DNA from: a virus
Reading direction: 5' to 3' (one strand)
DNA length: 43,821 nucleotides
IMG/VR virus record: IMGVR_UViG_3300043434_000476
Span: 1 to 43,821 of that record
Numbering within the stretch: the first letter of the stretch is position 1; every line of letters starts with the position of its first letter. Shown here in pieces: positions 1 through 43,821 of the stretch. A program made the position numbers and the translations under genes. Under the pieces are notes generated by a model. That model ran no database searches and was not told the origin of the DNA. It saw only the letters and a program-made list of their open reading frames with translations.

Positions 1-1009
1 GAGCAATCACGCTGTCAACTGCACCGCCACCTTCTCGACGATTCCAAAACTTTACATCAGCACCGTGATCTTTGCGAACTTGGTTGGCCCAGGATCTTAC
101 GCTGGCACCCCCGGAGCCTTCCGCCACCCCTTTCTTTTTCAATGTGTTAGAATGAGCAAAGCCTTTCTTGACCTTTTCAGCCTGACTCATTTTATCAACC
201 TGTTTGCCAAGTTTTGGATCAACATCATGCCAGGTCTTGGGGTATGACTTGTTTAATATCTTTTCAGCATCTTTGGCAGCGTCTTTGGCTTTTACAAGTG
301 TACCGGTGTGTTCTTTACCCTTGCCTAATTCATAGTTGTCGCGACTGCCATACTTGCTATGACTTTTCTTGCCGCGACTGCCTGTATAACCTTGGCTGTC
401 CATTTCCGTGACTTTTTTACTACGTTTAACTGGCAATGGATATTTCTCACAGGCTTCTTTAACTGTGTCAAAATATGTCTTACCTGCTACTCGCAATTTA
501 GGATCTGTACCACTGGCATGATAGAATGCAACTTTATCGTCAGCACGAGCCGCATCGCGTAATGCTGTGGCACTGCTTACTCTAGGACTTGGTACGTGAA
601 TGATTTTTGCAAACTTGTAATAACCGTGAGCTCCCTCTATGCCATTATATTGATTTAATAATTTACCACTCCATGCCCAATCTTGTGCATCTGTAATATA
701 AGCGATACTAGCGTTTTCATTCTTACGTAACTTCTTAAAAATATAAGCGGCTAATGTTAGTACACTTTGTTCTGCTACAATATGTCCACTAATAGGAGGA
801 TAAATCTCTGCCATCCATGCACTCTTCTGTTCAAAGGTTAATGGATCATTGGGTCCCAGTGTACTGGGATTAGTTCCAATAAACCAATTTGCACCTGCTT
901 GTTCAACAGCACGCCATACTTCAATGTGTCCTTGGTGTGCAGGATTGAATCTACCAAAGGCAAATGCCACTGTTGCTTTTTCCGTTTCTAATAATTGATC
1001 TGTTTTCAT
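1..1009 (-). CDS. HxGH-type nucleotidyl (adenylyl) transferase, 3'-truncated by window edge
   Basis: Reading the minus strand from the ATG at 1009 gives an open frame that runs off the left edge (at least 336 codons). The N-terminus carries GRFNPAHQGHIEVW with H25 and H28, the HxGH signature of the cytidylyltransferase/NMN-adenylyltransferase superfamily, followed by a Rossmann-like alpha/beta region. A later 'SPRVSSATALRDAA' segment resembles the ISSTxIR-type second nucleotide-binding motif. After about residue 185 the protein becomes Lys/Gly-rich and contains GVAEG at about residue 294, a motif shared with the protein at 9408-10760. The start overlaps the stop of the upstream gene (ATGA), so translation is probably coupled. 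The transferred nucleotide and the acceptor cannot be read from sequence; NAD salvage is one option. The superfamily call is firm, the substrate is unknown. Confidence 0.8.
   Translation of the reverse strand, partial: MKTDQLLETEKATVAFAFGRFNPAHQGHIEVWRAVEQAGANWFIGTNPSTLGPNDPLTFEQKSAWMAEIYPPISGHIVAEQSVLTLAAYIFKKLRKNENASIAYITDAQDWAWSGKLLNQYNGIEGAHGYYKFAKIIHVPSPRVSSATALRDAARADDKVAFYHASGTDPKLRVAGKTYFDTVKEACEKYPLPVKRSKKVTEMDSQGYTGSRGKKSHSKYGSRDNYELGKGKEHTGTLVKAKDAAKDAEKILNKSYPKTWHDVDPKLGKQVDKMSQAEKVKKGFAHSNTLKKKGVAEGSGGASVRSWANQVRKDHGADVKFWNRREGGGAVDSVIA
116..130 (-). repeat. GVAEG-encoding 15-bp repeat, copy 1 (variant)
   Basis: The minus strand reads GGGGTGGCGGAAGGC, encoding GVAEG inside the adenylyltransferase gene. 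It matches at 14 of 15 positions the element found three times at 9900-10484. The codons are the same across all copies except for one synonymous glycine position, although the surrounding genes prefer A/T-ending codons. Confidence 0.75.
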
Positions 1010-2154
1010 TGTGGTGTCCAACGCTTTCTCGGTACAAACTTCACGTTGCCGAATTGTTTATTAGAGTCTGCATATCTTACGCGACCCTCTCCATTTGTAT
1101 CCCAGATATCGGCCCGAGGTCCGCTTTCAATTTGGTCAATAACCGTGTCTTTTAATATCTGAAGCGCCTTGACGATTTTAAATATTTCATCAAGTGCATT
1201 GTTATGTGTTTGATTTAATTCTTTGATCTTAGCCTGTTTGGGTGCACTTACTTTTGTTGCCGCCCACTGGAAGAAATGTACCGCACTTAAATTATCTAGT
1301 TGTTTAGCTTTGGCTGTTTGGTTTACATAGTTATAGATGATTTGTTTTAAATCACTTAAACCTGCGGCACCTTGTAGGAATGCATCTATGTGCTGTGCAT
1401 GTTGTTTAATATGCTGTTCTACTTGTTGTATTTTTGTTGTGTCTACTTTAACCGGCGCTACATTGTATATCGGACCTAATACAATTAACTTTGGATTAGC
1501 ATTAAATGCGGTAAAATCTTTGATCGGTATTTGTGCACTGTCGGGCTGCCCGTGTTCTGTAAAGTAAGCATGCCCAACAACCATGACTTCTGCTTGTGCA
1601 ATACGCTTACCTAAGCCACTGTCAGCACGAACGTGATAACAGGTTTGGCTCTTTGGGTTAGGGCAGAATGTATAAACGCCGTCTTTTAGTTCTGGTGGTG
1701 TCAAGAACAGTGCATCTGCATAAACATAATATGTTGTATTCCCGTCTAGTTCCTTGGGTGTAGAGGCAGCAAACAATGGCGCAAGACTGGCAAATTTATC
1801 TGCAAATTGCTGACGAGCCGCAACTTCTTCTGGTGTCACAGCCTTACCCGTGCTCATAATGTACTTGCCAACATCCTCACCAGATTGTGGTAATATACCT
1901 TTACTCCATTGTGCATGTCCGTGTGGTGGGATAACCTGACCATTCTCACGTCCCCAATATATCTGAGGATTACCATCCCACTTCATACGAACACTAGAAC
2001 TACCTTGTTCAGTGTTCATGTCTTTTAGATGTTCAAGAGCTTCTATCGTTCCTGCACTGCCATAAAAGAATACTAGATCCTCTAAGTGATTGAAAGCACG
2101 ACCCAACTTAGGATCCATAGCCTCCATTAAGTCCAATAATTCTAATAATCTCAT
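1006..2154 (-). CDS. K-x-D-G ligase-like nucleotidyltransferase
   Basis: A 382-aa protein with RMKWDGNP at residues 56-63. K58-W-D60-G61 matches motif I (KxDG) of the covalent nucleotidyltransferase superfamily (DNA/RNA ligases, capping enzymes). Near the C-terminus NGEGRVRYA (from about residue 354) and KFVPRKRW look like motif V-type (EGxV) and a basic tail; TTYYVYADALF in the middle could be the motif III strand. The start MRLLELLDLMEA resembles the MRL/MRF N-termini of two other proteins here. It overlaps the genes on both sides by ATGA junctions, so three nucleotidyltransferase-type proteins are co-translated. It could be an RNA or DNA end-joining enzyme or a catalytically inactive relative. 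The fold call rests on motif spacing only. Confidence 0.6.
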   Translation of the reverse strand: MRLLELLDLMEAMDPKLGRAFNHLEDLVFFYGSAGTIEALEHLKDMNTEQGSSSVRMKWDGNPQIYWGRENGQVIPPHGHAQWSKGILPQSGEDVGKYIMSTGKAVTPEEVAARQQFADKFASLAPLFAASTPKELDGNTTYYVYADALFLTPPELKDGVYTFCPNPKSQTCYHVRADSGLGKRIAQAEVMVVGHAYFTEHGQPDSAQIPIKDFTAFNANPKLIVLGPIYNVAPVKVDTTKIQQVEQHIKQHAQHIDAFLQGAAGLSDLKQIIYNYVNQTAKAKQLDNLSAVHFFQWAATKVSAPKQAKIKELNQTHNNALDEIFKIVKALQILKDTVIDQIESGPRADIWDTNGEGRVRYADSNKQFGNVKFVPRKRWTPQ

Positions 2155-2894
2155 AGTCGGTTTAACATATTACGGAACCATTCGTTAGTACCGACTTTAC
2201 TTTCTTGTTTTATTTCTTTCCAGTTAGGATCTGCCTTGCCACGAGCTAGTAATTCAGCAGCCTGTTGTTGTGGCAATGCCGCCAAGATACTTTCCACACT
2301 GCCCAACACTGCGGCATCGGCTTTACCGGTTAAAATCTCTGCGATCTTTGCTAGATCATCAGTGACAAAGTCTGCTTTTTTACCTGCTTGATCTCTGGCA
2401 AATAAACCTTGCCAAGCACTCCACATATAGCCTTTATCCTTGGCTAGGAATGCCATGAGTAATTGTTTGTTTACACCTTTGTAAGGACTGCCTTGTGGAA
2501 TCTGATGTGTATGGAATTTAGCAACTTGATTAGCATTAGCAGTAACCATGATATCTACTTGGTGATGCTCATTGCCAACTGGAACGTTTACGTGCACATT
2601 AATACCGGTTTGTGCTGTATCTAAACCTTTGCTTTTGATATAATCGTTTAGAGCCTTACGTGCTGTTTTAGCGTCCTTGGCTTTAAAATAATGCATTACC
2701 GTGGCTTCGTCGGCTAGAACATCCATGTCACCGCTTTGTTTGCCAGGTTTAGGTGAAGCGGCACTACCCACGGGGATAACTTCAATACCCGTACCACGTA
2801 ACGCACTATTAACTGTTTTTAGAATAGCAGGCACGTCTTTGTGATCAAATGGCACAGCATTTGCAAATACATTACCACCTTCATTTAATATCAT
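2151..2894 (-). CDS. Pol-beta superfamily nucleotidyltransferase
   Basis: A 247-aa protein with the nucleotidyltransferase core: G43-S44, then GDMDVLAD with D56 and D58, and a third acidic strand HQVDIMV with D114. This is the GS-x(n)-DxD...D metal-binding arrangement of minimal nucleotidyltransferases. It is the first gene of the three-gene operon. GGAG about 7 nt before the ATG gives a good ribosome-binding site (TTGGAGTCAGTATG). The C-terminal half is helical and may bind the acceptor. It could add nucleotides to RNA, protein or an antibiotic-like small molecule; nothing in the sequence decides which. The last four bases overlap the start of the ligase-like gene. Confidence 0.75.
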   Translation of the reverse strand: MILNEGGNVFANAVPFDHKDVPAILKTVNSALRGTGIEVIPVGSAASPKPGKQSGDMDVLADEATVMHYFKAKDAKTARKALNDYIKSKGLDTAQTGINVHVNVPVGNEHHQVDIMVTANANQVAKFHTHQIPQGSPYKGVNKQLLMAFLAKDKGYMWSAWQGLFARDQAGKKADFVTDDLAKIAEILTGKADAAVLGSVESILAALPQQQAAELLARGKADPNWKEIKQESKVGTNEWFRNMLNRL

Positions 2895-3421
2895 ACTGAC
2901 TCCAATATTTTATATTATTTACCTTAATTAAACAGATATATCAGATCGTGACAAGTCATATATTACGGGATTTTACTAAGTGCTACGCATTGCTACGCAC
3001 TATGATTCTTCATACTTGCGTATTCGAATCATTTATTTCTAAAGTCACGGTATCGAAAAGTACTCAAATACTGGTTGATTATTTCGTAGATTCGGTCATA
3101 ATTTGCCGTTAACCGGCAAAAAATAAAAACATTTCGTGAGTTCTGCTTTCATACTGTATTAATGAGATTTGCTTTAGCAACAGAGGCGGTTGACCTGTAC
3201 CCCTTACTCACGACTTGACTGTCAGCGGTAACACTCATAATCCCAATACAGCGAAATTATGAATATCTGCGGTTGTATCTTTTTCACATTTCCGCAATCT
3301 TTTAGAACCTTTCGTTAGTTCCTAACGTACACAACCTAAGACTCTGACGGCACAGCACAACCTGTACAGCCTCAATAGGGATTAGCCAACGCTAATCAAA
3401 CAACCGTGTAATGATTTGATG
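2895..3421 (-). ncRNA. 527-bp non-coding stretch rich in hairpins; candidate structured RNA
   Basis: No credible reading frame is found on either strand between the MTAN gene and the nucleotidyltransferase operon. The stretch holds several strong inverted repeats: GATTAGC/GCTAATC (3380-3397, 4-nt loop), CGTTAG/CTAACG (3313-3327, 3-nt loop), TTTGCCG/CGGCAAA (3102-3120, 5-nt loop), and TGATTC/GAATCA enclosing ATAC/GTAT, whose loop reads GCAA on the minus strand (3003-3031). A longer-range pair ACTCACGA (3206-3213) with TCGTGAGT (3134-3141) closes an internal domain. This density suits a folded RNA, drawn here on the minus strand to match its neighbours. I recognise no known family; no tRNA, tmRNA or RNase P signature is present. 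Confidence 0.4.
2981..3000. repeat. Tandem 10-bp direct repeat
   Basis: TGCTACGCAT is followed immediately by TGCTACGCAC, two copies that differ only in the last base. The pair sits at the downstream end of the structured non-coding stretch, about 90 bp before the nucleotidyltransferase start codon. It could be a protein-binding site or part of an RNA stem (AGTGC...GCACT also pairs across it). Confidence 0.6.
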
Positions 3422-3955
3422 TTAACGGTTATTAAACCATTTAATGAATTCTTCTTGACCTTGTGCTAGTGAATCTTCCCATGTATTCCCTGCTTCCCCG
3501 TCAGCATTGTCACTGACCCATTTGCGACTAATCCATGGTATTTTAACATGTTCGCAGACTTTTGCAATACTCCAGAGTTCCATATCGACTAAGTCGCAAT
3601 GATCTAATGTCCATTGATCTGGATCTGTGACAAAATTATTACCTGAGCCTACTCTAACACCTACTTCTTGACTATGATAATACAATAGATTTTCGCCTAA
3701 CATATAACCACGTTCACGTAATGGGCTACAATCAGCATCACGCTGACAAACGCTGGCTACGCTGTTAAGTCCGGTTATTCCTTTTAAACTACCTGCACTA
3801 CCATAGTTAATAACTAAGTCAGGTCTATGTTTAAGTACGGCCAAAGTAGCATGCATGGCTGCATTTGATACACCTACTCCTGTATAAACAACTGGGCAGT
3901 CTACTCTGGTTTTATCTAATTCTTCCTGTAATGCTACTAAGATTAATGTTTTCAT
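3422..3955 (-). CDS. 5'-methylthioadenosine/S-adenosylhomocysteine nucleosidase-like protein
   Basis: A 177-aa member of the PNP/UDP nucleoside phosphorylase fold. INYGSAGSL (49-57) is the phosphate/ribose-binding loop. VDMELWSIAKVCEHVKIPW carries the M125-E126 nucleoside-ribose contacts, and VSDNAD contains D149, the expected catalytic Asp of MTAN (D197 in the E. coli enzyme). E11/E12 near the N-terminus fit the catalytic Glu that activates water. It is shorter than the usual bacterial enzyme (about 230 aa). The start overlaps the ferredoxin reductase stop by ATGA. In the cell it would clear SAH/MTA made by methyltransferases and radical-SAM chemistry. Family confident; exact substrate less so. 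Confidence 0.78.
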   Translation of the reverse strand: MKTLILVALQEELDKTRVDCPVVYTGVGVSNAAMHATLAVLKHRPDLVINYGSAGSLKGITGLNSVASVCQRDADCSPLRERGYMLGENLLYYHSQEVGVRVGSGNNFVTDPDQWTLDHCDLVDMELWSIAKVCEHVKIPWISRKWVSDNADGEAGNTWEDSLAQGQEEFIKWFNNR

Positions 3956-4695
3956 TTTTCTACAAATGCTCTTTCTACTACAAATTGTCCAGGTTCGCGA
4001 ATACTGCCTTCCTGCATGCCCTGATCACGACACCATGCCGCAACTTGATGATTAAATTCTAAATTACCACATACCATGATTTTATCTTCTGCTATATTAA
4101 CAGGTAATTGTCCCAAAGTCAACTGTGTTGTGATCCTGGCTTCACCGTTACCTGTGAGTATAGGATGATATTCTAGCACATTACTAACCATTTCATGCAA
4201 GTCACCGTCTTGAGGATGAAGTTTAAATGCAGATGCTAAGTCTGTGTTGTAAGCTAGATCTTTAGCTTCTCTGACACTGTGTACTATATGAATCTTTGAC
4301 CATGTTTCCAGTGTTTCTAAGTCACGTATCAGACTCATAAAAGGAGCAAGTCCTGTACCAGTGGCCAGCATCCATAGTTCTCCGCCTTTATCTAGAGCAC
4401 TGTTGACCAGTGTACCTGTACATTTAGGCATGATGACAACTTCGCTGCCAATTTCGATGTGTTGAAGTTTACTGGTTAACTCTCCGTCTTGTATTTTAAT
4501 ACTAAGAAATTCCAGTTCTTCAGCCCAAGGTGGATTTACTATACTGTAAGCTCTGACAACTCTTTTACCGTTAATCATTAAACCAATCATGGCGAATTCG
4601 CCGGCAGTAAATCGAAATGCAGTATTTCTGGTGCATTTAAAACTAAACGTTCTGTCGCTCCAATGATGTACCCATGTGACTCGTTCTGTAAACAT
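3952..4695 (-). CDS. fpr: Ferredoxin/flavodoxin-NADP+ reductase (Fpr type)
   Basis: A 247-aa full-length FAD/NADPH oxidoreductase. RAYSIVNPP (R48, Y50, S51) is the FAD-binding RxYS motif, ATGTGLAPFMS (111-121) is the NADP-binding GTGxxP loop, VCGN is the NADP-side motif, and the C-terminus FVEK matches the bacterial subclass I Fpr tail. PWAEELEFLSIKI and DGELTSKLQH closely resemble proteobacterial Fpr. It moves electrons between NADPH and ferredoxin or flavodoxin in the cytoplasm. It sits in an ATGA-coupled pair with the MTAN-like gene. With the SUF genes of this phage it could supply electrons for Fe-S assembly; that link is inference. No clear strong ribosome-binding site precedes the ATG. 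Confidence 0.93.
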   Translation of the reverse strand: MFTERVTWVHHWSDRTFSFKCTRNTAFRFTAGEFAMIGLMINGKRVVRAYSIVNPPWAEELEFLSIKIQDGELTSKLQHIEIGSEVVIMPKCTGTLVNSALDKGGELWMLATGTGLAPFMSLIRDLETLETWSKIHIVHSVREAKDLAYNTDLASAFKLHPQDGDLHEMVSNVLEYHPILTGNGEARITTQLTLGQLPVNIAEDKIMVCGNLEFNHQVAAWCRDQGMQEGSIREPGQFVVERAFVEK

Positions 4696-4703
4696 TAATA
4701 TCC

Positions 4704-4725
4704 AAAATAAAAGCTCACTTTGAGC
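4704..4725 (-). terminator. Intrinsic terminator between tctC-like gene and fpr
   Basis: On the minus strand GCTCA and TGAGC (4713-4725) form a 5-bp stem with a 3-nt loop, followed directly by TTTTATTTT. This is a short rho-independent terminator. It lies 8 nt before the fpr start codon, so it may end the RNA described next, or act as an attenuator for fpr. Confidence 0.6.
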
Positions 4726-4825
4726 AGAGTCTGGCGTAACCCTGAACCAGGCAGCAGCCGCCTGTTTGACGCCTGGAGCAACTAGTGCTCCTAACCGTTA
4801 GCGACAACGGCCCTAAGGTGGGTTC
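4713..4825 (-). ncRNA. Cloverleaf-like small RNA or attenuator candidate
   Basis: The minus strand between the TctC-type stop and fpr folds by eye into a closed multibranch. The outer stem pairs AACCC (4820-4824) with GGGTT (4738-4742). It encloses three hairpins: CCGTT/AACGG (4795-4810), GGAGCA/TGCTCC (4775-4791) and CCAGGC/GCCTGG (4747-4776). The last two share two bases, so they would stack or exclude one another. The terminator hairpin follows. This is the layout of an independent sRNA or of a riboswitch with expression platform controlling fpr and the MTAN gene. It lacks tRNA consensus bases (no GTTCRANNC T-loop). No known class recognised. Confidence 0.45.
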
Positions 4826-5785
4826 TTATTGTGTATTTAGTTTGCTGATAATAGGAATCCACTGCTTGCGTAACTGCATCATACTGTTTTTAAATCCAGC
4901 AGGAGTTAGTTCTCGTTCATCAGAAAACATTAAATTATTGTCAAAAAACTGTTGGGCTTCCTTGCCAAGAATAATGCTGCCGAAATTTTTTACATACCAG
5001 TCAATAATTTCTTTGGGAGTGTCTTTTGGTAAAATTAGTCCCCATGCGGCATAGACATTCATACCTGGAATATATTGATTCATTAGTGGAACATCGGGAA
5101 TCTGTGCCAGCTTCTTTTCGCCGCAGATTGCCAGTATTCGAATTTTACCAGACTGTGCCAGTGTTTGTGCAACGGCAACAGGAAGTATACCGTAGTCTAC
5201 TTCTTTGCCGGCAACTGCCACAGCCGCTTGAGCAGGTCCTTTATATCCAACCAACTGAACCTTTGTTTCGTCTAGTTTTAACTTATCACTCATATAATTA
5301 TATGCTAATTTATGTGCTCCACTGCCCGCGGCTATATTCAAGGGCTTAACTGGATTTTGTATTGTCTTTAAAAATTCTGGAACAGTTTTGATGTCACTGT
5401 CACCGGGTACAACTATAGCTAGGGGACTTTTAGCAATACTCATTACGTATTCAAAGTCATTTAATGTATATTTCACAGCGGCTTTATTGAAATATTCTGC
5501 AGTGACCCAAATACCTTGATGGCTGGGTACATACAAATGATATCCGTCATTGGGTTTAGTTATAAAATCATTCATAGCTATTACGCCATCTGCGCCAGGT
5601 TGATTTCGTATAATAAACGTGAGGTCTTTATTCTGCCTTTCCAATAATGCACTAACGCCCCTAAAACTAAGTTCATTTCCAGAACCAGGAGCGAAACCTA
5701 CATATACATTTATAGGTTTAGTTGGTTGCCAGGCAATTGCATTAGCACTTAAAACCAGTGTTAAAATTGCTAGAAATTTTTTCAT
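4826..5785 (-). CDS. Bug/TctC-family periplasmic solute-binding protein
   Basis: A 319-aa protein with a Sec signal peptide (Lys-Lys, hydrophobic core, cleavage near ANAIA at about residue 18), then the family pattern KPINVYVGFAPGSGNEL, IIRNQPGADGVIAMN, NIAAGSGAHKLAYNYM, GYKGPAQAAVAVAGKEVDYG and AWGLILPKDTPKEII. These match tripartite tricarboxylate transporter receptors (TctC, Bug proteins), which are hugely expanded in Burkholderiales. It would bind a small carboxylate in the periplasm and needs host TctA/TctB, which are not encoded here. It is transcribed away from the plus-strand cassette from a TATAAATA box 48 nt upstream. A host-derived metabolic gene expressed late is the simplest reading. 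Confidence 0.93.
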   Translation of the reverse strand: MKKFLAILTLVLSANAIAWQPTKPINVYVGFAPGSGNELSFRGVSALLERQNKDLTFIIRNQPGADGVIAMNDFITKPNDGYHLYVPSHQGIWVTAEYFNKAAVKYTLNDFEYVMSIAKSPLAIVVPGDSDIKTVPEFLKTIQNPVKPLNIAAGSGAHKLAYNYMSDKLKLDETKVQLVGYKGPAQAAVAVAGKEVDYGILPVAVAQTLAQSGKIRILAICGEKKLAQIPDVPLMNQYIPGMNVYAAWGLILPKDTPKEIIDWYVKNFGSIILGKEAQQFFDNNLMFSDERELTPAGFKNSMMQLRKQWIPIISKLNTQ

Positions 5786-5810
5786 GTGTATTTCCTTTGT
5801 GGTTAGTTGA

Positions 5811-5818
5811 TATAAATA
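5811..5818 (+). promoter_or_regulatory. T4-type late promoter box TATAAATA
   Basis: Exact TATAAATA on the plus strand, 43 nt before the methyltransferase ATG at 5862. It is the consensus -10 element used by T4-family late sigma (gp55). A mirror copy on the other strand starts only 15 bp away. Confidence 0.65.
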
Positions 5819-5833
5819 AATTTACATTGTAAA

Positions 5834-5841
5834 TATTTATA
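5834..5841 (-). promoter_or_regulatory. T4-type late promoter box TATAAATA
   Basis: The plus strand reads TATTTATA, giving an exact TATAAATA on the minus strand 48 nt upstream of the TctC-type gene. With the plus-strand copy at 5811 it makes a back-to-front divergent pair: each box lies on the far side of the other, so the two transcripts would overlap at their 5' ends. Confidence 0.65.
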
Positions 5842-5861
5842 CAATAACTCAAAAAAATACT

Positions 5862-6593
5862 ATGAATACTAAAATTTTTAATCTTCTTAAAAAAAATTTA
5901 TTACAAGCGTTCAATTTACCCAAGTACTCTAAAATTTTAGCCGCCATCGACGAAAATACAGTAGTGGATCAGTTACCCTGGACACCTGCCCGCTATCGCA
6001 AGTTCAAAGATGCCGTGGATGCCGAGTTACATTTATCCTGCGATTATGTAGGTACACTGGGTGACATCACAGCAGATCTCAGTGACAGATATACAATGAG
6101 ATTTTTTGGAGAAATTTGGATGCCCAGAACCGACGAATACAGTCACACTGGTTGGCAACTAGCAGATGAAGTTAATAAACTCAATCCTAAAAACGTCCTC
6201 GATGTAGGCTGCGGGTATCACCCATTCAAGGGAAGAATTCACAACATCGTAGGTATAGATCCCTACAACAATGCAGCTGACTATCAAGTAGATATCAGAG
6301 ATTATAAAGTAAAACCTGAAAGTCATGATGTTATCATAGCACTGGGTAGTATTAATTTTAATAGTAAAGATGAAATCGAGGAAAGATTTTCGGCCTGCGT
6401 TAGTTTACTTGCAAAAAATGGCAGATTTTATCTACGTGCCAACCCCGGCAGGCCACATAAGACAGGACCCTATGTAGATATATTTCCCTGGAGTTTTGAA
6501 GTAGTAAATGAATTTGCAGAACGGTATAATCTTAAATTGTTAGAATTTAAAAAAGATGTTGATCGTTTATATTTTGTATATGAAAAGCTATGA
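5862..6593 (+). CDS. Class I SAM-dependent methyltransferase
   Basis: A 243-aa protein. NVLDVGCGYHPF is the SAM-binding motif I (E/DxGxG); VGIDPYN supplies the acidic residue that contacts the SAM ribose; VDIRDYKV and DVIIALGSINF are later Rossmann strands. The N-terminal 100 residues are not diagnostic. The target is unknown; the next gene is sulfotransferase-like, so a shared polysaccharide, lipid or small-molecule substrate is plausible. It is the first gene of a three-gene plus-strand operon (ATGA overlaps) behind a TATAAATA box. No clear Shine-Dalgarno precedes the ATG. Confidence 0.82.
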   Translation: MNTKIFNLLKKNLLQAFNLPKYSKILAAIDENTVVDQLPWTPARYRKFKDAVDAELHLSCDYVGTLGDITADLSDRYTMRFFGEIWMPRTDEYSHTGWQLADEVNKLNPKNVLDVGCGYHPFKGRIHNIVGIDPYNNAADYQVDIRDYKVKPESHDVIIALGSINFNSKDEIEERFSACVSLLAKNGRFYLRANPGRPHKTGPYVDIFPWSFEVVNEFAERYNLKLLEFKKDVDRLYFVYEKL

Positions 6594-7168
6594 TATTACC
6601 AAATAGAATATTTTTTACCGGTGTCCCTGGAAGCCGTTGGAGTGGCATAGCACAAATTTTAGAATCTCTGGCTGGTTTCAACACTTCAGATAGAACACTG
6701 GCCAGAACCTATGACCACAACAGTTTTAGCGGTCACAAAGGAGCTTATTTTGGTAGACTCATGGAATTTGAAGCCAAACTTGATGCCGGTTATTTACAAA
6801 CTGCCTGGGAAAAACAAGGTGGCACTTGTTTAGTTAAAAGTCATGACTGGGCCTATAGTCTGGATAAAATAAAAACAGAGTTTCCTGACGACTGGATTAT
6901 ATTAGTGCACAGACCTGATGATACAAGTTTTACATGGTGGAAGCAAGCAGGTGGATTTGATATCAAGTACCCCAGTTACCTTGCTTACCATAATGATCAA
7001 ATAATGCAACGAGAAATCAACTGGCAAAATCAAGCCATACTAAAGTTTGCAGAACAGAATTCTCTAGTCTGGAGTAAATTTACTTCAGAGTGGATCAGTG
7101 AACACTTTGATCAGCAAGTAGCAGATATAAGTGTGGCAGATGACATCAGGGTCGCTATATTAAAATGA
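6590..7168 (+). CDS. Sulfotransferase-like P-loop protein
   Basis: A 192-aa protein opening with RIFFTGVPGSRWSGIAQIL. The GxPGSxxS loop near residues 12-18 is the 5'-phosphosulfate (PAPS)-binding loop of sulfotransferases. LVKSHDWAY and WIILVHRPDDTSFTWW fit the next conserved strands, the latter corresponding to the R/S 3'-phosphate-binding region. It is shorter than cellular enzymes (about 250-300 aa) but like short phage homologues. Coupled by 4-nt overlaps to the methyltransferase upstream and to a membrane protein downstream. Likely role: decorating a surface glycan or virion component, which is inference. Confidence 0.65.
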   Translation: MILPNRIFFTGVPGSRWSGIAQILESLAGFNTSDRTLARTYDHNSFSGHKGAYFGRLMEFEAKLDAGYLQTAWEKQGGTCLVKSHDWAYSLDKIKTEFPDDWIILVHRPDDTSFTWWKQAGGFDIKYPSYLAYHNDQIMQREINWQNQAILKFAEQNSLVWSKFTSEWISEHFDQQVADISVADDIRVAILK

Positions 7169-7392
7169 GAGACCATGTCTGGTACATTAAATACGCCAGC
7201 GCCATAGTAATTTTATCTGCTATGGTGTTACATGTGCAGGGAATAACACCCTGGAACAGTCTACTTCAGATGCTGGGCGCAAGTGGTTGGATATATGTAG
7301 GATGGCGCTGGCGAGAACGTGCACTGATGCTAAACTTTATACCGCAGTTCTTTATTATTATTCCTGGCTTGATATACATGTATTACAAATAA
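7165..7392 (+). CDS. Small two- or three-TM membrane protein
   Basis: A 75-aa protein with hydrophobic segments at about residues 8-24, 30-46 and 54-73, and a basic WRWRERAL loop between the last two. This pattern (ending in a polar WR-RE turn then a hydrophobic tail) is common among small uncharacterised membrane proteins of aquatic T4-like phages. The start overlaps the sulfotransferase stop by ATGA. Function unknown; it may anchor the cassette's products at the inner membrane. Confidence 0.65.
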   Translation: MRDHVWYIKYASAIVILSAMVLHVQGITPWNSLLQMLGASGWIYVGWRWRERALMLNFIPQFFIIIPGLIYMYYK

Positions 7393-7393
7393 T

Positions 7394-7564
7394 TCAAGCA
7401 AAAGTCACATAAGCCGCACATACAACAAAGAATGTGATCAGAGCAACAGTGACACCGAAGAAATACCACATAACTGGAAAGAACAACATCCAGGCTATGT
7501 GGTATAGCTCAAACCACCAAGGTAAATCTCTTTTAATTGCACCAGCTTTGTTTGGCTTCGCCAT
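7394..7564 (-). CDS. Small single- or two-TM protein (56 aa)
   Basis: A 56-aa frame from ATG 7564 to TGA 7394. It starts MAKPNKAGAIKRDLPWWFEL, a basic amphipathic lead, followed by a strongly hydrophobic stretch (IAWMLFFPVMWYFFGVTVAL and on to AAYVTFA) that can span the membrane once or twice. The start lies inside the last 32 nt of the nuclease gene, the same kind of tight junction seen elsewhere in the window. It converges with the plus-strand cassette. Function unknown. The composition and packing support a real gene. Confidence 0.6.
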   Translation of the reverse strand: MAKPNKAGAIKRDLPWWFELYHIAWMLFFPVMWYFFGVTVALITFFVVCAAYVTFA

Positions 7565-7973
7565 AGTATTCACGAGCGAACCCGTTTTGAATTAATAATC
7601 CACGTAGACTAGTATTGTTATCTAATATAATATCACCTAGCATACGTCCGCCATACTTGTCCCAGCCTTGTACAGCTACACGAGCTGTCTTACTTTCAGT
7701 GATAACTTTCTTCGTAAATGCAGTGGCTGCTTCTCCACGTTGCGCTTCGCTGGCACACATAGCTCTGTGTCCTTTTTCAGGAGTATCTACGCCAAATACG
7801 CGAATGCTCATTTTCTTGGGTAGTGGATCCGGGACCCAGGGTGTAGCTACTTCTACAGTATCTCCGTCTACTACACGATTTATTTTCCAGTCATAGACGA
7901 CCATGGGCTTTTCTTTTTGTGCCAGTGCCACTGTACATATAGACAGTAACATTATTGATATGATTTTTTTCAT
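7533..7973 (-). CDS. Secreted staphylococcal-nuclease-like (thermonuclease) protein
   Basis: A 146-aa protein with a signal peptide (MKKIISIMLLSICTVALA, cleavage about residue 18). The SNase core is complete: VVDGDTVEV (D36, D38), IRVFGVDTPE (R58, D63, T64, E66) and DKYGGRMLGDI (R110, matching R87 of the S. aureus enzyme). It would cut DNA or RNA in the periplasm, perhaps salvaging nucleotides or degrading incoming competitor DNA. It follows the gene at 7975 with a 1-nt gap, preceded by a GGAAA ribosome site. The protein ends in QSWCN with one late Cys. Confidence 0.88.
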   Translation of the reverse strand: MKKIISIMLLSICTVALAQKEKPMVVYDWKINRVVDGDTVEVATPWVPDPLPKKMSIRVFGVDTPEKGHRAMCASEAQRGEAATAFTKKVITESKTARVAVQGWDKYGGRMLGDIILDNNTSLRGLLIQNGFAREYYGEAKQSWCN

Positions 7974-7974
7974 G

Positions 7975-8610
7975 TTATTTCCAAATTACCATTTTGAATC
8001 GTTCTTTTGGTACTCCAAAATAGTTGCACTTCCAGTCACTTTGTGCAAAGAATTCTAAATGGTGCCATTTATCTTTGTATTTAATCAAATCTTTGGCAGC
8101 AGAGTTCCAATCGATATTTTTGAGTACGGGTTCTATTTCTTTTTTAATTATAGAAATTTCATCGTAGTTAAAGCTATCCCATTCCCAGTGTAATATTTCA
8201 AATGAATTACCCTGTTGATCTACGTAATCCATGCTAAAATCCAGTCCCCATTTTGCTCGTATGGCAATAACCTTGTATACTAGTGGAAGTTTTTTAGCCC
8301 AGTGCTGTAATTGTTCTAATGCTGGTCCAGCATAGGCTTTGCGCTCAAATAAATTACTGTGATTCAGTACAGCGCCTTCTAGTTTAACTTCTTCAGTGAA
8401 CCAATCATGTTTAATTGCATGCCTATGACCACGTTGATTTTTAGGCTTAACATAATTACCATAAGCATAGTGACGTTCCAGTTGTGTGAGATCATAGCCA
8501 TTTTGATCAAACAATTCTAAGTCTTCGTAGGTGGGTTCATAGAGTAATTTGGCTATTGGGTTTCGCCAGTAGCCATCTGGATTAAACTCACTGTCAGTTA
8601 AAGTTAACAT
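7975..8610 (-). CDS. Hypothetical phage protein (211 aa)
   Basis: Not assigned to a family. The protein is rich in aromatic and charged residues (many W, Y, K, E) with no signal peptide or membrane segment. WGLDFSMDYVDQQGNSFEILHWEWDSF reads as a beta-rich core, and the C-terminus ends FKMVIWK. It begins 1 nt after the Cys-rich gene stop and ends 1 nt before the nuclease gene. Expression in the same operon as head-associated proteins fits a virion or late-function protein, but nothing more can be said. Confidence 0.7.
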   Translation of the reverse strand: MLTLTDSEFNPDGYWRNPIAKLLYEPTYEDLELFDQNGYDLTQLERHYAYGNYVKPKNQRGHRHAIKHDWFTEEVKLEGAVLNHSNLFERKAYAGPALEQLQHWAKKLPLVYKVIAIRAKWGLDFSMDYVDQQGNSFEILHWEWDSFNYDEISIIKKEIEPVLKNIDWNSAAKDLIKYKDKWHHLEFFAQSDWKCNYFGVPKERFKMVIWK

Positions 8611-8611
8611 T

Positions 8612-9010
8612 TTATTTTATAATAGGACCGCCGGTGATCCATAATTCACAACTACGGCTTCCGGCACATTTAAAATGTAGTAAGTTACAATAGCCTAAGT
8701 CTGCGGCTTCTCTAGTCTTTTCTTCCTGATATGCTTGTTTGCCCATGCCATCGTGTATACATTTGTACATAGCATCGGTGATATTAAAAGCCGCACAATT
8801 AGCGCATTGCATTGTCTTAGCAGTTTTTTCATCGATGTTCCATTGCTTGGCTGCAACTTTCCAATAATCTCCGGGCTTGTCTGGATTAGCAGGACCATAG
8901 TGATGATTGTCTATACCTACTTGTCGATTCTTGACATTGACTTCTAAATCGTGAGTAGCAATAGGACAGCCTTTGCCAGCCGCTTCTACAATCGTAATAT
9001 ATTTTCTCAT
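8612..9010 (-). CDS. Cys-rich protein, possible HiPIP-like Fe-S or zinc protein
   Basis: A 132-aa protein using ATG 9010, which overlaps the upstream stop as TAATG; a GTG at 9016 would add two residues and is less likely. Seven cysteines fall at C15, C69, C72, C84, C108, C115 and C121. The block QCANCAAF...LGYCNLLHFKC...SCELW resembles high-potential iron-sulfur proteins (CxxC then later Cys near aromatic residues), but the spacing is not a clean match, so a zinc site is also possible. The tail ITGGPIIK is typical of this phage family as I remember it. If it binds an Fe-S cluster, it is a candidate client of the phage SUF pathway. Confidence 0.6.
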   Translation of the reverse strand: MRKYITIVEAAGKGCPIATHDLEVNVKNRQVGIDNHHYGPANPDKPGDYWKVAAKQWNIDEKTAKTMQCANCAAFNITDAMYKCIHDGMGKQAYQEEKTREAADLGYCNLLHFKCAGSRSCELWITGGPIIK

Positions 9011-9408
9011 TACCACTTACGGCAACTCCAGTAACGTGCTTTTGTTCTTGGACCTGGATTAGCACAGTTGTGACGTGCTCTAAAACTTTTACGTCTTGCA
9101 GGATTACTTTTCTTAATACGCATATTAGGATCGCCAAAGTTTACTTTAACAGTTTTACCTGTTTTAGGATTTCTAACATAGACTTTAAACTTCTTAACGT
9201 CACCCTGCATGGGCTTACCTAGTTTAACTGTGCGTCCTTGATATTCTGCTTCTAATAATGTCATACCTAGATCATTGTCAGTTTCGCAGATGTAATCACC
9301 TTGATCTATTCCAGCTATAACTGTTTCTACCAACTCGTCGCCGATTTCTACTTCAAGTATATCACCAACTTCTGGAACATCAGTGTCAATAATTTCATCT
9401 AATCTCAT
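9010..9408 (-). CDS. Conserved phage protein with basic Cys-containing C-terminus
   Basis: A 132-aa protein in two parts. Residues 1-65 form an acidic segment starting MRLDEIIDTDVPE; residues 72-132 form a highly basic block (VYVRNPKTGKTVKVNFG, MRIKKSNPARRKSFRARHNC, KARYWSCRKW). That basic block recurs in T4-like phages next to head and tail genes; I know no established function. The N-terminal MRLDEII resembles capsid-targeting leaders of T4 internal proteins, and a prohead-protease cut after a Glu would release the basic part. The start overlaps the upstream stop as TAATG. Function inferred only from context. Confidence 0.7.
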   Translation of the reverse strand: MRLDEIIDTDVPEVGDILEVEIGDELVETVIAGIDQGDYICETDNDLGMTLLEAEYQGRTVKLGKPMQGDVKKFKVYVRNPKTGKTVKVNFGDPNMRIKKSNPARRKSFRARHNCANPGPRTKARYWSCRKW

Positions 9409-10760
9409 TATTCGCCCTTTGTCGTTAACATAAATTTTTTGCCCTGATTAAAAGGCTTTTGCATCATTGTAACTGCGGCTTTATTAGCCGCCGCCTTACC
9501 CACAAATGTATATGGTTGGCCTTCTTTGTTCTTCAATAATTTACCGTCAATAGTAATATACCAAGTACCGCTGGCTGCTATGCGTTCGTTTCTACGGTCG
9601 ATTTCGTGATGCTCGTCGTCTTCGCGTTCTCTGCGTCCCCAATTAGCTTCACCGCCATAGTCACCTTGGTAGTCTGGCATATTGCTGTCCCAGCTTGCTC
9701 TACCCGTTGCACGACCAAAACCTGCTTCGTTCATAGCATTCCAATCTTCGTGGCCAATGTAAAAATCAGTTTCAGGATCGTAGTACTTGCCTTCTTGGGG
9801 ATCGTAATAAACAACTTTACCACTGCGAGTACTAAATGGGCCTTCTAAACCTGGTCGTTCTTGATAGCGTTCGCGATCAATGCCGCGAGTTACGGTATAG
9901 CCTTCCGCCACACCTTGCAGTTCTTTTTGCGTAGCTCCTGCTTTTCTAGCAGCCTCGGCATCTTTGGGATCTTTGGTTTTGTGATATCGTGCTGTCAACT
10001 CTTTGCGTGTGCCACCTTGACTTGGAGGATTGTAGTCCGTGACTCCGGTGCCTTCCGCCACACCCTCTGGTAAGTTGGGAGCAGGATGACGACCTAATCT
10101 ATCAGCAACTTTAGCCTTCATTACTTTAGCATCTTGACCATGCATCTTACCAGCTTTAGTAGTTCTAAAATCCCCGCCGGGTTGACTTGGGCGACCCAAG
10201 TTGCTACTGCGAGAGTCTCGGCCAAACGGCTTGTCATCTCTACCCCAGTAACTTACTTCACCGGCTTTTTGTAAATGTGCAGAACCCTTGGGACCGAAAC
10301 GCTTGGCAACATACTGCTCGATAGCATCGTATTCTTCATCTTCTTCTGGGTTAGTTTCACCTGCGTGACCTTGATAGACCAATTGAGTATAACGATTGAT
10401 TATCTGTTTAAAACTTGGGTTAGAAGATAAATCAATCGGCTGCATTCCATCGTCGTTTAAATCGTAATAGCCTTCCGCCACACCTTGTTCACGACCGTCT
10501 CTAAAAGCAGTCATTAAAAATTCTTTGGCGTCTGCCCAGTTCTTTACATTAAGAACATGTGGTTCATAGCCTGCACGTTTTTCACGTCCCACAGCGTTTA
10601 ACGCAATGTCCAGTAACGTTGTTTGTAGAAATTCCAGAGCCTGAGCGCCCTTAATGCCTTGTGCATGCATTTTCTTTTCAATGCCTTTGAGAGCCATATA
10701 AGTTCTCATATTGTCATCTGTTTTTATCTGTGGCGCTTCTTCTATTTGGTGAAATCTCAT
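9408..10760 (-). CDS. Modular head-associated protein with three GVAEG linkers
   Basis: A 450-aa, very polar protein of short domains separated by GVAEG at residues 93-97, 233-237 and 283-287. V-A-E|G fits the T4 prohead-protease (gp21) preference for cutting after Glu in a hydrophobic-x-Glu context, so the protein may be packaged as a precursor and chopped into pieces. The start MRFHQIEEAP looks like a capsid-targeting leader. Residues 310-345 (VVYYDPQEGKYYDPETDFY) and 398-445 (TWYITIDGKLLKNKEGQPYTF) form two small beta modules. It ends TAATG into the next gene. The Shine-Dalgarno AAGGA lies inside a strong hairpin. The processing model is inference. Confidence 0.72.
   Translation of the reverse strand: MRFHQIEEAPQIKTDDNMRTYMALKGIEKKMHAQGIKGAQALEFLQTTLLDIALNAVGREKRAGYEPHVLNVKNWADAKEFLMTAFRDGREQGVAEGYYDLNDDGMQPIDLSSNPSFKQIINRYTQLVYQGHAGETNPEEDEEYDAIEQYVAKRFGPKGSAHLQKAGEVSYWGRDDKPFGRDSRSSNLGRPSQPGGDFRTTKAGKMHGQDAKVMKAKVADRLGRHPAPNLPEGVAEGTGVTDYNPPSQGGTRKELTARYHKTKDPKDAEAARKAGATQKELQGVAEGYTVTRGIDRERYQERPGLEGPFSTRSGKVVYYDPQEGKYYDPETDFYIGHEDWNAMNEAGFGRATGRASWDSNMPDYQGDYGGEANWGRREREDDEHHEIDRRNERIAASGTWYITIDGKLLKNKEGQPYTFVGKAAANKAAVTMMQKPFNQGKKFMLTTKGE
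9900..10484 (-). repeat. Three identical 15-bp GVAEG-encoding elements
   Basis: GGTGTGGCGGAAGGC (minus strand) occurs exactly at 9900-9914, 10050-10064 and 10470-10484, with a fourth near-copy at 116-130. All encode GVAEG with the same GTG GCG GAA codons, unlike the A/T-ending usage around them. Identity at DNA level is more than protein conservation needs, which suggests copying of a mobile linker or selection on the DNA itself. Confidence 0.85.
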
Positions 10761-10767
10761 GGTGGAA

Positions 10768-10799
10768 AATCCTTGCTAATATGTTATTTAGCAAGGATT
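10768..10799 (-). promoter_or_regulatory. 12-bp hairpin covering the ribosome-binding site of the GVAEG protein gene
   Basis: Arms 10768-10779 and 10788-10799 (AATCCTTGCTAA / TTAGCAAGGATT) pair perfectly with an 8-nt loop. On the minus strand the 3' arm contains AAGGA, 9 nt before the ATG at 10760, so folding would hide the Shine-Dalgarno. The 5' side also contains GCTAAATA (10785-10792), a possible late-promoter core; a transcript starting there would lack the 5' arm and stay open. It could equally be the terminator of the upstream gene (TTTT follows the stem). Confidence 0.55.
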
Positions 10800-10818
10800 T
10801 ATTAGAAATAAAATTTAA

Positions 10819-11094
10819 TTATTTCTTGGCAGTTGTAGTCTGATAAGCCTTCATTACGCCTTCGCCAAACTTGGCGTAGTCGAATTTAGTAGCGTTTTGA
10901 TACGCCTTGACGGTTTCACTGGCCAGTGTGCTAACAGTATCTTGACCGACTTTAACAGCTTTCTTTGTATATTCTGCCTGCGCATCAACAAAGTTGACTA
11001 GGGCTTCTTTTACGGTTTCGTTGGTAACGAATGTGTTGACAAAAGTTTTTTTGCCAGTTTGTACTGTATCGATAATTGCATCTGCTGTAAACAT
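10819..11094 (-). CDS. Phasin-like small helical protein
   Basis: A 91-aa, all-helical amphipathic protein with no Cys or Pro-rich parts: FVDAQAEYTKKAVKVGQ, VSTLASETVKAYQNATKFD. Length, heptad-like hydrophobic spacing and the AQ-EY-KKA pattern resemble short phasins that coat polyhydroxyalkanoate granules. It has its own near-consensus sigma70 promoter (11154-11182), a roughly 50-nt leader and a strong AAGGAG site, so expression should be high. Alternatives are an internal head protein or a DNA-compacting protein. Similarity is by pattern only. Confidence 0.45.
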   Translation of the reverse strand: MFTADAIIDTVQTGKKTFVNTFVTNETVKEALVNFVDAQAEYTKKAVKVGQDTVSTLASETVKAYQNATKFDYAKFGEGVMKAYQTTTAKK

Positions 11095-11153
11095 GTAGTT
11101 CTCCTTAATTAAGCAAGATAATAATATAGCTCTGTCTTAGACGCTATGTGTTT

Positions 11154-11182
11154 ATTATACAATTACTTATCGGTAAAGTCAA
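11154..11182 (-). promoter_or_regulatory. Sigma70 promoter TTGACT-17-TATAAT
   Basis: On the minus strand TTGACT (11177-11182) and TATAAT (11154-11159) are spaced by exactly 17 bp. It points at the phasin-like gene and leaves a leader of about 50 nt ending in AAGGAG. It is one of six such near-consensus host-type promoters in the window. Confidence 0.85.
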
Positions 11183-11183
11183 G

Positions 11184-11211
11184 AAAAAATGTGCGGTCGC
11201 AGCATTTTTTT
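11184..11211. terminator. A/T-flanked hairpin terminator
   Basis: AAAAAATG-TGCG and CGCA-G-CATTTTTT form a stem with one bulge and a 2-nt turn, flanked by A and T tracts, so it can terminate in either direction. On the minus strand it follows the ATP-grasp gene stop (11226) and directly precedes the phasin-like promoter. Confidence 0.65.
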
Positions 11212-11225
11212 CTAGTGTTTGGTCA

Positions 11226-12128
11226 CTAATTTATCAGCCCTTTAATAATTTCTGGATAGATATTTAAATCAGAGTGCATCAAATCAAAACCCTTGAGCAT
11301 GGGAACGGTGTTGATTTCTCCAACCAAAAAGCCATGTTTACCCATTAAAAAATCAATGCCCGCATAATTCAATCTAAATAATTTACAGATGTTCAAACTC
11401 ATTTCAGATAAGGTATTAGTTAGTTCAAATGGTTTTCTGTCATAGCTACCACTGGTAGTGTTTGCTTTCCAGTGACAGTGTGACAGTTTTAGATATGAGC
11501 CTAGACATTTGTTGTTTAATACAATTACTCTAACCGTTTGTCCCTGTGATTCTTTGATATATTCTTGAATTAAAAGTTTAGCAGTAGTGTCGTTGTTTGC
11601 GGTTCTAAGTGAACAGATGTTTAACAAGGAAAATGTATCCTCGAACTCCTGTTGGGTATTGATCTTGATTACACCTCTGCCCAGTGACGAGTTTGTAATT
11701 TTGAGCACACAGGGCCAACCCATGTCATCGTTAATACGTTTAATTAATGCACCTTTGTCATCTAAGAATAAAGGATTAATGTGCAGTGTTTTTGGAACTG
11801 GGAACCCTGAATTTTTTAATTCAATGTATGACAACATTTTATCATCTGCAATAATTGAATTATAAATCGGATTTAACACACCTACACCGCGTAGCTCTAA
11901 ATCACGTAGATATTGCTGATGACTAAACGTTGTCATCTGTGACATATTAAAAACTGCTCGTGGTAGATCTTCGTCAAGTGGTGTTATAAGTTGTTGCCCA
12001 CCCAACTTAACTATGTTAAAACCTAAATCAGTGGCAGCTCTAGTCAATCTTTGTATTTCATAGTCTGAATGAATTGCCGAAACACTGGGATGAGAGTTAA
12101 ATGTAAGAACTATTTGATCTTTTTTCAT
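11226..12128 (-). CDS. RimK-like ATP-grasp ligase
   Basis: A 300-aa protein of the RimK/GshB-like ATP-grasp fold. Features in order: NMSQMT and NPIYNSIIADDKMLSYIELKN with the FPVPKT turn (lid and N-domain), MGWPCVLKITNSSLGRGV (ATP-binding Lys and Gly-rich loop), LIQEYIKESQGQTVRVIVLNN (adenine-binding QEYI and Arg), YAGIDFLM and FLVGEINTVP (metal-binding D, E and N). Such enzymes join an amino acid or peptide to a carboxylate through an acyl phosphate. Substrate not known; RimK itself adds Glu to ribosomal protein S6. Its start overlaps the small gene upstream (ATGA), which may be the substrate or partner. Confidence 0.88.
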   Translation of the reverse strand: MKKDQIVLTFNSHPSVSAIHSDYEIQRLTRAATDLGFNIVKLGGQQLITPLDEDLPRAVFNMSQMTTFSHQQYLRDLELRGVGVLNPIYNSIIADDKMLSYIELKNSGFPVPKTLHINPLFLDDKGALIKRINDDMGWPCVLKITNSSLGRGVIKINTQQEFEDTFSLLNICSLRTANNDTTAKLLIQEYIKESQGQTVRVIVLNNKCLGSYLKLSHCHWKANTTSGSYDRKPFELTNTLSEMSLNICKLFRLNYAGIDFLMGKHGFLVGEINTVPMLKGFDLMHSDLNIYPEIIKGLIN

Positions 12129-12517
12129 GAATGTAAAGTAATCAAAATTTGCTTGACTGCGTCAGCAGATAATTCTGCTACTTCACCACGAATTGTACGA
12201 CATACACTGCTGAACCAAAATCTAGCTTGTTGATCCAAGTCGCGTTCTTCGTCGAGAATAGAACCCACAAAAAAATCACTGTGTTCAATGGGTTCAAATC
12301 TGCGATAATATTTCATAAAAGCACATACCTTGACATTGTCACCCACAGGTACGTGATTATAAACTTTTAATAGTGCAATAACGGCAGTGGATCTATCCAT
12401 GACTTTACCGTTCCAAGCAAATACGTCATCAAATATCGGTGCCGGCCTCCCACTGAGTTTACTAAGCAGTACTGCTTGCCCTAGCTCAGTATCCAAGAGA
12501 CTCTGCGTCAAATTCAT
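12125..12517 (-). CDS. Hypothetical protein coupled to the ATP-grasp gene
   Basis: A 130-aa protein taken from ATG 12517 (MNLTQSLLDTELG), chosen because GAGG stands 9 nt before it and it lies within the last 32 nt of the upstream gene; a longer frame to 12586 lacks these signals. It is soluble and mainly helical, with FDDVFAWNGKVMDRSTAVIALL and FMKYYRRFEP as notable segments. No family recognised. The ATGA overlap with the ATP-grasp ligase suggests a two-component unit. Confidence 0.62.
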   Translation of the reverse strand: MNLTQSLLDTELGQAVLLSKLSGRPAPIFDDVFAWNGKVMDRSTAVIALLKVYNHVPVGDNVKVCAFMKYYRRFEPIEHSDFFVGSILDEERDLDQQARFWFSSVCRTIRGEVAELSADAVKQILITLHS

Positions 12518-13112
12518 AGTTGATGTCCTCATTATTGATGATATCCAAAAATGCTTGATTGGGCATGGTATAGCCATAGCCCACATATTTGGCGTAACGA
12601 GCCAAAAAACCTCGATGATCCAAGCGATTTACGCGAAGTTTAAATGACCTAGCATCTTCAATGCCTGGACCTTGAATATTAAGATCTTTGTCTACTGCAA
12701 CTTGGCAACAGGTAAAATCAAATTGTTTGAAAACTTCATCTAAACTGTTGTAATAATTTCTACGAATTAATTGAACTTTGTGGTCGCCGATTTGATAAGT
12801 TTTTGCATTATCACTGGAAAATGTTTCATACATTGAATTTCCAAAATTATTATTCAATCTAATCATACACTGTTCATAACTTGTGGCACCGCTGAACCAC
12901 ACATCAATGTCAGAAAATTTAGTGTTGGTTGGATCCACGGCAAGCTGGCGGCCCATACCACCGGCTACCCAGGGACCTTGTTCCGGTGTACTGTCTTTGT
13001 AGATAACCTCCATGATGTTTGGGATCGTAGATCTAAGAAATACTCGTTTCTCAATGGCATCTAAGGTGGCATGCCAGGGATCAGTAAAAACTTCAGTTAG
13101 ATTTTTGAACAT
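12486..13112 (-). CDS. Pol-beta superfamily nucleotidyltransferase (poly(A) polymerase-like head)
   Basis: A 208-aa protein from ATG 13112; an upstream ATG at 13190 would overlap the 48-aa gene by about 100 nt and is less likely. PWVAGGMGRQLAVD followed by FSDIDVWF (GG at 51-52, D68-I-D70) is the GG-x-x-R...(S)DxD core of CCA-adding/poly(A)-polymerase-type nucleotidyltransferases. A later VFKQFDFTCCQVAVD strand is also common in phage members. It is much shorter than a CCA enzyme and lacks the tRNA-binding body. Tightly overlapping small genes stand on both sides. Function unknown. It is the second pol-beta type enzyme in this window and is not closely similar by eye to the one at 2151. Confidence 0.72.
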   Translation of the reverse strand: MFKNLTEVFTDPWHATLDAIEKRVFLRSTIPNIMEVIYKDSTPEQGPWVAGGMGRQLAVDPTNTKFSDIDVWFSGATSYEQCMIRLNNNFGNSMYETFSSDNAKTYQIGDHKVQLIRRNYYNSLDEVFKQFDFTCCQVAVDKDLNIQGPGIEDARSFKLRVNRLDHRGFLARYAKYVGYGYTMPNQAFLDIINNEDINYEFDAESLGY

Positions 13113-13239
13113 TTTGTTGAACCAGTTTATAGAGTTTGTAGTAATAAGCGAACTGTCGAGGATAATGTTCGAAGTTGGGTAATTCACCAAACTCCAGCTC
13201 CATGGCTTTATATAAGTCTAGTATTTCCTGTTCAGTCAT
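13093..13239 (-). CDS. Small acidic-aromatic protein (48 aa) between uvsE and the nucleotidyltransferase
   Basis: A 48-aa frame from ATG 13239, which overlaps the uvsE stop, to TGA 13093, which lies within the first 20 nt of the nucleotidyltransferase. Sequence: MTEQEILDLYKAMELEFGEL, then NFEHYPRQFAYYYKLYKLVQ and a short tail. It is helical and rich in Tyr and Glu. Its overlap with both neighbours and gene-like composition support it as real. Function unknown. Confidence 0.6.
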   Translation of the reverse strand: MTEQEILDLYKAMELEFGELPNFEHYPRQFAYYYKLYKLVQQNVQKSN

Positions 13240-14248
13240 TTAATAGTTCACGTAGCTTAAAGCTGGCAAGATTCTTACCTTTGCTTTCGCACATGATATC
13301 TGCCCATGTGCTGTGTGTAATAGCCCAAGTATTTACTGCATCATTCCAGTAGAAGTCTGAATGTGCTCTGAGCTTACCTTTCTTATGGCCACTTTCCATT
13401 AACGGACCAAGAGCGGGACGCTCAGATCCGGTATGGCCGACAAGTACATCTTCACGGCTGACGGAATAGTGAATAACAGGACGAACGCCACGCCAACTAT
13501 CACTAATCTTTTTAATACGATCATCAGTATTTTCAATATATTCTCCAGTTTTAATCCAATGGTGATGGATATCTAGGACTAAGGCACAAGTATCCACCAA
13601 TTCTAAACTATGTTCAATGCCCCAAGAAATCTCATCGTTCTCGATAGTCAGCATGTTACGTGCTTCGGGACTAAGACGCTTCATAACATCCTTAATACCC
13701 TGTGGACCACGGCGGCCTGCAATATGCACATTAATCTTAAAGTCTTGAAACGTCTGACCATAGCCCATATAGCGAGCCATGTCTGTGTGATATTCAAATT
13801 CTTCTATACTGCGCTGAACAATGTCGTCACTTTCGCTAGCCAAGACACAAAACTGTCCAGGATGAAAACTAAGACGTACACCGCGAGATCTAGCATGGTC
13901 ACCAATACTAGAAAAAACTCTACTGCAATATTCTTTAACATCTGGACGCTGCCAGAAGTAACTCCATTTGGGTTCAGTATAAGCAGGCAGCAGATCACTG
14001 CTAATACGTACCATCCTGAGGCTTTCATCGAGTTCGCCGACTTTCTCGATAAGTTTACGTGTAGCTTCTAGGTTTTGAACCATTAAGTCCCATAGTTTCT
14101 GTTCAGCTACAGTTTGACTTTGGCGGTTAAGCCAAGTAATAGTGGTCGTGCCTGTGTTGTATTGTTTACAATCATCTTTGGGTTTGATACCATCTAGTTG
14201 GTGGGGGTAATCAATCCATTTGCAAGCAAAGCCAATTCGTTTAGTCAT
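13232..14248 (-). CDS. uvsE: UV-damage endonuclease UvsE
   Basis: A 338-aa UVDE-family TIM barrel. Metal and catalytic residues are visible in RLSFHPGQFCV (HPGQ), INVHIAGR (H), TIENDE (E, D), VLDIHHHW (D, H, H) and KLRAHSDFYWND (H, D). Length matches bacterial UvsE (about 300-340 aa). It nicks DNA 5' to UV photoproducts and starts light-independent excision repair, useful for a surface-water phage. It is driven by TTGACT-17-TATAAT placed 5 nt before the ATG, so the mRNA should be leaderless. The gene heads an operon through 13239, 13112, 12517 and 12128. Confidence 0.95.
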   Translation of the reverse strand: MTKRIGFACKWIDYPHQLDGIKPKDDCKQYNTGTTTITWLNRQSQTVAEQKLWDLMVQNLEATRKLIEKVGELDESLRMVRISSDLLPAYTEPKWSYFWQRPDVKEYCSRVFSSIGDHARSRGVRLSFHPGQFCVLASESDDIVQRSIEEFEYHTDMARYMGYGQTFQDFKINVHIAGRRGPQGIKDVMKRLSPEARNMLTIENDEISWGIEHSLELVDTCALVLDIHHHWIKTGEYIENTDDRIKKISDSWRGVRPVIHYSVSREDVLVGHTGSERPALGPLMESGHKKGKLRAHSDFYWNDAVNTWAITHSTWADIMCESKGKNLASFKLRELLND

Positions 14249-14253
14249 AGTGT

Positions 14254-14282
14254 ATTATATAATATAAATGATTAATAGTCAA
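14254..14282 (-). promoter_or_regulatory. uvsE promoter TTGACT-17-TATAAT, leaderless
   Basis: TATAAT (14254-14259) lies 5 nt before the uvsE ATG and TTGACT (14277-14282) is exactly 17 bp further upstream, inside the end of the MaoC-like gene. Normal start-site spacing places the first transcribed base at the A of the ATG. Confidence 0.8.
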
Positions 14283-14646
14283 TGTTAGTTTTATATACAA
14301 TCCAATGACCCTCGCAGTAATTTTTATCGGAATCAAATATTTGCCAAGTCAATTTAATCAATGGTGTGTTTTTTCTTGGTTTATAACCAAATTTAACTGT
14401 TACTTGTTTATTAGCCGGTAATTTGTTTCTAAATTTGGCATCTAGCATCATACTCACACTGTGCGCACCAAAAAATATACCGGCACTATTAAATGTTTGC
14501 TTGGCTAGTTTTGGTAATAACCCTATTATAAATCCGCCCTGTACTATACCATCTTCAGAATGAACTGGTCCGTTGTCACCGGACAACTCTCCAAAAGCAT
14601 TTATTTGCTTCTGTGTAACAATTAGAGTCGTGGTAAGATAGTTCAT
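14272..14646 (-). CDS. MaoC-like hot-dog fold protein ((R)-hydratase type)
   Basis: A 124-aa protein. FGELSGDNGPVHSEDG carries D24 and H29 in the D-x4-H arrangement of hydratase-2/MaoC enzymes such as PhaJ (usual SGDxNPxHxD; the second position here is G rather than N). GGFIIGLLPKLAKQTF is the hot-dog central helix, and YKPRKNTPLIKLTWQIF continues the sheet. The length matches single-domain PhaJ-like (R)-enoyl-CoA hydratases. It would hydrate enoyl-CoA to (R)-3-hydroxyacyl-CoA, feeding or draining PHA or fatty-acid pools. A perfect consensus sigma70 promoter lies 6 nt before its ATG. Fold confident, substrate inferred. Confidence 0.78.
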   Translation of the reverse strand: MNYLTTTLIVTQKQINAFGELSGDNGPVHSEDGIVQGGFIIGLLPKLAKQTFNSAGIFFGAHSVSMMLDAKFRNKLPANKQVTVKFGYKPRKNTPLIKLTWQIFDSDKNYCEGHWIVYKTNIDY

Positions 14647-14652
14647 TTAACT

Positions 14653-14681
14653 ATTATAAATGAAAAATCATTAATTGTCAA
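14653..14681 (-). promoter_or_regulatory. Perfect sigma70 promoter TTGACA-17-TATAAT, leaderless
   Basis: TATAAT (14653-14658) and TTGACA (14676-14681) with a 17-bp spacer match consensus at all twelve positions. The box ends 6 nt before the MaoC-like ATG. The -35 hexamer overlaps the stop codon of the upstream gene. Confidence 0.88.
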
Positions 14682-15031
14682 GCTATTTTAGTTAATTGTT
14701 CAAGGGTTACAGTGTTTAATAACTGCTGTTCAGACACAGAGTCCATGCTACTTTCGCAGTCAAAATCATCTTCGGGGAATATTTCTTCTAGACCGGCAAG
14801 GATTTGATCTCCTTGCTCTGCGTCTATACTAGCGGCAAGCCTAACATCGTAACAATGCGGATTGCCATCACCTTCGCTGTCGTCTAAATGATAGACCATA
14901 ACAGTATCGTCATTGTCAGGCTCAACATCTGCAATGTCGTCGACTACTAATAGATATGATTTGGCTTCTTCACTGGTAAGAGTTCTGTTCAAGCATAGTC
15001 TAAAGTAATGGTCGAATTCGTCTATGATCAT
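14678..15031 (-). CDS. Acidic hypothetical protein (117 aa)
   Basis: A 117-aa, strongly acidic protein (clusters such as VVDDIADVEPDNDDTV and FPEDDFDCESSMD) with no signal or membrane segment. No family recognised. It is the last gene of the tail/holin operon, 10 nt downstream of the holin. The acidity is typical of DNA mimics and of phage assembly factors, but there is no specific support for either. Confidence 0.6.
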   Translation of the reverse strand: MIIDEFDHYFRLCLNRTLTSEEAKSYLLVVDDIADVEPDNDDTVMVYHLDDSEGDGNPHCYDVRLAASIDAEQGDQILAGLEEIFPEDDFDCESSMDSVSEQQLLNTVTLEQLTKIA

Positions 15032-15041
15032 AATAAGTTAC

Positions 15042-15593
15042 TTACGCTTTGCCTTCTACTTTTTCTTTGGTTCTTCCATAAGCCGCAATACCAAGAACAG
15101 CACCCATAGCGATATGGTATAATCCCGCACCTTGCAGTGTTAATGGTTGCCATTGGCTTGTTACGCTGCCTTTACTTAGAGCTTGCAATAAACTCCATAA
15201 GATTGGAAATACTACAAAGTCCATGGTACATGTAAGCATATAGACCCAGCCCATGACCGGACGCCATTTTTTATTAATCCAGTCCTGTGATTCTTTATCT
15301 AGTTTTACTGTTGATTCGCCACCTGAGTGCATGGCGCCAGCGGCCTGTCCACTGGTGTTGTTTGTCGGTGCTGTGCCAAAACTATTTTGCATTGGTGAAT
15401 TAGATCCATTAAACGAACCATAGCCACCGCCTAGATTCTGCGCTCCAATGCCGTTGGTAATTGGCTGTGAAAATCCGCTTGTTGAACCAAAAGCCGTGGA
15501 GCCTGTGCTAACAGGCGGCGGTCCAGATTTACTCTGTGTGATTTCTGGCAGATTACCCGGATCTACGAAATCGTCTTCATCTAACTTAGGCAT
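15042..15593 (-). CDS. Holin, 3-TM superfamily, with disordered N-terminal extension
   Basis: A 183-aa protein. Residues 1-95 are low complexity (Gly, Ser, Asn, Pro). Residues 105-183 hold the membrane part: KKWRPVMGWVYMLTCTMDFV, VFPILWSLLQAL, then WQPLTLQGAGLYHIAMGAVL followed by GIAAYGRTKEK. The WRP-MGW...PLTL-G-G-H-GA-LG-A-R-EK pattern matches the 3-TM holins of gene-transfer-agent and T4-like cyanophage type. It would open the inner membrane at lysis and let the SleB hydrolase act. AAAGGAG gives a strong ribosome site. The long disordered head is unusual for a holin and may control timing or bind a partner. Confidence 0.8.
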   Translation of the reverse strand: MPKLDEDDFVDPGNLPEITQSKSGPPPVSTGSTAFGSTSGFSQPITNGIGAQNLGGGYGSFNGSNSPMQNSFGTAPTNNTSGQAAGAMHSGGESTVKLDKESQDWINKKWRPVMGWVYMLTCTMDFVVFPILWSLLQALSKGSVTSQWQPLTLQGAGLYHIAMGAVLGIAAYGRTKEKVEGKA

Positions 15594-15603
15594 AGTCTCT
15601 CCT

Positions 15604-17616
15604 TTATACGTATGTTAAAATTATTGTTACTTGACCTGTGCCAAGTGACTGTGTTGTTACTTCTGCAACAACTTCAGTGTATGATGTTATTCTATAATCA
15701 CAGTCCACGATATAAGAACCAGACGCGGTTAATACAGCATCTCTTATGTCTGTGAATGCGTTTTTATTCATAGTAGTTCCAACAGTTAATGAACAATCAG
15801 AAGGGCACTCCGCAGTAACTAAAACTCTTACGTCTTTGACAGTTCTATCAGAACTTATGGTACCTATGCTCAGGGTATTAATGCCTACGCTCAGCACTGA
15901 TACATCTACGTCCAGTACAAGAGTACGTGCGTCTGTTTCTTTACTGCGTTTATTACCAAACTCCTGCCAATTTGCACCATCAAATACGTAGATAGCCCAT
16001 TCTCCATGGCCTGCATTTAATACATGCGCTTGATCACCAACTAAAGGATATAATGCGTCTCTTGCAGTCAGATCTGCGACAACACTTACCCTACTACTGC
16101 GTAAACCCTGTTCTATGTTTAGACCAAGAGCGTATCTACCTGTCTGACCACTCATAACTCCTGCTCGATCAAGGTACGTTCCTTGAACATCTCGCATGGT
16201 CAGTGGACCACCATCATTGCGTTGTAAACGTAGGGCATATGATGAAGTGTTTGCCAGGGTTTGTATTGGCAGCGCAGATATACTACCAGCGCCTGCGAAG
16301 TCGTTGCCGTTGGCGTCTGCTGATATATTTGCAATAGTTATTGTGCCGCCAGATGAATTGGTAATACAAAGCGCACCACCATTTAATACTGTAGCAGTTA
16401 TATCTGTGATATTTGCGTTGTTAATATCAATGACCATGTCATTGGCATCTGCAACAATGGGATCGCCATAAGCGGCTGCACCACTTACTGTGGTAGTGAA
16501 ATTAACCAGTGTGCCGTTGATGCTGGCACTGAACGGGGTATAACCTGCAACAACACCATATGAATTAAGCAATCCATCCTGTCCTGATATAACCTGTGTT
16601 GCGGCACCAACTTTCAATGCGGTTATTTTATGAAAATAAGTTTCTGCGTTTATTATATCTATGACTTCATCCAAGGTTACATAACCGTTGCCGCTGCCGG
16701 TCAGGGTCATTTGTTTTCTATTAAATTCGATTACCTCATCGTCAACTCCCAGTGGGTCTATACCAGTGCCGGTTGAAATACTTGGCAGTTCTGTGGCAAC
16801 CTTCATGTAAATAGGTCTGCGGCTGGAATCGTCAATGGTTAGATCACCGCTGCCGTCAATACTGGGATATATGTAATCTCCTACATTGCCAGGTAAACTG
16901 GGAACAAAGTCGATAATGCCGTTGGCAGGGCGTAAAATAAACTGGTGTGGACCTGGTCCAGGATGTACTACGGTGCCTACAAATTTATCTACATTGTCTC
17001 TGTCACTTAAAACAAATTCTTCGTCTTCAATACAGATTGCATCTCCTTGTTGAAAGCCATGGTTTTGTTTTTCGAGAACATAGTTAATAAGTGGATTTAA
17101 ATATTGGAAACGACTCAATACGTTGTCGGCAAAATCACTGCTGGCTTCGCCGGGAACGGGATCCAGCATGGGGTAGCCAAGTTCGTTGATCTGGAAGAAA
17201 ATTACCTGTCCCGGTGTTGTGAACAGACCAAAACCAGTTGGATCACGAAACGTATTATAGCGCAGTCTGTCTTCTACGATAGCAACTATTTGGCTGTCAG
17301 TTTTACTGATAATGCTCATGATCTGACAGACTTTTCCGTCCTGTGCACCTGCAACAAAGTCACCTACTTCAACATCCTGTGCATTAAATCTAAACGGTGT
17401 TCTAGTTAAATGACTGCCATGCAAGCGTTCATTAACAGTGAACGTAACTTGCCAACGATAATATTGTGGGTTTATGCCACCACTCCAATATGGATCATCT
17501 TCTCCATTTGCATAAGGCCAAAGACCTATACTTGTAAATGAATCTGCTGTTCCGGATAAAACTTTACTGGGCTTGTTAAGACCTATAAAGTTTGTTTTCC
17601 ATGAATGAATAGTCAT
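15604..17616 (-). CDS. Large virion (tail/baseplate fibre) structural protein
   Basis: A 670-aa, beta-rich, cysteine-poor protein. The N-terminal 170 residues include FTVNERLHGSHLTRTPF and DVEVGDFVAGAQDGKVCQIM, a small barrel-like module. The middle (about 340-480) is Ser/Thr/Gly-rich and repetitive, as in fibres. LTARDALYPLVGDQAHVLNA and WAIYVFDGANWQEFG resemble the short carbohydrate- or fibre-associated modules found in many myovirus tail proteins. Lack of a signal peptide and position between fibre and holin genes support a virion role. The exact T4 counterpart is not identified. Confidence 0.72.
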   Translation of the reverse strand: MTIHSWKTNFIGLNKPSKVLSGTADSFTSIGLWPYANGEDDPYWSGGINPQYYRWQVTFTVNERLHGSHLTRTPFRFNAQDVEVGDFVAGAQDGKVCQIMSIISKTDSQIVAIVEDRLRYNTFRDPTGFGLFTTPGQVIFFQINELGYPMLDPVPGEASSDFADNVLSRFQYLNPLINYVLEKQNHGFQQGDAICIEDEEFVLSDRDNVDKFVGTVVHPGPGPHQFILRPANGIIDFVPSLPGNVGDYIYPSIDGSGDLTIDDSSRRPIYMKVATELPSISTGTGIDPLGVDDEVIEFNRKQMTLTGSGNGYVTLDEVIDIINAETYFHKITALKVGAATQVISGQDGLLNSYGVVAGYTPFSASINGTLVNFTTTVSGAAAYGDPIVADANDMVIDINNANITDITATVLNGGALCITNSSGGTITIANISADANGNDFAGAGSISALPIQTLANTSSYALRLQRNDGGPLTMRDVQGTYLDRAGVMSGQTGRYALGLNIEQGLRSSRVSVVADLTARDALYPLVGDQAHVLNAGHGEWAIYVFDGANWQEFGNKRSKETDARTLVLDVDVSVLSVGINTLSIGTISSDRTVKDVRVLVTAECPSDCSLTVGTTMNKNAFTDIRDAVLTASGSYIVDCDYRITSYTEVVAEVTTQSLGTGQVTIILTYV

Positions 17617-17625
17617 TGTATACCT

Positions 17626-19542
17626 TTAAACTGAACTTAAAATAAACTGAACAATACAATGTGTTGTCTGACCCACAGCCGCACTGGAACCTGTTGCCGC
17701 TTTAGTTAAGCCCAGTGTCATTGTATTTGCACTGGAATCAAAAGCATCAAATGCCGTTGGACTACCGCTGCTACCGCCACCTAGTAAAGTTCTCGTTGGG
17801 AAATCACTGGCCAGGGCACGAGTCACATAAACGTTGTTTGTTCGCTGATAACCATAGACTTGTATACCTAATGGCGTGCTTGTGCTACCTGCAAATGTAA
17901 ATGTAACTGTGGCAGTTGTACTTGTTGCCGTTGCTATAACAGCACTGATATTTCCATCCAGTACACTTACACTACTTAGGTTACCACTGGCATCATATTC
18001 TATACGAACTGTTGATTTATACACAGAACTCGAGCCACCGCCACCGCCTGAGCTTACGGTACCCGGTGCCCAAGTATTACCGTTCCAGACCAAGGCCTGA
18101 CCTGTTGTTGGCGTAACATTAGCAACATCCGCCAATGCCATTAAATTACTTTGTGCAAGCCTGTTATCAAATCTATTGTTTGTAAAATATAAATTGTTTG
18201 CGCCTTCTGCTACTTGATCTGTGTTAGTGTTTAGGCTTACAACACCTGTACTACTGTTATAGCTTATGCCTGCGCCTGCACTTAATGCGCTTCTCGCCCT
18301 TGCGGTTGTAAAATATTGATTAGTGCCTTCACTGATTTCGGAAGTACTAACACCATTCAAGCTGGTTAGCATGGTTACATTTGCACTGCCATCAAAACTG
18401 GCCAAACCAGTTACTTTACCTGTAAGAGCGATGTTTCTTGCAGTGGTTAATTTATTTGCTTTATTTGCAAGATCTATTTCTAAGTCATAACCCGGTTGCG
18501 TTGTTGCACCAACACCGTATACCTGAACTTGGCCTGTTTTGTTATTAATTGTATAACTTGTGCCGGCAGGTCCTTCTATGCCTTGTTCGCCCTGCGGTCC
18601 CTGTGGGCCTGCAGGACCTACACTGCTGCCGGCATCTATAGTTGTGCCATTGCTTAGTGTGAGAATTAAATGGCCTGAACCATTGACAGTTGCACTGGTA
18701 ACACTTATACCCTGAGCTCCCGTAGCGCCGGTTGCTCCTGTAGCGCCAGCTTCACCGGTGTCACCTTTAACACCTTTTACTTGTCCGGCATTGATGGTTG
18801 ATCCGTTGGACTTGGTTAAGATTAGGTTCCCTGTTATGTCAACAATCGCGCTGGTTATACCAACACCGTCTGTACCGGCAACGCCTGCAGGTCCTTGTGC
18901 TCCTGTGGCACCTGTGGCACCAGCCGGACCCTGAATACCCTGTGGGCCTTGTAATCCTGTTTCACCTGGAATACCCTGTGCACCATCTGCGCCAGCGGGT
19001 CCTTGTGCTCCTGTGGCACCAACAACATAACCAGCATCTATGGTTGATCCACTGGAAGTTGTAATAATTAAATGACCAGAACTATTAACTGCGGCATTTG
19101 AAATTGTTGTACCGCCGCCTGCTGGTGCATCTATGGGATACCAATAGGTTCCATTGAACGCTAATATCTGACCACTTGTCGCATCGCTTACGAATACATC
19201 CGTAAGACCATCCAAGGTCAACACTGGATCTGGTAAATTTTCTACCACGCTGTCCACATAGCCTTTTGTTGCTGCCTGTAGTGGCAGTGTTGGCGCCGCA
19301 GGCAACGTGATAGGACCGGTCATTATACCGCCAGATACATTTAATTTACTCTGTAGTGTAGCAAGTAAAGTAGCCGCAAAGTTTGGATCATTATTAATTG
19401 CGTTGCCCAGTTCTTTAAGCGTGTCCAATACCGCAGGTGCACCATTGACTAGGCTTTGAACCTGAGAGTCAATATATTCTTTTACGACTTCTTCATTAAC
19501 TGGCTGGCCGTCACCACCCAACCCATCTACATATATTGCCAT
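17626..19542 (-). CDS. Collagen-like tail fibre protein
   Basis: A 638-aa protein. The N-terminus (AATKGYVDSVVENLPDP) is a typical phage fibre stretch, and WNGNTWAPGTVSSGGGGG comes late. Residues about 180-330 hold three Gly-X-Y collagen-like blocks (GATGAQGPAGADGAQGIPG and similar) alternating with three copies of a roughly 35-aa beta module: ISNAAVNSSGHLIITTSSGS, ITSAIVDITGNLILTKSNGS, VTSATVNGSGHLILTLSNGT. Trimeric triple helices would separate beta knobs along the shaft. Later 'NQYFTTARARSAL' and 'NNLYFTNNRFDNRL' are the common fibre repeat (YFT-R). It probably contacts host receptors; the tip is the last 100 residues. Confidence 0.88.
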   Translation of the reverse strand: MAIYVDGLGGDGQPVNEEVVKEYIDSQVQSLVNGAPAVLDTLKELGNAINNDPNFAATLLATLQSKLNVSGGIMTGPITLPAAPTLPLQAATKGYVDSVVENLPDPVLTLDGLTDVFVSDATSGQILAFNGTYWYPIDAPAGGGTTISNAAVNSSGHLIITTSSGSTIDAGYVVGATGAQGPAGADGAQGIPGETGLQGPQGIQGPAGATGATGAQGPAGVAGTDGVGITSAIVDITGNLILTKSNGSTINAGQVKGVKGDTGEAGATGATGATGAQGISVTSATVNGSGHLILTLSNGTTIDAGSSVGPAGPQGPQGEQGIEGPAGTSYTINNKTGQVQVYGVGATTQPGYDLEIDLANKANKLTTARNIALTGKVTGLASFDGSANVTMLTSLNGVSTSEISEGTNQYFTTARARSALSAGAGISYNSSTGVVSLNTNTDQVAEGANNLYFTNNRFDNRLAQSNLMALADVANVTPTTGQALVWNGNTWAPGTVSSGGGGGSSSVYKSTVRIEYDASGNLSSVSVLDGNISAVIATATSTTATVTFTFAGSTSTPLGIQVYGYQRTNNVYVTRALASDFPTRTLLGGGSSGSPTAFDAFDSSANTMTLGLTKAATGSSAAVGQTTHCIVQFILSSV

Positions 19543-19546
19543 GTGT

Positions 19547-19912
19547 TTATAAACTCAACATAACTTTGGTAATATCACCTACTGATGACGTATCTGTCAA
19601 ATAACTTCTAGTTTTTCTAAATCTCACAAGCACAAAATTACCTCTGAAAGTAAATGCTTCTGTGCCAGTTTTTGCTGTAGTGTATTGTTTGTAAGGATTT
19701 GCCGGTGTTAACCAAATAGGAAACCAATCTGCACTCTGTGGTTCTAATTCCAGTGTGGCTTCTATTTGAATCCTACCTATGAAATTATTAAATTGCACCG
19801 CCATGGTATGATAACCGTCACGATAACCATAGTAACCGTCACCTCTGACAGCATCACTGAGTTGATCTAACTGACCGTTGCCAACCAACATCGTTACATT
19901 TGTTGTATTCAT
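19547..19912 (-). CDS. Virion structural protein (121 aa)
   Basis: A 121-aa, beta-rich protein: GYHTMAVQFNNFIGRIQIEA, LELEPQSADWFPIWLTP and FRGNFVLVRFRKTRSYL. This pattern (a small jelly-roll-like module with Q-NNF-G-I-I-ATLE) recurs beside fibre genes of T4-like aquatic phages as I recall. It is followed 4 nt later by the collagen-like fibre and overlaps the preceding 55-aa gene by ATGA. Probably a fibre-attachment or baseplate component; assigned by context. Confidence 0.65.
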   Translation of the reverse strand: MNTTNVTMLVGNGQLDQLSDAVRGDGYYGYRDGYHTMAVQFNNFIGRIQIEATLELEPQSADWFPIWLTPANPYKQYTTAKTGTEAFTFRGNFVLVRFRKTRSYLTDTSSVGDITKVMLSL

Positions 19913-20076
19913 GCCTTGTCTACCTCTACCACAACTGCATCACCTACTAGCTCTTGTGCTACTTGTTCCAGCGCGGCTTGAACATCAGAATTAGCTATAT
20001 TGGATACTTCTGATTCACTGTCTTTGACAATTTTGCTTAATTTAATTACAATTATTTCTTCTATGATTTTAGCCAT
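19909..20076 (-). CDS. Small hypothetical protein (55 aa) heading the tail operon
   Basis: A 55-aa frame from ATG 20076 to TGA 19909: MAKIIEEIIVIKLSKIVKDS, then a helical acidic stretch ending VVVEVDKA. GGAG lies 8 nt before the ATG, and the stop overlaps the next gene by ATGA. The N-terminus reads as a beta strand, the rest as a helix. Small proteins of this type (EEIIVIKLSKIVKD) are frequent next to tail genes in marine phages. Function unknown. Confidence 0.65.
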   Translation of the reverse strand: MAKIIEEIIVIKLSKIVKDSESEVSNIANSDVQAALEQVAQELVGDAVVVEVDKA

Positions 20077-20095
20077 GTTAGCTCTCCGTTATTAA

Positions 20096-20103
20096 TATTT
20101 AGT
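20096..20103 (-). promoter_or_regulatory. Possible late promoter core ACTAAATA for the tail operon
   Basis: The minus strand reads ACTAAATA 19 nt before the ATG of the first tail-operon gene, giving a short leader that contains CGGAGAG. It keeps the TAAATA core of the T4 late consensus but differs at two outer positions. It directly follows the T-tract of the upstream terminator, which is where a new transcript should begin. Confidence 0.4.
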
Positions 20104-20135
20104 CAAAAAGAAAGGCACAACCGAAATTGTGCCTT
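20103..20135 (-). terminator. Strong intrinsic terminator of the clpA operon
   Basis: AAGGCACAA (20112-20120) and TTGTGCCTT (20127-20135) make a perfect 9-bp stem with a 6-nt loop. On the minus strand the stem is followed by TCTTTTT. It closes the def-clpA-hypothetical transcript. Confidence 0.9.
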
Positions 20136-20154
20136 AGTAAAATGTTGGTTCGTC

Positions 20155-20859
20155 TTAGGTTTCAGAGATCAAAACTGCTTTTTCAACACTGTCATAATAA
20201 TTATCCAGCAATAACTGAAGCATCATTACATCTTTGTCGTCGTTAAGATATATTGAAAATGCACTGTATCTGTACCTAAATCTCGGAGCACTGAGTTGTT
20301 CAGGTGTCATTGCCATTGCAGTAGCCAGTGTAGAGTTAGCACTCCATCTAGTACCATCTTCGTTGTCCATGGCATCCAGCCAGTTTTTTAAAGAGTCAAA
20401 ATCATTGAATTTCCAAGTCCAACTATTTTTAATATTTACTTTATATCTATACTGCTTTAAGAACAAAGTTCTACGCACCCTAATCCTGTGATTATCTAAC
20501 ATAAGTTGTTTGTGATTTTCACTGGCAGGAACACTGATTTCTATGATGCAGTTCTGTAATCGATCAATTAAATCCTCAAAAATTTCACTGTTGTCAAGAT
20601 ACATGGTAACATATTTTTGTTCTGATCTAAATTTGCATTCGAGATCGTCGGGTAATTTGTCTATAATTCTTCGCTTTAATTCGTTTTGCAAAGAGATTAT
20701 ATTGGTTCGTGAATACGAACCATACCAGCCACGCTCGATGTTTGATCTAACGATTTTGTCATCATCCACTGTAAAGCATATCCTATAAGCATACTTTTTA
20801 TAGTACAGCTTTTCAGTGGTGTAAACTCGTATTCCTTTAGGAAACTTGTTCAATGCCAT
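20155..20859 (-). CDS. Hypothetical protein downstream of clpA (234 aa)
   Basis: A 234-aa protein from the internal ATG 20859 ([20 protein letters not shown]); ATG 20871 adds four residues and cannot be excluded. It is basic, with many Tyr, Arg and Lys residues, no membrane segment and no signal. The C-terminal strand-turn FRYRYSAFSIYLNDDKDVMM and EKAVLISE look like a conserved end. The start lies inside the last bases of clpA and the strong terminator follows, so it belongs to the def-clpA unit. It could be a ClpA adaptor or substrate by position only. Confidence 0.65.
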   Translation of the reverse strand: MALNKFPKGIRVYTTEKLYYKKYAYRICFTVDDDKIVRSNIERGWYGSYSRTNIISLQNELKRRIIDKLPDDLECKFRSEQKYVTMYLDNSEIFEDLIDRLQNCIIEISVPASENHKQLMLDNHRIRVRRTLFLKQYRYKVNIKNSWTWKFNDFDSLKNWLDAMDNEDGTRWSANSTLATAMAMTPEQLSAPRFRYRYSAFSIYLNDDKDVMMLQLLLDNYYDSVEKAVLISET

Positions 20860-23041
20860 AGTCAGTACCATTATAGGTAACCATTATAGTGCAACCTACA
20901 AGATTGTCAAACACAATCTTTTTACTCAATGGTTTCTTAATTTTTTCTGCAATGATTCGTTTCATTGGTCTCGCCCCCATCTTCTCATCAAAACCTTCGG
21001 TGACCAGTTGATCCAGTGCAGATTCTGTTACTTGTACTTTGATACCACGAGATTCCAGCAATTCATTGAGTTCGTCAATAAACTTCATAGCGATTGGCTT
21101 AACCTGTTCTTTGCTTAGTCTATTAAATTCAATGATAGCATCTAAACGATTACGGAACTCAGGCGTAAAATGCTTGTTTACGGCTTCGATACTAGCTGTA
21201 CTATTTGTGCTATTATCAAAACCAATACGATTACGTTCGCCGTCTCTGGCGCCCAGGTTGCTGGTCATAATCAATACAACGTTACGGCAACTTACACTTT
21301 TACCACTGCTACTGGTAAGCATACCATTGTCCATGACACCTAACAAGATGTTTAAAACATCTGGGTGTGCTTTTTCAACTTCGTCTAGTAATAGAACTGC
21401 ACTGGGGTGTTGTTCCAGGTCATTTATAAGTTTACCAGAACCAGCATCTCCCTCACCGTAACCAACATAGCCCGGGGGCGCACCAATCAAACTTGCCACT
21501 TTGTGACTTTCCATGTATTCGCCCATGTCGTAACGTAACAGTGTCATGTCTAAACAAGTAGCAAGTTGATTGGCTAATTCTGTTTTACCTACACCAGTTG
21601 GTCCAACAAACAAATAGCTACCCATGGGCTTTGTAATGTCCTTTAATCCAGCTTTGGTAATATAAACCGCATCCAGTAATTGTTCAACCGCAGTGTCCTG
21701 ACCAAACACTTTGGCCTTGATTGTTGATTCGTAGTTGATATTAAAGTTATCTGTTTTTACTGTGAGCTGTTCCAGGGGAATCTTTGCTTGCTCACTGATC
21801 TCGTGTTTGACTAAGTCAACAGTAAGTTCTTTATCTAAGTTAATAACTTTTAATTTTGCCATGGCACTGTCTAAAACATCAATAGCTTTGTCTGGCAAGT
21901 ACCTATCGTGCATGTGCGTAACTGTTAGATCAACCACGGCATCTAGTGCCGCATCTTCGATGTGAATCTCATGATAGAGTTCATATTGTGGCATTAGTGC
22001 ACGTAACATTGTTTTACAATCTTCGGGTGTCATTTCCACGACATCTAATTTTGTAAACCTGCGAGCCAGTGCACGATCTGGTTCCACGGTCTCTCGGTAT
22101 TCCTCATAGGTCGTACTACCAATAACTTGTAATTTACCACGAGTAAGTGCAGGCTTTAACAAGTTTGCCATGTCCATACTACTATTACCTGCGGCGCCTG
22201 CGCCCACTACAGTATGTATTTCGTCAATAAACAGAATAGCATTATCTCGTGATTCCAAAACTTCAATAACTTGTTTAATTCGTTCTTCGAAGTCGCCTCG
22301 GTATTTTGTACCTGCCATTAATGCGCCCATGTCAAGACTATAAACAACACAGTCCTTAATCGTATGAGGTACGACATTTTCAACGATTTTACGAGCAAGA
22401 CCTTCTACAATAGCAGTTTTACCTACACCGGGATCACCGACTAAAATAGCATTACGCTTTTTGCGGCGTGCAAGTATCTGTGTGAGTTTATCTACTTCCT
22501 TGTTACGACCGATCAACGGATCTACGTTGCCACTCTTTGCTTCGGCGTTCATGTTAACACAGAATTCTTTTAATACTTTTTCGCCGGGATCACGAGTTTT
22601 ACTGTCTGTTTTCACCGTTTTACCTACAGCGTCTAGTACGCTTTCTTTGGTAATACCATGACTGCTTAAATAAAAACAAGCATGGCTATTCTTTTCGCTG
22701 AGCACACTTAGTAACATGTCCTGTGGGCTAATACTGGCACGTCCATTAAAAATAGCCTGTGTAAACGCGCGATTAAATGCACGTTCAAGACTCTGTGTCT
22801 TTCTAGGCTTAGTCAGACCCTGCACAACTAGATAGTCTTGGCTAGCAAGGAAATTTTTAATATCCTCACTAATAGGCTGTGATGCAACACCCATGGAAGA
22901 AAGTATGTCTGTTATATCTTTATGTTCTAATATTACCAGAGTTAGATGTTCTAGTGTTACGTATTCATGTTCACTGAGAAGTGCGAGACGGAAAGCACGT
23001 TCTAGGATTTCGTTGATTGGTTGATTGTCTTCCATGGGCAT
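20837..23041 (-). CDS. clpA: ClpA-type AAA+ unfoldase, full length
   Basis: A 734-aa protein with the whole ClpA architecture. Residues 1-145 form the Clp N-domain double repeat. AAA-1 has Walker [10 protein letters not shown] (202-210) and [15 protein letters not shown]-2 has GPTGVGKTE (480-488), [10 protein letters not shown] and the pore loop [17 protein letters not shown] (IGF at 606-608) is the tripeptide loop that docks ClpA/ClpX on ClpP, so it can use host ClpP. No ClpP gene is in the window. It begins 1 nt after def. It would redirect host proteolysis; whether it prefers N-degrons depends on residues I cannot judge by eye. Confidence 0.97.
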
Positions 23042-23042
23042 A

Positions 23043-23537
23043 TTATTTCCTTTTTAAATTCTTTTTTCTACGTTTGGTTGCAAGGTCTAAACTTAGCTTT
23101 CCTACTTTATTTACAAAACAAACACCGTTTAAGTGGTCTAGTTCATGTTGAAATACTCTTGCTGGCAGCCCCGTAAATTCGTGTTCTTGTTCTCTACCTA
23201 TAATATCTTGATATTTTACGGTAATAGTTTCTGGGCGTTCAACATTTAACCATAGTCCAGGAAAACTCAAACATCCTTCCTGATCTCGATTTGTACCCTG
23301 TGTGCTGGTTATTTCTGGATTGACACAGATATAACTGCGTTGCTGATTGCCCATGACAAAGACTCGCTTATTGACGCCAATTTGCGGCGCCGCGAGTCCG
23401 ATTCCATTATTTTCAAACATTATTTTAAGCATGCTCTGGGCAAGTTCGGCTATTTCACCGTCATTGTCCCAGTTCCAGTCTTCAGACACTTTTTTTAGAG
23501 TGTCGTCAGTTTCTTTAACTAAATTATAAATCGTCAT
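23043..23537 (-). CDS. def: Peptide deformylase
   Basis: A 164-aa enzyme with all three motifs: GIGLAAPQ (45-52), EGCLSFPG with metal ligand C89, and QHELDH with H131, E132 and H135. It removes the formyl group from new N-terminal methionines at the ribosome. The basic tail (TKRRKKNLKRK) could help bind the ribosomal exit. Unlike the very short marine phage deformylases, this one keeps a C-terminal extension. It has its own promoter TTGACT-17-TATCAT ending 6 nt before the ATG and is followed by clpA. Confidence 0.97.
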   Translation of the reverse strand: MTIYNLVKETDDTLKKVSEDWNWDNDGEIAELAQSMLKIMFENNGIGLAAPQIGVNKRVFVMGNQQRSYICVNPEITSTQGTNRDQEGCLSFPGLWLNVERPETITVKYQDIIGREQEHEFTGLPARVFQHELDHLNGVCFVNKVGKLSLDLATKRRKKNLKRK

Positions 23538-23543
23538 GCTGTT

Positions 23544-23572
23544 ATGATACAGCCTTTATACTAAGAAGTCAA
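23544..23572 (-). promoter_or_regulatory. def-clpA promoter TTGACT-17-TATCAT, leaderless
   Basis: TATCAT (23544-23549) and TTGACT (23567-23572) have a 17-bp spacer. The -35 starts immediately after the stop codon of the lipoprotein gene, and the -10 ends 6 nt before the def ATG, so the transcript should start at the start codon. Confidence 0.75.
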
Positions 23573-23833
23573 TTAAAAACCTAGCCAATTTTTTCTAGGT
23601 GGGTCAATGCGTGGAAGATCTTTTTTGCATTTATCAATTTGATTTGATATAGCGATTTTGGTTGCGGCATCCGCGGTTTTCATTGCTTCCGCCAGTACCA
23701 ATAAACATGCAGATTCTGTTGCATACACGCTTTGTTGCAATCTAGAACTGGTTTCCATGTAGCTCAGGTAGTCTGAACTGGTTGTTGCACAGCCAGACAG
23801 CATTAGTAGATTTAACAAGTAAATTTTTTTCAT
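23573..23833 (-). CDS. Small lipoprotein next to the spanins
   Basis: An 86-aa protein with a lipoprotein signal: MKKIYLLNLLMLSGC, lipobox LSGC with the acylated Cys at 15. The mature part is helical with two more cysteines (SACLLVLAEAM, DKCKKDL). Its start overlaps the o-spanin stop (ATGA). It could be a third lysis component or an outer-membrane superinfection factor. No family recognised. Confidence 0.7.
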   Translation of the reverse strand: MKKIYLLNLLMLSGCATTSSDYLSYMETSSRLQQSVYATESACLLVLAEAMKTADAATKIAISNQIDKCKKDLPRIDPPRKNWLGF

Positions 23834-24096
23834 TTTACTCGATCGTAGATATCTTTTTGTTTTTTGTACCAGTCATTCCAACCATCATTTTTTAGGCTGC
23901 AATCATAGTATAACGCATAATTATCCACTACGGTTCTTAAAAGGTCAGTGATAGCTACTCGGTCACCGTCGATTCTTTTAAGGTCCGGACAGGGTTTTGT
24001 AAGCTCTGGCAAAGCTTCTGGAAATTTTGGTTTAGCGGGCAAAAATACAGAACAGCCTGCGATCAGTGTGACACTTATAAGAGCTATAATTTTCAT
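23830..24096 (-). CDS. o-spanin lipoprotein (Rz1-like)
   Basis: An 88-aa lipoprotein: signal peptide with IAGC lipobox (Cys 15), then a Pro-rich stretch KPKFPEALPELTKPCPDLK. VDNYALYYDC and a charged C-terminal helix follow. The P-x-P...PCP pattern right after the lipidated Cys is typical of Rz1-type o-spanins. It would sit in the outer membrane and bind the i-spanin encoded immediately upstream (ATGA overlap) to fuse membranes at lysis. Confidence 0.78.
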   Translation of the reverse strand: MKIIALISVTLIAGCSVFLPAKPKFPEALPELTKPCPDLKRIDGDRVAITDLLRTVVDNYALYYDCSLKNDGWNDWYKKQKDIYDRVK

Positions 24097-24602
24097 TTTT
24101 TGTCTCCTGAACGCTGTGCACCTTTGTTATGTATGTCCAATAATTCCTTGGGTACTGGGCAGTTTTCTATGTATTTGATAACTTCTTCTACTCTAACACG
24201 TTCTGGACCAGTTACTTCTTTGAGTACTTCTTTGGTTTTCCATTTATCAATATACTTGATAACTTCTTTGTTTTTTGTAGCTTCTAATTTACGTTTTTCA
24301 CTGATCACAGTGGCCAATTCAGTATTTGCAGTCTTAGCAGATTCCTCTGCTGTTGCAACTTGTTTCTTTAGTTCTTCTGTTCTCGCTTGCCAAATTGCTT
24401 CATTGGCAATAATTCCCTGAGCATAGATACCCACTATTAATGCTACCACACCGCCTACACGCAATGGAAGTTTATACTGAGTCACCAAGGGGATCTTAGA
24501 TAGAAAGTAAGATGCCAGTATTGCGGTGATACCAGATAATAATACCAGTGTCCAAAATATGTTTGGTATAAAATTTATCATCCAAATTATTTGATTCATC
24601 AT
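24093..24602 (-). CDS. i-spanin (Rz-like), membrane-anchored coiled coil
   Basis: A 169-aa protein with two hydrophobic N-terminal segments (about 8-32 and 47-65) and then a long charged coiled coil ([20 protein letters not shown] and following) running to about residue 125. This is the layout of Rz-type i-spanins, though two rather than one membrane segments is atypical. It is encoded directly before the o-spanin with a 4-nt overlap. The ATG overlaps the infA stop region (TAAATGATG). Confidence 0.75.
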
Positions 24603-24817
24603 TTATGCCTAAATGTTATGCGACCCTTGCTAAGATCGTATGGGGTTAATTCTACATCAACCGCATCGTGCATTAATATGTTTATGTTGTGTTTTCTAAT
24701 TTTTCCTGATATAGTTGCTAGAATAACCTTTTTAATATCTTCTAGTTCTACCCTAAATGTCGCATTTGGTAAACACTCAACCACACGACCTCTTACTTTG
24801 ATTACATCTTCTTTCAT
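24599..24817 (-). CDS. infA: Translation initiation factor IF-1
   Basis: A 72-aa protein that is plainly IF-1: [58 protein letters not shown]. Length equals the bacterial factor (72 aa) and the OB-fold strands are all present. Differences from the usual sequence include NINIL in place of IRIL and DIKKV in place of GHKV, at positions near the ribosome face. IF-1 binds the 30S A site and promotes initiation. A phage copy, near a phage deformylase, may bias initiation towards phage (possibly leaderless) mRNAs; that role is inference. It starts at a TAATG junction. Confidence 0.95.
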
Positions 24818-25344
24818 TAGTATTTCATTAAAAAATTTAAACGTTGCTTTATAGATTCAGTTGTTTCCTGGGTGTCTTCATTGTCTACAACTTTGGGGAA
24901 TCTTCTTTCATATTCAGCGGGATCAGTTATTATATTTGCCGCAAAGTTTTCTTGGTTAAACTCTACGTCTTGATTCATGCGCATGCCTCTAAACTGCCAA
25001 TTTGTTATGCCACTTAATTTATTTGCATCCGTTAAGATGCCTTTTATTATACCAAACGCTTGGGGATTTCTTTCTAGTTCTACATACACTAGATAACGAC
25101 CCTTACTGTCAGTGGCAGGACTTACTTCTACATCGGTAAATTCATGAACACTGTTTTCAATAAATGAAGCTAGGTCATGCGCAGGTTGGCGATCATTCAC
25201 TGTTAACGCCAGTACAATATAATCTTTGTCTTCGCCTAGTTTTGTTTTATACATGTCAATGTATGCAGTTTCACCTACCAACCACTTAAGGTCATTTTCA
25301 GCAAGGCTTTCGCCGATCAGCGGATATTTACGTTGTTTGTTCAT
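24817..25344 (-). CDS. Conserved phage hypothetical protein (175 aa)
   Basis: A 175-aa protein from ATG 25344 ([19 protein letters not shown]), chosen over ATG 25353 because AAAGG sits 11 nt upstream of it. The protein is alpha/beta, with [20 protein letters not shown] and [19 protein letters not shown]. It ends [14 protein letters not shown] recall homologous pairs (this gene with the next upstream one) in T4-like aquatic phages close to head and neck genes, but no function. The start lies inside the end of the upstream gene. Confidence 0.68.
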
Positions 25345-25858
25345 TGTTAGCATTACCTTTAGCGGCTTCGTCGTCGTTTAAGTTTTCGTCATAAGCATCG
25401 GTGACATCTTCTAAGTCAATGGTCTTACCATTAACGTCTACCTTGTTGGTTTGTACTTCATCAACAAAGTGGCGAGGCATAATAACTTCCACTAGCCATA
25501 CTTTACTTTTTATTATACGCTTGTCCGGATCTTGCGTGACGCCTCGTGCATCAGCATCATATTCGATTTTACCAACATGCTTGATTATATCTTCTTTATA
25601 GGATACTTTACAACCGTGATCTATTAATCGCATGGCACCATCGGGATCAGGCATCATTTTATAGGGATACATTAGCGTAACTGTGATCCAGTAACGATCG
25701 ATTTTGGGACCTTCGACGATTTCTCCGCGATCCCAGTTTTTGTAAACATATAAATCAAGCTGATCAAAGACACGCTCAAATTCAATGAGAATATCCAGGA
25801 CGTTTTCGCTGCCGTAGACGTCGTCTAGTGTGGTATAAATTAGATCAATATCAATCAT
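25328..25858 (-). CDS. Conserved phage hypothetical protein (176 aa), first gene of the spanin operon
   Basis: A 176-aa acidic protein. MIDIDLIYTTLDDVYGSENV is the start, YPYKMMPDPDGAMRLIDHGCKV and VGKIEYDADARG make the core, and VWLVEVIMPRHFVDE precedes a disordered acidic tail ([19 protein letters not shown]). The family is familiar from T4-like marine phages and is probably a neck or virion-assembly protein by context. A CATAAATA box lies 5 nt before the ATG, so the gene and the lysis genes behind it are likely late. Confidence 0.68.
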   Translation of the reverse strand: MIDIDLIYTTLDDVYGSENVLDILIEFERVFDQLDLYVYKNWDRGEIVEGPKIDRYWITVTLMYPYKMMPDPDGAMRLIDHGCKVSYKEDIIKHVGKIEYDADARGVTQDPDKRIIKSKVWLVEVIMPRHFVDEVQTNKVDVNGKTIDLEDVTDAYDENLNDDEAAKGNANNEQTT

Positions 25859-25863
25859 ATGTT

Positions 25864-25871
25864 TATTTATG
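25864..25871 (-). promoter_or_regulatory. Late promoter variant CATAAATA
   Basis: Minus-strand CATAAATA, one base from the T4 late consensus, ends 5 nt before the ATG at 25858. The close placement matches two exact TATAAATA boxes at 36411 and 41990. Confidence 0.45.
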
Positions 25872-25949
25872 CTCTTTTAAATTAAAATAAAAGATAAAAA
25901 ATATGTATATAACGTAGCCAAAATGCAGTTATCGGTTAAATATCTTTGT

Positions 25950-26754
25950 GGAACGCTTGACCAAGTGTCATCTTACAATTCCTAATTTGGAGGTAATGAA
26001 TGACTAAACAACGACAAAAACGTGCTCTGCCACAAGAGAACGCATCTATTCTATCCATGGACAAGTTCCGCAAGGAACGCAGCCATAAAGTAGAGATACT
26101 GCCAAAGAACATGAGGCAGGAAGACTATCTTGCTCTACTAGAAGACCCCCGTAAGAACATTGTATTTGCTATAGGACCAGCCGGCACGGGTAAAACCTTG
26201 TTGGCCTGTTTGTTGGCCATACGCGAGCTTAAGGCTGGTAGAATAGATAAAATCGTGATAACAAGACCAGCAGTAAGTGTTGACGAACAACACGGTTTCC
26301 TGCCTGGCACTCTAATAGAGAAAATGGCGCCTTGGACCCGTCCTATATTTGACGTGTTCGAGCAATTCTGGGCTCCCAAGAACATAGAGAATATGATCGA
26401 AGAGAACGTTATTGAAGTCGCACCCCTAGCCTACATGAGAGGACGAACATTTGAAAAATCAATTATATTAGCAGATGAGATGCAAAACGCAACTCCCAGT
26501 CAGATGAAAATGCTATTAACTCGTATAGGCAACAATAGTAGAATTTTCTGTACAGGCGATTTAAATCAGCACGATCGCGGATTTGAAGCCAACGGTCTCA
26601 AAGACTTTGTTGGTAGACTGGAAAAAGCCAATAGTAAAATGATTGGCGTGGTTGAATTTGAGCAGAGAGACGTAGAACGTCACCCTGCTGTTGCTGAAGT
26701 ATTGAAAATCTACGGCGAAGATTAATTAACTAACGTGACACTGGTCAAGCGTCC
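25950..26754. repeat. Imperfect inverted repeat flanking phoH
   Basis: Left arm 25950-25970 (GGAACGCTTGACCAAGTGTCA) matches the reverse complement of the right arm 26736-26754 except for two single-base gaps. The arms bracket the only plus-strand gene between 7392 and 36449. This suggests either an invertible or inserted cassette or a pair of binding sites with the same half-element GCTTGACCA-GTGTCA. Confidence 0.75.
26000..26725 (+). CDS. phoH: PhoH-like P-loop ATPase
   Basis: A 241-aa PhoH protein: FAIGPAGTGKT (Walker A, 59-66), VITRPAV, HGFLPGTLIEKM, LAYMRGRTF, IILADEMQNATP (Walker B) and CTGDLNQHDR. It is a close match to the PhoH core without extra domains, as usual in T4-like aquatic phages. 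The biochemical role in phage is unsettled (RNA helicase/nuclease-associated ATPase in cells). GGAGG stands 5 nt before the ATG. It is isolated on the plus strand and bracketed by inverted repeats; GTTAAATA at 25935-25942 is a possible late core. Confidence 0.95.
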   Translation: MTKQRQKRALPQENASILSMDKFRKERSHKVEILPKNMRQEDYLALLEDPRKNIVFAIGPAGTGKTLLACLLAIRELKAGRIDKIVITRPAVSVDEQHGFLPGTLIEKMAPWTRPIFDVFEQFWAPKNIENMIEENVIEVAPLAYMRGRTFEKSIILADEMQNATPSQMKMLLTRIGNNSRIFCTGDLNQHDRGFEANGLKDFVGRLEKANSKMIGVVEFEQRDVERHPAVAEVLKIYGED

Positions 26755-26755
26755 A

Positions 26756-27700
26756 TTAGTCTAATCCCCGGCGTAATCTATCTAGTTTAACCAGTGTTGC
26801 GCTAAGGTTAATTTCAGGATCTGCGCAAAGACTGTGATTTACCATACCGTCTTTGATAATGATAATTGCACGATCCTGATTGTCCTCGTCGCCCCACCAC
26901 TCTAGATTCCTGTACAAGAACTTGAATGCTTCTTCGTATTCTTCTAAAGTGATCTTAGCGCAGATCATTTCACGTGCTTGCCTGACCCTACCATTTTGTA
27001 TCAGTGCCACAGCCTCAATCTTCCAGTCATTGGTGCCGGTGTCACCCTGATCTTTACTGGGTAGTGTCAGTGTTCCTGTTCGACTATACTGTTGCGCCGT
27101 ATTAATTGCTTTGCGTAGATCTGGATAAGTTGCTTTAACAAATGCTTGCAGAGTTTCAACGTCAAAATTCACACCTTCATCTGCAATAATTGCACCCAGC
27201 TTGGTAAGGAAGTCTGTTTCATCTAAGTTATTAAAACTAAAACCCTGTGTTCTACTATGCAGTGCAGGAATCACTTTGTTAGGATAGTTGCAAGTTAGAA
27301 TAAAACGTGCCACGCTGGCATACTGTTCCATCATACCACGTAAGATTGCCTGTGCGTTAGGAGTTAAGTAGTCTGCTTCGTCTAACAAAATAACTTTAAA
27401 GTCACCAAAGGGCATGGTCTGGCAAAAGCTAGTGACTTTATTTCTCAGATTATCAACACCTGTTTCATGACTGGCATTAATGAACATGATGTCAGCTCGC
27501 TCAACCTTGAGCTCATTACAAAGTACTTTGGCCAGTGTAGTTTTGCCTGTGCCCGGTGGTCCACTTAGTAGTAAGTGCGGAATATTACCGTCTTTGATCC
27601 AACCTTCAATTTGACGTTTTTGTGCGGGATCAATCCATACATAGTCTTCAACAGTGGCGGGCCTATAACGTTCTACCCAGAGAAAATTTGCATTAGTCAT
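26756..27700 (-). CDS. Sliding-clamp loader ATPase subunit (T4 gp44 type)
   Basis: A 314-aa AAA+ protein: WVERYRPATVEDYV (box II), LLLSGPPGTGKTTLAKVL (Walker A, 47-54), VILLDEADYLT (Walker B), ILTCNYPNKVIPALHSRTQGF (sensor 1 and the Arg-finger region, SRT instead of the usual SRC), DLRKAINTAQQ (sensor 2). It is the large subunit of the T4-type clamp loader and places the sliding clamp on primer-template DNA. The small subunit (gp62) and clamp (gp45) are not in the window. It has its own leaderless-type promoter directly behind the GroES-like gene and converges on phoH. Confidence 0.95.
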   Translation of the reverse strand: MTNANFLWVERYRPATVEDYVWIDPAQKRQIEGWIKDGNIPHLLLSGPPGTGKTTLAKVLCNELKVERADIMFINASHETGVDNLRNKVTSFCQTMPFGDFKVILLDEADYLTPNAQAILRGMMEQYASVARFILTCNYPNKVIPALHSRTQGFSFNNLDETDFLTKLGAIIADEGVNFDVETLQAFVKATYPDLRKAINTAQQYSRTGTLTLPSKDQGDTGTNDWKIEAVALIQNGRVRQAREMICAKITLEEYEEAFKFLYRNLEWWGDEDNQDRAIIIIKDGMVNHSLCADPEINLSATLVKLDRLRRGLD

Positions 27701-27706
27701 GCGTTA

Positions 27707-27735
27707 ATTATAATAGAAAAAAGTAGTTGTGTCAA
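27707..27735 (-). promoter_or_regulatory. Clamp-loader promoter TTGACA-17-TATAAT, leaderless
   Basis: TATAAT (27707-27712) and TTGACA (27730-27735) match consensus exactly with a 17-bp spacer. The -35 begins 2 nt after the upstream stop codon, and the -10 ends 6 nt before the ATG, so the whole intergenic gap is promoter. Confidence 0.85.
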
Positions 27736-27737
27736 CT

Positions 27738-28112
27738 TTAGCGAGCGCCAAAGTCTTCGGGACGAGCTTGGCCGGTGTCACCTACGCCGGTTTTTGTGCC
27801 CATGATAGTATCTGTGGGTTCCTCATCTTGAACTCCGAGAATACCATTAGGATCGATTTTGACGAATTGAAATGGTTCTCCGGCGTCGTCTTTAATTGTG
27901 ATGCGCATGGTCCAACGCCCATGTTCGCAGAGAATCCACTGCCCTGGTTGAACGTCAGTGACGTCATCTGCAACCATCCAGACCTGGGCCCAGCGTGGTC
28001 TAATGCCTTCGTCTTTACCATTGTCATCTCGCAATACAATGCCGCCCTGCGTTACACGTTCGCCTAGCTGTAACACTGCAAAAATATTACCTGGTAGTGG
28101 TTTTACTTTCAT
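27738..28112 (-). CDS. GroES-like co-chaperonin (T4 gp31-type role)
   Basis: A 124-aa protein: MKVKPLPGNIFAVLQLGERV, TQGGIVLRDD (the GroES mobile-loop region with GGI), then WAQVWMVADDVTDVQPGQWI and CEHGRWTMRI. GroES proteins share the KPL-R-V...T-GGIVL pattern. A phage copy would cap host GroEL to help fold the major capsid protein, like gp31. The C-terminal 30 residues are disordered and acidic. It is the last gene of the long operon beginning at 36014 and overlaps the preceding gene by ATGA. Confidence 0.85.
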   Translation of the reverse strand: MKVKPLPGNIFAVLQLGERVTQGGIVLRDDNGKDEGIRPRWAQVWMVADDVTDVQPGQWILCEHGRWTMRITIKDDAGEPFQFVKIDPNGILGVQDEEPTDTIMGTKTGVGDTGQARPEDFGAR

Positions 28113-28483
28113 AGTTCGAATTTGCCCGTTGTTTGTTTGTCGATGTTCACTGGTGCTGGCTTTGCTGCCTTACCGTCGATGATTTCTATACTGCCATCGG
28201 CATATGTAACTTCCCACTTACTACTTCCATCCGCACCCATTACTTCCTTGCGAGAAATTTCCTGTTCCATGGGGTTTATTTTCATAGTTTTAGCTTGTGC
28301 ACCACCTTGATCATAGACCTTGTTAGTGATTTGTTGAGCAGTTGCAATGACTTTGCCGCCGGGACCAAGAAGATCGCCCTGAGCATTTCTAAAAGTATTG
28401 CCCACGGCCGTAGTGTTGCCACGTGCACCGGCAAATGCCTGCATATTAAATTCACGACCTTTGGCCGTTTGATGTCTACTCAT
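28109..28483 (-). CDS. Conserved phage hypothetical protein (124 aa)
   Basis: A 124-aa protein, Gly/Ala/Asn-rich: MQAFAGARGNTTAVGNTFRN, AQGDLLGPGGKVI, then WEVTYADGSIEIIDG near the C-terminus. It has no signal or membrane segment. I recall similar proteins next to the GroES-like gene in T4-like aquatic phages, without function. It overlaps both neighbours by ATGA. Confidence 0.65.
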   Translation of the reverse strand: MSRHQTAKGREFNMQAFAGARGNTTAVGNTFRNAQGDLLGPGGKVIATAQQITNKVYDQGGAQAKTMKINPMEQEISRKEVMGADGSSKWEVTYADGSIEIIDGKAAKPAPVNIDKQTTGKFEL

Positions 28484-28962
28484 TTTAAGAACTCCTTAAT
28501 ATCCATATTGTATTTTAAACTATCTATCCTATGTATGCCAATTAGGTACAGTACATAACTAGCCACACTACTACCACGACCAACTCCATATATAATATTG
28601 TTGGTTTTCAAAACATCTACAAAGTACGCTAAAAATTTCAGCAAATCTGTTAGATCACGTTTGGCAAATTCCTGCAATTCCATGTTTATTCTGGATAATT
28701 TAACAGGCTCGCCTGATACCTTATCTTTGATGTATTGTTCAATGTCTATACTTGCCCAGGGTTCGGGTATCTGCCATTTTAAACTATCAGTTACAGGTTC
28801 CGCCAGTTCAAATGGATTACGGATACCATATGTCCTGCACGTAGTATCGAATAACTTAAAGTTATTTGTATCCCTGGGCAGTATTTTAGCCTGACGGTTT
28901 TGTAACATCAGTTCCACAATATCATCTTCTTCTACGTACATATTACCTTTGTCGTCTAACAT
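28480..28962 (-). CDS. Stand-alone fragment of DNA polymerase III alpha (DnaE) palm
   Basis: A 160-aa protein whose end, NIIYGVGRGSSVASYVLYLI and then GIHRIDSLKYNMDIKEFLK, matches the DnaE segment 'GPGRGSGAGSLVAYALxIT-IDPLxFDLLFERFL'. In DnaE the catalytic PDxDxD strand comes directly afterwards; here the frame stops. The N-terminal part (VELMLQNRQAKI, TYGIRNPFELAEP) is not clearly DnaE. It therefore lacks the two catalytic Asp residues and cannot be a polymerase alone. It could bind primer-template or a clamp, or be a conserved relic. It overlaps genes on both sides, so it is not an obvious pseudogene. Confidence 0.72.
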   Translation of the reverse strand: MLDDKGNMYVEEDDIVELMLQNRQAKILPRDTNNFKLFDTTCRTYGIRNPFELAEPVTDSLKWQIPEPWASIDIEQYIKDKVSGEPVKLSRINMELQEFAKRDLTDLLKFLAYFVDVLKTNNIIYGVGRGSSVASYVLYLIGIHRIDSLKYNMDIKEFLK

Positions 28963-29189
28963 TAACCTATACTCAGGAAATCATCAAAGCCAGAATCTTT
29001 TTTATCTGCTCTCTGCATCTGCCTAGTGTCGAACTGTGCGGCCCTGCATTCTTCAAGCAGAAAATTCATCTGCCCTATAACTTGTTCACTGGCACCAGCT
29101 CGATACGCAACGTTTAATTTTTTTAAAATTTCACGTTCACGCTCCATCAAAGCATTTAAACGTTGTTCAGGTGTTTCTGTTTTAGTCAT
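28962..29189 (-). CDS. Small helical hypothetical protein (75 aa)
   Basis: A 75-aa protein from ATG 29189, which overlaps the A-type carrier stop by ATGA; a longer frame to 29219 would run inside the sufA-like gene. It is a charged helical hairpin: EQRLNALMEREREILKKLNV and QVIGQMNFLLEECRAAQF, ending DDFLSIG. It resembles small proteins that recur in T4-like phages near replication genes. Function unknown. Confidence 0.65.
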   Translation of the reverse strand: MTKTETPEQRLNALMEREREILKKLNVAYRAGASEQVIGQMNFLLEECRAAQFDTRQMQRADKKDSGFDDFLSIG

Positions 29190-29521
29190 TTGAAATTCAC
29201 ACTTTCGCCACAGCCGCACTCATAGGCAACATTGGGATTGATTATCTCCAATCTGCGATTGAGGCCTTCTTGTTTGATAGTGATCACACTGGCTGACATT
29301 TTATCTGCGGCGTTTTTTGTTAAGTATAACACATTAATGTCACTAAGTCTAATATCTGTGCTACCATTTTCTGCGAATGGCTCGTTGGTCAGTGTCCACT
29401 TGTATTCATAACCATTGCAGCCGCCGGGCACAATATCCAAAATTACATTGGATTTGCCGTCACGTAGAATCATACCAATGATATGACTCTTAGCGGCTGT
29501 GGTTATTTCTACTGGTATCAT
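29186..29521 (-). CDS. sufA: A-type Fe-S carrier (SufA/IscA/ErpA family)
   Basis: A 111-aa protein with the three cluster ligands of the family: C35 in VPGGCNGYEY, then C102 and C104 in YECGCGESVNF. In IscA/SufA the pattern is C...CGCGxSF; here CGCGESV. Length is normal for the family (about 107-122 aa). It accepts [4Fe-4S] or [2Fe-2S] from the SufBCD scaffold and passes it to apo-proteins. It sits at the downstream end of the phage SUF genes. The named subfamily cannot be decided from motifs; sufA is chosen for context. Confidence 0.9.
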   Translation of the reverse strand: MIPVEITTAAKSHIIGMILRDGKSNVILDIVPGGCNGYEYKWTLTNEPFAENGSTDIRLSDINVLYLTKNAADKMSASVITIKQEGLNRRLEIINPNVAYECGCGESVNFK

Positions 29522-29853
29522 ACCTTGGCAAGTACTTTTACTAGTTCTTCTTTAGTACTTCGAGCTTTGACTTCCAAGCCGTGTTTTTTAACAAGTTCCA
29601 TTAATTGAGCTTTGGTCATTTTGTTTAATTCAGCACGTTTGTATTTTGCTTTAACAGTAACCGGTGCAGTTTCAATGGCTGCAGGAACAACTGCTTCTGG
29701 AACAACCACAACTTGTTCAGTGACTACCGTAGACGATGTTTCAGAACTGTTTGCATCTGTAACAATTGTCGGCGTTTCAACTTTATAAGGAGCCGCTTCG
29801 GCGACTGGTGTATCACTCTTGCCAGTGATCCAGGCTAGAATTTTCTTGATCAT
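29518..29853 (-). CDS. SAP/HeH-like helix-extended-helix protein with disordered linker
   Basis: A 111-aa protein. Residues 1-12 are basic and aromatic (MIKKILAWITGK), residues 13-68 are a Val/Ala/Pro/Thr-rich linker, and residues 75-111 (ELNKMTKAQLMELVKKHGLE, VKARSTKEELVKVLAKV) form a SAP/Rho-N-like helix-extension-helix DNA- or RNA-binding module. It lies between sufT and the A-type carrier, overlapping both. It may tether the pathway to nucleic acid or be an unrelated passenger. Confidence 0.65.
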   Translation of the reverse strand: MIKKILAWITGKSDTPVAEAAPYKVETPTIVTDANSSETSSTVVTEQVVVVPEAVVPAAIETAPVTVKAKYKRAELNKMTKAQLMELVKKHGLEVKARSTKEELVKVLAKV

Positions 29854-30172
29854 AATCGTACATTCCCATTTCTAATCTTGCCTCTTCGGATACTCTGTCA
29901 GGAGTCCAGGGAGGGTCAAAAACAGTTTCTACTGAAACAGTTCTCGTAGTATTTAACTCTGTTAATACTTTTTCTGCTACCGCTTGCACCTGTGCCGGTA
30001 TCTCTTCGGCACTGGGGCAAAATGCTGAGGTCAGTGTCATCAATATGTTAACACTGCTCTCATCAATACCAATATTATAGATCAGTCCTAGATCATAGAT
30101 ATTCACAGGAATTTCTGGATCGTAGACTGTTTTTAATCCTATGATAATATTTTGTTCAATTTGTTCGTTCAT
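29813..30172 (-). CDS. sufT: SufT/MIP18-family (DUF59) Fe-S assembly protein
   Basis: A 119-aa protein from ATG 30172; upstream codons belong to the zinc-ribbon gene, whose stop it overlaps. LKTVYDPEIPVNIYDLGLIY is the hallmark (DPE-P-N-DLGLIY), ILMTLTSAFCPSAEEIP contains the conserved Cys region, and TVFDPPWTPDRVSEEARLEM is the PPW end motif. SufT and PaaD-like proteins assist maturation of Fe-S proteins. Size is normal. It is coupled to the SAP gene by a 41-nt overlap. Confidence 0.93.
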   Translation of the reverse strand: MNEQIEQNIIIGLKTVYDPEIPVNIYDLGLIYNIGIDESSVNILMTLTSAFCPSAEEIPAQVQAVAEKVLTELNTTRTVSVETVFDPPWTPDRVSEEARLEMGMYDYDQENSSLDHWQE

Positions 30173-30359
30173 ATCTACTTCCTGGTTGTCCCGGTTCGTT
30201 GCTGGCAGTACATGATAATTCATGATTCGTTGCTCGCGGGCAACGCTTGTTCCCACAACTTGGACAGACGATAAATCTACTTGTGGTAACTGGCCAACCT
30301 GATGTTGGATCTTTTATTTCATTTAAACAGTTATAACACCAGCACGTATATTCACTCAT
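30156..30359 (-). CDS. Small zinc-ribbon protein (67 aa)
   Basis: A 67-aa protein with CWCYNC near the N-terminus and CPSCGNKRC in the middle, plus one later Cys. Two CxxC knuckles (CYNC-like and CPSC) suggest a zinc ribbon or a rubredoxin-like iron site. It lies between sufE and sufT with ATGA-type overlaps. Either a metal-binding accessory to Fe-S assembly or one of the many small zinc-finger proteins of T4-like phages. Confidence 0.65.
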   Translation of the reverse strand: MSEYTCWCYNCLNEIKDPTSGWPVTTSRFIVCPSCGNKRCPRATNHELSCTASNEPGQPGSRYERTN

Positions 30360-30730
30360 AATTTTTTAATCCTTGCAATCAAATTTGCAATACCATTTTG
30401 TCTGCCCATACTCAATATGGGTGCCAAGCCCACGACTTCTAACTGTGCTAGATTGAATTCGTCTCGCTGTTCTGTGCCTGCTTGATTCCACCAGTCACAG
30501 ATCATACTGGCAAATCCCTGCACTATCAAACTTTCTCCATAACAGTATACATTTTTATCGATTTTTTCAACCCAGAGATTACTGGTACAGCCAATGACTA
30601 AATTTGCATCAACTTTTTTAACTTCAAATACAGGTCTAGCCACAGAACCATACTCTATGATGTAATCATATTTGTCCATGGAATCATCTAGCTGAAATAA
30701 CTCAGCGAACATTTCTTGAAAGTCTGCCAT
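30356..30730 (-). CDS. sufE: SufE sulfur acceptor
   Basis: A 124-aa protein: MDKYDYIIEYGSVARP, then VIGCTSNLWVEKI with the persulfide-accepting C48 (C51 in E. coli SufE), and FASMICDWWNQ. The GC-S-LW motif and the downstream helix match SufE. It takes persulfide from SufS and passes it to SufBCD, shielding it from oxidants. It overlaps the sufS stop by 29 nt. All key residues are intact. Confidence 0.94.
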   Translation of the reverse strand: MADFQEMFAELFQLDDSMDKYDYIIEYGSVARPVFEVKKVDANLVIGCTSNLWVEKIDKNVYCYGESLIVQGFASMICDWWNQAGTEQRDEFNLAQLEVVGLAPILSMGRQNGIANLIARIKKL

Positions 30731-31895
30731 AAATTTCTCCTAGATAATCAAATGCGATCTCAACTTCGTGTGTATCAGTATAACAGCCCCAGCTTAGTCG
30801 TAACAGACTGCGATTATTTGTAATGGAATCTATCAGTGGTTGCGCACATAACTTACCACTGCGAACCATAACCCCTCTGGCGTCCAACATCATGGTGTAA
30901 TCTTCCACGGCACCTACTGCTGGTAATAAACTTATTAGACCCGTATCCGTGTTACTGGCGGTGTTAAAATACGTTTCAGAAACATTGCTGTTGGCTATTC
31001 TAGCAAGTTTCTTATCGTGCGCAACTATGTCAGATTCATTGGCTATCAACCATTCAATTAAACGCGGTAATGTGGCAATGGCGGATAAGTTTAGAGTGCC
31101 ACTTTCAAAGCGACCCGCATTTGACTGCCACGTTGCCTGACTGATTGTAACAGAGCTGACACTGCCACCACCGGGATGCACGGGTGCATAGTTTAGCCAT
31201 ACGGGATCTATGATCAAAGTGCCCAGTCCCATGGGACCATATACTTTATGCCAACTCCAAGCAACAAAATCAAAGCCATGAAAGTTTACGGCTCTTTTCC
31301 CCACTAACTGGCTGGCATCTATGATAGTATTAGATGCGGTGGCATGTGCGATGTCACGTATTTTATCTAGGTCATTGATCTTACCCAGTATATTACTAAC
31401 TGCTGATACTGCAATAATTCTACAAGATTCTTTGTCTTCCTTGCACCATTGTTCAAGACTGGTTAGATCTAGACAACCTTCGCTATTCAATGGTATGTAT
31501 TTTATATTCCACCACGGGTTGCTTTTACATAACTCCATAAGTGGTAAACTTAGGCTGTGATGTGCATCTATACCAAGATAAATGGTACCGCCGGGCATGG
31601 CCTGTTCTACTAGTTTCACCGCATCGTTTAGACCCTGACTACTGCCACTGTTAAAGATAACAGTTTTTTCTGGTTCTTTGACATTGACATATTTGGCTAT
31701 AAGTTCTTTGGCTCGAAAATATTTTTGATCAACCCAAGTTCCCATACTGTGGCCACTGCGATGCGAATTGCTTCTGTGATCCAGTGAAAAATTTGTTTGG
31801 TCTTCGATGACAGTGTACAGCGCCTGGCTAGTGGCAGCGGTGTCCAGATAAATTATAGCTGGATTACGTGCAAAAAATGGAAAATTATCCCGCAT
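30702..31895 (-). CDS. sufS: SufS cysteine desulfurase
   Basis: A 397-aa PLP enzyme of normal length. IYLDTAATSQ, NSGSSQGLN, H112 in IDAHHS, IDASQ (D193), SWHKVYGPMGLG with the PLP Lys K217, FESGTLN, and VRSGKLCAQPL with the active-site C350. The short loop around C350 and the overall pattern are those of group II desulfurases (SufS), not IscS. It frees sulfur from cysteine as a persulfide. A few family positions are changed (SWHK for SGHK), but all catalytic residues are present. Overlaps sufD by 11 nt and sufE by 29 nt. Confidence 0.96.
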   Translation of the reverse strand: MRDNFPFFARNPAIIYLDTAATSQALYTVIEDQTNFSLDHRSNSHRSGHSMGTWVDQKYFRAKELIAKYVNVKEPEKTVIFNSGSSQGLNDAVKLVEQAMPGGTIYLGIDAHHSLSLPLMELCKSNPWWNIKYIPLNSEGCLDLTSLEQWCKEDKESCRIIAVSAVSNILGKINDLDKIRDIAHATASNTIIDASQLVGKRAVNFHGFDFVAWSWHKVYGPMGLGTLIIDPVWLNYAPVHPGGGSVSSVTISQATWQSNAGRFESGTLNLSAIATLPRLIEWLIANESDIVAHDKKLARIANSNVSETYFNTASNTDTGLISLLPAVGAVEDYTMMLDARGVMVRSGKLCAQPLIDSITNNRSLLRLSWGCYTDTHEVEIAFDYLGEIYGRLSRNVR

Positions 31896-32319
31896 TTATT
31901 AAACTCTGTTTTATTAATTCTTTGGCATCTCTGATTCCTCTAGATGCTAGATAGTATGTATCTTCCTTGTTCATTGCACCCAGTGCATTTCCATGTGTGG
32001 CGACGATGTTACTGTTGCGAATAAACATTTCCGGCCTTGCTTTAATTTTACTGCGGTCAAATGGCCAGCTTCTAAATTGTATGTCAGTTTCTACTCCACT
32101 AACTTCTTTGGCTACGTCTAGCGTACAAACACAATCAACTTCACTGGTGCCTTCTGTATAGATATAAATCTTAACTTTAAATTTACTATCGGCCTGAGGT
32201 TTTAATTTAATATTAGCTGTGCACTTACCCTCAGTTTGAATGAATACAAACTCATATTCAGACTGAGTAGGCACTAGCATAAGGTCTAGGCTTTCTGCAT
32301 CTAGATATACTTTACGCAT
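31885..32319 (-). CDS. sufD: Minimal SufD (C-terminal domain only)
   Basis: A 144-aa protein. FRSWPFDRSKIKARPEMFIR, IVATHGNALGAMNKEDTYYL and SRGIRDAKELIKQSL match the C-terminus of SufD/SufB (KA-P-L-I-V-C-HG-T-G-DE-YL-RG). H109 corresponds to the SufD His implicated in cluster assembly. The N-terminal half retains only a short beta stretch; cellular SufD is about 420 aa. It therefore keeps the heterodimer and SufC-binding end and loses most of the beta-helix. Normal gene order and overlaps argue for function rather than decay. Confidence 0.85.
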   Translation of the reverse strand: MRKVYLDAESLDLMLVPTQSEYEFVFIQTEGKCTANIKLKPQADSKFKVKIYIYTEGTSEVDCVCTLDVAKEVSGVETDIQFRSWPFDRSKIKARPEMFIRNSNIVATHGNALGAMNKEDTYYLASRGIRDAKELIKQSLINAG

Positions 32320-32965
32320 TGCTTAGATCCAATTTGTTATCACTATATTTTGATTGTAGTTCTTTGTCATGCGTTACCAACAATACACTACCACCAGCAA
32401 GACAAGTACTTTCGATTAATTCTACAATCTTTTGGCGACTGCTTTGTTCTAGTCCGCTGTCCGGTTCATCTAACAATAATAGTTTAGTTTTCTTTTTAAA
32501 TAGATCAGCTTGAACTAGTTCATTCTTTTTACGTTCGCCTCCACTGGCACCGAGATTAAACTGACGTTTCTTCCAATCGTTGGGTAACTGCATATGAAGA
32601 AATTTATCGCTGGCTTGGGCAATTAAATCTCCTCTGGTATAAGGCATGTCATGAACTTTATTGATCTCGTTCAGCAAAGTCATCGTATTAACACCATCAA
32701 TAGTTGGCGGTGCCTGATGTGCTAAAAATACTCCATTGAGAGCACGTTCGTGGCATTCTAGTGTGTGCAATTCACTGTTGTCTAATTCTATCGTTCCAGA
32801 ACTTATGATATCAGGGCGACCCATGATAGCATGTAGCAACGTACTTTTACCTGCACCGTTTTGTCCAGTTACTAGCAGACACTTGCCTGATTCTAGATCG
32901 ATGTTTACATTGTTTATTATTTGTTTGTTGCCTATTCTTGCTGATAAGTTCGTTATTTTTAGCAT
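32312..32965 (-). CDS. sufC: SufC ABC-type ATPase
   Basis: A 217-aa ATPase: LVTGQNGAGKSTLLHAIMG (Walker A, 34-42), GVFLAHQAPPTIDGV (Q-loop with the SufC-specific pattern), GASGGERKKNELVQ (signature, normally GFSGGEKKRNE), LLLLDEPDSGLEQ (Walker B and D-loop), LLVTHDKEL (switch His). It is slightly shorter than E. coli SufC (248 aa), mainly at the C-terminus. It powers shape change in the SufBCD scaffold. It sits between sufB and sufD in the usual order. Confidence 0.96.
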   Translation of the reverse strand: MLKITNLSARIGNKQIINNVNIDLESGKCLLVTGQNGAGKSTLLHAIMGRPDIISSGTIELDNSELHTLECHERALNGVFLAHQAPPTIDGVNTMTLLNEINKVHDMPYTRGDLIAQASDKFLHMQLPNDWKKRQFNLGASGGERKKNELVQADLFKKKTKLLLLDEPDSGLEQSSRQKIVELIESTCLAGGSVLLVTHDKELQSKYSDNKLDLSNA

Positions 32966-34377
32966 TATCCAATACTGCCTTCCATGGTTACTTGTAATAA
33001 TTTATTTGCTTCTGCGGCAAATTCTAAAGGTAGCGTATTCAACACACTGCGACAGAAGCCGTTGACAATTGTCGAAGCCGCTTGTTCCGCATCCAATCCT
33101 CTGGTTGCTAGATAATAAAGTTCTTCTTCACTGACTCGACCGGTTGTTGCTTCGTGTTCGATTTGACTACTGTCGTTTCTACAATCTGTATAAGGAACAG
33201 TATTGCTAGTGCTGTCATTGCCTATCATTAAACTATCGCATTGCGTATAGTTGCGACTATTTTTAGCACCAGGGTTCATACGAACAAGGCCTCGATAAGT
33301 CATTGTACTCCGACCCAAGCTAATACCTTTGCTGATAATCTTACTGCGAGTATCAGCACCTATGTGTATCATTTTGGTACCAGTGTCGGCTTGTTGATGA
33401 CCTCGGGTAACGGCCACTGAATAAAATTCTCCAATGGATCCTTGCCCTTGGAGTACGCAACTAGGGTACTTCCAAGTGATAGCTGATCCTGTTTCCACCT
33501 GAGTCCAACTAACTCTACTTTTGATGCCTCGACACAGTGCTCGTTTGGTAACAAAGTTGTAGACTCCTCCACGTCCGTGTTCGTCTCCAGGGTACCAGTT
33601 TTGTACAGTTGAATATTTAATCTCTGCCCTGTCAAGGGCAACAAGTTCGACCACTGCGGCATGTAACTGATTCTCGTCACGTTGGGGTGCTGTGCATCCC
33701 TCCAAGTAAGATACATAACTGTCCTTATCTGCTATTATTAGCGTTCTTTCAAATTGTCCAGAACCTGCGGAGTTGATTCTGAAATATGTACTAAGTTCCA
33801 ATGGGCATCGTTTGCCTTCGGGTATATATACAAAACTGCCATCACTGAATACTGCGGAGTTGATGCAGGCAAACCAGTTATCACCTTGTGGTACTACTGA
33901 TCCTACATATTGTTTAACTAAGTCCGGATGATGCTGTACTGCTTCGTTGAAGCTACAAAAGATAATACCTTCTTCTGCTAGTTTATCTTTGTATGTTGTG
34001 CCCAAGCTAACACTGTCAAATACCGCATCAACAGCTACACCGGCAAGTTTAGCACGTTCATGTAAAGGAATGCCTAACTTCTCAAAGTCATCTAAAATCT
34101 CTTTGGGTACTTCATCTAAGCTGTTGAATTTCTTTTTAGGACGACTGTGATAGTAAATGTTATCATAGTCTGGGCGTGTATACTTTAACTCAGCCCAGTT
34201 GGGCTCGGTCATTGTGCTTAGTTTCTTTAGCGCATTAAGTCTAAACTCTAGCAACCAATCGGGTTCATTGTTTTTAGCACTGATAAGTCTAACGGTGTTT
34301 TCATTCAAGCCACGGCCTGTCAATTCACTTTCGACATCGGTAGTAAACCCTGCTGTGTATTCTTGTTCTAATTGCAT
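32965..34377 (-). CDS. sufB: SufB scaffold protein, full length
   Basis: A 470-aa protein matching SufB along its length. [67 protein letters not shown]-like [60 protein letters not shown] (core Cys), and [20 protein letters not shown] with the conserved Glu. It builds nascent Fe-S clusters with SufC and SufD. Length is near normal (495 aa in E. coli). The start overlaps the upstream 67-aa gene as TAATG. No frameshifts or lost ligands were seen. Confidence 0.97.
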
Positions 34378-34580
34378 TATTTCTTTAATATATCAAATAT
34401 GTTAGCATATTCGTAGTGAAACCAATCATCCATATCTACATAGCTGACAATCTGTCTACGATAGATTTTCTTAAACCATACTCGTTCACCACCAACAGTT
34501 CGAACAGGTCTCCAAGCAAACCAGATGCGCCAAGGCATGACTTCTATCCTTCTGTAAACATTGCCTATAGAATCGAGCAT
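34377..34580 (-). CDS. Small Trp/Arg-rich phage protein (67 aa)
   Basis: A 67-aa basic, aromatic protein: [20 protein letters not shown] and VYRR-like [20 protein letters not shown]. This W-F-A-W-R-PV...R-VW...YRR pattern is common in small proteins of T4-like phages. No function known. It overlaps sufB (TAATG) and may only provide translational coupling for it. Confidence 0.65.
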
Positions 34581-34584
34581 TTCT

Positions 34585-34914
34585 TTAGGCCCACCTCAAC
34601 ATAAACATCATTTTATCTTGCTGGCTGTCAAATTCTAAGATCATACCTGTTAGTTTGCATTGTACACGACTTTGAGTGCACCAGTCAAGTATTTGTACTT
34701 CATTGTCAGTCCAGAATTTATAATCACAGATCAGTAACATAGGCATTTGCATGGAACCTAATTTTGCATCAATAAATTTGTAACCTTGATCTTTTAACAT
34801 TTTATGTGCTGTGTTAGCTGATTTCAGTACCTTGACAAATCGATCGCCCTGTGCTTCTTCTATCCATACTTCCCAGCATAATTTACTTGAATTGTAGTAC
34901 GCTGTTGGTGTCAT
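34585..34914 (-). CDS. Hypothetical phage protein (109 aa), LRW-tailed
   Basis: A 109-aa protein of alternating strands and helices, ending LEFDSQQDKMMFMLRWA. The end motif F-D-x-x-D-x-M-x-F-x-L-x-W also closes the core of the next protein upstream (34883-35152), so the two may share a small domain. No catalytic motif seen. It overlaps the upstream gene by 32 nt. Confidence 0.62.
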   Translation of the reverse strand: MTPTAYYNSSKLCWEVWIEEAQGDRFVKVLKSANTAHKMLKDQGYKFIDAKLGSMQMPMLLICDYKFWTDNEVQILDWCTQSRVQCKLTGMILEFDSQQDKMMFMLRWA

Positions 34915-35152
34915 ATCCCCACTTTAATCTAAAGATCATGGCGTCTTCGTCATTAAACTTAGCTTTAATTACATACTTATATCCGTAGGAATTATAATCT
35001 AAAGTTTGAAAATAAACGGGTTTTTCTACAGCATGATCCATGACCCACTGCCCTACTTCGGTGTTTTGCCAATCTATAATGGGACCGGCGGCGTAGATTT
35101 CAGGATCTTCTACGTCGCCGACTTTAAAACCGTGTACGGTTAATTCTATCAT
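34883..35152 (-). CDS. Hypothetical phage protein (89 aa), LKW motif
   Basis: An 89-aa protein: MIELTVHGFKVGDVEDPEIY, WVMDHAVEKPVYFQTLDYNS, then IKAKFNDEDAMIFRLKWGYD. The last motif matches the end of the 109-aa neighbour (D-x-M-x-F-x-L-[RK]-W). Overlaps the membrane protein gene by ATGA. Function unknown. Confidence 0.62.
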   Translation of the reverse strand: MIELTVHGFKVGDVEDPEIYAAGPIIDWQNTEVGQWVMDHAVEKPVYFQTLDYNSYGYKYVIKAKFNDEDAMIFRLKWGYDTNSVLQFK

Positions 35153-35469
35153 TTAAAAAGAATCAATGCCATCAAACCTGCTTGGATAACAAAACCAAGG
35201 CCAATCGTAACAATATTCAAAATATCTTTGCTGATTGCCGCTTTGACAAAGAATAAAAACAAACCAGCCCATGCAAACAATACTAAGTCCACTGGCGGAG
35301 TTTTTTCAGTTAGTCCTGTTAAGATGGCCAATAGTGTAGGAACAGTGCTCAAGTGAATAAGAATAACTGCTAGCCAACCTAGTGTATCTGCACTGATTGT
35401 AACTAGTTGTTCTTTGAGACTTTTTGCGCTACCTGCTGTAAACTCGTTTAGTTTTTCAATAATATTCAT
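35149..35469 (-). CDS. Three-TM membrane protein beside the cell-wall hydrolase
   Basis: A 106-aa protein from ATG 35469, 11 nt after the hydrolase stop. A longer frame to 35532 would run inside the hydrolase gene. Hydrophobic segments lie at about 30-48, 59-76 and 83-104, with a soluble amphipathic lead (NIIEKLNEFTAGSAKSLKEQ). It could be a second holin or antiholin because of its place next to the hydrolase, but the order and topology do not prove this. Confidence 0.65.
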   Translation of the reverse strand: MNIIEKLNEFTAGSAKSLKEQLVTISADTLGWLAVILIHLSTVPTLLAILTGLTEKTPPVDLVLFAWAGLFLFFVKAAISKDILNIVTIGLGFVIQAGLMALILFK

Positions 35470-35480
35470 TGGTTTCTTTC

Positions 35481-36014
35481 TTACTTGTAAAATACATGAC
35501 CGCCGATGACGGCAACCTTCTCTCGTTTCCAACCAGGATTAATATGAGTTCCATGGAAGTATAAAGCATGTTTTAGACTGGGTAATCTAAAATCTTCTAG
35601 CAAAACTTGTCTTGCTACAATCTCGCTTTCTTTGTAAGCGGCTTTATTTTTTGGTCTGCTTATAGTTGCTTGTTCACAATACCAGCTAAATTGACAAAGA
35701 ACTCGATCATAGACTATGTTCTTTTGATAAACAACTTTGCAGATATCATTGGGAAACTGCCCGCTGGCAACTCTGTTTAATGTCACTTGAGCCACAGCAA
35801 CTTTGCCTTCAAAAGGCTCGTGCCCTGCTTCAAAGTAAATATTTCTTGCCAAGCAATCCAATTGTTTGTCACGAACTTCTGCGGTTACCGGACTCATTAC
35901 CCTTGCTTCTGCGGACCTTAGTTGGTCTAATTTATATCCAATGCCGTGATAGGCAATTAGTCCAATTAGACTAGCTCCTATGACAGACAGAATAATTTTA
36001 ACGATGCGTATCAT
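35481..36014 (-). CDS. SleB/CwlJ-type cell-wall hydrolase with N-terminal anchor
   Basis: A 177-aa protein. Residues 5-24 form a hydrophobic anchor or SAR-type signal (IVKIILSVIGASLIGLIAYH). The hydrolase domain shows CLARNIYFEAGHEPFEGKVA (catalytic E in YFEA), VAQVTLNRVASGQFP and QFSWYC, matching the SleB/CwlJ family that cuts peptidoglycan. It would act as the endolysin. AAAGGAGGG gives a very strong ribosome site, and a 60-nt leader carries an 8-bp hairpin. It is the first gene of the long operon that contains the SUF genes. Confidence 0.88.
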   Translation of the reverse strand: MIRIVKIILSVIGASLIGLIAYHGIGYKLDQLRSAEARVMSPVTAEVRDKQLDCLARNIYFEAGHEPFEGKVAVAQVTLNRVASGQFPNDICKVVYQKNIVYDRVLCQFSWYCEQATISRPKNKAAYKESEIVARQVLLEDFRLPSLKHALYFHGTHINPGWKREKVAVIGGHVFYK

Positions 36015-36045
36015 TCAGTATTCCCTCCTTTACGCGGTTGATTCA

Positions 36046-36067
36046 AATGTATCTATTACGATACATT
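36046..36067 (-). promoter_or_regulatory. 8-bp hairpin in the leader of the hydrolase/SUF operon
   Basis: AATGTATC and GATACATT pair perfectly around a 6-nt loop within the first 30 nt of the predicted transcript. It may stabilise the mRNA or serve as a protein-binding site; it does not cover the ribosome site (36024-36033). Confidence 0.5.
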
Positions 36068-36071
36068 CATT

Positions 36072-36100
36072 ATAATAGCATTTAACTGATTAATTGTCAA
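36072..36100 (-). promoter_or_regulatory. Sigma70 promoter TTGACA-17-TATTAT for the hydrolase/SUF operon
   Basis: TTGACA (36095-36100) matches consensus, and TATTAT (36072-36077) follows after 17 bp. It lies about 60 nt before the hydrolase ATG. It is the only clear promoter seen upstream of sufB, and the genes from here to 27738 overlap or nearly abut. Confidence 0.75.
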
Positions 36101-36109
36101 ATCAATTGA

Positions 36110-36406
36110 TTAGATGCTGGGTTTTCTGGTTAGAATTGTATAATTCTCGCCAGTGCCTAGAATGCAGGCTATTTCGTTGTTAAATTGGATAATAGTCCAA
36201 TTTTTTGTAGAAGCATTGATCCAAAGTGAGTAATTGTTCATTTTCTCATCACTGGCGCCCAGCCAAATAGGCTTTTCTTGATAATTTTCACTGCTCAATA
36301 GCTTGACCAATGTTTCAGTGTTCTCACAGATAACTGGTTTTTTAACTTCAACAGGTGCCGCAGTGGCAGAAACTGTGAAGACAAGCATTAAAAGTAGTTT
36401 TTTCAT
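36110..36406 (-). CDS. Secreted phage protein (98 aa) with two Cys
   Basis: A 98-aa protein with a signal peptide (MKKLLLMLVFTVSATA, cleavage about residue 16) and a small beta-rich mature domain: ICENTETLVKLL, KPIWLGAS, YSLWINASTKNWTIIQF, ACILGTGENY. Two cysteines could form a disulfide. I recall this small periplasmic family in several aquatic T4-like phages; the function is not known. An exact TATAAATA ends 4 nt before the ATG. Confidence 0.72.
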   Translation of the reverse strand: MKKLLLMLVFTVSATAAPVEVKKPVICENTETLVKLLSSENYQEKPIWLGASDEKMNNYSLWINASTKNWTIIQFNNEIACILGTGENYTILTRKPSI

Positions 36407-36410
36407 CTAG

Positions 36411-36418
36411 TATTTATA
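36411..36418 (-). promoter_or_regulatory. Late promoter box TATAAATA next to a start codon
   Basis: The plus strand reads TATTTATA, so the minus strand carries an exact TATAAATA 4 nt before the ATG at 36406. Normal late start-site spacing would put the first base at or just inside the start codon. Confidence 0.55.
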
Positions 36419-36448
36419 GTACAGGTACTAAATAAAACTATATATATT

Positions 36449-36820
36449 ATGGATATCCTACTCCTTATACTGTTACTGCAAATCAAGCACTGGTATGCTG
36501 ATTTCAAAATACAGACTTATTTACAAACTGTCAAGAAAGGCATTTGGGCAGATCCTATTGGTATGAGTCATACTGGTGATCATATCTGGACAACATTATT
36601 GGCTTTACTAGTGTTTAACTTATTTGTTCCAGTTAGTGCAAGTCTTATATTGGCAGTGGCTTTTTGCGAAGGCATAGCACACTATATCATAGACTATACA
36701 AAAGTCAAATATGGTTGCAAAGACAATACTAAGCCATTGTTCTGGAACCAATTTGGCCTTGATCAACTTGCACATCAAGTATGCTATCTAGCAATGGCAT
36801 ATATTTTACTACACACATAA
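36449..36820 (+). CDS. DUF3307-family membrane protein
   Basis: A 123-aa protein matching the family pattern: LLLQIKHWYADFKIQTYLQT, GDHIWTTLLALLVF, CEGIAHYIIDYTKVKYG and FWNQFGLDQLAHQVCYLAMA. Conserved His and Asp residues (KHWxAD, H-IID, DQ-H) lie at membrane edges, which suggests a metal site. Three to four hydrophobic segments. Function unknown; small DUF3307 proteins are common in phages and bacteria. It opens the plus-strand curli region, with ACTAAATA (36427-36434), a possible late core, 14 nt before the ATG. Confidence 0.8.
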   Translation: MDILLLILLLQIKHWYADFKIQTYLQTVKKGIWADPIGMSHTGDHIWTTLLALLVFNLFVPVSASLILAVAFCEGIAHYIIDYTKVKYGCKDNTKPLFWNQFGLDQLAHQVCYLAMAYILLHT

Positions 36821-36873
36821 TCACAGTCCGGTACTAGTTAAATAGTAGTATAAAACCGAAAGGGTTAGCTATT

Positions 36874-37347
36874 ATGAAAAAACTAGTATGCTTACTAGCA
36901 TTACTTCCTTGTTTAGCCGGCGCTGAACTAGTTCACCAATTTAAAAATCCAGCTTTTAGTGGTATTGGATATAGTAGTCACGTATTGACAATAGACAGCA
37001 TAGAAAAAAGTCGTCGAGATGCTATTGAAGCTGACAAAAAAGCAGCCATTGCCAAAGCGGAAGCAGATTTACTAAACACACCATTGAATAGATTTATGAG
37101 TTTATTTCAAAGTCAGGTGTATGCACAGCTTGCCACACAATTAAGTAACAATTTATTCACAAACAAATGCGCAGCCGCTGACGGTACAGCGATACCTGGC
37201 TGTGTAAATCCGACAACAGGCAACTTTTTGTTAGATGGTAATACAGTTACTTGGTCCAAGGCCAACGATAAAGTTACACTAACTGTAGTAGATGCCAAAG
37301 GCACGGTTACTACAGTTATAGTACCAATTGCAAGTTTTAGTTTTTAA
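36874..37347 (+). CDS. csgF: CsgF-like curli assembly protein
   Basis: A 157-aa protein: signal peptide to about residue 17 (MKKLVCLLALLPCLAGA), then LVHQFKNPAFSGIGYSS, the CsgF hallmark (xxFxNPxFGG) that inserts into the CsgG pore, followed by a helical neck (KSRRDAIEADKKAAIAKAEA) and a C-terminal beta domain. CsgF caps the CsgG channel and nucleates fibres at the cell surface. It sits directly before csgG. GTTAAATA at 36837-36844 is a possible late core. All signature positions are present, though the mature protein is longer than E. coli CsgF. Confidence 0.88.
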   Translation: MKKLVCLLALLPCLAGAELVHQFKNPAFSGIGYSSHVLTIDSIEKSRRDAIEADKKAAIAKAEADLLNTPLNRFMSLFQSQVYAQLATQLSNNLFTNKCAAADGTAIPGCVNPTTGNFLLDGNTVTWSKANDKVTLTVVDAKGTVTTVIVPIASFSF

Positions 37348-37357
37348 GGAGTAAACA

Positions 37358-38182
37358 ATGAAAGCAATTAAATTATCCTTAATCACATTAGCAATAGTAG
37401 CATTGGCGGGTTGTTCAACTGTTCGTCCTTGGGGCAGTACAAAGATCAAAGAAGAAGCCAAAGTCAGCGAAACTATCAACAAAAGTTTTGCAGCAGTTCC
37501 AAGTCCTGCAGGTCCAGCAGTAACCGTAGCAGTTTATGGCTTCAAAGACTTGACGGGACAGCGTAAGCCTAGTACTACGCTGAGTCTGTTCAGCACAGCA
37601 GTTACACAAGGTGCAGAGGCATACTTGATGAAGAGTTTACAAGAAGTTGGCAATCGTCAATGGTTCACAGTGGTTGAACGTGTTGGCCTTGACAACTTAT
37701 TAAAAGAACGCCAAATGATTAAACAGACACGTGAAATCTACGAAGGCGCAAATGCCAAACCTTTACCTCCACTACAAATGGCAGGTGTTCTTTTAGAAGG
37801 CGGTATTATCGATTATAACAGCAATACACTAACCGGTGGCACTGGTGCTCGTTGGTTAGGTATTGGCACACAAACAGCATATACTCAGGACGTAGTTGTT
37901 ATCAGCTTGCGTTTAGTAAGTGTACAAACTGGCGAAGTTTTAACTACAGTGACTGTAGAAAAGAACTTACTCAGTACTGCCGATGGGGCAACAGCGTTGA
38001 AGTTTTTCAACCAAGCTACGCAGGCATTTGAATTTGATTCGAGCCAAACTTTCAATGAGCCGGGTAACTATGCGCTACGTTCGGCTATTGAAACAGCGGT
38101 TATTGAATTAATTAAAAAGGGCGAACGCCAAGGTCTGTGGAAATTCAAAGAGAATTCTGCTGAACCTAAACAAGGGAGTTAA
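37358..38182 (+). CDS. csgG: CsgG-like outer-membrane curli secretion channel
   Basis: A 274-aa lipoprotein: VALAGC lipobox (Cys 19), VTVAVYGFKDLTGQRKPSTT, LFSTAVTQGAEAYLMKSLQE, WFTVVERVGLDNLLKERQMI, and VVISLRLVSVQTGEVLTTVT. These match CsgG along its length. In the constriction loop the Phe of E. coli (F56) is kept in LFSTAV while the neighbouring Tyr/Asn positions differ. It forms the nonameric pore that exports curli subunits. AAGGAG precedes the ATG, and the stop is 2 nt before the curlin gene. Confidence 0.95.
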   Translation: MKAIKLSLITLAIVALAGCSTVRPWGSTKIKEEAKVSETINKSFAAVPSPAGPAVTVAVYGFKDLTGQRKPSTTLSLFSTAVTQGAEAYLMKSLQEVGNRQWFTVVERVGLDNLLKERQMIKQTREIYEGANAKPLPPLQMAGVLLEGGIIDYNSNTLTGGTGARWLGIGTQTAYTQDVVVISLRLVSVQTGEVLTTVTVEKNLLSTADGATALKFFNQATQAFEFDSSQTFNEPGNYALRSAIETAVIELIKKGERQGLWKFKENSAEPKQGS

Positions 38183-38184
38183 AT

Positions 38185-38973
38185 ATGAAAAAGATTATTC
38201 TAGCACTAGCAATAACTATGGCATTTCCTGTGTTGGCACAGACTGCGGTAACTGCACCAAGTGCTCCGACTATTCCAACAATGACTACAGTTAGTCCTAA
38301 TGCAACCGCCGCATTGGCCACTGCAACAACTAACCGTATCTTCATCGACCAAAGCGGTGACAATCCTGATGTTAATATGACTCAAGACGGTACAGGTAAT
38401 AAAGCTGGTTCGGCACAACGTCCAGTATATCTACGTGGTATCGATCAAACAGTTGTTACACGTCAAATTGGTGTTAACAACGAAATCATGTTAGAAGCAG
38501 TGAATGCTACTACAGGTTCTGGCCAAGGTGTTACTATCACTATCCAACAGATTGGCGATACCAACAAGGTTGATGCTGCCTGTGGTTATGGCAATGCCAG
38601 CGATGGTACTACAGCACTAACAGGTTGTAAGGCCGCTGATCTAAACTGGAAGTTTACTGGCGACAGTAACGACCTACAGTTCCGCGGCACAGGCGATGAT
38701 CTAAAGAGTGCTATTGATGTAACAGGTGACAGTAACGTATTCCGTATTGATGCTATTGGTAACAAGCATACACAAACTATTAAGGTAGTTGGTGATACTA
38801 ACACATTTAACATTAATCAACGTAGTACAGGTGCCGCAGGTTCTAGCATTTGGGTTGACTTAGCTGGTAATAGTAACACACTAACAATGAGCCAAACAGG
38901 TACCATTGACAATGTTATTAATATCAAGAGTGTAAGCAACAGCGGTACATTTAATATTACACAAAAGAACTAA
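38185..38973 (+). CDS. Curlin-type amyloid subunit (CsgA/CsgB-like)
   Basis: A 262-aa secreted protein: signal peptide (cut near VLAQ, residue 19), a Thr/Pro/Ala-rich stretch, then imperfect repeats with the curlin N-x-x-x-x-x-Q strand-turn-strand pattern: NRIFIDQSGDNPDVNMTQDG, VTITIQQIGDTNKV, NTFNINQRSTGA, NTLTMSQTGTIDNVINIKSV, TFNITQKN. Two Cys (about 133 and 147) lie in a central non-repeat insert. It is the probable fibre-forming substrate of the CsgG/CsgF pore encoded upstream. CsgE is not seen. Confidence 0.9.
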   Translation: MKKIILALAITMAFPVLAQTAVTAPSAPTIPTMTTVSPNATAALATATTNRIFIDQSGDNPDVNMTQDGTGNKAGSAQRPVYLRGIDQTVVTRQIGVNNEIMLEAVNATTGSGQGVTITIQQIGDTNKVDAACGYGNASDGTTALTGCKAADLNWKFTGDSNDLQFRGTGDDLKSAIDVTGDSNVFRIDAIGNKHTQTIKVVGDTNTFNINQRSTGAAGSSIWVDLAGNSNTLTMSQTGTIDNVINIKSVSNSGTFNITQKN

Positions 38974-38984
38974 GGGGCTGGGCA

Positions 38985-40154
38985 ATGAGGCTCGCCTCCT
39001 TAATCTTATGCTTATTCGCGACGGCAAGTGCTTGGGCCGACATCGGTAATGTTACCGAAGCTTCAGGTATTGCCGTTATTAAGCGTGGCAAAGATGTTAT
39101 TCAAATTGTCAAGGGCACTGTAATAGAAACCAACGACAAAGTTGAAACTAAAAACGGTCGAGTTAAAATTGTTTTTAAGGATGATACTAATGTCACTGTC
39201 ACAGAATCTAGTAGTTTAATCATCGACGACTTTGTCTACGATCCAAAAAGCGGTGCTGGCAAACTAGGACTTAAAGCAGCCGCAGGTACAGTTCGTTATG
39301 TATCGGGTAGTATTGCCAAAGATCCTAAAAACGTAAAAATAAACACACCCACTGCGGCTATTGCTGTTCGTGGCACAGACTTTGTTATGGCCGTCGGTGA
39401 AACAGGTAGTAGTATGATTATGCTAATGCCTACCTGCGAAATAGAACAAAACATTAACTTAAAAGGTCTTACCTGCGGCAGCGGAGCTATTGATGTAGAA
39501 ACACCCTCAGGTATAGTTAAGTTAAATCGTCCTTATCAAGCTACACTAGTTGAAACATTGAATGGTGTTCCTAGTCCAGCAGTTATTGTTGCTCTTAACG
39601 GCATGGCCATTGGCAACAACTTAATGGTCAATCCTCCCAGAACAACCACTGGTGTCAGTGTTATTGCTGCCGCTCGTGCAGCCGCTGAAAAGACAGGAGA
39701 TGCTAAGAAAGAAGGCAAGAAAGAAGAAAAAGACGACAAAGACGATGCCAAGGATCAAGAGAAACAAGCTGTGGCAAGTAAACAAGAAGGTAATAGTAAT
39801 AGATCACAACGTCAAGGCCGCAGTGCCAACGAAGGTGATGAAGAAACGGCCAACGAAACCAAGGTAGGTGTAGACGCAAACGCCAACAAAGATTCACTAG
39901 TTAATGAAGTTGCAAGTGTGGGAGAAACAGAAAATCCCTATGTTAAAAAACTGTTCAAAGACAAAAGCGAAACCCAGCAAGTAGGTTGGTTGTACGAAAG
40001 TCTAAGTCCTAATAGTAAGAACTATGCCAATGTTGTCATGCCACTTAACACACAGGTGCAAGTTACAGTAACACAGGATATGCAGACTAATAGTTGGAAC
40101 TTTGCTCCAGGTAAACCACAAGGACAGATTGTTATCAATCAGAATTTTAGATGA
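38985..40154 (+). CDS. FecR-domain secreted protein with charged linker
   Basis: A 389-aa protein: signal peptide (cut near AWA, residue 18), then the FecR module GIAVIKRGKDVIQIVKGTVI, TNDKVETKNGRVKIVFKDDT, VTVTESSSLIIDDFVYD, INTPTAAIAVRGTDF. The segment from about 230 to 300 is extremely charged (KKEGKKEEKDDKDDAKDQEK) and probably disordered. A C-terminal domain follows. FecR-domain proteins of this type often stand next to CHASE2 cyclases in bacteria. It may bind nascent fibre or signal across the envelope to the cyclase. Its ATGA overlap ties it to the discoidin-curlin gene. Confidence 0.9.
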   Translation: MRLASLILCLFATASAWADIGNVTEASGIAVIKRGKDVIQIVKGTVIETNDKVETKNGRVKIVFKDDTNVTVTESSSLIIDDFVYDPKSGAGKLGLKAAAGTVRYVSGSIAKDPKNVKINTPTAAIAVRGTDFVMAVGETGSSMIMLMPTCEIEQNINLKGLTCGSGAIDVETPSGIVKLNRPYQATLVETLNGVPSPAVIVALNGMAIGNNLMVNPPRTTTGVSVIAAARAAAEKTGDAKKEGKKEEKDDKDDAKDQEKQAVASKQEGNSNRSQRQGRSANEGDEETANETKVGVDANANKDSLVNEVASVGETENPYVKKLFKDKSETQQVGWLYESLSPNSKNYANVVMPLNTQVQVTVTQDMQTNSWNFAPGKPQGQIVINQNFR

Positions 40155-41983
40155 AAAAAATATTTCTAGTGTTAATGTTGTTATGTTCAAATGCTTTTGG
40201 TGCCATTACTGACGGTAAGTTCGGTATCAATCAAATATTCGATGTACAATATTGGTGGAGTGGTAATACTTTAAATGCCAGCAATTTTATTGCACCTTAT
40301 AATAAAAACTTTCAAACTGTTACGGTAACTACAGGACAATACTTTCAATTCTTTGCATCAACAACTAATCCCGGAAAGTACGGTTTAAAATTAATGAACA
40401 GCAATGGCACACAACATAGTATTGTTCACGACTACGGGGATATTACAGCATTAGGAAGTGGTGCGATCTTTTATATCGGGAGCGGATTCTTCGGTAACGT
40501 AATTACAACTTCACAAGGATATAGCTATGGCGCCAGTGCTACATTTACAAATATGGATACTAGCGTAACCAGTAGTGATCTAAACAGTTATACATTTGCT
40601 AGTTCGACCCCGTTAGCATCAGGGCAAACCGCTGCACCTGCAACTCCTACTGTAGATTGGAAAACAATTAAAACTAACAGTACTCCTGTTGTTATTAGCA
40701 ACATTTATCCTACTACTAATAATAGTCCCTATGGGGAAGGTGCAAGCCAAGCATTTGATAACAATACAGGTACAAAATATTTAAACTTTGATAAAAAGAA
40801 TGCCGGTGTTACGGTTAAACTAAGTCAGGGTCGCGTAGTGCAAAAATTTACTTTAACTACAGCAAACGACTATAGTGGTCGTGATCCAACTAGCTATAAA
40901 TTATATGGTAGTAATGACGGCGTCAATTGGACACTGATAAAACAAGATTCGTTGAGTCTCAGCGAAACAAGATTTTGGACCAGTCCAGAAATCTCAGTAG
41001 CTAACACCACTGCTTATGTCTACTATTACATTTTATTTCCAACTACAAAAGCAGGCGATGGCTGCGGATTAAACTGTGACAGTATGCAGATTGCAGAAGT
41101 TACATATTATTATGATTTAAATGATGGTGTAACAAGTACTGATCAGGCTACTACGTCGACGCCAGCAAATCCAGGATCTGCAGGTTCAGTGTGCAGTGAT
41201 TGCTTCTCCAGTAACATTACCAGTGCACAACAAGTATTATTAGATGCCGCACGTACAAGACGCAATGCGATTTCCGTGGGCAATAGAATTGATTTAAACG
41301 TAGACGGTCCTACAACTAATGTAACTATAGAACAAGTGGGCAGTTATAATAGAATACAGGGACTTGGCGGCGCAGGAACCAATGCACACATAGGTGGATT
41401 TACTAACACCGTTAGTATTAAACAGGGCGAAACACTTAGTGGACGTAACTTAATAGAGTTATATATACAGGGTAACGGAAACAATTTAACACTAAGCCAA
41501 GCTAGGAATACTGCAACAGGATTAGAAGATGGACAGGAAAGCGGCGGCCATATAGCTAGAATTTCTATAACAGGTAATAGCGCAACATATACTATTAGAC
41601 AGGGTAATGATGGAGGCTCTATCAGTGGTCATTTCTTAAATTATACAATGTCAGGCGGTGGCGGAACACACTCTGTTAAGCAAAGTAACAACGGTGAAAA
41701 ACTGGCATTTATCAATATTTCAGGCAACTACAATAATGAAACTATACAACAAACTGGCACAGGAAATCACTTCTTGGATTTAACAATGACTGGTAACAAT
41801 AATAGTGCAAACATTACACAAAAGGATGCAGGCAGTCACAATGCAACAATTAGCTTGACTAATGTCGGCGGCGCAAGTTCTGCTACATTAGTTCAACAAG
41901 GCAGCACGTCCCAAGTTTATAGTATTACACAACAATGTGCAAACCTAGCAGGTTGTTCCGTGTCAGTTACACAAGGACAATAA
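40151..41983 (+). CDS. Discoidin-like (F5/8 type C) plus curlin-repeat fusion protein
   Basis: A 610-aa secreted protein. After the signal peptide (cut near AFGA) comes a 160-aa beta domain. A discoidin-type carbohydrate-binding domain follows at about 185-325 (GEGASQAFDNNTGTKYLNF, YKLYGSNDGVNWTLIKQDSL), then a Ser/Thr/Gly linker with CSDC. At about 375-610 lie degenerate curlin repeats: VTIEQVGSYNRI, VSIKQGETLSGRNLI, LTLSQARN, YTIRQGNDGG, ETIQQTGTGNHFL, ANITQKDAGSHNA. It could act as the minor, tip or anchor subunit that lets an amyloid fibre grip a glycan. Fusion of these two parts is unusual. Confidence 0.85.
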   Translation: MKKIFLVLMLLCSNAFGAITDGKFGINQIFDVQYWWSGNTLNASNFIAPYNKNFQTVTVTTGQYFQFFASTTNPGKYGLKLMNSNGTQHSIVHDYGDITALGSGAIFYIGSGFFGNVITTSQGYSYGASATFTNMDTSVTSSDLNSYTFASSTPLASGQTAAPATPTVDWKTIKTNSTPVVISNIYPTTNNSPYGEGASQAFDNNTGTKYLNFDKKNAGVTVKLSQGRVVQKFTLTTANDYSGRDPTSYKLYGSNDGVNWTLIKQDSLSLSETRFWTSPEISVANTTAYVYYYILFPTTKAGDGCGLNCDSMQIAEVTYYYDLNDGVTSTDQATTSTPANPGSAGSVCSDCFSSNITSAQQVLLDAARTRRNAISVGNRIDLNVDGPTTNVTIEQVGSYNRIQGLGGAGTNAHIGGFTNTVSIKQGETLSGRNLIELYIQGNGNNLTLSQARNTATGLEDGQESGGHIARISITGNSATYTIRQGNDGGSISGHFLNYTMSGGGGTHSVKQSNNGEKLAFINISGNYNNETIQQTGTGNHFLDLTMTGNNNSANITQKDAGSHNATISLTNVGGASSATLVQQGSTSQVYSITQQCANLAGCSVSVTQGQ

Positions 41984-41989
41984 TCGATC

Positions 41990-41997
41990 TATAAATA
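41990..41997 (+). promoter_or_regulatory. Late promoter box TATAAATA before the cyclase
   Basis: Exact TATAAATA on the plus strand, ending 5 nt before the cyclase ATG at 42003. No Shine-Dalgarno is present in that gap, so a transcript from here would be leaderless; the gene may also be read through from the curli operon. Confidence 0.55.
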
Positions 41998-42002
41998 GTG
42001 GT

Positions 42003-43821
42003 ATGAAAAAACTACTACTTAATCCATGGCTAGCACTAGTCACTCTAGCACTAATAATATCAGTTCGCATTATAGATCCTGCATTTGTTGAATCTGTTAG
42101 ACTGCGATACTTTGATCAGCTTATAACAAGTCAGGAAAAAGTTGATATTCCAGTACACACAGTCAATATCGACGAAGCAACATTGGACAAATATGGTCAA
42201 TGGCCATTTCCCAGAGATATGTATGCAGATATAATTGCAGACTTGTATCGCAGAGGCGCAGGCTTGGTTGTGTTTAACGTACTAATGCCCGAAGCAGATA
42301 GATTCAAACAGGACGCTAAACTAGCACAAATTTTAAAACAATATCCAGTTGTATTACCAGCACTGGGTCATAGTTCAGATAAGAACACGCCTCGTAATTC
42401 AGGTGTTAGTATAGTCGGCACTGACCCTGCTGGTATAGTTGTTGAATATCCTGGTATATTAAGCAGTGTAGGTTTAATTAATAACAATGCCGCAGGTGTA
42501 GGTATCGTAAATACATTTCCTGAAATCGACGGTGTTGTTCGTCGCACACCTTTAGTAATATACAGCAATGAAAAACTGCATCCCGGTCTTGCACTGGAAA
42601 CACTGAGAGTGGCCGCCGGCGATCCTAGTTTTCAAATTAAGATCGGGGAACAGGGGGTAGAGGCGCTTAGAGTTCCAAAGTTTGGCCGCATCAACACAGA
42701 TGACCTTGGCCGCATATGGATTGATTGGCGCAATCAATCTAAAGAACACAGTCTAGTAAAATTGCCAGATAGTTTTAACGGAGAAATAGTAGTTGTGGGT
42801 CTAAGTGCCGCAGGTCTTGCTAATCCCATAGCTACAGCACAGGGAGAAGTTTGGCCGCATTATTTACAAAGTGCAGTATTAGGAACCATGTTGACCAAGT
42901 CAACGATACAACGTCCTGGTTATGCTGATCAGCTAGAGATATTAAGTTTATTGGTACTAGGAGTTATACTAATATTTTTAATGAAGTGGACATATGTGGG
43001 TATTGCTACTACGGTTGTCATTATTGCTGGTTCTATATTTGGTAGTATGCTGGCATATAGTAACTTCTTATTCCTCTTTGATAGTACCGCACTGGCTGTT
43101 GGACTGCTATTGGTATCTTTACATGCATATGTGGCAAAGTTTGTCAGCGAATACCTACAAAAGTCTGCAATTAAAAAACAGTTTGGTAGCTATGTCAATC
43201 CCGTTATTGTAGAACGTTTGCAAAAAGATCCCAGCTTTATTAAACTAGGTGGTGAGAAAAAAGACCTAACAATTATCATGAGTGACATGCGAAACTTCAC
43301 TGGCTTAGGCGAAACATATGGTGATGACGTTGTGGCATTTACTAACACTATGAATCGTTATATGACTGCTATTGCAGAACCTATTCTAAGAAACAATGGT
43401 TGTTTAATTAAGTTTATCGGTGATGCAAGTTTACACGTTCACGGCGCTCCTATTCAAGAGGAACAAGATCCCGATCATGCGCACGCCGCAGTACGTACTG
43501 GACTTGAAATGATTCATGCTGTTGAGTTGTTTAATATTGAACTAGAAAAAGAAGGTAAGCCAAGAGTAGGTATGGGTCTGGGAATCAATACTGGTCCTAC
43601 ATTGATCGGTAACATTGGCAGTAAAGACCGATTTGGCTATGACGTATTAGGTGATTCAGTTAGCTTAACTGCACGTTTAGAAGGTCAAACTAAGAACTAT
43701 GGACAATTAATCATTATCAGCGAGTTTACAGAGAAGCGTGTTAACGAGGCCTATTTTACTATTCCCTTGGACTGTATTGCAGTTAAAGGTAAGAGCATTG
43801 GTGTTAATATTTTCACAGTGT
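42003..43821 (+). CDS. CHASE2-domain class III adenylate/guanylate cyclase, 3'-truncated by window edge
   Basis: An open frame of 606 codons that runs off the right edge. An N-terminal TM (about 8-24) precedes a periplasmic CHASE2 sensor (LRYFDQLI, VNIDEATLDKYGQWPFPRDM, VGLINNNAAGVG, IVVVGLSAAGL). Two or three TMs follow at about 316-378, and then the cyclase domain. The metal Asp residues are D428 (IIMSDMRNFTGLGE) and D474 (KFIGDASLHVHGAP). GINTGPTLIGNIGS and YDVLGDSVSLTARLEG complete the catalytic core, so the enzyme looks active. It would turn an envelope signal into cAMP or cGMP in the host cytoplasm. Confidence 0.93.
   Translation, partial: MKKLLLNPWLALVTLALIISVRIIDPAFVESVRLRYFDQLITSQEKVDIPVHTVNIDEATLDKYGQWPFPRDMYADIIADLYRRGAGLVVFNVLMPEADRFKQDAKLAQILKQYPVVLPALGHSSDKNTPRNSGVSIVGTDPAGIVVEYPGILSSVGLINNNAAGVGIVNTFPEIDGVVRRTPLVIYSNEKLHPGLALETLRVAAGDPSFQIKIGEQGVEALRVPKFGRINTDDLGRIWIDWRNQSKEHSLVKLPDSFNGEIVVVGLSAAGLANPIATAQGEVWPHYLQSAVLGTMLTKSTIQRPGYADQLEILSLLVLGVILIFLMKWTYVGIATTVVIIAGSIFGSMLAYSNFLFLFDSTALAVGLLLVSLHAYVAKFVSEYLQKSAIKKQFGSYVNPVIVERLQKDPSFIKLGGEKKDLTIIMSDMRNFTGLGETYGDDVVAFTNTMNRYMTAIAEPILRNNGCLIKFIGDASLHVHGAPIQEEQDPDHAHAAVRTGLEMIHAVELFNIELEKEGKPRVGMGLGINTGPTLIGNIGSKDRFGYDVLGDSVSLTARLEGQTKNYGQLIIISEFTEKRVNEAYFTIPLDCIAVKGKSIGVNIFTV

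What the first reader, a model, noticed from the sequence alone, without database searches (positions are those of the whole stretch)
1..2894. Three unrelated nucleotidyltransferases in one coupled operon
A pol-beta type NTase, a KxDG ligase-like protein and an HxGH adenylyltransferase are chained by ATGA overlaps. Co-translation of three different nucleotide-transfer chemistries suggests one pathway, for example end repair and joining of RNA, nucleotide tagging of a molecule, or NAD-linked modification. The last protein also carries the GVAEG motif of a head protein, so parts may be packaged in the virion.
Basis: partly seen in the sequence, partly recalled or inferred. Interest (0 to 1): 0.72.

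Follow-up and report, generated by a model that had tools for sequence, protein, structure and literature searches.

The report
Phage enzyme pair packed in virions
Two linked nucleotide-transferring enzymes of T4-like phages, one of them already found inside virus particles by others, carry the short front tag that T4 uses to load proteins into its head, so they are probably injected into the host with the viral DNA.

Summary
Three minus-strand genes, joined by two ATGA overlaps, encode a pol-beta-type NTase (2894-2151), a DUF6267 protein with KWDG (2154-1006) and a HQGH adenylyltransferase (1009 to beyond the window edge). DUF6267 gives a confident model (pLDDT 90) whose best structural matches are all ligases or capping enzymes; homologues only 15-23% identical keep ligase motifs I, III, IV and V. 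The trio as such is not conserved. The DUF6267/HxGH pair is: 77/78 and 79/79 evaluable loci, and fused in cyanophage S-PM2. The NTase is present in 44/77 near relatives and 0/69 cyanophage-like loci. Both pair members start with a variable tag ending hydrophobic-x-E-small (46/47 and 40/41 distinct tags; shuffles 13 and 12). In S-SM1 the HxGH homologue (T4-GC190) starts MKKFSAFLNEA (T4 IPII/IPIII: MKTYQEFIAEA); it is the only S-SM1 gene with that pattern, and published mass spectrometry found it in purified virions (PMC3037559). Best reading: internal-head cargo, cut by a gp21-type protease, delivered with the DNA, acting as a linked adenylyltransferase plus ligase-type enzyme. Packaging is well supported for the HxGH protein, inferred for DUF6267, weak for the NTase. 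The substrate is unknown.

The parts
2151..2894 (-). pol-beta-superfamily nucleotidyltransferase, 247 aa (P0002); N-term MILNE|GGNVF
   Evidence: GS..SGDMD..VDIM with G43, D56, D58, D114 invariant in 21 homologues; profile finds TUTase Tailor in PDB at E 0.012; two members hit NTP_transf_2 at E 0.027
1006..2154 (-). DUF6267 protein, 382 aa (P0001): covalent nucleotidyltransferase/ligase superfamily fold with helical insert (about residues 239-344)
   Evidence: PF19782 E 6e-16; AF2 pLDDT 90.1; VIA-align top 50 all ligases, tRNA ligases or capping enzymes; motifs I, III, IV, V invariant
2..1009 (-). HxGH-type adenylyl/cytidylyltransferase with C-terminal tail (P0003), cut by the window start
   Evidence: CTP_transf_like, phrog_3041 E 3e-14, TIGR00125/NadD/NadR models in homologues, NadR/MJ0541 in PDB by profile
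2122..2154 (-). N-terminal tag MRLLELLDLME (then A) of the DUF6267 protein, capsid-targeting-sequence-like
   Evidence: 46/47 distinct homologous tags carry [LIVMFY]xE[AGSTNKQ], shuffle mean 12.8, max 22; pLDDT < 50 at residues 8-13
986..1009 (-). N-terminal tag MKTDQLLE (then T) of the HxGH protein
   Evidence: 40/41 distinct homologous tags carry the site, shuffle mean 11.8, max 23; T4-GC190 homologues carry MKKFSAFLxEA
2880..2894 (-). short N-terminus MILNE before GG of the NTase; weak, about half of the homologues start at MGG
1972..1983 (-). ligase motif I, K58-W-D-G61
   Evidence: invariant K, D and G in 9 distant homologues
1714..1716 (-). motif III acidic residue, D147
   Evidence: invariant
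1078..1089 (-). motif IV, E356-G-R-V359
   Evidence: E, G and V invariant
1033..1041 (-). motif V, K372-F-V374
   Evidence: K and V invariant
116..130 (-). GVAEG in the tail of the HxGH protein, candidate internal prohead-protease site
   Evidence: VAEG 14 against 0.2 expected in homologous tails; module border YGRYxCSTDKRW directly after VVE, VAE or LAE in three different proteins
9408..10760 (-). 450-aa neighbour with a like tag (MRFHQIEEA) and three GVAEG sites; putative further head cargo
8612..9010 (-). 132-aa protein with tag-like N-terminus MRKYITIVEAA

Best explanation
The core is a two-enzyme unit: a ligase-fold (KxDG) covalent nucleotidyltransferase (DUF6267) and an NMNAT-like HxGH adenylyltransferase, sometimes fused, here co-translated with an optional pol-beta NTase. 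In this phage lineage both core enzymes are made with a removable N-terminal propeptide of the T4 capsid-targeting type. The propeptide draws them into the prohead core; a gp21-type S77 protease cuts after Glu; the mature enzymes stay among the packaged DNA and enter the host with it. There they act before any phage gene is expressed. The HxGH enzyme transfers AMP (or CMP) to a small acceptor, most likely NMN-like. DUF6267 becomes adenylylated on Lys58 and passes the nucleotide to an RNA or DNA end or another acceptor, for repair or counter-defence. Shown here: gene structure, fold, invariant catalytic motifs, pairing and fusion, tag conservation. Shown by others: virion location of the T4-GC190 homologue. 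Inferred: cutting, ejection, acceptor and biological role.
For: Fold. Motifs I/III/IV/V invariant across nine homologues. Pairing 77/78 and 79/79. Fusion in S-PM2, a 437-aa ORF joining the DUF6267 C-half to the HxGH domain by the linker PPSGEGAKVA; BFVD matches of 591 and 599 aa named cytidyltransferase-like. Tags: 46/47 and 40/41. Among 21 gene families in the same loci only four have a tag fraction of 0.43 or more, DUF6267 and HxGH among them; the other 17 are at 0.28 or less. The E-to-core spacing varies by 1-8 residues, as for a removable propeptide. Ten of the twelve tag-like genes of relative G001 lie in one 20-gene stretch round the trio, 0 of 20,000 permutations. S77 protease and gp23 in the largest relatives. 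T4 controls IPII/IPIII MKTYQEFIAEA against T4-GC190 MKKFSAFLNEA and like in seven cyanophages. The strict pattern hits one of 207 S-SM1 ORFs, T4-GC190, shuffle mean 0.00. T4-GC190 was detected in purified S-SM1 virions (PMC3037559). gp21 cuts after L/I-x-E; CTS residues 4 and 7 target, 8 and 10 are processed (PMC9026906).
Against: HxGH and DUF6267 of the MED4-213 and S-CAM4 types have no tag. DUF6267 of S-SM1 has no tag. The NTase start MILNE is shorter than any tested CTS and is missing in half of its homologues. Clustering of tags is clear in G001, passes only one of two tests in G006, and is absent in G004. Foldseek found no PDB match below E 1e-3, and VIA Z is 5.8 at best. No head genes lie in the window itself. 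No cleavage or enzyme activity has been measured.
Confidence: 0.55

Rival explanations
1. RNA or tRNA repair kit: the pol-beta NTase adds nucleotides to an end, DUF6267 seals, the HxGH enzyme supplies or recycles the cofactor; it counters host nucleases that cut tRNA.
For: Ligase fold closest by Z to RNA ligases of Naegleria and T4; NTase profile nearest to a terminal uridylyltransferase in PDB; ATGA coupling in 34 of 44 loci that have the NTase.
Against: The NTase is absent from 33/77 near relatives and all 69 cyanophage-like loci; no end-healing kinase or phosphatase seen beside it; matches are weak (E 0.012).
Confidence: 0.2
2. NAD-centred unit: the HxGH enzyme is a true NMNAT that rebuilds NAD, against NAD-depleting defence or to feed an NAD-dependent ligase-type DUF6267.
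For: Homologues hit NadD/NadR/NadM models and NadR, MJ0541 and NMNAT structures, all below curated cut-offs; fusion with a ligase fold; a PARP-like tagged neighbour in L069.
Against: No NMN-producing partner found next to it; no NAD-binding Ia domain recognised in DUF6267; substrate residues not tested.
Confidence: 0.15
3. Ordinary intracellular phage enzymes; the N-terminal Glu pattern is a coincidence or has another role, and T4-GC190 sticks to virions as a contaminant.
For: Untagged versions exist; DUF6267 of S-SM1 is untagged; in the cyanophages looked at, the genes lie beside primase-helicase and mazG, not head genes.
Against: Tag conservation despite indels, family specificity, the single S-SM1 gene with the strict CTS being the one found in virions.
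Confidence: 0.17
4. Purely structural head proteins whose enzyme folds are relics.
For: Virion location of T4-GC190; long disordered mosaic tails.
Against: Catalytic motifs of all three are invariant or nearly so, which relics would lose.
Confidence: 0.08

Closest known systems
T4 internal head proteins IPI, IPII, IPIII and Alt (capsid targeting sequence, gp21 processing)
   Same: N-terminal propeptide with basic residue 2, hydrophobic targeting residues and [LI]-x-E|A; T4-GC190 matches IPII/IPIII position for position; unrelated cargo behind a shared tag; Alt is also a packaged enzyme
   Different: Cargo is a ligase-fold/adenylyltransferase pair; window tags are shorter or shifted by 1-2 positions; HxGH tails carry extra VAEG sites between exchangeable modules
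T4-GC190 (putative cytidylyltransferase) and T4-GC71 (hypothetical) of cyanomyoviruses, Sullivan et al. 2010, PMC3037559
   Same: Homologues of the HxGH and DUF6267 proteins in the same order; T4-GC190 is a cyanophage core gene and was found in S-SM1 virions
   Different: The paper's main text gives no mechanism of packaging and says nothing of T4-GC71; the tag and the ligase fold are added here; the cyanophage-like loci lack the pol-beta NTase
T4 RNA ligases 1 and 2, Naegleria RNA ligase, DNA ligases, capping enzymes
   Same: Core fold and motifs I (KxDG), III, IV (EGxV), V (KxV)
   Different: No detectable sequence similarity beyond motifs, helical insert between motifs III and IV, no C-terminal OB or specificity domain after motif V
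NMN/nicotinate-nucleotide adenylyltransferases (NadM, NadR, NadD)
   Same: GRFNPxHxGH and SSATxLR motifs, profile similarity
   Different: All below curated cut-offs; N-terminal tag; long modular tail; substrate unknown

Membership tests
DUF6267 (PF19782) | Score over Pfam's gathering cut-off (27 bits) | tested here: met
   59.2 bits, E 6.2e-16
Covalent nucleotidyltransferase (ligase/capping) superfamily | KxDG motif I lysine | tested here: met
   K58, D60, G61 invariant to 15% identity
Covalent nucleotidyltransferase (ligase/capping) superfamily | Motifs III (acidic), IV (EGxV), V (K) | tested here: met
   D147, E356-G357-x-V359, K372-x-V374 invariant in nine homologues
Covalent nucleotidyltransferase (ligase/capping) superfamily | Ligase-type adenylation-domain fold | tested here: met
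   AF2 pLDDT 90.1; all 50 VIA rows are superfamily members, Z 5.8-4.4, rmsd 4.2-5.7 over 149-195 residues. Z is middling and Foldseek alone is not significant
Covalent nucleotidyltransferase (ligase/capping) superfamily | Enzyme-AMP/GMP formation | not testable with these tools
   needs an in vitro autoadenylylation assay
HxGH nucleotidylyltransferases / NMNAT | HxGH and [ST]xTxxR-type motifs | tested here: met
   GRFNPxHxGH and SSATxLR conserved
HxGH nucleotidylyltransferases / NMNAT | Curated NMNAT equivalog cut-off | tested here: not met
   best TIGR00125 22.6 of 27.7 bits; NadD/NadR/NadM models far below cut-off
Pol-beta nucleotidyltransferases | G[GS]..DxD...D triad | tested here: met
   G43, D56, D58, D114 invariant
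Pol-beta nucleotidyltransferases | Family model match | tested here: inconclusive
   NTP_transf_2 E 0.027 in 2 of 21; PDB TUTase E 0.012
T4-type CTS-bearing internal head protein | N-terminal propeptide ending [LI]-x-E | tested here: met
   DUF6267 46/47 and HxGH 40/41 distinct tags with the relaxed site; strict form in T4-GC190. Weak for the NTase
T4-type CTS-bearing internal head protein | gp21-type S77 protease in the same phage | tested here: met
   in relatives G001, G004, G006; the window is a fragment without head genes
T4-type CTS-bearing internal head protein | Present in virions | tested here: inconclusive
   published for the T4-GC190 homologue only (PMC3037559); not for DUF6267 or the NTase
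T4-type CTS-bearing internal head protein | Cleavage after the Glu | not testable with these tools
   needs N-terminal peptides from virions

The most novel reading that the evidence does not exclude
These phages run a general cargo system. Unrelated enzymes are given a head-targeting tag, and extra modules are strung behind them with VAE|G cut sites, so that the prohead protease releases a set of enzymes and small basic modules inside the head. A ligase-type plus adenylyltransferase pair is its most widespread cargo and is injected to protect or repair nucleic acid at the moment of entry.
Probability: 0.25. Interest if true: 0.82.

Novelty: new variant of a known kind. Interest (0 to 1): 0.62.

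Why it matters
T4-GC190 has been known as a cyanophage core gene and virion protein since 2010 without an explanation. Its close match to the T4 targeting tag explains how it could get into the head and predicts that it is injected. Its constant partner, DUF6267 (about 470 of 50,697 phage records plus abundant environmental phages, no relative found in a collection of 84,980 cellular genomes), becomes a new ligase-superfamily enzyme with a nameable catalytic lysine. Both claims can be tested with existing cultured phages (S-SM1, Melnitz). If true, many of the most abundant marine and freshwater phages deliver a nucleotide-transfer enzyme with their DNA.

Tried and rejected
Foldseek against PDB gave no match below E 1e-3. 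Sequence profile of DUF6267 against PDB: no ligase. Cellular relatives in 84,980 genomes: none. A loose N-terminal regex (M.{2,14}[LIVMFY]xE[AGSTN]) is not enriched genome-wide, so the argument was moved to families, clustering and the strict T4 pattern. Tag clustering failed in G004 and passed only one of two tests in G006. VAEG enrichment is absent in G004 and G006. Pfam Semialdhyde_dh and the PHROG tail/glycosyltransferase hits are below cut-off or at E > 0.03 and were judged chance. Papers: no hit for DUF6267, and no text in the library links capsid targeting with cyanophages. Supplementary tables of PMC3037559 could not be read here, so whether T4-GC71 was also found in virions is unknown.

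Full report
What is there. On the minus strand of a 43.8-kb virus fragment three genes follow each other with two ATGA overlaps: a 247-aa protein (2894-2151), a 382-aa protein (2154-1006) and a third gene cut off by the window start (1009-2, 336 aa seen). The first has the pol-beta pattern GS..GDMD..VDIM with G43, D56, D58 and D114 invariant in 21 homologues; family support is weak. The third has GRFNPAHQGH and SSATALR and matches cytidylyl/adenylyltransferase families, nearest to NMN adenylyltransferases. The second is Pfam DUF6267.

Ligase test. AlphaFold2 on a 35-row alignment of window and viral-contig homologues gives pLDDT 90. Foldseek alone is not significant against PDB, but all 50 rows listed by VIA-align are RNA ligases, tRNA ligases, DNA ligases or capping enzymes (best Z 5.8, rmsd 4.5 over 185 residues). 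In nine homologues, most of them only 15-23% identical to the window protein, the invariant columns are K58, D60, G61, P63, G68, D147, N166, Y173, H195, E356, G357, V359, K372 and V374 plus the start Met. These include the key positions of ligase motifs I, III, IV and V, with a helical insert of about 100 residues before motif IV.

Conservation. In 80 loci from IMG/VR closest to the window, the HxGH gene lies next to or within 3 kb of DUF6267 in 77 of 78 that can be judged. In 80 loci collected with a cyanophage DUF6267 it is adjacent in 79 of 79. The pol-beta gene is upstream in 44 of 77 of the first set (ATGA overlap in 34) and in none of 69 of the second. In S-PM2 the C-terminal half of DUF6267 runs in frame into the HxGH domain through the linker PPSGEGAKVA. 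The deposited sequence has an apparent frameshift further upstream; the BFVD entry of 591 aa suggests one full fusion. About 470 of 50,697 phage records hold a DUF6267 relative, mostly cyanomyoviruses, also Methylophilales, Pelagibacter, Vibrio, Pseudoalteromonas and Xanthomonas phages; no cellular relative was found. So the functional unit is the pair; the NTase is an accessory.

The tag. The N-termini of DUF6267 and HxGH proteins vary in sequence and length but almost always end in hydrophobic-x-Glu-small before the enzyme core: 46 of 47 and 40 of 41 distinct tags, against 12.8 and 11.8 in shuffles (max 22 and 23), with 1-8 residues between Glu and core. Among 21 gene families in the same loci, only DUF6267, HxGH and two neighbouring families have a tag fraction of 0.43 or more; the others have 0.28 or less. 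In relative G001, 10 of 12 tag-like genes sit in one 20-gene stretch around the trio (0 of 20,000 permutations); G006 is similar (15 of 20,000), though a second test there is negative; G004 shows no clustering. T4's own internal proteins IPII and IPIII start MKTYQEFIAEA. In seven cyanophages the HxGH homologue starts MKKFSAFLNEA or a close variant. In the whole S-SM1 genome the strict pattern MK.[FY]..F[LIV].E hits one of 207 ORFs, exactly this gene, with a shuffle mean of 0.00. Sullivan et al. 2010 found this protein, T4-GC190, in purified S-SM1 virions (PMC3037559). In T4 the first ten residues of IPIII suffice for packaging, residues 4 and 7 target, residues 8 and 10 are processed, and gp21 cuts after L/I-x-E (PMC9026906). 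The relatives carry the S77 protease and gp23 with a candidate site of the same type (IME|S, LSE|S or LSE|T) ahead of the conserved shell domain.

GVAEG. VAEG occurs 5 times in window proteins (0.22 expected) and 14 times in HxGH tails (0.2 expected). The tails are mosaics: one basic module, YGRYxCSTDKRWK.RKGPKQ, follows VVE|G in NTases (L067, L068, L071), VAE|G in an HxGH tail (L002) and LAE|S in a third protein (L009). A protease site at a module border is the simple reading; it is not proven, and VAEG is not enriched in G004 or G006.

How it probably works. Tagged enzymes join the prohead core, are trimmed by the prohead protease, stay in the head and are ejected with the DNA, as Alt and the IPs are in T4 (PMC3012670; PMC9026906). 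In L069 a tagged neighbour hits the PARP family, which recalls Alt. Inside the cell the pair would perform an adenylyl transfer coupled to a ligase-type reaction. RNA repair and NAD-linked readings are kept as rivals since no substrate evidence exists.

Limits. Untagged forms exist in some cyanophages, so packaging is not a universal part of the pair's function. DUF6267 has not been shown in virions. The NTase start MILNE is too short to call. Nothing was measured.

Noticed in passing
window 30702-34377 (and 29186-30730): Gene run that looks like a phage-borne Fe-S cluster assembly (SUF-like) set: an aminotransferase-like protein with YLDTAATSQ, an ABC ATPase (PF00005) and a 470-aa partner. 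Read from sequence and PHROG/Pfam hits only.
   Followed up: no
window 3422-5785: Purine phosphorylase-like (PF01048), FAD/NAD oxidoreductase-like (PF00970/PF00175) and TctC-type periplasmic receptor (PF03401) genes beside the trio, all unusual in a phage.
   Followed up: no
window 37358-38182: CsgG-family (PF03783) outer-membrane secretion protein, E 2e-51, followed by further secreted-looking genes.
   Followed up: no
L069:7559-8872: Tagged neighbour (MKINEVITER...) with a PARP catalytic-domain hit, E 2e-4: possible Alt-like packaged ADP-ribosyltransferase.
   Followed up: partly
L002, L009, L067, L068, L071 and others: Short basic cysteine-containing modules (YGRYxCSTDKRW, ANIHAKR, RARHNC types) recur in unrelated phage proteins, the first always right after a [VL]xE site.
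   Followed up: partly
S-PM2 NC_006820 about 103530-103534: DUF6267 is split by an apparent frameshift in the deposited sequence, while a 591-aa S-PM2 protein in BFVD looks like the full DUF6267-HxGH fusion.
   Followed up: partly
L015, L021, L024, L069, L076 upstream of DUF6267: Where the pol-beta NTase is missing, a 109-112 aa protein (MRIDEF.../MRIEDLE...) of unknown function takes its place directly before DUF6267.
   Followed up: no

Follow-up and report, generated by a model that had tools for sequence, protein, structure and literature searches.

A phage curli locus with a lectin-headed second curlin, a FecR-domain protein and a CHASE2 cyclase

Gene content, order and conservation of the locus

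The stretch of DNA analysed here (the window) comprises the 43,821 nt of IMGVR_UViG_3300043434_000476, an uncultured aquatic-type virus of bacteria that carries a small curli operon. As stated by the original prediction, which was made from the letters of the window, the plus strand encodes in succession CsgF, CsgG, a curlin, a protein with a FecR domain, a fusion of discoidin and curlin domains, and a CHASE2-cyclase; the six open reading frames are tightly spaced and have Pfam support. The features of the locus are as follows:

36429..36434, + strand: late-type TAAATA box, read as CTAAATA at 36428-36434, ahead of the DUF3307 gene, the first of the unit
36449..36820, + strand: DUF3307 / phage membrane protein (PF11750, E = 5.3e-8; phrog_2470, 1.4e-17)
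36874..37347, + strand: CsgF homologue (PF10614, E = 1.6e-11), with a signal peptide and the mature N-terminus ELVHQFKNPAFSG
37358..38182, + strand: CsgG homologue, outer-membrane lipoprotein pore (PF03783, E = 1.6e-51; lipobox LAGC)
38185..38973, + strand: Cur1, curlin-repeat fibre subunit with a signal peptide (Curlin_rpt, E = 0.0021, weak and below the cut-off)
38985..40154, + strand: secreted protein with a FecR domain at residues 51-141 (PF04773, E = 5.3e-10)
40151..41983, + strand: Cur2, curlin fibre protein with an N-terminal lectin-like head (F5/8 type C match; relatives and phage profiles)
40658..41116, + strand: head domain of Cur2 (residues 170-322), of F5/8 type C (discoidin) and CBM32-like (PF00754, 1.9e-8)
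41285..41980, + strand: residues 379-610 of Cur2, a ladder of curlin-type strands spaced by about 12 residues in the AF2 model
41990..41997, + strand: TATAAATA late-type box, five bases before the cyclase ATG
42003..43820, + strand: CHASE2-class III nucleotide cyclase (PF05226, 9e-38; PF00211, 4.2e-17; phrog_35576, 1.3e-205)
43284..43676, + strand: cyclase active site (motif alignment; alignment to PDB cyclases 3r5g, 2w01 and 6fht)

The DUF3307 gene is the first gene of a likely transcription unit and lies ahead of csgF in most close relatives. Just upstream, on the opposite strand, both the window and a relative, the 142 kb contig L033, encode a cell-wall hydrolase (35481-36014 in the window) next to a small membrane protein. 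The same phage has iron-sulphur genes of the SUF type and a gene for a binding protein of tricarboxylate type.

In a set of 80 relatives from IMG/VR whose sequence was long enough, csgF was kept in 77/77, Cur1 in 72/72, FecR in 69/69, Cur2 in 53/59 and the cyclase in 45/49, the denominators differing by gene. Such strong conservation of gene content rules out a random neighbourhood around csgG, the outcome that had been named as counting against the prediction, and supports its proposal that the locus could export and build surface amyloid with a conserved FecR-cyclase partner. Some of the relatives carrying the module are T4-type contigs of 250-383 kb with a T4-type terminase and a gp23 capsid, and L033 has the window's phage genes in common from position 26000 through the curli module, so that a chimeric assembly or bacterial DNA can be ruled out. 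A 1.5 kb record titled Salmonella phage (OR851715.1) also contains csgG but was disregarded as possibly host-derived.

The phage genes include the elements of type VIII secretion, with a CsgG pore lipoprotein (E = 1.3e-44 to PDB CsgG 3x2r), CsgF (no PDB match by phmmer) and curlin-repeat subunits. The periplasmic gate CsgE, which does not occur in all lineages, is the exception: PF10627 was found in 0/13 records, some of which may be partial, with a positive E. coli control. The description of the system as self-contained thus holds in part, as CsgE is lacking from these records and Sec and lipoprotein export must come from the host.

The prediction had also regarded the combination with FecR and a cyclase as new. 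However, the same order, csgF-csgG-curlin-FecR-second curlin-adenylate cyclase, is present in HTVC008M and Melnitz, both of them cultured, it is conserved in cultured phages from two host classes, and a phage module of curli, FecR and cyclase has already been described (Wittmers et al., 2022, PMC9599517). The window resembles the type VIII secretion (T8SS) module of pelagiphages and methylophages (HTVC008M, Melnitz, HTVC023P-type podoviruses; PMC7029224, PMC9004378, PMC9599517) in gene order and in having no CsgE, but identity between its proteins and their counterparts in the cultured phages is just 35-46%, and its clamp loader is nearest to PA5oct-like jumbo phages. Moreover, the podovirus form has a histidine kinase in front where the window has the DUF3307 protein, and the second curlin bears a PA14 head in HTVC008M and an F5/8C head in the window. 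The curli arrangement is of a kind already reported in marine phages; what we add to it is the modular second curlin, the bacterial FecR-CHASE2 pair, the serine of the cyclase and the placement of the boxes.

Bacterial curli operons (csgBAC-csgDEFG and alphaproteobacterial versions) have the CsgG pore, CsgF and curlin-repeat subunits in common with the window. In contrast to the phage locus, they have no lectin head on the curlins checked, no CsgE-less form being at issue in the comparison of heads, and no FecR and CHASE2-cyclase at the 20 bacterial csgG loci compared, a small sample leaning to the best csgG matches; an ordinary bacterial operon joining curli to FecR and a cyclase was discarded on this basis (0/20). 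A search of genome contigs with a single CsgG sequence returned one Polaromonas locus only. The absence of FecR and cyclase genes from canonical bacterial curli operons has been noted previously (Wittmers et al., 2022, PMC9599517).

Late-type boxes had been pointed out near these genes. Within the window by itself, exact TATAAATA is as frequent as expected by chance (4 occurrences versus 3.95 expected), whereas across relatives TAAATA lies at most 20 nt from the operon's first gene in 34/45 distinct upstreams (1.6 expected) and at most 20 nt from the cyclase start in 19/46 (0.6 expected); csgG, Cur1, FecR and Cur2 are never preceded by such a box. Boxes are placed ahead of the operon and of the cyclase, with none inside, a pattern that is apparent only by comparing relatives.

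A modular second curlin

The curlin repeats of the window are weakly recognizable: Cur1 is below the Pfam cut-off and has no detected head domain, and the C-terminal part of Cur2 is identifiable as curlin only via relatives and phage profiles. The assignment is firmed up by the fact that phage-curlin profiles match bacterial curlins encoded beside csgG, with E-values down to about 1e-30 (Cur1: 1.5e-30) and 3e-36, and that relatives of the second curlin exceed the Curlin_rpt cut-off (to 7.6e-15). In the AF2 model of Cur2, the blocks of the strand ladder have pLDDT 61-88, mostly above 70, and Gln/Asn/Gly columns are conserved in the alignment. Phage curlins have 0-3 weak Pfam repeats versus 5-17 in most bacterial curlins checked, and this degeneracy makes amyloid formation uncertain.

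The head of Cur2 belongs to the CBM32/F5/8 type C jelly-roll family according to PF00754, a sequence match to PDB 7nsn (a GH92 mannosidase; 9.5e-23) and Foldseek matches to galactose-binding CBM32 domains, which were accompanied by other phage curlins. The discoidin-curlin fusion of the original prediction in fact exemplifies a type of protein whose heads are exchangeable, where a C-terminal curlin solenoid is joined to an N-terminal lectin-like domain of CBM32/discoidin, PA14/GLEYA or other type: F5/8C in the window and its relatives L004 and L048, PA14/GLEYA in L053 and L070, and PA14 in gp018 of HTVC008M. These heads are alike in fold and sequence to the CBM32/F5/8C and PA14/GLEYA adhesin domains of flocculins and glycoside hydrolase modules, but, unlike them, are attached to a solenoid of curlin type and encoded in a phage operon. 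No lectin head was found in the 10 bacterial curlins checked, and none on the second fibre protein is mentioned in the published account searched for it.

Head and stalk vary independently of CsgG. The head of L048 is 79% identical to that of the window, with a stalk at 27% and CsgG at 67%, while in L014, L022 and L023 the head is only about 30% identical although CsgG reaches 91-95%. An exchangeable, putatively sugar-binding head suggests a fibre made to seize a specific target.

The FecR-domain protein and the cyclase

The FecR-domain protein consists of a signal peptide, the FecR domain, a charged linker and a C-terminal end, GQIVINQNFR, that is conserved in the alignment; its AlphaFold model is poor (mean pLDDT 45, low confidence past residue 106). 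It does not have the layout of a FecR anti-sigma factor, i.e. a cytoplasmic N-terminus and one membrane helix, with FecI and a TonB receptor nearby. A role as iron regulator of the FecI-FecR-FecA type is not supported, since the protein is a secreted, signal-peptide form and neither FecI nor FecA, nor any sigma factor or TonB transporter, was found among the neighbouring genes tested. It should not be named a FecR regulator. In bacteria, a FecR gene lies within 4 kb of 31/70 CHASE2 genes, versus 0.24 expected. FecR and CHASE2 are a pre-existing, widespread bacterial gene pair; what it has in common with the window is a FecR-domain protein beside a CHASE2 receptor, but in bacteria the pair does not adjoin curli genes. 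The proposal that the module may sense the state of the envelope through a second messenger is plausible, and the pair is a real one in bacteria.

The cyclase is cut by the contig end at 606 residues and lacks its C-terminus, complete relatives being mostly 680-700 aa long. The metal-binding D428 and D474, the adenine-binding K470 and D547, and R558 are kept, while the transition-state position, Asn in other cyclases, is S554. This altered active site, which goes beyond the original prediction, is conserved and shared with the Melnitz cyclase, in contrast to most bacterial cyclases (42 Asn and 2 Thr at this position). The catalytic domain occurs as two exchanged types, and relatives with the window's type share 90% identity or more in it, while CsgG drops to 72%. 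PADLOC gave a weak match to PycC (2.4e-12), as any class III cyclase would, and none for the neighbouring FecR, Cur2 and DUF3307 proteins. The likeness to Pycsar, in which PycC goes with an effector gene in a defence context, is limited to class III similarity, here in a CHASE2 fusion.

Possible roles of the module

We favour, with a probability of about 0.5, a phage-encoded module for curli export and display, by which lectin-tipped curli would appear on the infected cell late in infection and be tied to cAMP. Judging from the late-type boxes, DUF3307-csgF-csgG-cur1-fecR-cur2 would be transcribed as a unit at that stage; CsgG and CsgF would form the outer-membrane pore, the fibre at the surface of the infected cell would be made of Cur1, and Cur2 would be added to it as a subunit with a lectin-like N-terminal head, which may bind a glycan on a neighbouring cell, on a particle or on the infected cell itself. 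FecR and the CHASE2-cyclase, which has its own late box, may be a periplasm-facing sensor pair co-opted from bacteria to link the module to cAMP, the putative product. The benefit would most likely be that infected cells adhere to new hosts or cluster with them and, in second place, that the surface is covered against other phages. Against this reading stand the degenerate repeats, the lack of CsgE (0/13 records), a cyclase without the transition-state Asn and the absence of clumping in Melnitz-infected cultures (Buchholz et al., 2022, PMC9004378).

The late-type boxes and the Melnitz cultures without clumping, together with the missing gate in 13 records and the hydrolase and small membrane protein upstream in the window and L033, would also suit the role in lysis timing proposed for Melnitz (Buchholz et al., 2022, PMC9004378), where CsgGF acts as an ungated, pinholin-like outer-membrane channel that aids envelope collapse and progeny release, the curlins being secondary. 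We consider this unlikely, as it leaves unexplained the secreted curlin in 72/72 relatives, the exchangeable heads and FecR; moreover, the same authors wrote that fibre genes are missing from Melnitz, whereas its record annotates two curlin-repeat proteins. The lectin head of Cur2 argues against pore-only ideas in general, including uptake of larger nutrients, iron chelates or cofactors through CsgG (Zaragoza-Solas, 2020, PMC7029224; Wittmers, 2022, PMC9599517). Uptake would fit the absence of the gate (13 records), the SUF genes and the tricarboxylate-type binding protein, but has no need of curlins and heads, and the FecR-domain protein is secreted, its tested neighbours including neither a sigma factor nor a TonB transporter; we regard uptake as very improbable.

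Fibres and heads might instead coat the infected cell and repel other phages or protist grazers, a role that would suit a surface-exposed, fast-changing head and for which protection from superinfection has been suggested (Wittmers et al., 2022, PMC9599517). Late expression would postdate most of the risk of superinfection, however, and target binding explains head exchange at least as well, so that we find such masking doubtful. Finally, the cyclase may mainly manipulate host signalling, through cAMP-CRP or by interfering with Pycsar-type cyclic-nucleotide defence, and merely ride with the curli genes. Its own late-type box, the highly conserved catalytic domain with two exchanged types and the weak PycC matches, expected for any class III cyclase, would agree with this, but its linkage to FecR in phages and bacteria and its persistence with curli across phage families render it distinctly unlikely.

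Within the export-and-display reading, we tentatively picture a phage amyloid fibre whose head (CBM32, PA14/GLEYA or others) would be swapped by recombination like the tips of tail fibres, such that the infected cell, and not the virion, may bear an adhesin chosen by the phage, under the control of FecR and a CHASE2-cyclase whose active site is altered. The cultured hosts of aquatic phages have no curli genes, and the lectin head makes one explanation of why the phages carry them directly testable, for a module that reaches beyond the pelagiphages into large T4-type phages.

Composition and phage setting of the curli module

The six genes named in the original prediction (csgF, csgG, a first curlin, a FecR gene, a second curlin and a cyclase) are present on the plus strand, separated by short gaps or overlaps, and Pfam recognises CsgF and CsgG, matches the curlin repeat weakly, and assigns FecR, F5/8 type C (F5/8C) and CHASE2 plus cyclase domains. 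The cyclase gene is incomplete and runs off the contig, complete relatives having about 80 further residues. CsgF (35372), CsgG (20175), FecR (37870) and the cyclase (35576, E = 1.3e-205) match PHROGs families listed as phage families of unknown function. The FecR-domain protein (38985-40154) is secreted, without anti-sigma architecture; its conserved C-terminus after a charged linker (QQxGW..SLS...VTQD...GQIVINQxxR) is perhaps a second domain contacting curlin or CsgG.

The window, 43,821 bases that make up one complete IMG/VR virus record, is phage DNA. Its genes include those for tail fibres, virion structural proteins and a clamp loader, besides a piece of DNA polymerase, the clamp loader being closest to PA5oct-like (54%) and next to Atu_ph07-like (44%) jumbo myoviruses. 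A relative from another sample (L033) has phage genes in common with it from PhoH and the clamp loader via an endolysin to the curli module, and T4-type terminase and gp23 capsid genes occur on module-bearing contigs of 250, 327, 361 and 383 kb. This phage also encodes a tripartite tricarboxylate transporter receptor with a signal peptide (TctC/Bug, PF03401, 2.2e-29; 4826-5785, minus strand), which hints weakly at a host among the betaproteobacteria. A possible lysis pair at 35149-36014 (minus strand), a cell-wall hydrolase (PF07486, 1.2e-23) and after it a small membrane protein, is oriented away from the curli operon. An SUF iron-sulphur assembly set spans 29186-34377 on the minus strand:

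29186, minus strand, SufA-like
29813, minus strand, DUF59/SufT-like
30702, minus strand, SufS-like cysteine desulphurase
31885, minus strand, short SufD-like piece
32312, minus strand, SufC-like ABC ATPase (read by eye)
32965, minus strand, SufB

Conservation and origin of the gene combination

Scanning IMG/VR with the CsgG of the window gave 184 relatives, of which 80 were kept; the window proteins served first as phmmer queries, and the survey profiles were then derived from these loci. The gene content was strongly conserved: counting only loci whose contig extends far enough, CsgF was found in 77/77, the first curlin in 72/72, FecR in 69/69, the second curlin in 53/59 and the cyclase in 45/49. 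In close relatives (L005-L057) the second curlin is separated from the cyclase by 0.3-6 kb of additional, variable genes, for example a calcineurin-like phosphoesterase (L041, 14277-15056); the window has none. Many relatives have a small membrane protein, or two, beside the cyclase (phrog_18771, MD..ELVNKYGFPI..GGMGYFIY; e.g. L005, 16690-17491, minus strand); these could be holins.

The module is real and conserved, but the combination, originally thought new, is already published. Using tblastn, the same genes were found in the cultured phages HTVC008M and Melnitz, both with the order csgF-csgG-curlin-FecR-curlin-cyclase (the FecR and second curlin genes of HTVC008M, annotated as hypothetical, were recognised here by similarity). 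Phage csgF/csgG were reported with a proposal of 'sibling capture' (Zaragoza-Solas et al., 2020; PMC7029224), a lysis pore was proposed later (Buchholz et al., 2022; PMC9004378), and the cluster, FecR and adenylate cyclase included, was described in myo- and podoviruses, together with its transfer between phage families (Wittmers et al., 2022; PMC9599517). New in this variant are an exchangeable lectin head, an altered cyclase, a large-phage setting and a two-unit late promoter pattern.

In bacteria, FecR and CHASE2 belong together. Across 398 genomes from the phylum of a Polaromonas genome, FecR lay within 4 kb of 31 of 70 CHASE2 genes among the matches listed, taken from genomes with a FecR match, against a rough random expectation of 0.24 (some of the genes counted may not be cyclases, as the CHASE2 part served as query). 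Bacterial loci L086 and L171 are examples of such neighbours. Neither FecR nor a CHASE2-cyclase occurred at 20 bacterial csgG loci (8 kb each side where the contig allowed). The phage module therefore combines a bacterial curli export unit with a bacterial FecR-CHASE2 pair.

A variable lectin-headed curlin and an altered cyclase

The second curlin is predicted to be a lectin-headed fibre protein. Its N-terminal part holds the F5/8C domain, whose best sequence match is the carbohydrate-binding part of a GH92 mannosidase (7nsn, 9.5e-23); in an AlphaFold model of modest overall confidence (mean pLDDT 63.6), the head is nearest to galactose-binding CBM32 domains by Foldseek, and short strands stack into a ladder over residues 379-610, one every ~12 residues, as a curlin solenoid would give. 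Against viral structures, Foldseek retrieved phage proteins with the annotations 'Curlin associated' and 'PA14 domain-containing'.

Sequence comparisons point to this position as the fastest changing part of the module. Relatives carry curlin-repeat proteins with F5/8C heads (L004, L048), PA14/GLEYA heads (L053, L070) or heads without a Pfam name, and HTVC008M gp018 combines PA14 and curlin. Where CsgG is 91-97% identical, head identity lies anywhere between 29 and 89% and stalk identity between 18 and 76%. Exchange seems to have affected the head and the stalk separately, since the L048 head is 79% identical to that of the window but its stalk only 27%, with CsgG at 67%. Ten bacterial curlins adjoining csgG had no head domain; the text of PMC9599517 contains none of the terms PA14, discoidin and lectin, and a title and abstract search for curlin joined to such domains returned no paper on phages or on fusions of bacterial curlins.

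The cyclase retains D428 and D474 (metal), K470 and D547 (adenine recognition) and R558, and has S554 in place of Asn at the transition-state position, roles that we assume from class III cyclases. The retained residues predict ATP as substrate. Serine occurs in all window-type relatives and Melnitz, and the normal Asn in other phage relatives, including L017, whose CsgG is at 92%; bacterial cyclases have Asn (42/44) or Thr (2/44). The Ser-type catalytic domain is at least 90% identical, with CHASE2 mostly at 65-78% and CsgG down to 72%, which looks like purifying selection rather than decay. Cyclase genes beside bacterial FecR matches in L221 and L227 have Thr (YTCIGDSVTLAARL); they resemble the phage Ser type (YDVLGDSVSLTARL), and their lineage is a possible source of it.

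Probable late transcription and proposed role

The late-type boxes noted originally were borne out across relatives. In counts that ignore kinship, 34 of 45 distinct sequences upstream of the first gene (DUF3307) have a TAAATA box just ahead of the ATG, within a few bases, and so do 19 of 46 upstream of the cyclase; the exact form TATAAATA occurs in 20 relatives. None of 251 sequences upstream of csgG, the two curlins and FecR has such a TAAATA box. The box sequence is that of T4-like late promoters (TATAAAT in Buchholz et al., 2022; PMC9004378). The positions suggest two transcription units, and the short distance to the ATG would leave almost no leader. Two TATAAATA boxes also lie on opposite strands at 5811-5841, between the divergent genes 4826-5785 (minus) and 5862-6593 (plus).

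We infer that, after transcription, export through CsgG would be followed by fibre formation and then by binding by the heads, the output of the cyclase being cAMP. Degenerate curlin repeats, the failure to find CsgE in the 13 records searched, and Melnitz cultures without clumping count against a classical curli phenotype. As to the benefit to the phage, surface masking and lysis timing rank next after our first choice, adhesion to new hosts or particles.
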